Virus record (IMG/VR): IMGVR_UViG_3300000553_000205
Coordinates: 1-31,051 of that record
Reading direction: 5' to 3' (one strand)
Length of the DNA stretch: 31,051 nt
Origin: a virus
In this document: positions 1 through 31,051 of the stretch, one piece after another
Layout: each line of letters starts with the position of its first letter
How positions within the stretch are numbered: position 1 is the first letter of the stretch
Program-made: the position numbers and the translations under genes
The notes under the pieces: model-generated
What the model was told of the DNA's origin: nothing
What the model saw: the letters and a program-made list of their open reading frames with translations, nothing else
Database searches by the model: none

Positions 1-1
1 A

Positions 2-1585
2 AACGACATTGTGAATTTGGTATTAACCAATAGCCAGTATTTTTATGGGCAGACAAAAGATGCTGCCACACAAAAGAAAGTGTTAATAGATATCGGTGTA
101 TCAGAACGTGTTGCACAAGCCATTATTGACAATACTCCAATCAAATTTTGGAAAATTATACCCCGTGTTACCTTGGCAGACTTTGATGCCAGCCGTAACA
201 AATGGGGCAAGCTGGTTACTTTTTACATCAACAGCTATCTTGGATATCAAAAACGCGACTCGCGGCTGCCAGTTAGCCTACCCCCGGGAGCAGTCAAACG
301 TTACGATTGGCTTTACACTGGTAAAAATAAAAGTGTTGTAAATTTTGACATTGACTTCAACTGCCTTTACTACACTGGTGTCAACGGGGATCGTGGCAAC
401 GGATCAGCTGCTACCGGTCCTGCTCAAACTACAGACGAAGGCAAAAATAAAGATAAAAAAGACAACGAGACTTCAAAATCTGTTGATCAGCACACCAGCG
501 ACACCAACAGTGGTACCATGCAAACCACAGCAGGCGGCATTGTTCAGCGCAGTGATAGTCAAAACGCAGCCAGCGCATTACAAAGTATCTATACCAGCAG
601 TGCTGGCGACATGATCAACTTGAAGTTACAGATACTGGGTGATCCAGAATTCCTTAAACAAGATGATTTATTTTTGAACCCAACACAGGTTGATAAAGAT
701 GATCGCTATGCTGGCACTACTGGTAGTCTCAACATGGACAACGGTGAAATTTATTGTTGGGTCACTTTTAAAACTCCAAGCGATTTTAATGACAGCACAG
801 GCTTGTACGATCTTGACAGCAAAAACAAATACGTAGTCAGTGAATTTAGCGGCTACTATCGAGTGTTAAAAGTTGACAGCGAGTTTAGGAATGGCAAATT
901 TTTACAAACTCTTGAACTAGTTCGCTATCCCAAACAAGATCCAGTCAATAGACCGGCTGCTGATAAAACCGCATCAAAACGTGCCGGGCAAGAAGGTGCC
1001 ACAGCAGAACAGTTGGCATCACAAACCAGTAATCCAGCTATATCTGGATCAGACTTAGAAAAATCCACCGAGCCAGTGACACCAGATCAAACAGTTGCAG
1101 CAACAGAAGATGCCACTGTGGTCAACGTGGGCACTGCTACCGGAAGCGATCTTGATGCTGCTTATGCAGGTGATGTTCCAAACACCACCGAAGACGAACA
1201 ACTGGCCTCGGTGGCTGAGGCTCCCGAGGAAACACCCATCGATGAAGCAACCAGCGCGGACGGAAACACAGTGCCAGTTCAATCAACTGATGTCAAGGCT
1301 GCAAACGATGCAACCAATGCACAAGATGCTACAACTCAGATCACTGCATTGGCAAATGCCAATGACAGCTTGCGAGCACAAAACGAGGCTTTGAGCCAGC
1401 AGAATAGTGTGTTGGGCCAACAAGGCAATTTTGAACAAATACGTGCAAACAACGCAACCATTGCACAAAACAATGCCATACAAGCAGCCAACGGTGACCA
1501 GGCATTTGCACTGGCTGGAAAATACAAACTTGACATAGCAACCGGAACAAGAGTTGACGGCAGCACATACATCAAATTAGGATAA
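2..1585 (+). CDS. Probable baseplate hub-associated structural protein (5' partial)
   Basis: The frame is open through the left edge (codons N-D-I precede the GTG at 11), so the true start probably lies outside the window; the GTG at 11 cannot be excluded. Counting from that GTG, residues 1-125 are a compact conserved-looking N-terminal part. A charged low-complexity insert follows (about 126-190), then a second folded part (about 200-315) containing LKLQILGDPEF and FSGYYRVLKVDSEF. An acidic Ala/Thr/Glu-rich linker comes next, and then a short Gln/Asn-rich coiled-coil-like stretch (about 447-490). The gene ends 3 bases before the gp5-type spike gene. In T4 and in VgrG proteins the partner of gp5 is the gp27-type hub, so a hub or hub-adapter role is plausible, but this rests on position and not on a recognised signature. 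Confidence 0.7.
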   Translation, partial: NDIVNLVLTNSQYFYGQTKDAATQKKVLIDIGVSERVAQAIIDNTPIKFWKIIPRVTLADFDASRNKWGKLVTFYINSYLGYQKRDSRLPVSLPPGAVKRYDWLYTGKNKSVVNFDIDFNCLYYTGVNGDRGNGSAATGPAQTTDEGKNKDKKDNETSKSVDQHTSDTNSGTMQTTAGGIVQRSDSQNAASALQSIYTSSAGDMINLKLQILGDPEFLKQDDLFLNPTQVDKDDRYAGTTGSLNMDNGEIYCWVTFKTPSDFNDSTGLYDLDSKNKYVVSEFSGYYRVLKVDSEFRNGKFLQTLELVRYPKQDPVNRPAADKTASKRAGQEGATAEQLASQTSNPAISGSDLEKSTEPVTPDQTVAATEDATVVNVGTATGSDLDAAYAGDVPNTTEDEQLASVAEAPEETPIDEATSADGNTVPVQSTDVKAANDATNAQDATTQITALANANDSLRAQNEALSQQNSVLGQQGNFEQIRANNATIAQNNAIQAANGDQAFALAGKYKLDIATGTRVDGSTYIKLG

Positions 1586-1588
1586 CAA

Positions 1589-4500
1589 ATGGCACAGGAC
1601 AAGGTATCGGGCAGTAAAACGTCAAAACTCTATAATAGAGATGCAATTCCGGGTGTGAGATTTGACACAGCCACCATGTTGGGCATTGTCAAAGACAATA
1701 TCAGCCCTGCTAGAGATGGACGTCTACGTGTATGGATCCCGGACATGGGCGGTGATGAAACCAATCCCAGTTTTTGGCGCACAGTAAACTATGCCAGTCC
1801 CTACATGGGCACAACTTATCAACCTGCAACCAGCGTAAACAACAATTATACCGGAGTTGCTCACAGCTATGGCATGTGGATGACACCGCCCGACATTGGT
1901 AACCAAGTGCTGTGTACATTTGTCAACGGTGACCCTGAACGTGGCTTTTGGTTTGCTTGTGTGTCGGGAGTGCTCAGTAACTGGATGTTGCCCGCAATTG
2001 GATACAGCAAAAACATAGACAAAACCACAGTCAGTGCCGAACTCAAACCCAGCATACTGCCTGACACCAATGTGCCGCCGCAGGTGTTGCCCGTGGCTGA
2101 ATTCAATGAGAATTTCAACGGTACAGTCAATAGCACATTCTACACCAACAAAAAACCCATACACGAGTTCCAAGCCAACATTTTATTCAAACAGGGTCTA
2201 GATAGAGATCCTACCAGGGGTGCCATCAGCAGCAGCAGTCAACGTGAAACACCCAGTCATGTGTTTGGTATATCAACCCCGGGTCGTGCATTAACCAAAG
2301 ATCCAGCAGATGATCCAGGCTATGCTGCTCGAGTTGCAGCAGGTGGTATCACAGCAGATCAATACAGCGTTCCCACACGCAAAGGCGGACACACCTTTGT
2401 CATGGACGATGGTGATGTTGACGGCAAAGACAATTTAATTCGCCTGCGTACTGCCAACGGACATCAACTGTTAATGAACGATGATCAAAATGTGATCTAC
2501 ATTGCACACAAAGATGGGTCAAGTTGGGTCGAAATTGACGAGACTGGCGTCAAAGTCTACACAGCTGGTGACATGAGCATACGCAGCGAGGGCAATTTTA
2601 ACTTGCATGCCGACAAAGACATTAATATACAAAGTGGCGGTGCTATTAACATCGCCAGCGATACTTCTTTCACAGTCAACAGCGCCGCAGTCAAAGTGGG
2701 CGGCAGTGAGAGTGTATTGATTTATGGTGCCAAGACCAACATTGGTGCTGGCCAAATCACAGTCAGCAGCGACGGAAAACTAAACGTCAGCAGCGGTGGA
2801 GCAATGACCCTAAGTGGCACCACTATTGACATCAATGGCGGGTCAGGGGGCAACAGCATCAGTTACCCTGCATTGCAAAAAAACAAACTTGCAGACACCA
2901 CATTTGATGACAAGACAACAAAATTATGGTACAGTGTACCACAAAGCGTTGACAGTGTTGTGACAATACTGCCCAGCCACGAGCCTTGGACACGAACAGG
3001 TACTCCTGCTCCTACCACTAAATCAGTTACCAGCAGCATTTGTGCTCCTAAAACAGCTGGCACACCTGGCAGCTACTCGTTGCCTGCACCCAATGGCAAC
3101 AGCAAGGACAACGGCAAAGTCAAAGGCGTACCAACACCGTGGTCCACTGACACTGCTTTTATCAGCAAAGTACAATCAATTGCACAGACTTTGAACTGTA
3201 ACTATATTGATCTTCTAGCCTGTATGGCCAACGAGACAGGAGCCACCTTTGATCCAGGTATTGTCAACAGCATTGGTGCCACTGGGTTGATACAGTTCAT
3301 ACCTAGTACAGCCAAAGGCCTTGGAACAACTACAGATGCACTGAAAGAATTGAGCCGTGTGGACCAATTGGATTGGGTATTGAAGTTTTTCCAAAGTCTA
3401 GGATTAAACAAGAAAGCGCCCGCACCCAAACTGCAAGATCTTTATCTTTGTATCTATTGGCCCGCAGCAGTCGGTAAACCTGACGACTACATTGTCAACG
3501 CAGCGGACAGCAAACAAGCACAGCAAAATGCCGGCCTGCGCTCGGCTAACGGCAGTATCACTTGTGCGTCAGTGGGTGCAGCAGCCGCCAAATGGTTACC
3601 AATCATACAACAGGCTTTGGCCAACGCAGGCGTACAAAGTCAAGCAGCGCCTGCGGCACCTGCAGGTGCAATAACATCGGGCACAGGAACTCCAATTACA
3701 GATGGTAGTGGTAAACCCATCATGAGCGGGTCCGCAACCTCTAAAGATGTGGGTATTACCAATGCTGCGGGACAAACTATTGTGCAGCCAACTTGCCCTG
3801 CCGAGTATTTGGCAAAAACAACAACGTTTAATCCAAGCGGTAACTTCAATTCAACAACTCCAAACTTGAGTCAACAGCAGGCCAAGGCCATGATGGCAGA
3901 GTTGGGCTACTTTGAAAGTCAATTCAACTACAGCTATACCTCCAGTGACGGAACACGCATAGGAAAATATGCAGTAGATGCACAGTACTTGGCCGATGCT
4001 GGTTATATCAAACCTGATGCTATCAAACAATACGGCACAGCCACACTGAGCAAAACTGCCAGTTGGACTGGTAAAGATGGCATACAAAGTCAAGATGACT
4101 TTTTTACTAACCAAGTTGAACAAGACAACATACAATACAACGAATTTACCACCAACTATGCAGCGTTGATAGCCAGTGGCGGCATCATGGCCGACGATGA
4201 TGTTTGTACCGCGGCAGGCATGATGTTTGTTGCACATCAGATGCGTAGTGTGAAGACTGCAACTCTTTGGAGGAAAGACGGAGGAGTATTTGATTCACTG
4301 GCTCGTGATGGGGCAGTTTATTACAACCAAGGCCGTTATGCCATTGACGTATTGGCCGCTGGCGGCGCTGTAAGCAGTGTGGCACAAACAGCAGGACTAA
4401 GCGGCACAAATACCACTGGCATCAACCCTGACGATGTGTTTACTTTTGCTGCAAGTGGAACTGGAACACGAGCCGGATTTGATCAGCTTGGCGGTGATTT

Positions 4501-4834
4501 TAAAGACGCTGTACTCAAAATGGCACAAGATTTCAAAGCCAAAACAGGAGCCAAGATTGCTATTACTAGTGCTTATCGCAGCCCAGCAGATCAACAGGCA
4601 CTGATTGACCGCTGGCATGCCGCAGGCGGCGGTCCCAACATGCCCACAGCAGGTGGTATTACCACGCCTTCGCTCAAGAAGAGCGCACACAATGACGGTA
4701 TGGCCATCGACAGTGGACAAATGTCGTTGGTGGCAAGAACTGTTGAGTTATCCACATACGGACTGCGTTGGGGCGGCACATTCAGTAAGTCTGACCCGGT
4801 TCACATACAGTTGAACAACTTCCCTCTACAATAA
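1589..4834 (+). CDS. 5: gp5-like baseplate spike/hub with C-terminal cell-wall hydrolase domains
   Basis: This is the membrane-puncturing spike at the tail tip. Residues about 25-140 form the gp5/VgrG OB-fold (LGIVKDNISPARDGRLRVWI, then GNQVLCTFVNGDPERGFW). Residues about 265-430 form the triple beta-helix, starting RKGGHTFVMDDGD and running into short DMSIRSEG / DINIQSGG repeats. The T4 lysozyme insert between OB-fold and helix is absent. Wall-degrading domains instead follow the helix. An SLT/lysozyme-like domain covers about 517-650 (ACMANETGATFDP, candidate catalytic Glu549, then GATGLIQFIPSTA). A second, weaker lysozyme-like region covers about 765-925 (GYFESQFNY with Glu776, GKYAVDAQYLADAGYIK). 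An M15/VanY-like peptidase domain covers about 965-1075 (SAYRS; SAHNDGMAID; DPVHIQ; zinc ligands His1034, Asp1041, His1072). T4 gp5 has 575 residues against 1081 here. AGGA 6 bases before the ATG supports the start. The second lysozyme-like call is tentative. Confidence 0.9.
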   Translation: MAQDKVSGSKTSKLYNRDAIPGVRFDTATMLGIVKDNISPARDGRLRVWIPDMGGDETNPSFWRTVNYASPYMGTTYQPATSVNNNYTGVAHSYGMWMTPPDIGNQVLCTFVNGDPERGFWFACVSGVLSNWMLPAIGYSKNIDKTTVSAELKPSILPDTNVPPQVLPVAEFNENFNGTVNSTFYTNKKPIHEFQANILFKQGLDRDPTRGAISSSSQRETPSHVFGISTPGRALTKDPADDPGYAARVAAGGITADQYSVPTRKGGHTFVMDDGDVDGKDNLIRLRTANGHQLLMNDDQNVIYIAHKDGSSWVEIDETGVKVYTAGDMSIRSEGNFNLHADKDINIQSGGAINIASDTSFTVNSAAVKVGGSESVLIYGAKTNIGAGQITVSSDGKLNVSSGGAMTLSGTTIDINGGSGGNSISYPALQKNKLADTTFDDKTTKLWYSVPQSVDSVVTILPSHEPWTRTGTPAPTTKSVTSSICAPKTAGTPGSYSLPAPNGNSKDNGKVKGVPTPWSTDTAFISKVQSIAQTLNCNYIDLLACMANETGATFDPGIVNSIGATGLIQFIPSTAKGLGTTTDALKELSRVDQLDWVLKFFQSLGLNKKAPAPKLQDLYLCIYWPAAVGKPDDYIVNAADSKQAQQNAGLRSANGSITCASVGAAAAKWLPIIQQALANAGVQSQAAPAAPAGAITSGTGTPITDGSGKPIMSGSATSKDVGITNAAGQTIVQPTCPAEYLAKTTTFNPSGNFNSTTPNLSQQQAKAMMAELGYFESQFNYSYTSSDGTRIGKYAVDAQYLADAGYIKPDAIKQYGTATLSKTASWTGKDGIQSQDDFFTNQVEQDNIQYNEFTTNYAALIASGGIMADDDVCTAAGMMFVAHQMRSVKTATLWRKDGGVFDSLARDGAVYYNQGRYAIDVLAAGGAVSSVAQTAGLSGTNTTGINPDDVFTFAASGTGTRAGFDQLGGDFKDAVLKMAQDFKAKTGAKIAITSAYRSPADQQALIDRWHAAGGGPNMPTAGGITTPSLKKSAHNDGMAIDSGQMSLVARTVELSTYGLRWGGTFSKSDPVHIQLNNFPLQ

Positions 4835-4837
4835 ATA
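4830..4837 (+). promoter_or_regulatory. Late-promoter-like motif AATAAATA before gp25
   Basis: AATAAATA matches the T4-type late promoter core (TATAAATA; NATAAATA in cyanophages). It overlaps the stop codon of the spike gene and ends 4 bases before the gp25 ATG. A transcript from here would be nearly leaderless for gp25, so it may be a chance by-product of the stop codon. It is listed because the same motif recurs at other gene junctions. Confidence 0.3.
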
Positions 4838-4841
4838 CATT

Positions 4842-5228
4842 ATGGCAATACTATACAAAGGTTTTAGCACTATAAATCGCAGCAAAAAGTTTCGTGCTGT
4901 AGATATTGATTTGGTCAAGCAGGATCTGCTCAATCATTTTGGTATCCGCAAAGGCGAAAAACTCATGCAGCCAAACTTTGGCAGTATTATATGGAGCCTG
5001 TTGTTTGAACCGCTTACGGATCATGTCAACGATTTGATAGTCAATGACGTCAAAAACATCGTGGGTTATGATCCACGACTGGGACTGAAAAATATCACTA
5101 TAACTGGTCAAGAACACGGTATTCAAATTGAACTAGATCTTGTATTCATACCCACCAACCAGTCAACCACACTCAGCCTGAACTTTGATGCCAACAGCAG
5201 CAAGCTGACCACTAGAGGCGCTTATTAA
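4842..5228 (+). CDS. 25: gp25-like baseplate wedge protein (GPW/gp25 family)
   Basis: This wedge component joins the inner baseplate ring and sheath initiation site to gp6. The 128-residue product has the family's usual size (T4 gp25 has 132 residues) and signature: an N-terminal basic segment, KQDLLNHFGIRKGEKLMQP, then NFGSIIWSLLFEPL, then the DPRLGLKNITI strand. It starts 7 bases after the spike stop and precedes gp6, an order typical of aquatic T4-like phages but not of T4 itself, where gene 25 lies elsewhere. No good Shine-Dalgarno is visible; translational coupling to the spike gene is likely. Confidence 0.93.
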   Translation: MAILYKGFSTINRSKKFRAVDIDLVKQDLLNHFGIRKGEKLMQPNFGSIIWSLLFEPLTDHVNDLIVNDVKNIVGYDPRLGLKNITITGQEHGIQIELDLVFIPTNQSTTLSLNFDANSSKLTTRGAY

Positions 5229-5251
5229 TTAACTACGTAGATTTTGATTGT

Positions 5252-5259
5252 AATAAATA
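5252..5259 (+). promoter_or_regulatory. Late-promoter-like motif AATAAATA before gp6
   Basis: AATAAATA lies in the 52-base gap between gp25 and gp6, 21 bases before the gp6 ATG. That is a sensible distance for a late promoter with a leader of about 15 bases. TAAATAC at 5254-5260 pairs exactly with GTATTTA at 5273-5279 directly upstream of the ATG, giving a weak 7-base inverted repeat. No strong ribosome binding site is visible. Confidence 0.5.
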
Positions 5260-5280
5260 CACAATAACGGATGTATTTAG

Positions 5281-8200
5281 ATGTCAATCACTACTCGTCA
5301 GACCAACCTACTGGTAAACCAAGACTGGACACAGGTCTACCAAACTTTCAAACAAGCTGATTTCACCAGCTACGATTTTGAAACTCTACGCAAGACCATG
5401 ATCGATTACTTGCGTAACTACTATCCTGAAGATTTTAATGACTTCACTGAGTCAAGTGAATTTGTTGCCTTGATTGATCTTATCGCATTTTTGGGTCAAA
5501 GTTTGTCATTCCGTGCAGATATGAATGCCCGTGAAAACTTTTTTGACACAGCAGAACGTCGCGACAGTATCTTAAAATTAGCACGTCTAATCAGCTACAA
5601 TCCCAAACGCAATATTGGTGCCAGTGGCTACTTGAAGATTGACAGCTTGAACACCACAGAAAACCTATTTGACAGCAACGGCTTAAACTTAAGCAATCTG
5701 TTAATTTCGTGGAACGACACTGCCAACCCTGACTGGCAAGAACAGTTTACCACCATCTTAAATGCTGCCTTGATCAGCAATCAAGTGATTGGCAAACCTG
5801 GAAATACCAACACAGTAAACGGTATAGAAACTGACGAGTACAGTATTAACTTGACACCGGGTGTTATCCCACGCAGAACATTCAGCGCCATTGTTGAAAA
5901 CAGCAAAATTGACTTTGAGGCCGTGAGTGCATCCAGTGTGGGGCAATCTTACATCTACGAACCTTCCCCAGTACCGGCTGGCAAATTCAATATCTTGTAC
6001 CGAAATGATAATTTGGGCAACAACAGCATCAATACTGGATATTTTGTTTATTTCAAAGAGGGTACATTAAACACACAAGATTTTAACTTGAATCAAAGTT
6101 TGCCTAACCGTGTGGTCAGTGTCAATGTAAATAGCATCAATAACGATGATATTTGGTTATACCAATTGGATGTTACTGGCGCAGCATCAACACGTTGGTA
6201 CCAAGTGCCAGCAATTGCCGGTATCAATGTCATCTACAATCAAAGCAGCAATCGTAACTTATATCAAGTCAACAGCCGCAGCAATGACCAAATTGATCTA
6301 GTATTTGGTGACGGTGCATTTGCCAACATTCCACAAGGCATTTATAGACTATACTATAGAACCAGCAACGGGTTAAGCTACAAAGTTACCCCTGATGAAA
6401 TACAAAGTGTTACATTGAGCTTTCCTTATGTAAGTCGTAATAACAGTGTTGAAACATTAACCATGACTGTGAGTTTGAACTACACAGTATCAAACAGTCA
6501 GCCACGTGAGAGCATCGACGATATTCGTACCAAAGCACCTGCCAACTACTATACGCAGAATCGTATGATCACAGGCGAAGACTACAGCCTGTTCCCGTAT
6601 ACCAACTTTAGTACAATTTTGAAAGTCAAAGCAGTGAACCGCCAAAGCAGCGGAACCAGTCGCTTTTTGGATGTGCTTGATGTAACAGGCAAGTATAGTA
6701 GCACGAACATTTTTGGATCAGATGGCATACTGTACAGTCAAGCTCCTACCACCAGTACAACTTTTAGTTTTGTAACAGCAACAGACATTTACCAAGCCAT
6801 TTACAACACAGTGGCTCCTTTGGTAACAACCAAGCCAGTGTTGCAATACTACTATGCCAATTTCCCACGCTATTCACCTCCAGCGCTGACCTCATGGAGT
6901 CGTACCACTGCTGCATCGGGTAGCAGTACTGGATATTTTGTAAATAGCAGCAACCAATTGTTGCAAATTGGACTTGGGGTAAGCAACAATTTACAATATA
7001 TCACAACAGGTGCCATGGTGCGCTTCAATGCCGGCTCGGGCAAATACTTTGATGCACAACATCAAATTCAAACGGGCACAGCAACTTATCCTGGCGAACA
7101 CACCTATTTGTGGTCCAGCGTGGTGATTGCCAATGGTGGTTACAGTGTGCAACTGAGCCAAAATATTCCCACTGGTGCAGTACCTGACACAATTATTCCA
7201 GTGTTTAAGAACGCATTGCCCACAGGCACATTTACTACACAAGTGGTGCGTCTATTGCAAAGCTATCAAAACATTGGATTGAGCTACAACAACACCAAGC
7301 AAGCATGGCAAATTATATTGCCTCAAGATTTGAACTTGGGCGCTTTCAGTCTCACTAACCAGGGCGATACCACTGGTTCAGGACTGGACAGCAGTTGGCT
7401 AGTGGCATTTACCTACAACGGTATCAGTTACAATATTGCTCATCGCGGACTTGAGTATGTGTTTCAAAGTGCAGGTGAAACACGATTCTATTTTGATCCC
7501 GATGTCAAGACATTTGATAGTAAAACTGGATTGACAGTAAATGACCAAATTTCAGTACTGAAGACAAACAGTCAGCCCGACAGTGCCAATCCAATTGGAT
7601 TGGATCAACAGTGGTACATCTATAACAACGTGATCAATCCTGACGGATATGTGGACAATACACAGGTATTGGTAACTTTCCCAATGACCAATAATGATGG
7701 TATTCCTGACGATCCCGATCTGTTTACCAACATCATTGCACCCACAGTCAACTCAAACAAAAAATATGTATTCTTCCAACAGGTTACATCTGCAGATAAT
7801 TTCTTAACTACTATTCCTGTTGACAATACAACCATTGTAACTGCCTATACAACACAGAGTCAGATCAATGCCAACAGAACCAGTTACATTCCTGGGCAGA
7901 TATTTTATGCCACCAGTGAAAACGTGTTCTATCAGTACAACGGCAATTCAACCAATGTGTCAATGATCACCAACTACATTGCTGAAGTTGGACGCCAAGG
8001 CTTGCAGTTCCAATATCGCCACAGTAGCCCTAACGATCGTCGTATTGATCCTGCGCCCAACAACATCATGGACTTGTATATCTTGACCACACAGTACAGT
8101 GCAGACTATCTGTCCTGGATTCAAGACACTACAGGCACTGTAAAAGAGCCCAGCTTACCAACCAATGACGAGTTAAAAACTGAATACGGTAGTGGTTCAA

Positions 8201-8652
8201 CCAGCCTTGAAAACTTCAAAGCACTGAGCGATACTATTATTTACAACCCTGGCAAGTACAAGCCGTTGTTTGGAGCCAAAGCAGATCCAAGCCTACAGGC
8301 AACTTTCAAAGTTGTTAAAAACCCCAATGTCAATGTAAGCGATAATGACATCAAGAGTGGAGTTGTTGCTGCACTTAATGCGTATTTCAATACAGCAAAT
8401 TGGAACTTTGGGGATGTATTTTACTTCAGTGAACTCAGTACCTATTTGCACAACCAGCTGGCACCCAATGTGGCCAGCATTATTATTGTACCCAGCAGTA
8501 CTGATATTGCTTTTGGCAACTTGTTGCAAATCAACAGCAACCCAAACGAGATCATGGTCAGCGCTGCCACAGCAGATAATGTACAGATTATCAGCGCAAT
8601 CACAGCAGCACAAATTAATCAAACCCTAGCAGGATTGGGAATCGTAATTTAA
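5281..8652 (+). CDS. 6: gp6-like baseplate wedge protein (baseplate J-like)
   Basis: This is the wedge protein that forms the inner ring dimer of T4-like baseplates. The N-terminal 120 residues carry the family pattern: DFETLRKTMIDYLRNYYPED, FVALIDLIAFLGQSLSFRAD, MNARENFFDTAERRDSILKL. The central J-like region includes NQIDLVFGDGAFANIP and the ITGEDYSLFPYTNF segment. The C-terminus has VNVSDNDIKSGVVAALNAYF and FYFSELSTYLHNQLAPNVAS, which match the gp6 C-terminal dimerisation part. At 1123 residues it is much longer than T4 gp6 (660); the extra length is beta-rich sequence in about 430-950. The ATG at 5281 is preceded by a 52-base gap with a late-promoter-like motif, and the stop lies 1 base before the next gene. 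Confidence 0.92.
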   Translation: MSITTRQTNLLVNQDWTQVYQTFKQADFTSYDFETLRKTMIDYLRNYYPEDFNDFTESSEFVALIDLIAFLGQSLSFRADMNARENFFDTAERRDSILKLARLISYNPKRNIGASGYLKIDSLNTTENLFDSNGLNLSNLLISWNDTANPDWQEQFTTILNAALISNQVIGKPGNTNTVNGIETDEYSINLTPGVIPRRTFSAIVENSKIDFEAVSASSVGQSYIYEPSPVPAGKFNILYRNDNLGNNSINTGYFVYFKEGTLNTQDFNLNQSLPNRVVSVNVNSINNDDIWLYQLDVTGAASTRWYQVPAIAGINVIYNQSSNRNLYQVNSRSNDQIDLVFGDGAFANIPQGIYRLYYRTSNGLSYKVTPDEIQSVTLSFPYVSRNNSVETLTMTVSLNYTVSNSQPRESIDDIRTKAPANYYTQNRMITGEDYSLFPYTNFSTILKVKAVNRQSSGTSRFLDVLDVTGKYSSTNIFGSDGILYSQAPTTSTTFSFVTATDIYQAIYNTVAPLVTTKPVLQYYYANFPRYSPPALTSWSRTTAASGSSTGYFVNSSNQLLQIGLGVSNNLQYITTGAMVRFNAGSGKYFDAQHQIQTGTATYPGEHTYLWSSVVIANGGYSVQLSQNIPTGAVPDTIIPVFKNALPTGTFTTQVVRLLQSYQNIGLSYNNTKQAWQIILPQDLNLGAFSLTNQGDTTGSGLDSSWLVAFTYNGISYNIAHRGLEYVFQSAGETRFYFDPDVKTFDSKTGLTVNDQISVLKTNSQPDSANPIGLDQQWYIYNNVINPDGYVDNTQVLVTFPMTNNDGIPDDPDLFTNIIAPTVNSNKKYVFFQQVTSADNFLTTIPVDNTTIVTAYTTQSQINANRTSYIPGQIFYATSENVFYQYNGNSTNVSMITNYIAEVGRQGLQFQYRHSSPNDRRIDPAPNNIMDLYILTTQYSADYLSWIQDTTGTVKEPSLPTNDELKTEYGSGSTSLENFKALSDTIIYNPGKYKPLFGAKADPSLQATFKVVKNPNVNVSDNDIKSGVVAALNAYFNTANWNFGDVFYFSELSTYLHNQLAPNVASIIIVPSSTDIAFGNLLQINSNPNEIMVSAATADNVQIISAITAAQINQTLAGLGIVI

Positions 8653-8653
8653 T

Positions 8654-11600
8654 ATGGCACAAATAAAGACAAGCAATTTCTTACCCGAAGTATTTAAAAC
8701 AGATACTAATCAAAAGTTTTTAAATGCCACTCTAGACCAGCTGGTTACACAGCCTGATTTAAGAAACGTCAACGGCTATATTGGTCGTAAGTTTGCTCCT
8801 ACTTTTAAAAGTACAGACAATTATCAACCTGAACCCAATGTGCTACGTCAAAATTATCAGCTGGAGCCCAGTGTTGTTGTAAAAAACAAAATCACAGGCG
8901 ATACTGAATTCTTCAGCAGCTATATAGATCTATTGAATCAAGTGGGTCACTACGGTGGGTTAACAAACAATCAAACAAGACTATTCACTAGCGAAAGCTA
9001 CAGTTTTGACGGCTTGTTTGACTTTGATAAATTCATTAACTTTAACCAGTACTACTGGTTAGAAAATGGTCCAGATGCTGTGCAAGTATACGGTAGCGCA
9101 GTGCCAACTACAGAGACGTTTACGGTTACTCGTAATACTGCAACTGGTACATACAGTTTCAGTAACGCACAAGGTGTAGAAAATCCCACTATACGTCTTG
9201 CCTACGGTGGAACATACAATTTCGTAGTTGACCAACCTGGATATCCTTTTTGGATACAGGCCAGTTCTGGCGTGAGCGGAATCAAAGACAATCAAACCAA
9301 CTTGACCAGTCGCGATGTACTGGGTGTGACCAATAACGGAACAGATGTTGGTACAATCACGTTCCGAGTGCCGCAGCCCAACGCACAAGATTTTTATGTG
9401 CGTATGCCTCTAGCAGGCAGTGCCGATATCAGCACCATGTTGAGTTATACTCAAATACAGGGAAAACGTTTGAGCAGTATTGTTTCGTTATTTGAAAATG
9501 GTATTGACGGCGTCGCTGCACCCAACCAACTCAATTTAAAATCATTGATTTTTGTCAACAATGACTTAGACGACAGCAAATGGATTGAAGGTACCTATGG
9601 ACTTATTCCAACTGCTCAAAGACGCAATGCTTGGCAAATCACACTCAGTTCAACTAACGGTGTAATTGATGCTGATCCTATTGTAAAATTAAATCCATTG
9701 GTGCAATCTTTTGCAATCTCTGCATTACAGAAAGTTTTTGTACGTGGCGGAAATTCGCGTGCAGAGTACACCTACTATTTGGCCAATGACTATTTGTCTT
9801 TGAATTTATTCAATTTGATGCCAGACATTACAGCACCTTTGTCCAACTTGTATTATCAAGATGGAGTTGGTGCCAGTTTTGTTGGCGAAATAGATCTATT
9901 GGATCCAACATCGGTCACCATCAACGTTGATGCCAACATTGTTGGTAGTAAAAATTACAAGAGTCCCAATGGGGTTACATTCACAAACGGACTCAAAGTG
10001 ACGTTTGATGACAGTGCTGTGCCCAACACCTATGCTGGCAATACCTACTATGTTGAAGGTGTTGGCAGCGCAATACGTCTGCTGGATGTCAACAACTTTA
10101 TAACTCCCGAATCTTATGCAGCAAATGGCCTTGCTGCACAAGACTACATCACTGTCAATCGCGGTAGCCAAGATTTAAACCCTTGGACACGCAGCAATCG
10201 TTGGTTCCATATTGATGTCATTAACACCACAGCTGCCTATAACAATGTCAATCCAATATTGTCTCAAAACCTACGTGCCAGCCGCCCAATTATTGAATTT
10301 GAAGCTGACCTACAGTTGTACAATTTTGGTCGTCAGGCCAAAACGCCAGTGGATCTATTGGATTTTACCATTGTTGACAGCCGCAATACTGTGGAATTAC
10401 AGCCAGCTGGTTATACGCTGGGTGGTGTCACTCTGACACAGGGCATGCGAGTTGTTTTTGCCAACGACTTTGATCCAACTGTACGCAACAACATATTTGT
10501 AGTCAATATTGTTTATCTGCCAGGTCTTGGGGGAAATGTCATTAACTTGGTATCAGCCAGTGATGCCACAGTAGCCATCAATAATAATCTTGTGGTATTA
10601 CGCGGTACCAACAAAGGTGTTGAGTACTGGTATAACGGTACTTGGATTCAGGGACAACAAAAAACTGGTGTAAATCAATCACCTTTGTTTGATGTGATTG
10701 ACAGTACAGGCACCAGTGTTGGCACATATACCGGTGCTTATTATGCAGGCACAACAACTCCTTTTGCTGGAACAAAAATTTTCAGTTACAGTGTTGGCAC
10801 CGGCAACAACGATACTGTATTGGGGTTCCCGTTAAGTTATAGAAACTTTAATCAAATTGGTGATATTCAGTTTACAAACAACTTTGATACCGACACAATT
10901 GATTATGTTGACGGAGCCGGCACCGCACAGTCCAGTGTCAACATCAATACATTGGGCACCCTACAACAAAATAAAAGTTTAACTGCCTACACATCACGCA
11001 ACTCATGGACCACCAACACAGAACCAAGCAAACAGTTCCAAGTTATTGGCAACATCTATGACGGTAACAACGCATATTTTCAAATTGATATTGCACAAAA
11101 TAGTGAGGTCACTGTACCCTACTTTCGAGTATACAAAAACGCAATACAAATTACTGGTTGGGAGTTTGTCACTGTTGGCACAATCAAATATGTGCATGTC
11201 ACTGACGCAACATTGAGCACGGGCGATCAAATTGACATCTTGGTGTATAACAGCAGCAGCACCAGCAATTTGGGCTATTACGAAGTTCCCAAGAACTTGG
11301 ACTTGAACAGTCAAAACTCTGAATTCAAAAGACTTACGCTGGGGCAACTACGTAACCATGTCAGCACCATGGTGGCCAACAGTAATCAAATTACTGGCAG
11401 CTTTCCAGGCGCAAGTAATCTACGCGATACTTATATCAAGGCACAAGGCGGCAGCATCCTGCAACATGCAAGCCCAGTGTTGTACAGTGAATTGTTCTTG
11501 GTGGATGACAAAACCAATTTTATTGACTCATTGAATTTGGCACGACACGAATACAGCAAAGTCAAAAATAAAATTATTGAATTAAGTGGTAGATTGTCTG

Positions 11601-14600
11601 GACTTGATTATACCAATATTCCAGTGTTGCTTGACACCTTGTTGAAAAATATCAATGCAGTCAAAAACAAATCGTTTGCTTGGTACTACAGCGACATGGT
11701 GCCATATGGAGATATCAAAAACACCATCACTTATACTGTATTGAGTGCAGAAATTGTTGACTACGAGATCAGCAGTATTTTCAGCGACACCACTCTCAGT
11801 AACCTTGCAGTATTAGTGTACAAAAACAATGTACAGTTGATTAAAGGTATTGACTATGTGTTTGACACTAATCGCGCTGGTATCACATTCTTGACTCCGT
11901 TAGCAATTGATGACGTGATCACCATTAACGAGTACAGTGACACTGACGGGAACTATATTCCTGAAACTCCAACCAAGTTGGGCTTATATCCTAAATTTAC
12001 CCCAAGCAAGTATTACGATACAACCTATGCCAGTCCCATATATGTGATACAAGGGCATGATGGAAGTATCACTCCCGGCTTTGGTGACTACCGTGATGAT
12101 TTGTTGTTGGAGTTTGAAAAACGCATCTACAACAACATCAAAGTTGATTATGTTAAAAATGTATTTGACATATACAATTTCTTACCTGGTAAATTTAGAT
12201 CAACTGAATACAGCAATACCGAGTTTACACAGTTATTGACCAACAGCTTTTTGACTTGGGTTGGCGGAAATCGTGTTGACTATATCTCCAACACAACTTT
12301 TGTTGCCAGCGAGCCGTTCAGCTGGAATTACAATCGTTTTGTTGATACCGTTAACGGTGCCAAACTGCCTGGATACTGGCGTGCCATCTACAAGTATTTT
12401 TACGACACTGATCGTCCACATACCAATCCTTGGGAAATGGTTGGATTTACCGAACAGCCCACATGGTGGGAAACACGTTACGGCCCTGCACCCTATACCA
12501 GCGGTAACAAAGTGCTCTGGGGTGATATGGAAATTGGGTTGATTTGGAACAACGGAGATGTCTCTGTTGACAAACGTTTTGCACGTCCCGGATTAAGTTC
12601 AATTATTCCAGTAGACTATACCGGAGCACTATTGCCTCCAAGCAACTTCTTGGTCAAGAGTTTTAGCAGTAACAATGCCAGTGGCAATTTTAAAATTGGC
12701 GATCAAGGACCAGTGGAAACTGCATGGCGTCGCAGCAGTGATTTTCCTTACGCTATGCAACAAGCCTTGGCTCTAGCAAAACCAGCTTTCTACTTTGGTA
12801 CACTGATGGACATTGGGCGTTACTATAAGAATATTGATCTAAATCAATATGTTGTCAGCGACACACTACAACGTGTGACACCTGCAATAATCAATGTAAA
12901 TGGTACCACCAATGGCAAAAACACCATACTACGTGCCGCAGGCTACATAAACTGGATTGCTGAATACCTACGCAATCAAGGTATTGATCCTGGTACCAAA
13001 CTGTATGAATATCTTGACAATGTCAATATTCAATTGGCCTATAAAATGGCTGGTTTTACAGACCAAACTTTTATGCAGGTGATTGCAGAACAAAGCAGTC
13101 CCTCTAGCACCAACAGCGGAGTGGTTATCCCCAACGAGAGTTATGCCATCAAGCTGTACAAGTCAACTCCTATCAAAACTGTAACCTACAGTGGTGTCAT
13201 TGTTGAACGTACTGCTACAGGATACACAGTGAGCGGGTTTGATACAGATGCACCTTACTTTACTATTATTCCAAGCCTGGCCAATAATAACAGTTACAGT
13301 TTGACAGTATTGAACGAAAAAGGTGTCATATATCAAGACTATCAACAGTACAAAGTAACTATACCTTATGGATTTGAATTTACAAATCGCCAACAGGTGG
13401 TGGACTTTTTGGTGAGCTACCAACGTTACTTGCGTGGCATTGGGTTCCGTTTCACTGATGTTGACCCCGATCTTGGCGTTCAACGTGACTGGTTACTGAG
13501 CGTACAAGAATTTTTGATGTGGGTGCAGCAGGGTTGGCAAGCCAGTAGCGTACTGGTATTGAGCCCGGTACTTAACCGAGTAACATTATTCAGTGCATCA
13601 GGTGTTGTTGACAAGATTCAAAATCATCCTGGGCAAAGTCGTGTACTTGACACCAACTACAACTTTGTCAAATACAGCCAATTGAGTGTAAACCGTACCA
13701 GCTTGGCTACAGGCAATACATTTGTATTGAATGCAAATAATGGACAAACACTGGCTTTGGTAAAAGTAGATGTAGTTGAATACGAACATGTCATGATATT
13801 TGACAACGTGGATATTTTCAACGATGTCATCTATGTTCCCGAACTGGGCAATAGACAGTACAGATTGAAACTGGTTGGCAAGAAAACTGGCGCTTGGACA
13901 GGTGCAATGAATCCTCCAGGCTTTGTGTTCAACAATACCACAGTGGATGCTTGGCAACAAGGCACAGACTACTTGATGGGCAGTTTGGTACAATACAAGA
14001 GCAACAACTATACAGCACTACAAGATGTTGTAGCATCGGGAACATTTGATACTACCAAATGGGCCTTGGTACCCGGCAACGGACTAAAAACAGGCCTGTT
14101 GCCTAATTTTAGCTACAATGCTGAGAAGTTCAATCGCTTTAATGATGTTGACAATCCCGAACTACTGGGCGACTTCCACTTGTACAGTGACAGTGCCATT
14201 GGCTTCCAGCCACGCGATTATTTGACAAACTTTGGTATTGACGAAGTCACACAGGCCAAGTTTTATCAAGGGTTTATTCGTGAAAAAGGCACATTAAATT
14301 CTATCTATGCGTTTACCGCAGCCGGTTTCAACGGCATTACCAGCGACATCAGTATCTACGAAGAATGGGGTATGCGTGTTGGCGAGTACGGTGCATTGGA
14401 CAACAATCGCAGCGTTGAACTGATTCTAACTGAAGGCACCTTCAACGGTGATCCTGTCACATTCACGCTATTGCCCAACAACGGCTCTAGCATCAGCGGC
14501 ATAATTGGTGTACAACCCTCAAAATTGTACAAGACCGAAGGCACATTCCAACCCAACATCTATTTAAATCGCAATGCCGGCAGCATCTACAGTAACGATA

Positions 14601-17600
14601 TTCAAACAGCAGGCTATGTTGATATAAATGATGTTACTACCACAATCTTTAACATCAATAATCTAGCAGCATTGTCTTCCAATATTGGCAAAATTGGTAT
14701 TGGATCTACAATTTGGACCGCTAATGATGTTAACTCAGATTGGAACGTGTATCGAGTCAGCGAAACTGATGTTACAGTACAAACAATATCATATGCAATT
14801 GACAACATTGGAACAGTCACAACAGACAAACCACACGGTTTGGCCTATAACGATATCGTTGCAATTAAAGGATTTGATGTACGGGTTGATGGATTCTACC
14901 GAGTATACAACATTGTTGATGCCTTTAATTTTAGCATAGTATTTTATGGGCAAAATGCAACACAAATCAAACAGGCCATTACCATTGTTGGCACCGGTCC
15001 GTTGTTCATGTTGCAATCTGTACGTATCAAATCTCCAACAGATCTAAACAGTATTACTCCAGCACACGGTTGGATCAACAATGATAAACTTTGGGTGGAC
15101 AATGACAATCTAACTAACGGTTGGGCTGTGTATAACAAAAGTACACCGTGGTCAGGTAACGTCAGCCCGCTAAACCCTAGCATGAAACTGAACGCAAACA
15201 GTTATGCAACGGGCACAGGATTTGGTACAGTCACCACAATCAATACAGCAGGAACTTTTGCAGCGGCAGGATTGCCTACGCTGAACATGGGTAATGTGAT
15301 TGCATTTGTTGCCAACATCACCAACGGCAATGTGTTTACTGCGGTTGCAAACATTGGCGCACATCCAGGAAATAGTGTAAACAAGTTTGGTGCAAGCCTT
15401 ACCACAGCAGGTAATCTGTTGTATATTGGCAACCCTGGCACAGGCACACAATACGGACGTGTACACATTCATCAGTTTAACGGCAATGCCAGCTTCCCTT
15501 GGATTCAAACACTAACAAGCCCATGGAGTAGCAACGCCAGCGATGCTTATGGCACCAGCATTGATGCCAGTGCAGATGGTACTTGGTTATATGTTGCTGC
15601 ACCCAATGCGGGCAATGTGTATGTGTATCAGGCCAATGCCAATAGTTATTACAGCTATGCCAATACTATTACAGTTGGTAGCAGCAGTGCAGCACAATTT
15701 GGTTACAATGTAAAAACCACCAGTGATGGCCGTCAAGTTGCGATTGGTGCTCCTTATCAAGCAGTCAACGGCGTAAGTGCAGCAGGTGCAGTCTATGTGT
15801 TTGATCGCAGCGTTGAAGCATTTATTGCTAACGGTGTCACATATACAACACAGTACACAATTGGAACTACCAGCCGTGTGACAGTGAACGGTAATGTTGT
15901 GTCTACAGGTTATACCGGCACCGGCACTACCACATTGACATTTGCTACTGCTCCTGTAGTTGGCAGTTTGATCACAGTTGAAACCAACAAGATACAGTTG
16001 CTTGAAACACTGACAGCACCCACACCCAAGAGCGGTGCAGCATTTGGTACAACAACTTACATTGCTGGTAACGATGCCGACGTGTATGTTGCAAGTCCTG
16101 GTTACAGTGTACCTGGCTACTACAGTGGTATCGTGTATCGCTTTGTGAACCAAGGCGCCAGCTATGGCACAATTACCAGCACAAACTACTCGCCTGTGAT
16201 CAACACTGGAGATAACTTCCGCATCAACGGATTTGAAATTGTATCACAAAGCAACACTGTAGCCAATCTTGCAGCCACAATCAACAGCGCAAATATTCCA
16301 GGTGTTACTGCGATTGCACAAGGATATGGCGCACTGACATTGACCAGCAATGTAACCACCCCGTATCAAAAGTTGGTAATTGGGTCTGGATCGGGAAACT
16401 TGTTGGCCAACTTGGGCATGATGGTATACAACAACGTACAGACACTGCAACATCCTGCACAGGACAGCGTGGCCGAATACGGTAGCCAAGTGTTGGCAAG
16501 CCCTGACAGCTCAAGTCTAGTGATTGCAGCCAATGGTGGTAGTACACAAAACATCACAACTTTTGACACTGCAACAACCACTTTTGATACCAGCACTGGA
16601 ATCTTTATTGACACAATTGAAGGTTCGGGCATGGTATACATTTACGGTCTAGTAAACGGAGCTTTTTCAAGCACTGCACAAGATCAATATGTATTAATTC
16701 AACGTCTGCAAAATAATCAATTGAGCAGCAATGACCAATTTGGTTACAGTGTGGCAATGAATGCCAATGTCATGTTGGTTGGTGCTCCTGGCGACAGCAA
16801 CACCATGACATTCAGCACCATCAATGGTGCATACACTCCTATTCCAAGTGCAGGTACATACTATACCTACAACAACTTTAGCGGCAATGTGGGCTGGGAT
16901 GTTGTTGAACAACAAGTGGATAAAGTTGATATTGACAGCATTGGTAGAATGTACTTGTACAATGCAAATACCAATGTGATTGTGACTCAGCTGGATTATA
17001 TTGATCCTGCTAAAGGCAAAATACTGGGCGCTGCACAACAAGATCTAGACTATATCACTGCATACGATCCTGCAAGCTACAATGCAGTCAGTGGTATTGA
17101 TAATATCCCCAACCTTGCAAACAGTTTGGATTACCATTGGGGTCCAGACCATGTTACTAAGACTTGGTGGAATACTGGAGTAATGCGCTACATTGATTAT
17201 GAACGTGGCGATTTGATTTATAGTGCAAATAACTGGGGCAAGTTGTTCCCAGGCAGCACAATCCAAGTCTGCGAATGGGTTGAAAGTGACATGCCTCCCA
17301 GCGCTTATACAGGATTGGGAACTCCGCTATACTCCGACAACAGTGCTTACAGCATTGTGACCACAATCAACCCTGAAACCAAATTGGCTACCAGCAAGTA
17401 CTACTACTGGGTTACAGGTAAAACCAGTGTTGAACCTGACAGTGTACACATCAACACAATCAGTACAATTCAAGATTTGATAACCAATCCACAGGCACAA
17501 AATATTCCTTATGCAGCAGTGGTACGCAGCGATACTATCAGTCTACACGGTATCAGCAACTATCTAAGTGGAAATAGTACTGTGCTACATGTTGACTACG

Positions 17601-20600
17601 ACACATTGAAAAATTCACATGTGATCCATAGCGAATACCAATTGGTGCAAGAAGGCAACCCCAATAGCCCAATTCCCAAACGCATCATCAACAAGTTGAT
17701 TGACAGTTTGAGCGGTATTGACGCCAATGGCGTGGCAGTTCCTGAATCAGTGTTGACTCCGCAGAGCAGTATTGGACTTGGGGTATACCCAAATCAAACA
17801 CTGTTTGTAAATCGTTTGTCGGCACTGAAAAACTGGGTTGAGTATGTAAACGGCATACTGATACAGTATCCCATTGTTGAAGAATTCAACATCAGTGGCT
17901 TGTACCAATCTGCTGCTTTGCCTGACTTGTCAGCATACGATTTGCAAGTTGCAACACATGCCGAACTTGGCTATGTAGAAACCGACTACTTGACAGCAGG
18001 TTATGTGGCCTTGGTCACAACAGACGAGACACAGCAAGAACTATGGACCACATACACATGGAATGGTACTGCTTGGGTTTTGACCACGGTACAAAGCTAC
18101 TACACACCGTTCTATTGGAGCAAAACAGACTGGTACGACAGCACCTATGACAGTACAGTATTGCCCACATACGTGGTCAACACCACATCGGATGTTGCTG
18201 CACTGACATTGGCTGTTGGTGACACAGTCAAAGTGTTAAACAACGGCAACAGTCAATTTGTTGTTTATCGTGTAAACAGTGACTCTACTACTAGCCTAGT
18301 GGGCATTCAACAGGGTACTATACAGTTAAACAGCAACTTGTATACTACTGATGTTGCTGCCAACGAGATACGCATTATATTTGATGTATTGATGAACTAT
18401 ATTTTTATTGACACACTAAAAGTCAATTTTAATAACATGTTCTTCTTCTTGATCAACTATATTTTAACTGAACAACCAAACATTGATTGGGCATTTAAAA
18501 CCAGCTTTATCAGTATCTTGCACAAGTTGCGTAAGTTGGACCAACCAGCTAACTATGTACCAGACAATCAAACCTATTACGAAAACTATATCAATGAAGT
18601 CAAACCTTACAGAACCAGTATTCGTAACTACCTGATTGACTATCAAGGCAACGACGAGTACTATGGCGATACCACAGACTTTGACATTCCTAGCACTTAT
18701 ATAAATGATTTTGGCGGTTATCGCAGCCCAAATAGCAGCAACGGACTGGATTATACATGGTTAAGCACACTACCTCAGTATAGCCAATGGTATAAAAACT
18801 ACACTTACGGTATCACCAGTGTAACAGTGGCCAATATTGGCGCCAACTACACACTTACACCCACTGTGACTGTTGTTGGCGGCGGAGGCAGCGGCGCAAA
18901 TGTACGTGCCCTAGTAAACTTTGGAAACAACACCATTGAGGCGTTCCAAGTAATCAACCCTGGTTCAGGATATACCAGCCAGCCCACTATCTTTATTAAC
19001 GGTACAGGTACTGGTGCTACAGGCTATGCAACATTAAAAAATCACTACATGATTGAAAGTTTACCAACCACAGCATTGACTGCAAACAGCAATGTCACAG
19101 TGTATGTTGGCAATTTGATCACACAGCCCAATACTGGTGCATACGGTACTGTGTACTCGGCCAGCACTGGTAATTTGATTACGTTGATTGATACCACAGG
19201 AACATTTAACACCACTGACTACATTTTTAGTGATGCTGCCAATTTACATACCAATGTAACCACTATCAGCAGTTATACACAGTTTGTAAATCAAAGTTAC
19301 AATACAACACGCTCCATGGCAGTCACATTGAACTTTGATCGTGTCAGCTACAGCAGCAACGTGATTACTTGGCAACCCAATATCACAGTGGCCAACAGCA
19401 CAGTTGTAAGCTATAACGGACAAGCGTATCAAGCAACCAGCAACGTATACAGCACTGCTATTTTGACCTTGAGTGGAAACGTAAGTGCCAGCGTTGGCAA
19501 CTATGTTACACAGGCCAACACCACAGCCAATGCTCAAGTTATTGCCATCAGCAGCAATTTGCAGTTGATCACAGTGGCCAACTTGTCCAGCAACTTTGTG
19601 CGTCGTAGCGGAAATATTGCAGTCAACGGAACTCCAACCAATGTGCGCCCGGTTGTGGTCAACAACATATTTGACTATACCAAATACAACAAGATAACAT
19701 CTACACAAGTTGGCACAGCAGCAGATCGCATCAACGCATACTACACACCCACTGCCAGTATGCCCAGCAAAGATTTGGCGCAGTTGATGACTGGTGCAGA
19801 ATATCCAGGCGTCACAGTGGCTGGAGTAACCTACGAGGCCAACAGCAGCATATTCAGTAGCAATTTGATTTACTCACAATCAAGTACCAGTGCAATTTAT
19901 AGTGCCAACATCACTATCCCAACAGTGCAATTAACGATTGCAAATGTTGAAACACTATATACTGGCAACGTTATTACTCAAGCAGTGACTGGTGCGACCG
20001 GTAACGTATACAGCACCAGCACTGGTAATATAGTTACTTTAGTGAATGTAGTGGGCAGTTTTGACAACACTCACTATATTTTCCGTGATTCATCAAACTT
20101 GGCCACCACAGTGGTCAGTAGTACATCGTTTAATCAAACAACTACTCAAAACTTGGTGGACTTTACCAAATTGAATTACACCGCTGGACAGCCTCTAGTG
20201 TTGGTAAACCGAGACAACAGCACTCAGTACAATTTGGTCATTAATGAAATTGATCCTTGGAGGATAATTGTTGGCGGTGCGTTACCAACTACCACAATTG
20301 GTGCCAATTTGTCTTTGAAATACTACGACTACAACAATCCGTTGTACTTGGACAGTATCATTCAAAATACCTACACCAACAGCAACACAGCAATCAATAT
20401 AGATGGCGGTGCCTATTATGACACCTACAGCGGACATGGCCCTGAAGAACTGGCACCTGGGGTCACATTTGACAATCTAAATATGTTGGTCACAACCAAG
20501 TTTAGAAATAATACAGCTATTGGAACTTATCGTATTGTACACAATATGAATGCCAATGCAGCAAGTACCGATACCACAGTGTGGCCACAGTACTATGGGG

Positions 20601-21082
20601 TCAGCGCAAGTCATACCACTACATTAAGCGCCAATTTAAACATCACAGACAGCAATGTTCATGTTACCAATGCCAGAGCACTAACAACCCCAAATCCTGC
20701 AAGTTTGGTGCCCGGCGTGGTCTACATTAACGGTGAAAAGATTGTGTTCTGGGGCTTGGACACAGTCAACAACGTATTGTTTAATATTCGCCGCGCTGTT
20801 GATGGTACTGGCGCAGCCAACGTACACGCAGCTGGATCCACAGTGGTTGAATCTGGAATCAATCAGCTGATTCCGGGCGGAAACATTGTCCACACCACAA
20901 CTTGGCTAGATCTACCAGTGGGTGCAGCGCAGAATATGACTGACAATTTTGGCACACTGATTGTGGATAATTTTGGAAATATTCTTCAAACTACTGGTGC
21001 AAATCCAGGCGCAGTAACAGATGGACAGGGCTTGGAAAACTCAACTACAGTTCAAGCACAATTTATCAGAAACTTGACCTAA
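8654..21082 (+). CDS. Giant baseplate/tail structural protein at the gp7 position (4142 aa)
   Basis: A single open frame encodes 4142 residues, about four times T4 gp7. It starts 1 base after gp6, without a strong Shine-Dalgarno, so coupling to gp6 is likely. Residues 1-110 look like a wedge-attachment region (NFLPEVFKTDTNQKFLNATL; FDKFINFNQYYWLENGPD). About 160-265 is a cupredoxin-like fold of the type common in aquatic phage proteins, here without metal ligands. About 1764-1808 (AWQQGTDYLMGSLVQYKSN) resembles a CBM5/12-type carbohydrate-binding module. About 2056-2100 has the KPHGLAYNDIV / GFYRVYNI pattern of short phage beta-domains. About 2245-2715 holds FG-GAP-like repeats. About 3390-3460 has two NPGSGYT-type repeats. 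A domain is duplicated near 3481 and 3759. Near the C-terminus is PGVVYINGEKIVFWGLD, a motif of phage fibre ends. The gp7 equivalence is by gene order only; no enzymatic motif was seen. Confidence 0.85.
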   Translation: MAQIKTSNFLPEVFKTDTNQKFLNATLDQLVTQPDLRNVNGYIGRKFAPTFKSTDNYQPEPNVLRQNYQLEPSVVVKNKITGDTEFFSSYIDLLNQVGHYGGLTNNQTRLFTSESYSFDGLFDFDKFINFNQYYWLENGPDAVQVYGSAVPTTETFTVTRNTATGTYSFSNAQGVENPTIRLAYGGTYNFVVDQPGYPFWIQASSGVSGIKDNQTNLTSRDVLGVTNNGTDVGTITFRVPQPNAQDFYVRMPLAGSADISTMLSYTQIQGKRLSSIVSLFENGIDGVAAPNQLNLKSLIFVNNDLDDSKWIEGTYGLIPTAQRRNAWQITLSSTNGVIDADPIVKLNPLVQSFAISALQKVFVRGGNSRAEYTYYLANDYLSLNLFNLMPDITAPLSNLYYQDGVGASFVGEIDLLDPTSVTINVDANIVGSKNYKSPNGVTFTNGLKVTFDDSAVPNTYAGNTYYVEGVGSAIRLLDVNNFITPESYAANGLAAQDYITVNRGSQDLNPWTRSNRWFHIDVINTTAAYNNVNPILSQNLRASRPIIEFEADLQLYNFGRQAKTPVDLLDFTIVDSRNTVELQPAGYTLGGVTLTQGMRVVFANDFDPTVRNNIFVVNIVYLPGLGGNVINLVSASDATVAINNNLVVLRGTNKGVEYWYNGTWIQGQQKTGVNQSPLFDVIDSTGTSVGTYTGAYYAGTTTPFAGTKIFSYSVGTGNNDTVLGFPLSYRNFNQIGDIQFTNNFDTDTIDYVDGAGTAQSSVNINTLGTLQQNKSLTAYTSRNSWTTNTEPSKQFQVIGNIYDGNNAYFQIDIAQNSEVTVPYFRVYKNAIQITGWEFVTVGTIKYVHVTDATLSTGDQIDILVYNSSSTSNLGYYEVPKNLDLNSQNSEFKRLTLGQLRNHVSTMVANSNQITGSFPGASNLRDTYIKAQGGSILQHASPVLYSELFLVDDKTNFIDSLNLARHEYSKVKNKIIELSGRLSGLDYTNIPVLLDTLLKNINAVKNKSFAWYYSDMVPYGDIKNTITYTVLSAEIVDYEISSIFSDTTLSNLAVLVYKNNVQLIKGIDYVFDTNRAGITFLTPLAIDDVITINEYSDTDGNYIPETPTKLGLYPKFTPSKYYDTTYASPIYVIQGHDGSITPGFGDYRDDLLLEFEKRIYNNIKVDYVKNVFDIYNFLPGKFRSTEYSNTEFTQLLTNSFLTWVGGNRVDYISNTTFVASEPFSWNYNRFVDTVNGAKLPGYWRAIYKYFYDTDRPHTNPWEMVGFTEQPTWWETRYGPAPYTSGNKVLWGDMEIGLIWNNGDVSVDKRFARPGLSSIIPVDYTGALLPPSNFLVKSFSSNNASGNFKIGDQGPVETAWRRSSDFPYAMQQALALAKPAFYFGTLMDIGRYYKNIDLNQYVVSDTLQRVTPAIINVNGTTNGKNTILRAAGYINWIAEYLRNQGIDPGTKLYEYLDNVNIQLAYKMAGFTDQTFMQVIAEQSSPSSTNSGVVIPNESYAIKLYKSTPIKTVTYSGVIVERTATGYTVSGFDTDAPYFTIIPSLANNNSYSLTVLNEKGVIYQDYQQYKVTIPYGFEFTNRQQVVDFLVSYQRYLRGIGFRFTDVDPDLGVQRDWLLSVQEFLMWVQQGWQASSVLVLSPVLNRVTLFSASGVVDKIQNHPGQSRVLDTNYNFVKYSQLSVNRTSLATGNTFVLNANNGQTLALVKVDVVEYEHVMIFDNVDIFNDVIYVPELGNRQYRLKLVGKKTGAWTGAMNPPGFVFNNTTVDAWQQGTDYLMGSLVQYKSNNYTALQDVVASGTFDTTKWALVPGNGLKTGLLPNFSYNAEKFNRFNDVDNPELLGDFHLYSDSAIGFQPRDYLTNFGIDEVTQAKFYQGFIREKGTLNSIYAFTAAGFNGITSDISIYEEWGMRVGEYGALDNNRSVELILTEGTFNGDPVTFTLLPNNGSSISGIIGVQPSKLYKTEGTFQPNIYLNRNAGSIYSNDIQTAGYVDINDVTTTIFNINNLAALSSNIGKIGIGSTIWTANDVNSDWNVYRVSETDVTVQTISYAIDNIGTVTTDKPHGLAYNDIVAIKGFDVRVDGFYRVYNIVDAFNFSIVFYGQNATQIKQAITIVGTGPLFMLQSVRIKSPTDLNSITPAHGWINNDKLWVDNDNLTNGWAVYNKSTPWSGNVSPLNPSMKLNANSYATGTGFGTVTTINTAGTFAAAGLPTLNMGNVIAFVANITNGNVFTAVANIGAHPGNSVNKFGASLTTAGNLLYIGNPGTGTQYGRVHIHQFNGNASFPWIQTLTSPWSSNASDAYGTSIDASADGTWLYVAAPNAGNVYVYQANANSYYSYANTITVGSSSAAQFGYNVKTTSDGRQVAIGAPYQAVNGVSAAGAVYVFDRSVEAFIANGVTYTTQYTIGTTSRVTVNGNVVSTGYTGTGTTTLTFATAPVVGSLITVETNKIQLLETLTAPTPKSGAAFGTTTYIAGNDADVYVASPGYSVPGYYSGIVYRFVNQGASYGTITSTNYSPVINTGDNFRINGFEIVSQSNTVANLAATINSANIPGVTAIAQGYGALTLTSNVTTPYQKLVIGSGSGNLLANLGMMVYNNVQTLQHPAQDSVAEYGSQVLASPDSSSLVIAANGGSTQNITTFDTATTTFDTSTGIFIDTIEGSGMVYIYGLVNGAFSSTAQDQYVLIQRLQNNQLSSNDQFGYSVAMNANVMLVGAPGDSNTMTFSTINGAYTPIPSAGTYYTYNNFSGNVGWDVVEQQVDKVDIDSIGRMYLYNANTNVIVTQLDYIDPAKGKILGAAQQDLDYITAYDPASYNAVSGIDNIPNLANSLDYHWGPDHVTKTWWNTGVMRYIDYERGDLIYSANNWGKLFPGSTIQVCEWVESDMPPSAYTGLGTPLYSDNSAYSIVTTINPETKLATSKYYYWVTGKTSVEPDSVHINTISTIQDLITNPQAQNIPYAAVVRSDTISLHGISNYLSGNSTVLHVDYDTLKNSHVIHSEYQLVQEGNPNSPIPKRIINKLIDSLSGIDANGVAVPESVLTPQSSIGLGVYPNQTLFVNRLSALKNWVEYVNGILIQYPIVEEFNISGLYQSAALPDLSAYDLQVATHAELGYVETDYLTAGYVALVTTDETQQELWTTYTWNGTAWVLTTVQSYYTPFYWSKTDWYDSTYDSTVLPTYVVNTTSDVAALTLAVGDTVKVLNNGNSQFVVYRVNSDSTTSLVGIQQGTIQLNSNLYTTDVAANEIRIIFDVLMNYIFIDTLKVNFNNMFFFLINYILTEQPNIDWAFKTSFISILHKLRKLDQPANYVPDNQTYYENYINEVKPYRTSIRNYLIDYQGNDEYYGDTTDFDIPSTYINDFGGYRSPNSSNGLDYTWLSTLPQYSQWYKNYTYGITSVTVANIGANYTLTPTVTVVGGGGSGANVRALVNFGNNTIEAFQVINPGSGYTSQPTIFINGTGTGATGYATLKNHYMIESLPTTALTANSNVTVYVGNLITQPNTGAYGTVYSASTGNLITLIDTTGTFNTTDYIFSDAANLHTNVTTISSYTQFVNQSYNTTRSMAVTLNFDRVSYSSNVITWQPNITVANSTVVSYNGQAYQATSNVYSTAILTLSGNVSASVGNYVTQANTTANAQVIAISSNLQLITVANLSSNFVRRSGNIAVNGTPTNVRPVVVNNIFDYTKYNKITSTQVGTAADRINAYYTPTASMPSKDLAQLMTGAEYPGVTVAGVTYEANSSIFSSNLIYSQSSTSAIYSANITIPTVQLTIANVETLYTGNVITQAVTGATGNVYSTSTGNIVTLVNVVGSFDNTHYIFRDSSNLATTVVSSTSFNQTTTQNLVDFTKLNYTAGQPLVLVNRDNSTQYNLVINEIDPWRIIVGGALPTTTIGANLSLKYYDYNNPLYLDSIIQNTYTNSNTAINIDGGAYYDTYSGHGPEELAPGVTFDNLNMLVTTKFRNNTAIGTYRIVHNMNANAASTDTTVWPQYYGVSASHTTTLSANLNITDSNVHVTNARALTTPNPASLVPGVVYINGEKIVFWGLDTVNNVLFNIRRAVDGTGAANVHAAGSTVVESGINQLIPGGNIVHTTTWLDLPVGAAQNMTDNFGTLIVDNFGNILQTTGANPGAVTDGQGLENSTTVQAQFIRNLT
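15386..16800 (+). repeat. FG-GAP-like (integrin-alpha-type) repeat block inside the giant protein
   Basis: About six protein repeats lie in residues 2245-2715. Each begins with FG or YG plus a polar strand and ends in a IGAP/VAAP/VASP turn and often a G-x-V-Y-V-F-like strand. Examples: FGASLTTAGNLLYIGNPG, YGTSIDASADGTWLYVAAPN, FGYNVKTTSDGRQVAIGAP with AGAVYVFDR, YIAGNDADVYVASPGYS with GIVYRFV, YGSQVLASPDSSSLVIAANG with GMVYIYG, and FGYSVAMNANVMLVGAPGDS. The pattern fits a beta-propeller. The calcium-binding DxDxDG loops of integrins are only partly present. The fourth and fifth repeats are separated by inserted sequence. Confidence 0.75.
19094..19281 (+). repeat. Internal domain duplication, copy 1
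   Basis: Residues from about 3481 of the giant protein read GNLITQPNTGAYGTVYSAST, then GNLITLIDTTGTFNTTDYIF. This matches copy 2 at 19928-20137 in order and spacing (GN-ITQ, TGA-G-VYS-STGN, VTL, G-F, YIF). A shorter relative in between (ASVGNYVTQANTTANAQVIA) may be a third, worn copy. Confidence 0.7.
19928..20137 (+). repeat. Internal domain duplication, copy 2
   Basis: Residues from about 3759 read GNVITQAVTGATGNVYSTST, then GNIVTLVNVVGSFDNTHYIF, matching copy 1 at 19094-19281. The DNA of the two copies has diverged clearly, so this is an old protein-level duplication and not a recent DNA repeat. Confidence 0.7.
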
Positions 21083-21089
21083 ATAAATA
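21082..21089 (+). promoter_or_regulatory. Late-promoter-like motif AATAAATA before the fibre region
   Basis: AATAAATA overlaps the last base of the giant gene's stop codon and lies 23 bases before the next ATG. It is followed by AAAAGG and then TAGAGA as possible ribosome binding sites. The spacing suits a T4-type late promoter that would start transcription of the fibre genes independently of the 12.4-kb gene upstream. Confidence 0.5.
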
Positions 21090-21112
21090 TACAAAAGGCA
21101 TAGAGATTTAAC

Positions 21113-22099
21113 ATGACAATTACAATTACAAACTTACCGTTACAAGGTACAGTTTATGACAATACACTGATTCCCGTTGAAACTTCGGGCACAACCGGAC
21201 ATATTGCAGCCAGTTCAATCAAGAGTTATGTAAGCTCGGCTACATTGACTTCGGTCACTGCAACCTCGGGAACTTTTGGCAGCATGGGCGTTACTGGTGC
21301 AATCACCGCTGGAGGAGCAATCACCGCTGCAAGTCTTACCACTAGCGGAGATGTTCTAATTAACGGAAATTTGATCATAGTTGGACTTGAGAATGTCAGT
21401 GGAAATTTAACAGCCGCTAATATATTTGGTAATTTGTCAGGTAACCTGACCGGTAATGTGCAAAGCCCTTCTTCGGGTGGTAATGTTACTATTGGTAACT
21501 TGACAGCTTATGTCACATACCCAAATCAGCCCTATATCACTAACTTGGGCAATATCACCCTCAACAGACTAACAGCCAATGCCAACATTGCCGGTGGCAA
21601 CTTGTCTATTTCGGGTATCAGTGTATACGGCGGTGCCATATTGCCCACCAGCAACGCAGCAGCAGTCAATATTGGGTCCACTAGCAATTGGTTCAACAAC
21701 ATCTATGGTACCGCAGTTCACGCACTCTACGCTGACTTGGCTGAACGCTACACCAGTGACAGTCAATATCTTCCAGGCACTGTGGTGGTTTTTGGAACTG
21801 ACACCGAGGTCACAGCCAGTTACCAGCCAGGCGATGTGCGTGTGGCAGGTGTAGTAAGTACCAATCCTGCTTACACAATGAATGCTGGCATTGACGGAGT
21901 TGATGTAGCACTGCAAGGACGTGTGCCCTGTCAAGTAACTGGCACTGTGAACCGCGGAGATATGATGGTGACAAGTGCAATCCCTGGGGTAGCAATGGCC
22001 AGCAGCGCACCTGCAACAGGTTCTGTAATTGGCAAGGCCCTGGGAACACATACTGGATCAAGTGTGGGCTTGATAGAAGTAGTTGTGGGCAGAATTTAA
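21113..22099 (+). CDS. Tail fibre-like protein with YADLAER C-terminal module
   Basis: The 328-residue product begins with a typical phage fibre start (ITNLPLQGTVYDNTLIPVET). It continues through a low-complexity Gly/Thr/Ala/Asn repeat region (about 40-185; GNLSGNLTGNVQSP), likely a trimeric beta-helical shaft. The C-terminal module from about residue 187 contains NNIYGTAVHALYADLAERY, PGTVVVFG, AGVVSTNPAYTMNA, ALQGRVPCQVTG and NRGDMMVTSA. The same module ends the protein encoded at 27022-28281. Similar modules end many phage fibres, and some relatives are annotated as self-cleaving or chaperone-like; I cannot show cleavage here. Role: fibre or adhesin attached to the baseplate. Confidence 0.8.
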   Translation: MTITITNLPLQGTVYDNTLIPVETSGTTGHIAASSIKSYVSSATLTSVTATSGTFGSMGVTGAITAGGAITAASLTTSGDVLINGNLIIVGLENVSGNLTAANIFGNLSGNLTGNVQSPSSGGNVTIGNLTAYVTYPNQPYITNLGNITLNRLTANANIAGGNLSISGISVYGGAILPTSNAAAVNIGSTSNWFNNIYGTAVHALYADLAERYTSDSQYLPGTVVVFGTDTEVTASYQPGDVRVAGVVSTNPAYTMNAGIDGVDVALQGRVPCQVTGTVNRGDMMVTSAIPGVAMASSAPATGSVIGKALGTHTGSSVGLIEVVVGRI

Positions 22100-22100
22100 C

Positions 22101-22108
22101 GATAAATA
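22101..22108 (+). promoter_or_regulatory. Late-promoter-like motif GATAAATA
   Basis: GATAAATA sits 2 bases after the preceding stop codon and 22 bases before the ATG at 22131. This matches the spacing of the motifs at 5252 and 21082 to their downstream genes. It also supports 22131, not the earlier in-frame ATG at 22083, as the real start. Confidence 0.5.
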
Positions 22109-22130
22109 TAAAATAACTAGAGAACCAAAC

Positions 22131-22778
22131 ATGAGCAAAGATACAGTACGCCAACCAGACGATCTAAGTGGAATTTATGTAGCAGGCCACATCAAAATTT
22201 TCAACCCTGAGTCAGGCGAAGTGTTTGTCAACAAACGCAATGCTATTCACTACGAAAACATCAGTACAGCATTGGGTTACATGTTGGCCAACAAGGGTCA
22301 AAACTACATTTACGAAATGCACTTTGGCAATGGCGGTACCAGTGTTGACCCAACCGGCGTTATCACTTACTTGCCACCCAACACCACAGGACAAAGCAGT
22401 AACCTGTACAGTGCAACCTACAGCAAAGTGGTAGACGATACTGCTGCGGCCAACGGAAATCCTGCACAAAACTACATACAGGTTCGTCACATTCCGGGAC
22501 AAGTCTACACCGATATCTTGGTCAGTTGTTTGTTAGATTACGGCGAGCCTGCGGGACAAAGTGCGTTTGACAACAGTCAAACTTTGACAGATACTTATAC
22601 TTTTGACGAACTGGGCTTGTTTGGACGCAGCACTGATGGTACTACAGGACTGACAACTACAGGCCCCATGCTTACACACGTGGTTTTTCACCCAGTACAA
22701 AAATCATTGAATAGACTTATTCAAGTGGATTACACAGTTCGTATTCAAACACTAACCAACTTGAGCGCGATTGGATAA
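22131..22778 (+). CDS. Conserved phage structural protein, function unknown
   Basis: The 215-residue product has no signal peptide, membrane segment or enzymatic motif. Its N-terminal half has IYVAGHIKIFNPESGEV, then RNAIHYENISTALGYMLANK and YEMHFGNGGTSVDP. The C-terminal half is beta-rich and ends in an LIQVDYTVRIQTLTN strand. The pattern is familiar to me from structural proteins in tail gene clusters of aquatic T4-like phages, but I cannot name a T4 counterpart. An in-frame ATG at 22083 would overlap the previous gene and translate the promoter-like motif, so the later ATG is preferred. It lies between two fibre genes, so a connector or fibre-attachment role is possible. Confidence 0.8.
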   Translation: MSKDTVRQPDDLSGIYVAGHIKIFNPESGEVFVNKRNAIHYENISTALGYMLANKGQNYIYEMHFGNGGTSVDPTGVITYLPPNTTGQSSNLYSATYSKVVDDTAAANGNPAQNYIQVRHIPGQVYTDILVSCLLDYGEPAGQSAFDNSQTLTDTYTFDELGLFGRSTDGTTGLTTTGPMLTHVVFHPVQKSLNRLIQVDYTVRIQTLTNLSAIG

Positions 22779-22781
22779 TAA

Positions 22782-23957
22782 ATGTCATACTTAATTAATA
22801 AAACAACCGGTGAACTACTAGTTACGCTACTTGATGGTACTGCTGATGGTCCGGACATAAACCCTGGCTTGAATGTAGCCGACATTGATTTGTTTGGTAA
22901 AAACTATCCCTTGTATGGTCTTTATCAAAATGAAAATTTTATCAAATTATTGCAAAACTTTGCTGGAACTACTGCACCAGCTAAACCCTTGCAAGGTGAG
23001 TTATGGTATGATCTCACAACTGGCCTATTAAAAATCTACACTGGCACACAATTTATTCCAGTAAGCCCGGTAATTATTTCAAACTCAGCACCCACTACCA
23101 CACTGGTGGGAGCGCAATGGTGGGATATTACCAACCAACAGTTGAGCATGTGGAATGGTAGTTCTTTTACCTTGATCGGTCCAGCGTATAAAGCGCCCGA
23201 AGGCAAGAGTGGTGCAATCGTTGAAGATGTTCTCGACACTGTGGCAGTGACCCATACCATCATCAAGTTCTATCACAATAACAACGTGGTGGCAATTAGC
23301 AGTTTTGACCCAATATTTACACTCAGTGCAGCCAACCCCATAACAGGTTTTAGCACAATTGGCCCAGGATTTACCTTGGCAACAGGTGTGGCCAACAACT
23401 TGTTTTACGGAACAGCAGTCAACAGTCAACAGCTGGGCAATATTGCCGCTGTCAACTATGCCCGCAATGATATTGACAGCACATTCTATGGCAATGTCAC
23501 AATTGGTGGCGGCAATCTTGTGATATCAACCAATGCCAGCATTGGTACTGCTAAATTTCTCAACAACAACTTAAATGGCAACATCAGCTTCCATGCCAAC
23601 ATTGGCGGTGTAAGCACTCGTGTGTTGCACATCAATGCTGTCACCAGTGAAGTTGTGGTCAACACCAATCCTACTAGCTCTTTGGGTGTTGTCACCAAGC
23701 AGTACAGCGACAACAGTATTGCAACAGCAATCGCACCACTTGCTCCAAGCTATAGTCCAACATTCACTGGAGTACCCACAGTACCAAATTTGGTATTGGC
23801 CAGTGCAAATACTGCACAGGTTGCATCAATGGCATCTGTACAAAATGCCATCACCAACGGAAATACTGCACCTTGGCTGGGAAGTCAAAAGACAGTAAGC
23901 ACAAGTTTACCCACTAACGGCTCAGGCAACCCCGGCGACTTCTGGTTTCAAATCTAA
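22782..23957 (+). CDS. Tail fibre-like protein with N-terminal GKNYPLYG module
   Basis: The 391-residue product starts 3 bases after the preceding stop. Residues about 18-75 hold a module also present at the N-terminus of the 27022-28281 product: FGKNYPLYGLYQNENFIKLL then PLQGELWYD. Two short Trp-containing segments follow, LKIYTGTQFIPV and QWWDITNQQLSMWNGSSF, a repeat type found in many aquatic phage fibres. The middle is low-complexity Asn/Gly/Ile sequence. The C-terminus has YSPTFTGVPTVPNL and ends GNPGDFWFQI. The likely role is a virion fibre or adhesin. The N-terminal module probably attaches it to the particle, because that is the part shared with its paralogue. Confidence 0.8.
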   Translation: MSYLINKTTGELLVTLLDGTADGPDINPGLNVADIDLFGKNYPLYGLYQNENFIKLLQNFAGTTAPAKPLQGELWYDLTTGLLKIYTGTQFIPVSPVIISNSAPTTTLVGAQWWDITNQQLSMWNGSSFTLIGPAYKAPEGKSGAIVEDVLDTVAVTHTIIKFYHNNNVVAISSFDPIFTLSAANPITGFSTIGPGFTLATGVANNLFYGTAVNSQQLGNIAAVNYARNDIDSTFYGNVTIGGGNLVISTNASIGTAKFLNNNLNGNISFHANIGGVSTRVLHINAVTSEVVVNTNPTSSLGVVTKQYSDNSIATAIAPLAPSYSPTFTGVPTVPNLVLASANTAQVASMASVQNAITNGNTAPWLGSQKTVSTSLPTNGSGNPGDFWFQI

Positions 23958-23960
23958 TAT

Positions 23961-25682
23961 ATGACTATACCTAATGCAGCAGCTAGATACGGCCTAGGAG
24001 TCACATACGTAGAAAACTCCGGGACTTGGAATCCACTTAAAGGTATGTGGATTAACAATGCAGACGGAACTTGGCATCCAGTTAAAACTGGCTGGGTAGC
24101 ACACGAGGACGGAACTTGGGAGCGTATCTACCCAACCCCTAAAGGTATTTTTACACCCAATGTGGCCAGTCTCAATGCCAGTCCCTATCAATATCATTAC
24201 ACAGGCAATCTAAAGTTTCAAGTTACCAATACTGGCGACTATACTTTGGTCATTAACAATGCTTCAGTCACTGACAACTTTGGAAATTACAATACATCAA
24301 CTTTTACTTCATCAAACGCATTTCCAATCACACTAGAGACCAATGCATCTACAACTTTTACTAGCATCATCTATGGCGGTATTAGTGGTGGCATTTTTAC
24401 AGGCGGCAATATTGGCACTTTTACTGGCAATATCAATTTCACAAACTACACAGGGTATCTAGGTTATGCAAACGTAAATTATCCAGTGGTGGTAAATGTG
24501 TTACCCGACTTCAACGGCATTGGGTCCAATGTAGCTGCATTGTCAAATGTGTCTTATTATCAATACGAGACACCAACAGCACAAATTGTCACAATTACCA
24601 ATACTGGCAATGGCGCCGACTTGCATATATCAAATATCACTAGTCAACACGGTTATGTTATAGCATCCACAGCAAATTTGACAGCAAACGTTATTGGATA
24701 TAATTTTAACACTTACACAGGAAACGTTGCTCAACTGGCAGTAACACCAGTGGCAGGATTGTCCACTGGAACATACAAAGATACGGTAGTGATCACTAGC
24801 GATGCCCTAAATGCTCCAGTATATAAAATACCGGTCACTGTCAATGTAATTACACCAAATGGCAGGGATGTTCTTGAGACCGAGGGCAGCTATACTTGGA
24901 CAGTTCCTGCCCATGTATATCGTATTCGTCTGTTCTCAGTTGGTAGCGGTGCTGGGGGTGGTGCCGGAGTGTCAAATTATTCTACACAGCAAGGCGGATC
25001 CGGGGGCGGCGGTGGATCAGGTGGATACCAATACAGTTCCAGCTTGACTGTTGTTCCTGGAGAAACATTGACTATATCCATTGGTGTTCCGGGCGGAGCA
25101 GGTACTAAATCGGTTGGCATTTATAGCACTATTACAAACTATGGTGTTTGGAGTAGTTTTATGAACAACTATGCAGTTTGGGTAAGTGCCAATGGTATCG
25201 GGCCAGTCAATCGCTATGTGGGAACAAAACGTTTGGTCACATTCCCAGTTACTGGCAATTATACATTTTCTGCACAGGCTGATAACAGCGTTATCGTCGG
25301 TGTTGATGGTGTACAAAAATTAACTTCTAGTTCTTACAGTACATCAACCACTGCCTCAGTCAGTATCACTCAAGGCAGTCATGTTATTGAGTTTTTATCG
25401 CTTAACACCGGTGGCATAGGCGGATTTGCATTGACCATAGCAGATCCCACTTCAAATATCATATGGACCACTAGAACACTATTGGATCCATCGTCTGGAT
25501 TTGATGGCGGCCCTACCACAGTTACTGGTAGTTTTGGCACTATTACAGTTGCGGGCGGTGTTGCTGGTGGCGGCGCATACAATGACTATTCTCCTCCCGG
25601 ATACTATGGCGACGGACAAGGTGGCGAACCTGGCGACGAAGACAGCACCGACGGTGCTGGCGACGGCGGCGGTGGCTGTTAA
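23961..25682 (+). CDS. Glycine-rich adhesin with Hydin/Ig-like and PA14-like domains
   Basis: The 573-residue product starts with three short Trp motifs (SGTWNPLKG, DGTWHPVKTGW, DGTWERIYPTPKG). Two Ig-like domains of the ASPM/Hydin type follow (NLKFQVTNTGDYTLVINNAS at about 85; QIVTITNTGNGADLHISNI at about 212). A glycine-rich adhesin domain begins at about 300 (YTWTVPAHVYRIRLFSVGSG, then Gly-rich sequence). A PA14-like beta-sandwich is inserted into it at about 395-505 (SFMNNYAVWVSANGIG; FPVTGNYTFSAQADNSVIVG). The Gly-rich part resumes and stops abruptly in GAGDGGGGC. Such domains normally close with a strand such as GAVVIIWG. That ending is absent here but present in the 85-residue product at 26733-26990. 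The start lies 3 bases after the previous stop, without a clear Shine-Dalgarno. Confidence 0.82.
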   Translation: MTIPNAAARYGLGVTYVENSGTWNPLKGMWINNADGTWHPVKTGWVAHEDGTWERIYPTPKGIFTPNVASLNASPYQYHYTGNLKFQVTNTGDYTLVINNASVTDNFGNYNTSTFTSSNAFPITLETNASTTFTSIIYGGISGGIFTGGNIGTFTGNINFTNYTGYLGYANVNYPVVVNVLPDFNGIGSNVAALSNVSYYQYETPTAQIVTITNTGNGADLHISNITSQHGYVIASTANLTANVIGYNFNTYTGNVAQLAVTPVAGLSTGTYKDTVVITSDALNAPVYKIPVTVNVITPNGRDVLETEGSYTWTVPAHVYRIRLFSVGSGAGGGAGVSNYSTQQGGSGGGGGSGGYQYSSSLTVVPGETLTISIGVPGGAGTKSVGIYSTITNYGVWSSFMNNYAVWVSANGIGPVNRYVGTKRLVTFPVTGNYTFSAQADNSVIVGVDGVQKLTSSSYSTSTTASVSITQGSHVIEFLSLNTGGIGGFALTIADPTSNIIWTTRTLLDPSSGFDGGPTTVTGSFGTITVAGGVAGGGAYNDYSPPGYYGDGQGGEPGDEDSTDGAGDGGGGC

Positions 25683-25698
25683 TCAAATTTGACTTACT

Positions 25699-26721
25699 AT
25701 GAACTTTCAAACATTCAATGACTTTTTACCCACTGAAATCTTGACTCAAATTTTACAAGAAATAAATCAACGCGGTTGGAACTACGGATGGAGGAGTCGA
25801 GCAGCTCGAAACTCCAATATTCCGTTCAGCCACTGGAATGTGGATTTTGCTGGCACTGGCGCAGAAAACGGAATTGATGTCAGCACCAAACTGCCCAAGG
25901 CGTTGGCAGCAGCTTGGCAACATATACAAACAAACCACTGCCCAACAGCAAGATTGGTAAGATGTTACGCCAATGGACACACATACGGCGTTGAAGGTTA
26001 TCCGCATACTGACTCAATTCGTGCAGGAGACAAAACTCTACTGGTGTATTTGAATCAAACTTGGAAAAGGGACTGGGGCGGCGAAACTGTATTTTACAAT
26101 GACGACGAAGTGTTACATGCAGAATTACCAAAATACAACAAGGCCATACTGTTTGATGGAAATATCACACATGTGGCCAAAGGTGTAGCAAGAGTATGTC
26201 CCAGTTTGCGTATCACATTGATGTTTAAAATATTAGAATCTGTTGATCCTGTACGAGATCAGTTACAGGAGTTTTTGTCTACAGTGCAAGCTGACGAAGC
26301 TGGACATTCCGCCAATACACTAACAGGGCACTTGCTACGAACTTATGATTTGCTAAAGCAAGCTGGACAAACACAAGAGGTCTGCAATGCTGGCGCCGTA
26401 CACAGTATCTTTGGTACCAATATTTTTGCTTGGCACGATCGACTCAACTACAATGACAGGCCCAAGATTGAAGCAGTAGCTGGGTTTGCTGCAACTCGAC
26501 TTGCAGAAATATTCAGTAAATTGCCGCGCCCGGGTGTGCTGGAAATGAATCTTGGCACATTTACTGGCAGTTTACTGGCTCTTGATGGTACCACTATGTC
26601 CATCAGCGCAGAAGATTTTGCTGCGCTGTGTGCAATTGAAGCAGCAAACTTACAAGATCAATCGGGACTAGACCCCTATCCCGGGCTCAAACAGCTTTGG
26701 GCGGAATTAAATAACAAATAA
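25699..26721 (+). CDS. 2OG-Fe(II) oxygenase (prolyl hydroxylase-like) fused to a DUF6817/HD-like domain
   Basis: Residues about 1-185 form a prolyl-4-hydroxylase-like dioxygenase. The Fe(II) ligands are His103 and Asp105 (GYPHTDS) and His158 (GNITHVAKG), and Arg171 (SLRITL) is placed to bind 2-oxoglutarate. Such enzymes hydroxylate protein side chains or small molecules. Residues about 198-335 form a second domain with His203, His211 and His235 in HSANTLTGHLLRTYDLL and AGAVHSIFGTNIF. This resembles the DUF6817 family of HD-like putative metal hydrolases. The gene lies between two glycine-rich adhesin genes, 16 bases after one and 11 bases before the other. I infer that a virion protein may be the substrate, but the sequence does not show it. 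The oxygenase call is firm; the name of the second domain is from memory of its motif. Confidence 0.88.
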   Translation: MNFQTFNDFLPTEILTQILQEINQRGWNYGWRSRAARNSNIPFSHWNVDFAGTGAENGIDVSTKLPKALAAAWQHIQTNHCPTARLVRCYANGHTYGVEGYPHTDSIRAGDKTLLVYLNQTWKRDWGGETVFYNDDEVLHAELPKYNKAILFDGNITHVAKGVARVCPSLRITLMFKILESVDPVRDQLQEFLSTVQADEAGHSANTLTGHLLRTYDLLKQAGQTQEVCNAGAVHSIFGTNIFAWHDRLNYNDRPKIEAVAGFAATRLAEIFSKLPRPGVLEMNLGTFTGSLLALDGTTMSISAEDFAALCAIEAANLQDQSGLDPYPGLKQLWAELNNK

Positions 26722-26725
26722 GGAG
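26720..26725 (+). promoter_or_regulatory. Strong ribosome binding site for the 85-residue Gly-rich gene
   Basis: AAGGAG overlaps the stop codon of the oxygenase gene and lies 7 bases before the ATG at 26733. It is the best Shine-Dalgarno I saw in the fibre region, where most genes have weak ones. It shows that the short glycine-rich frame is translated as its own product. Confidence 0.75.
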
Positions 26726-26732
26726 AAACATC

Positions 26733-26990
26733 ATGGCAGGAGGAGCAGGTGGCGCAGGCGGAAGCCCGGGCGGTGTAGCAGGAGCATCGGGTGTAACACA
26801 GCCATATGGCAGCTACGACACTGTATATGGCGGTGCAGGTGGCGACAACGGGGCCACTATCAATGACGGGCCAGTGGTATTTGGTCCTTTTGGACAGGGC
26901 GGAGCCGGTGCCGATGTTTTTTCATCCTCGGGCAGCACAGGGAATCCTGGCGCAGTAGTCATAATCTGGGGCAAGGGCCTGAACGGCTAA
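26733..26990 (+). CDS. Short glycine-rich protein, looks like a detached adhesin C-terminus
   Basis: The 85-residue product is about one third glycine (GGAGGAGGSPGGVAGASG; YGGAGGDNG; GPFGQGGAGADVF) and ends GNPGAVVIIWGKGLNG. The closing G-A-V-x-I-I-W-G strand is how glycine-rich phage tail-tip domains usually end. The upstream 573-residue adhesin lacks this ending. The protein could assemble in trans with that adhesin, be a small tip adhesin in its own right (compare polyglycine-sandwich adhesins such as phage S16 gp38, by analogy only), or be a remnant of a disrupted gene. A strong AAGGAG site argues for expression. Confidence 0.75.
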   Translation: MAGGAGGAGGSPGGVAGASGVTQPYGSYDTVYGGAGGDNGATINDGPVVFGPFGQGGAGADVFSSSGSTGNPGAVVIIWGKGLNG

Positions 26991-26994
26991 TCAG

Positions 26995-27002
26995 CATAAA
27001 TA
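26995..27002 (+). promoter_or_regulatory. Late-promoter-like motif CATAAATA
   Basis: CATAAATA lies in the 31-base gap after the short glycine-rich gene, 19 bases before the ATG at 27022. It is followed by AAAGAGA (27007-27013), a plausible ribosome binding site. The position matches the other late-promoter-like motifs here. Confidence 0.5.
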
Positions 27003-27021
27003 AGCTAAAGAGACAAAAACA

Positions 27022-28281
27022 ATGACTTACAGTATTACGTTGACAAATGGAACTCCCTTAACCAATTTGCAGGACGGGGCCGAAGATTCAACCACCACTA
27101 GTTTAAATCTTGTTGGTAGAAATTATCCCGGATACGGACTGTTCCTTAACGAAAATTTTGTCAAACTGCTAGAAAATTTCAGTAATACGACACAACCGTC
27201 AAATCCCTTGCAGGGCCAGCTGTGGTGGGATAGTCAGAATAAAGAATTAAAAGTATGGAACTTGCCCACTGGCGGTGCAGCAGGCAATTGGAAAGTAATC
27301 AGTAGCAGTCAAACGGGCTCGGTTGCACCAGCAAACCCAGTTGTGGGAGATTTTTGGTGGAACACCAATACCAGCACACTCAGTGTCTACAGCGGATCGC
27401 AATGGATCTCTATTGGCCCTAGTAATGCTCCGGGAACAGTGCCATCTATTGCAGCCAACGTCACATATGATAATTTGTCAGCACCACATTATGTGGGCAA
27501 CGTCACGGTCAATAACAAATTTGCTGGAGTTTTTAGTACTGATTCTACAGCATTTACGCCCGGTACCCCGTCGTTAACTGGCGGATTAACCACTGTCACT
27601 CCCGGTTTAAACTTGGTGGGCGGAGTTACTGCTGCCAACGTATCAACTCCGGGCGCTGTCACAGCCAATTCAGTTACAGCCAACACTCTCTCTGCTGGTA
27701 CTTTGACCATATCCAATTCGTTGAGTGTGACTGGTAATGTCAACTTTACCGGTAATATCTCCTTCCCATCAAATCCCTCTACATTCAGCAACATCAGTTC
27801 AAGTATCACACCCAGTGCCAATTTGAGCTACAATTTGGGCAGCGTGACCAATTGGTGGAACAACATCTACGGTACTTCAATTCATGCACAATATGCTGAC
27901 TTGGCCGAAAGATTTGAAGCAGATGCAGTGTATGACCCCGGTACAGTGGTTGAACTGGGCGGCGCAGCAGAAATTACCGCAGCGGTTAGCGATTTAAGCG
28001 AAGATGTGTTTGGAGTCATAAGTACTAGAGCAGCCTTTGTTATGAATAGTCGAGTAGGAGACGATCTTACTCATCCCCCAATTGCAGTGCAAGGACGTGT
28101 GCCAGTTAAAGTGATTGGCGTAGTTCGCAAAGGTGATCGTCTGGTCAGTGCCGGCAACGGCGTTGCTCGTGCAGGACTAAGAAGTGAAATCACAACTTGG
28201 AACGTCATAGGACGTAGTTTAGAAAATAAAGACACACTCGGTGAAGGCACAGTTGAAGCCGTAGTGAAATTGAATTCGTAA
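27022..28281 (+). CDS. Mosaic tail fibre-like protein with both shared modules
   Basis: The 419-residue product combines modules of two upstream genes. Residues about 10-75 (VGRNYPGYGLFLNENFVKLL, then PLQGQLWWD) match the N-terminus of the 22782-23957 product. Residues about 270-419 (NWWNNIYGTSIHAQYADLAE, PGTVVELGG, AVQGRVPVKVIG) match the C-terminus of the 21113-22099 product. Between them are Trp-containing segments (FWWNTNTSTLSVYSGSQWIS) and a Thr/Val/Asn-rich shaft. The product ends in GEGTVEAVVKLNS. A late-promoter-like motif and AAAGAGA precede the ATG. It is likely a virion fibre with the shared attachment module at one end and the shared tip or maturation module at the other. Confidence 0.83.
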   Translation: MTYSITLTNGTPLTNLQDGAEDSTTTSLNLVGRNYPGYGLFLNENFVKLLENFSNTTQPSNPLQGQLWWDSQNKELKVWNLPTGGAAGNWKVISSSQTGSVAPANPVVGDFWWNTNTSTLSVYSGSQWISIGPSNAPGTVPSIAANVTYDNLSAPHYVGNVTVNNKFAGVFSTDSTAFTPGTPSLTGGLTTVTPGLNLVGGVTAANVSTPGAVTANSVTANTLSAGTLTISNSLSVTGNVNFTGNISFPSNPSTFSNISSSITPSANLSYNLGSVTNWWNNIYGTSIHAQYADLAERFEADAVYDPGTVVELGGAAEITAAVSDLSEDVFGVISTRAAFVMNSRVGDDLTHPPIAVQGRVPVKVIGVVRKGDRLVSAGNGVARAGLRSEITTWNVIGRSLENKDTLGEGTVEAVVKLNS

Positions 28282-28291
28282 GGAATAAAAA

Positions 28292-29230
28292 ATGGCATAC
28301 AGTCAAGGCGGCTTAATTGCAGCAACAGATTACAACACATTTGTTGGCACAAGTCCCAGCAGCACACCAAACCAAATTAACACAGTTTGGGCAGTAGGTA
28401 GCGGATACGTAGGCTATGGCCAAACATCAATCACACAAGTAAGTAGTACAGGACTGGTCACCGCTACTCAGTGGGCCACAGCAGTTAACGCATTGAATAG
28501 TATTCGTACTCATCAAACTGGCACAGGTACAGGCATTGGCGCTCCAACTTCTGGTAGTTTGATTACCTATTTGAGTACTTTCAGCTCTAGCATTACTTCA
28601 GCGTATACCAATGCGGCCAGCTTCAACTCACAGGGTACAACAGTTACCGGATCAGTTTTTAACGCTTCAGTTACAGCAACCAACGGTACAGCATATCCCG
28701 AAACTACAATTTTAACTAGAACTATGACATTTGGTAGTGGAGACCAAGCACGTTATTTCTTTAATGCTGGCGGCCAATTGAATTTTGTTGTTACTGGCGT
28801 GACCAATAATGACAACACTCAGCGTAGCGCAGATGCTATAACTACCATGCTTACCAACTTTGGTGGCGTTAGCGCTTTCCGTGCAAACACAAACGGCGGA
28901 CGTACTGGTACAGGCGGTACTGTTACTACCAACAACACCGCCGTTGGCTATTATAACCTGTCTACTTCAGTGCAGAACACACAGTATATTGCATCAGCCA
29001 ACGTAACATACAATGCTGACTTTACTAGATTCTATGTAAGTTCAAACGGAACAAACTTAGCAGGTCACAATGATGCTGGCAGTGCAGTTATATTCCAACT
29101 CAACTATGCATCAACACACGCTGGTAGCTTTAACGATACATTAAACGTTACAGTAGGACATCGGGTTGACGTTATCTACCCAGAAACAACCAACCTTGCC
29201 AACACCTGGGGCGCAGTAGTTATATCCTAA
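28292..29230 (+). CDS. Phage tail/virion structural protein
   Basis: The 312-residue product is rich in Thr, Ser, Asn and Ala. It starts MAYSQGGLIAATDYNTFVG and has a helical N-terminal part (ATQWATAVNALNSIRTHQ) followed by a beta-rich body. The segment FGSGDQARYFFNAGGQLNFV recurs in virion proteins of aquatic phages. No enzymatic motif, signal peptide or membrane segment is seen. TAAGGA at 28279-28284, overlapping the previous stop, supports the ATG at 28292. It is the last gene of the late fibre block; downstream lies a sigma-70-type promoter with a palindrome. Probably a tail or fibre component; its exact place is unknown. Confidence 0.8.
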   Translation: MAYSQGGLIAATDYNTFVGTSPSSTPNQINTVWAVGSGYVGYGQTSITQVSSTGLVTATQWATAVNALNSIRTHQTGTGTGIGAPTSGSLITYLSTFSSSITSAYTNAASFNSQGTTVTGSVFNASVTATNGTAYPETTILTRTMTFGSGDQARYFFNAGGQLNFVVTGVTNNDNTQRSADAITTMLTNFGGVSAFRANTNGGRTGTGGTVTTNNTAVGYYNLSTSVQNTQYIASANVTYNADFTRFYVSSNGTNLAGHNDAGSAVIFQLNYASTHAGSFNDTLNVTVGHRVDVIYPETTNLANTWGAVVIS

Positions 29231-29235
29231 ATCTC

Positions 29236-29264
29236 TTGACATCTACACAGTAGTCAGTTATACT
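29236..29264 (+). promoter_or_regulatory. Near-consensus sigma-70 promoter
   Basis: TTGACA (29236-29241), a 17-base spacer and TATACT (29259-29264) differ from the ideal bacterial housekeeping promoter by one base. The expected start of transcription is about 29270-29272, at or beside the ATG at 29271, so the mRNA would be leaderless or nearly so. It differs in kind from the NATAAATA motifs upstream and points to early or constitutive expression of the last operon by host polymerase. Confidence 0.7.
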
Positions 29265-29270
29265 GTGTAG
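29243..29270 (+). repeat. Perfect 10-base inverted repeat overlapping the promoter
   Basis: CTACACAGTA (29243-29252) and TACTGTGTAG (29261-29270) are exact reverse complements separated by 8 bases. The right arm contains most of the -10 box and ends just before the ATG. This suits a dimeric repressor operator. As RNA it would be a hairpin at the end of the late transcript, but there is no U-run after it, so a standard Rho-independent terminator is unlikely. Confidence 0.75.
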
Positions 29271-29582
29271 ATGAGTACTGAACAACTACTTTCCCAAATA
29301 CGTCAAGCCACAAGCTATCAGCAGAACAAACAGATTCTGCGAGAAAAAATCCAAACCGATTTACATTTTGCCTATAATGGTGGCTTGTTCAAAGTCACAC
29401 CCGAACTGTTGGCATTCGTTGCCACTTGGCCTATAGATGAGCTGTACTTGGAAGATACTTACCAAAATCCCATTGAGATTGATCGTACAGTGTTTTTGGT
29501 ACAAGCACAGCAACACTATCAAAAAGTAATGAACCGTTGGCATCAAGCACATGACGAACTCAAACGTATCCGTAAAGTCTAA
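29271..29582 (+). CDS. Small protein of unknown function (103 aa)
   Basis: I do not recognise a family. The product is mixed helical: an N-terminal helix (MSTEQLLSQIRQATSYQQNK), a middle with the order FAYNGGLFKVTPELLAF / WPIDELYLEDTYQNPIEI, and a long charged C-terminal helix (AQQHYQKVMNRWHQAHDELK). There is no signal peptide or membrane segment. A stop codon lies directly before the ATG in frame, so no upstream start is possible, and no Shine-Dalgarno is present, in keeping with a leaderless message. Its last 32 bases overlap the next gene, so the two are probably coupled. Confidence 0.78.
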   Translation: MSTEQLLSQIRQATSYQQNKQILREKIQTDLHFAYNGGLFKVTPELLAFVATWPIDELYLEDTYQNPIEIDRTVFLVQAQQHYQKVMNRWHQAHDELKRIRKV

Positions 29583-30360
29583 AGGTGTTGTGGTGTTTGC
29601 GTTCAACACGCAAGTTGACTATGTGGCCATTGCTGACCAAACCTGTAGACTGATTGAAAAGAACTTGGGTCTGCCCATTACATTGATAACCGATCATGAT
29701 GCCGACCCCAAATTCAATTACGACAAGGTGTTGCGAGTTGACCCACAGGGACATACATTTCGTACAGAAGATGTAAATCTACAGTGGCGTAACTTTGGTC
29801 GGTATCTTGCCTACAATCTCAGTCCCTATGATGAAACCATCGTGCTGGACACAGACTATTTGGTATTGGATGATAGCTTGCTCAAACTGTTTGAAACAGA
29901 TTGGGACTATAAACTCATGCACCATAACAGTGATGAGAATGGGCCTAGTTATGAACTAATGGGTAATACCAGTTTGCCATTTGTTTGGGCCACAGTGGTG
30001 CTATTTAGAAAAAGCCCACAAGCTGAAATGTTGTTTGAACTGGTGGGCAAGATACAGCGCAACTACAACTATTACCGCCTGCTGTACAACATTAGAGAAG
30101 GTAACTATCGCAATGACTATGCCTTTGCCATTGCCAACACTATCATGAGCGGATACCATGTCAACGAACAGCAGGGCATACCTTGGCGTATGTTTACAGT
30201 GTCTGGACCAATTGAACGTATAGCGGCCACTGGGACACAGATTCATGTACACCTAGCCGACAAGGCCTTGGTACTGCCCCATCAAAATATACATGTCATG
30301 GACAAAGCATACTTACAAACTGACAACTTTAAGGACTTGGTAAATGAGCTCACAATTTAA
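29551..30360 (+). CDS. GT-A-like glycosyltransferase (probable)
   Basis: The 269-residue product opens with a Rossmann-like strand (GVVVFAFNTQVDYVAIADQT) and a second strand LPITLITDHDAD. At residues 100-102 it has a D-T-D motif in DETIVLDTDYLVLDD, the expected metal/nucleotide-sugar site of GT-A enzymes. Later segments are LPFVWATVVLFRKSPQAEML and an RNDYAFAIANTIMSG segment, as in GT8-like acceptor regions. The ATG at 29551 lies inside the previous gene (32-base overlap). GTG codons at 29590 and 29593 after AAAGGT are alternative starts but would cut into the first strand. Possible roles are glycosylation of phage DNA, virion protein or host surface glycan; the sequence does not say which. 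Confidence 0.72.
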   Translation: MTNSNVSVKSKGVVVFAFNTQVDYVAIADQTCRLIEKNLGLPITLITDHDADPKFNYDKVLRVDPQGHTFRTEDVNLQWRNFGRYLAYNLSPYDETIVLDTDYLVLDDSLLKLFETDWDYKLMHHNSDENGPSYELMGNTSLPFVWATVVLFRKSPQAEMLFELVGKIQRNYNYYRLLYNIREGNYRNDYAFAIANTIMSGYHVNEQQGIPWRMFTVSGPIERIAATGTQIHVHLADKALVLPHQNIHVMDKAYLQTDNFKDLVNELTI

Positions 30361-31051
30361 AGAACAACAGGGCTTTGTGACTTTTGCAGTTAACAGTTTA
30401 GAAACTAACTATCTTGAACTAGCATATCTACAGTGCCTAAACGTAAAAGCAACACAAGAGCAAAATAGCTATGCTGTGATTGTGGACGAAGCAACTAACA
30501 AGTTAGTTACAGCGCAACACCGTAGAGTGTTTGACTATGTGATTGTTATGGGTGACATAAGCCATATTTTTGGCATACCCTTTGGTTACGAGGCCATGGT
30601 CAATCACTACACTCCATTCAAAGAAACCATCAAACTGGAAAGTGATCTATTGTTTACACAGAGCATTGACCACTGGTGGACTGCTTTTAGACTCAAGAAC
30701 GTTTGTCTTAGTACTGGTGCAAAAAATTTTACAGGTGTTAGAAGCACAGTTCGCAAATACCGAGAAGCATTGGATGCTAACAGTTTGCCCGACGTCTATA
30801 ACGGGCTTATGTATTTTAGATACAGTAGAGAAAGTACTGACTTCTTTTCAGTAGCAAACAGCGTATTTCACAACTGGGTTATGATATCGCAAGAGCTACG
30901 ACAGTTTGACACTATCGTACCCAGCACAGATGTAGTCTATTCTATCACCGCAGAAATCATGGGTAGAGAAACAGTCACAATGCCCAGTATGGACTTTATC
31001 AACTTTGTACACATGAAGTCGGGCTTTAACGGCTGGAGCGACGCCCGCAGT
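30344..31051 (+). CDS. Second glycosyltransferase-like protein (3' partial)
   Basis: The ATG at 30344 overlaps the previous gene by 17 bases, and the frame stays open for 236 codons to the right edge, so the C-terminus is missing. It begins MSSQFKEQQGFVTFAVNS and has YVIVMGD, then E-S-D at residues 99-101 in ETIKLESDLLFTQSIDHWW. This is the same place and context as D-T-D in the preceding protein. NGLMYFRYSRESTDFF corresponds to the acceptor-side segment of GT8-like folds. The two proteins appear to be distant paralogues. Glu in place of the first Asp of the DxD motif may still bind metal, or may mark a change of function. Confidence 0.75.
   Translation, partial: MSSQFKEQQGFVTFAVNSLETNYLELAYLQCLNVKATQEQNSYAVIVDEATNKLVTAQHRRVFDYVIVMGDISHIFGIPFGYEAMVNHYTPFKETIKLESDLLFTQSIDHWWTAFRLKNVCLSTGAKNFTGVRSTVRKYREALDANSLPDVYNGLMYFRYSRESTDFFSVANSVFHNWVMISQELRQFDTIVPSTDVVYSITAEIMGRETVTMPSMDFINFVHMKSGFNGWSDARS

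Follow-up and report, generated by a model that had tools for sequence, protein, structure and literature searches.

What does a perfect palindrome do when it lies across a strong promoter at the border between two blocks of phage genes? The question is raised by a 31-kb virus contig from IMG/VR (record IMGVR_UViG_3300000553_000205; its whole stretch of 31,051 nucleotides is called the window here), which belongs to a group of large T4-like environmental phages that are uncultured. A first-pass annotation had proposed that a bound dimer uses the palindrome as a DNA operator, and that a leaderless, separately controlled operon begins there. Comparison with related loci retains the leaderless start and the separate control but argues against the operator. 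In its place we favor, at somewhat better than an even chance, an insulating RNA hairpin that carries the promoter of the next block in its loop and stands between a late structural block and one with different timing.

Among the genes upstream of the border, one encodes a baseplate hub/tail lysozyme and two encode baseplate wedge proteins; the larger wedge protein has its closest named relatives (about 34-38% identity) in large myoviruses including SCTP-2, XaC1, Atu_ph07, and RaK2. Five ATAAATA motifs are present, all on the + strand and each just 5′ of a structural gene start (4831, 5253, 21083, 22102, and 26996); their count alone is not above chance, and it is their placement ahead of structural genes that suggests T4-type late promoters. 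The tail region also holds a single open reading frame of 4142 aa (8654-21082) and, among the tail genes, one (25699-26721) whose product carries a 2OG-Fe(II) oxygenase domain and, after it, DUF6817. Beyond the border (Table 1), the second gene found no match in Pfam or PHROG, and later genes of the downstream block include, in a sister contig, one for a radical-SAM protein.

Table 1. Features at and around the border between the two gene blocks, with positions in the window
Feature	Position	Strand	Remarks
Nearest 5′ late-type motif, ATAAATA	26996..27002	+	Putative T4-type late promoter; possible source of read-through RNA
Last gene of upstream late block, 312 aa, ending ...WGAVVIS	28292..29230	+	40 nt before ATG; related C-terminus in most relatives
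-35 hexamer TTGACA	29236..29241	+	Read directly; invariant in the 8 closest loci
Hairpin 5′ arm CATCTACACAGTA	29240..29252	+	13/13 complementary; covaries with 3′ arm; within promoter spacer
Hairpin loop, 8 nt	29253..29260	+	Inverted-repeat search and RNA fold
-10 hexamer TATACT	29259..29264	+	Read directly; invariant in the 8 closest loci
Hairpin 3′ arm TACTGTGTAGATG	29261..29273	+	Holds discriminator and whole start codon
Predicted transcription start, A of ATG	29271	+	Seventh base after -10
First gene of downstream block, 103 aa	29271..29582	+	214 tblastn-confirmed relatives in viral contigs
Second gene, 269 aa	29551..30360	+	32-nt overlap with first gene; similar overlap in most related loci
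Third gene of downstream block, PHROG 1903	30344..31051	+	Continues past window end

The promoter had been described as TTGACA-17-TATACT ending six bases before an ATG, and a direct reading agrees: with a score of 11/12 it is the best sigma-70 match within 21000-31051, and its arrangement (hexamers 17 nt apart at 29236-29264, within the 16-18 nt expected of TTGACA/TATAAT-like pairs) is conserved in relatives. The inverted repeat and its 8-nt spacer were likewise recognized correctly, but the arms measure 13 bp rather than 10, and the repeat does not stop at the ATG, the whole of which lies inside the 3′ arm. The perfect repeat covers the last two bases of the -35 hexamer, most of the -10 box, and the entire ATG; the first two bases of TATACT close the hairpin loop and the remaining ones fall in the 3′ arm, whose position is the same in the window-type loci L003-L010 and L077. 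The repeat at 29240-29273 is alone in the window: no other has perfect arms of 10 bp or more around a loop of 3-20 nt. Sixty dinucleotide shuffles of the window gave on average 0.5 repeats of at least 10 bp and 0.017 of at least 13 bp, the latter figure ruling out a chance palindrome.

As RNA, the window sequence is predicted to form a hairpin of -18.9 to -20 kcal/mol (z = -3.2 for the -20 kcal/mol fold) in which the AUG is paired, and the same is predicted for close relatives. Since the 5′ arm ends ahead of the -10 box, the RNA made from this promoter would lack that arm. The hairpin has the stability of an intrinsic terminator, and the 3′ arm is followed directly by AGTACTGA in place of a U tract; for want of this tract the window copy falls outside the definition of an intrinsic terminator, and termination there is doubtful. 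A search of Rfam gave no credible match to a known RNA family. A terminator serving the opposite strand was considered and rejected, since inspection by eye shows no T-rich tail there and the border lacks a convergent gene. Fold energies favored the + strand over the - strand, but the hairpins had been picked on the + strand and the comparison is not relied on.

The proposal of a leaderless start is supported by spacing. At this locus, two promoter layouts share the 6-nt distance from -10 box to ATG. Genome-wide in relatives, the distances from sigma-70 -10 boxes to the ATGs of predicted genes show a peak of 13 genes at 6 nt; across all ATGs of three records, 23 lie at 6 nt against about 5 for each other distance, and 27 lie 4-5 nt from the late motif ATAAATA. 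These peaks can be seen at L174-L182, L183-L188, and L192-L209 (records G003, G002, and G005). Judging by such spacing, leaderless starts look common for both early and late genes in these phages. Within the window, the small baseplate wedge gene has its ATG (4842) 4 nt past the end of an ATAAATA motif (4831-4842), and for this reason that late gene may also be leaderless. The window's -10-to-start region, TATACTGTGTAGATGAGTA, recurs unchanged in the sister contig (L190:19071-19089; record G001, + strand 39071-39089), where it precedes another gene (338 aa) and has a small hairpin upstream.

Searches with the 103-aa protein yielded 80 loci and alignment supplied more, for a total of 98 including the window, of which 77 are distinct as defined by differing upstream DNA. 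The locus matched none of the named phages of INPHARED in DNA or protein, and bacterial genomes gave no confirmed relative of the 103-aa gene. The protein family carries no database name, and sequence searches of Pfam, PHROG, and PDB for a function found no match. A confident AlphaFold2 model (pLDDT 90) runs helix, beta-hairpin, helix, beta-hairpin, helix; together with two weak similarities, one with E 0.05 to prefoldin beta and one with E about 0.01 to DUF4376 proteins of phages, it hints weakly at a prefoldin-like fold, and a chaperone role would be a guess.

Almost all loci share one gene order: a gene whose product ends like ...WGTVTIS comes first, then the border and the 103-aa gene, and last a gene of ~270 aa that usually overlaps the 103-aa gene by at least 32 nt. 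A hairpin at the border is kept in nearly all of the 77. The annotation had suggested checking related phages for conservation of the palindrome; what they conserve is its pairing, while the sequence differs by lineage. The hairpin spans the -10 box in 50 of the 77 loci, mostly with a T-rich tail like that of an intrinsic terminator. We sorted the layouts into five classes that we defined ourselves, letting a script make the assignments apart from a few made by hand (the placing of L014 in class C and of L022, L023, L031, and L155 in class B is weak). In class A (8 loci, including the window), the hairpin lies over the -10 box and the ATG is inside the hairpin; in class B (42 loci), the hairpin again lies over the -10 box, with the ATG 18-32 nt downstream and, in most cases, T-rich sequence beyond the 3′ arm (as in L046: AAGGTTAGTGTATAATTTACACTAACCTTTTTTACA). 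Class C (13 loci) mostly has a separate canonical terminator and then a plain promoter, with the 6-nt spacing to the ATG in 12; class D (4 loci) has a terminator and then the late-type motif GATAAATA 5 nt before the ATG; and class E (6 loci) has a promoter and then a hairpin with a T-rich tail. Four loci show no clear layout.

Where a separate canonical terminator lies upstream, then, the promoter is free of a palindrome. Exchange of a hairpin over the promoter for a separate terminator is what would be expected if the task of the hairpin were to stop or silence incoming RNA. About 16 layout changes are needed on a tree of 76 proteins, itself short and poorly resolved. As read from these sequences, the border swaps between several solutions while the insulating hairpin persists.

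Whether the palindrome acts as DNA or as RNA can be addressed through the ways in which its arms have changed. In the window type (eight sequences), 95% of cells are paired and 5 pairs have changed on both sides, mostly through L009, in which four adjacent pairs have been exchanged. Covariation by itself is compatible with operator and RNA alike, as an altered repressor specificity would also shift both half-sites together. Mismatches in the arms, which were located by a rule blind to G.U, comprise 19 G.U, 2 A.C, and 13 others (nominal p 1e-4, with loci that are related and counts that are not independent). The helix of the GGTGTAG lineage, interrupted on one side by a one-base bulge, is 100% paired and covaries beyond the bulge. 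After class B hairpins the T fraction is 0.54, compared with 0.30 in upstream sequence, and the T-rich stretch is one-sided. The G.U bias, the bulged covarying helix, and the one-sided T-rich stretch together point to RNA rather than to a dimer operator.

An operator would have a phage or host dimeric repressor on the palindrome, blocking polymerase at the sigma-70 promoter, and a perfect dyad across the spacer and -10 box is what one might draw for it. PY54 cI/cro is a real phage switch with a promoter-region palindrome and leaderless RNA (PMC4488713), and operators of the PY54 and lambda type, which sit by the promoters of repressor genes read from leaderless mRNA, resemble the window in combining a palindrome with a strong promoter; those, however, are bound by Cro/CI, whereas the evidence here favors RNA pairing. 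Two-fold-symmetric DNA conserved in sequence, the mark of an operator, is not what the relatives present: the sequence varies by lineage, mismatches are G.U over A.C, and the palindrome is missing wherever a separate terminator is present. Further copies of the palindrome are found neither in the 31-kb window nor in the 50-kb sister contig, and no regulator was recognized among the neighboring genes searched. The absence of a second palindrome from these two sequences makes an operator regulon less likely, but each is a fragment of a genome, and operators present in a single copy are known. A 10-mer half-site does recur in the sister contig, mostly without the palindrome. Dimer-bound DNA at this site thus seems unlikely, although an operator unique to the window clade keeps some probability.

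The hairpin might instead be a relic, derived from a terminator of the kind seen in relatives but deprived of its U tract and now of little effect, with only the promoter and the leaderless start of consequence. The window type indeed has no U tract, and pairing has partly decayed in L008 and L010, which are mismatched, and in L077, whose hairpin is weaker (-6.6 kcal/mol); against this, 13/13 pairs persist in the window and in L003, and the four adjacent two-sided exchanges of L009 are hard to explain without selection on pairing, so that decay to irrelevance appears improbable. A role in protecting or processing the late message upstream at its 3′ end, as a stability or RNase III hairpin whose overlap with the promoter does no more than save space, would suit a hairpin that begins 9 nt past the upstream stop codon and the near universality of border hairpins. 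It leaves unexplained why the window type has its ATG buried and why relatives have T-rich tails, and we give it little credence; terminators protect 3′ ends too, so both views overlap.

The insulating hairpin, by comparison, would act differently at the two levels. In DNA, host polymerase would read the sigma-70 (early-type) promoter, and the downstream RNA would start at the AUG, leaderless. RNA reading through from the late block would contain both arms, and its 13-bp hairpin would bury the AUG and leave the downstream gene untranslated; in most relatives, the equivalent hairpin with its U-rich tail would be an intrinsic terminator for the upstream block. The -10 box is situated within the hairpin loop or next to it, so that an RNA initiated from this embedded promoter would lack the 5′ arm: starting at 29271, it would retain no more than the final three bases of the 3′ arm, form no hairpin, and escape the block. 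Silencing of messages from the preceding block would keep the two blocks separately controlled, in line with the separate operon first proposed. Lacking a Shine-Dalgarno sequence, read-through RNA might be poorly translated even without the hairpin. Promoter, hairpin, conserved pairing, leaderless spacing, and gene order rest on comparison; termination in relatives, timing, and start-codon sequestration in the window we infer, the last from the predicted fold and by analogy with T4.

In T4, leader hairpins bury the initiation region of gene e (lysozyme), soc, 49, and I-TevI in read-through RNA; for gene e, late promoters lie in the DNA of the hairpin's 5′ part, and their own RNA, without the 5′ arm, is translated (PMC3014915). 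The window is alike in that the AUG is buried in the predicted fold of upstream-initiated RNA and the promoter's own RNA would be without the 5′ arm. The order is reversed, however: embedded promoters in T4 are late and the silenced RNA is early, whereas the window promoter is of the early, sigma-70 type and the silenced RNA would be late. T4 also uses a Shine-Dalgarno sequence, whereas the window, which has none, would start leaderless. Only the logic is compared, and no sequence or gene homology is claimed. Many relatives resemble ordinary intrinsic terminators in having a hairpin and U-rich tail after a late gene, but differ in that the next promoter's -10 box sits in the hairpin loop region. 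In Escherichia coli, the ampC attenuator doubles as the terminator of the frd operon. The ampC promoter lies inside frdD, and an attenuator accompanies it (PMC11796351). In the window region as in frd/ampC, the next gene's promoter and the preceding operon's terminator share one compact region; the frd/ampC hairpin, however, follows the promoter, as in class E relatives, rather than surrounding the -10 box.

Other sites of this kind may exist in these phages. A count over the window and four related records of up to 354 kb gave 9 promoter-like sites in which a stable hairpin covers the -10 box and a T-rich tail follows, compared with 3 in shuffles, which is a modest excess; the 354-kb relative has clear terminator-promoter overlaps of unrelated sequence (L199, L197, and L205, minus strand). 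On the minus strand of record G005, the -10 box lies within T-tailed hairpins at L197, L199, L200, and L205, several of them directly before an ATG. In the phage literature, as far as our incomplete coverage extends, we found no paper describing a promoter in a terminator loop. We suggest tentatively, and at slightly less than an even chance, that a -10 box inside the terminator or silencing hairpin of the preceding block is a widespread phage insulator acting on incoming RNA only, and that in the window lineage a terminator has turned into a start-codon lock with leaderless early-type transcription, the mirror of T4 gene e.

The border combines known parts in a new way and does not represent a new kind of system. 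It amounts to a compact, testable design for separating adjacent gene blocks without extra DNA, in which the same stretch would serve as promoter in the form of DNA and as silencer in the form of RNA. It also carries the caution that a palindrome covering a promoter need not be an operator, and it points to widespread leaderless initiation in uncultured large T4-like phages.
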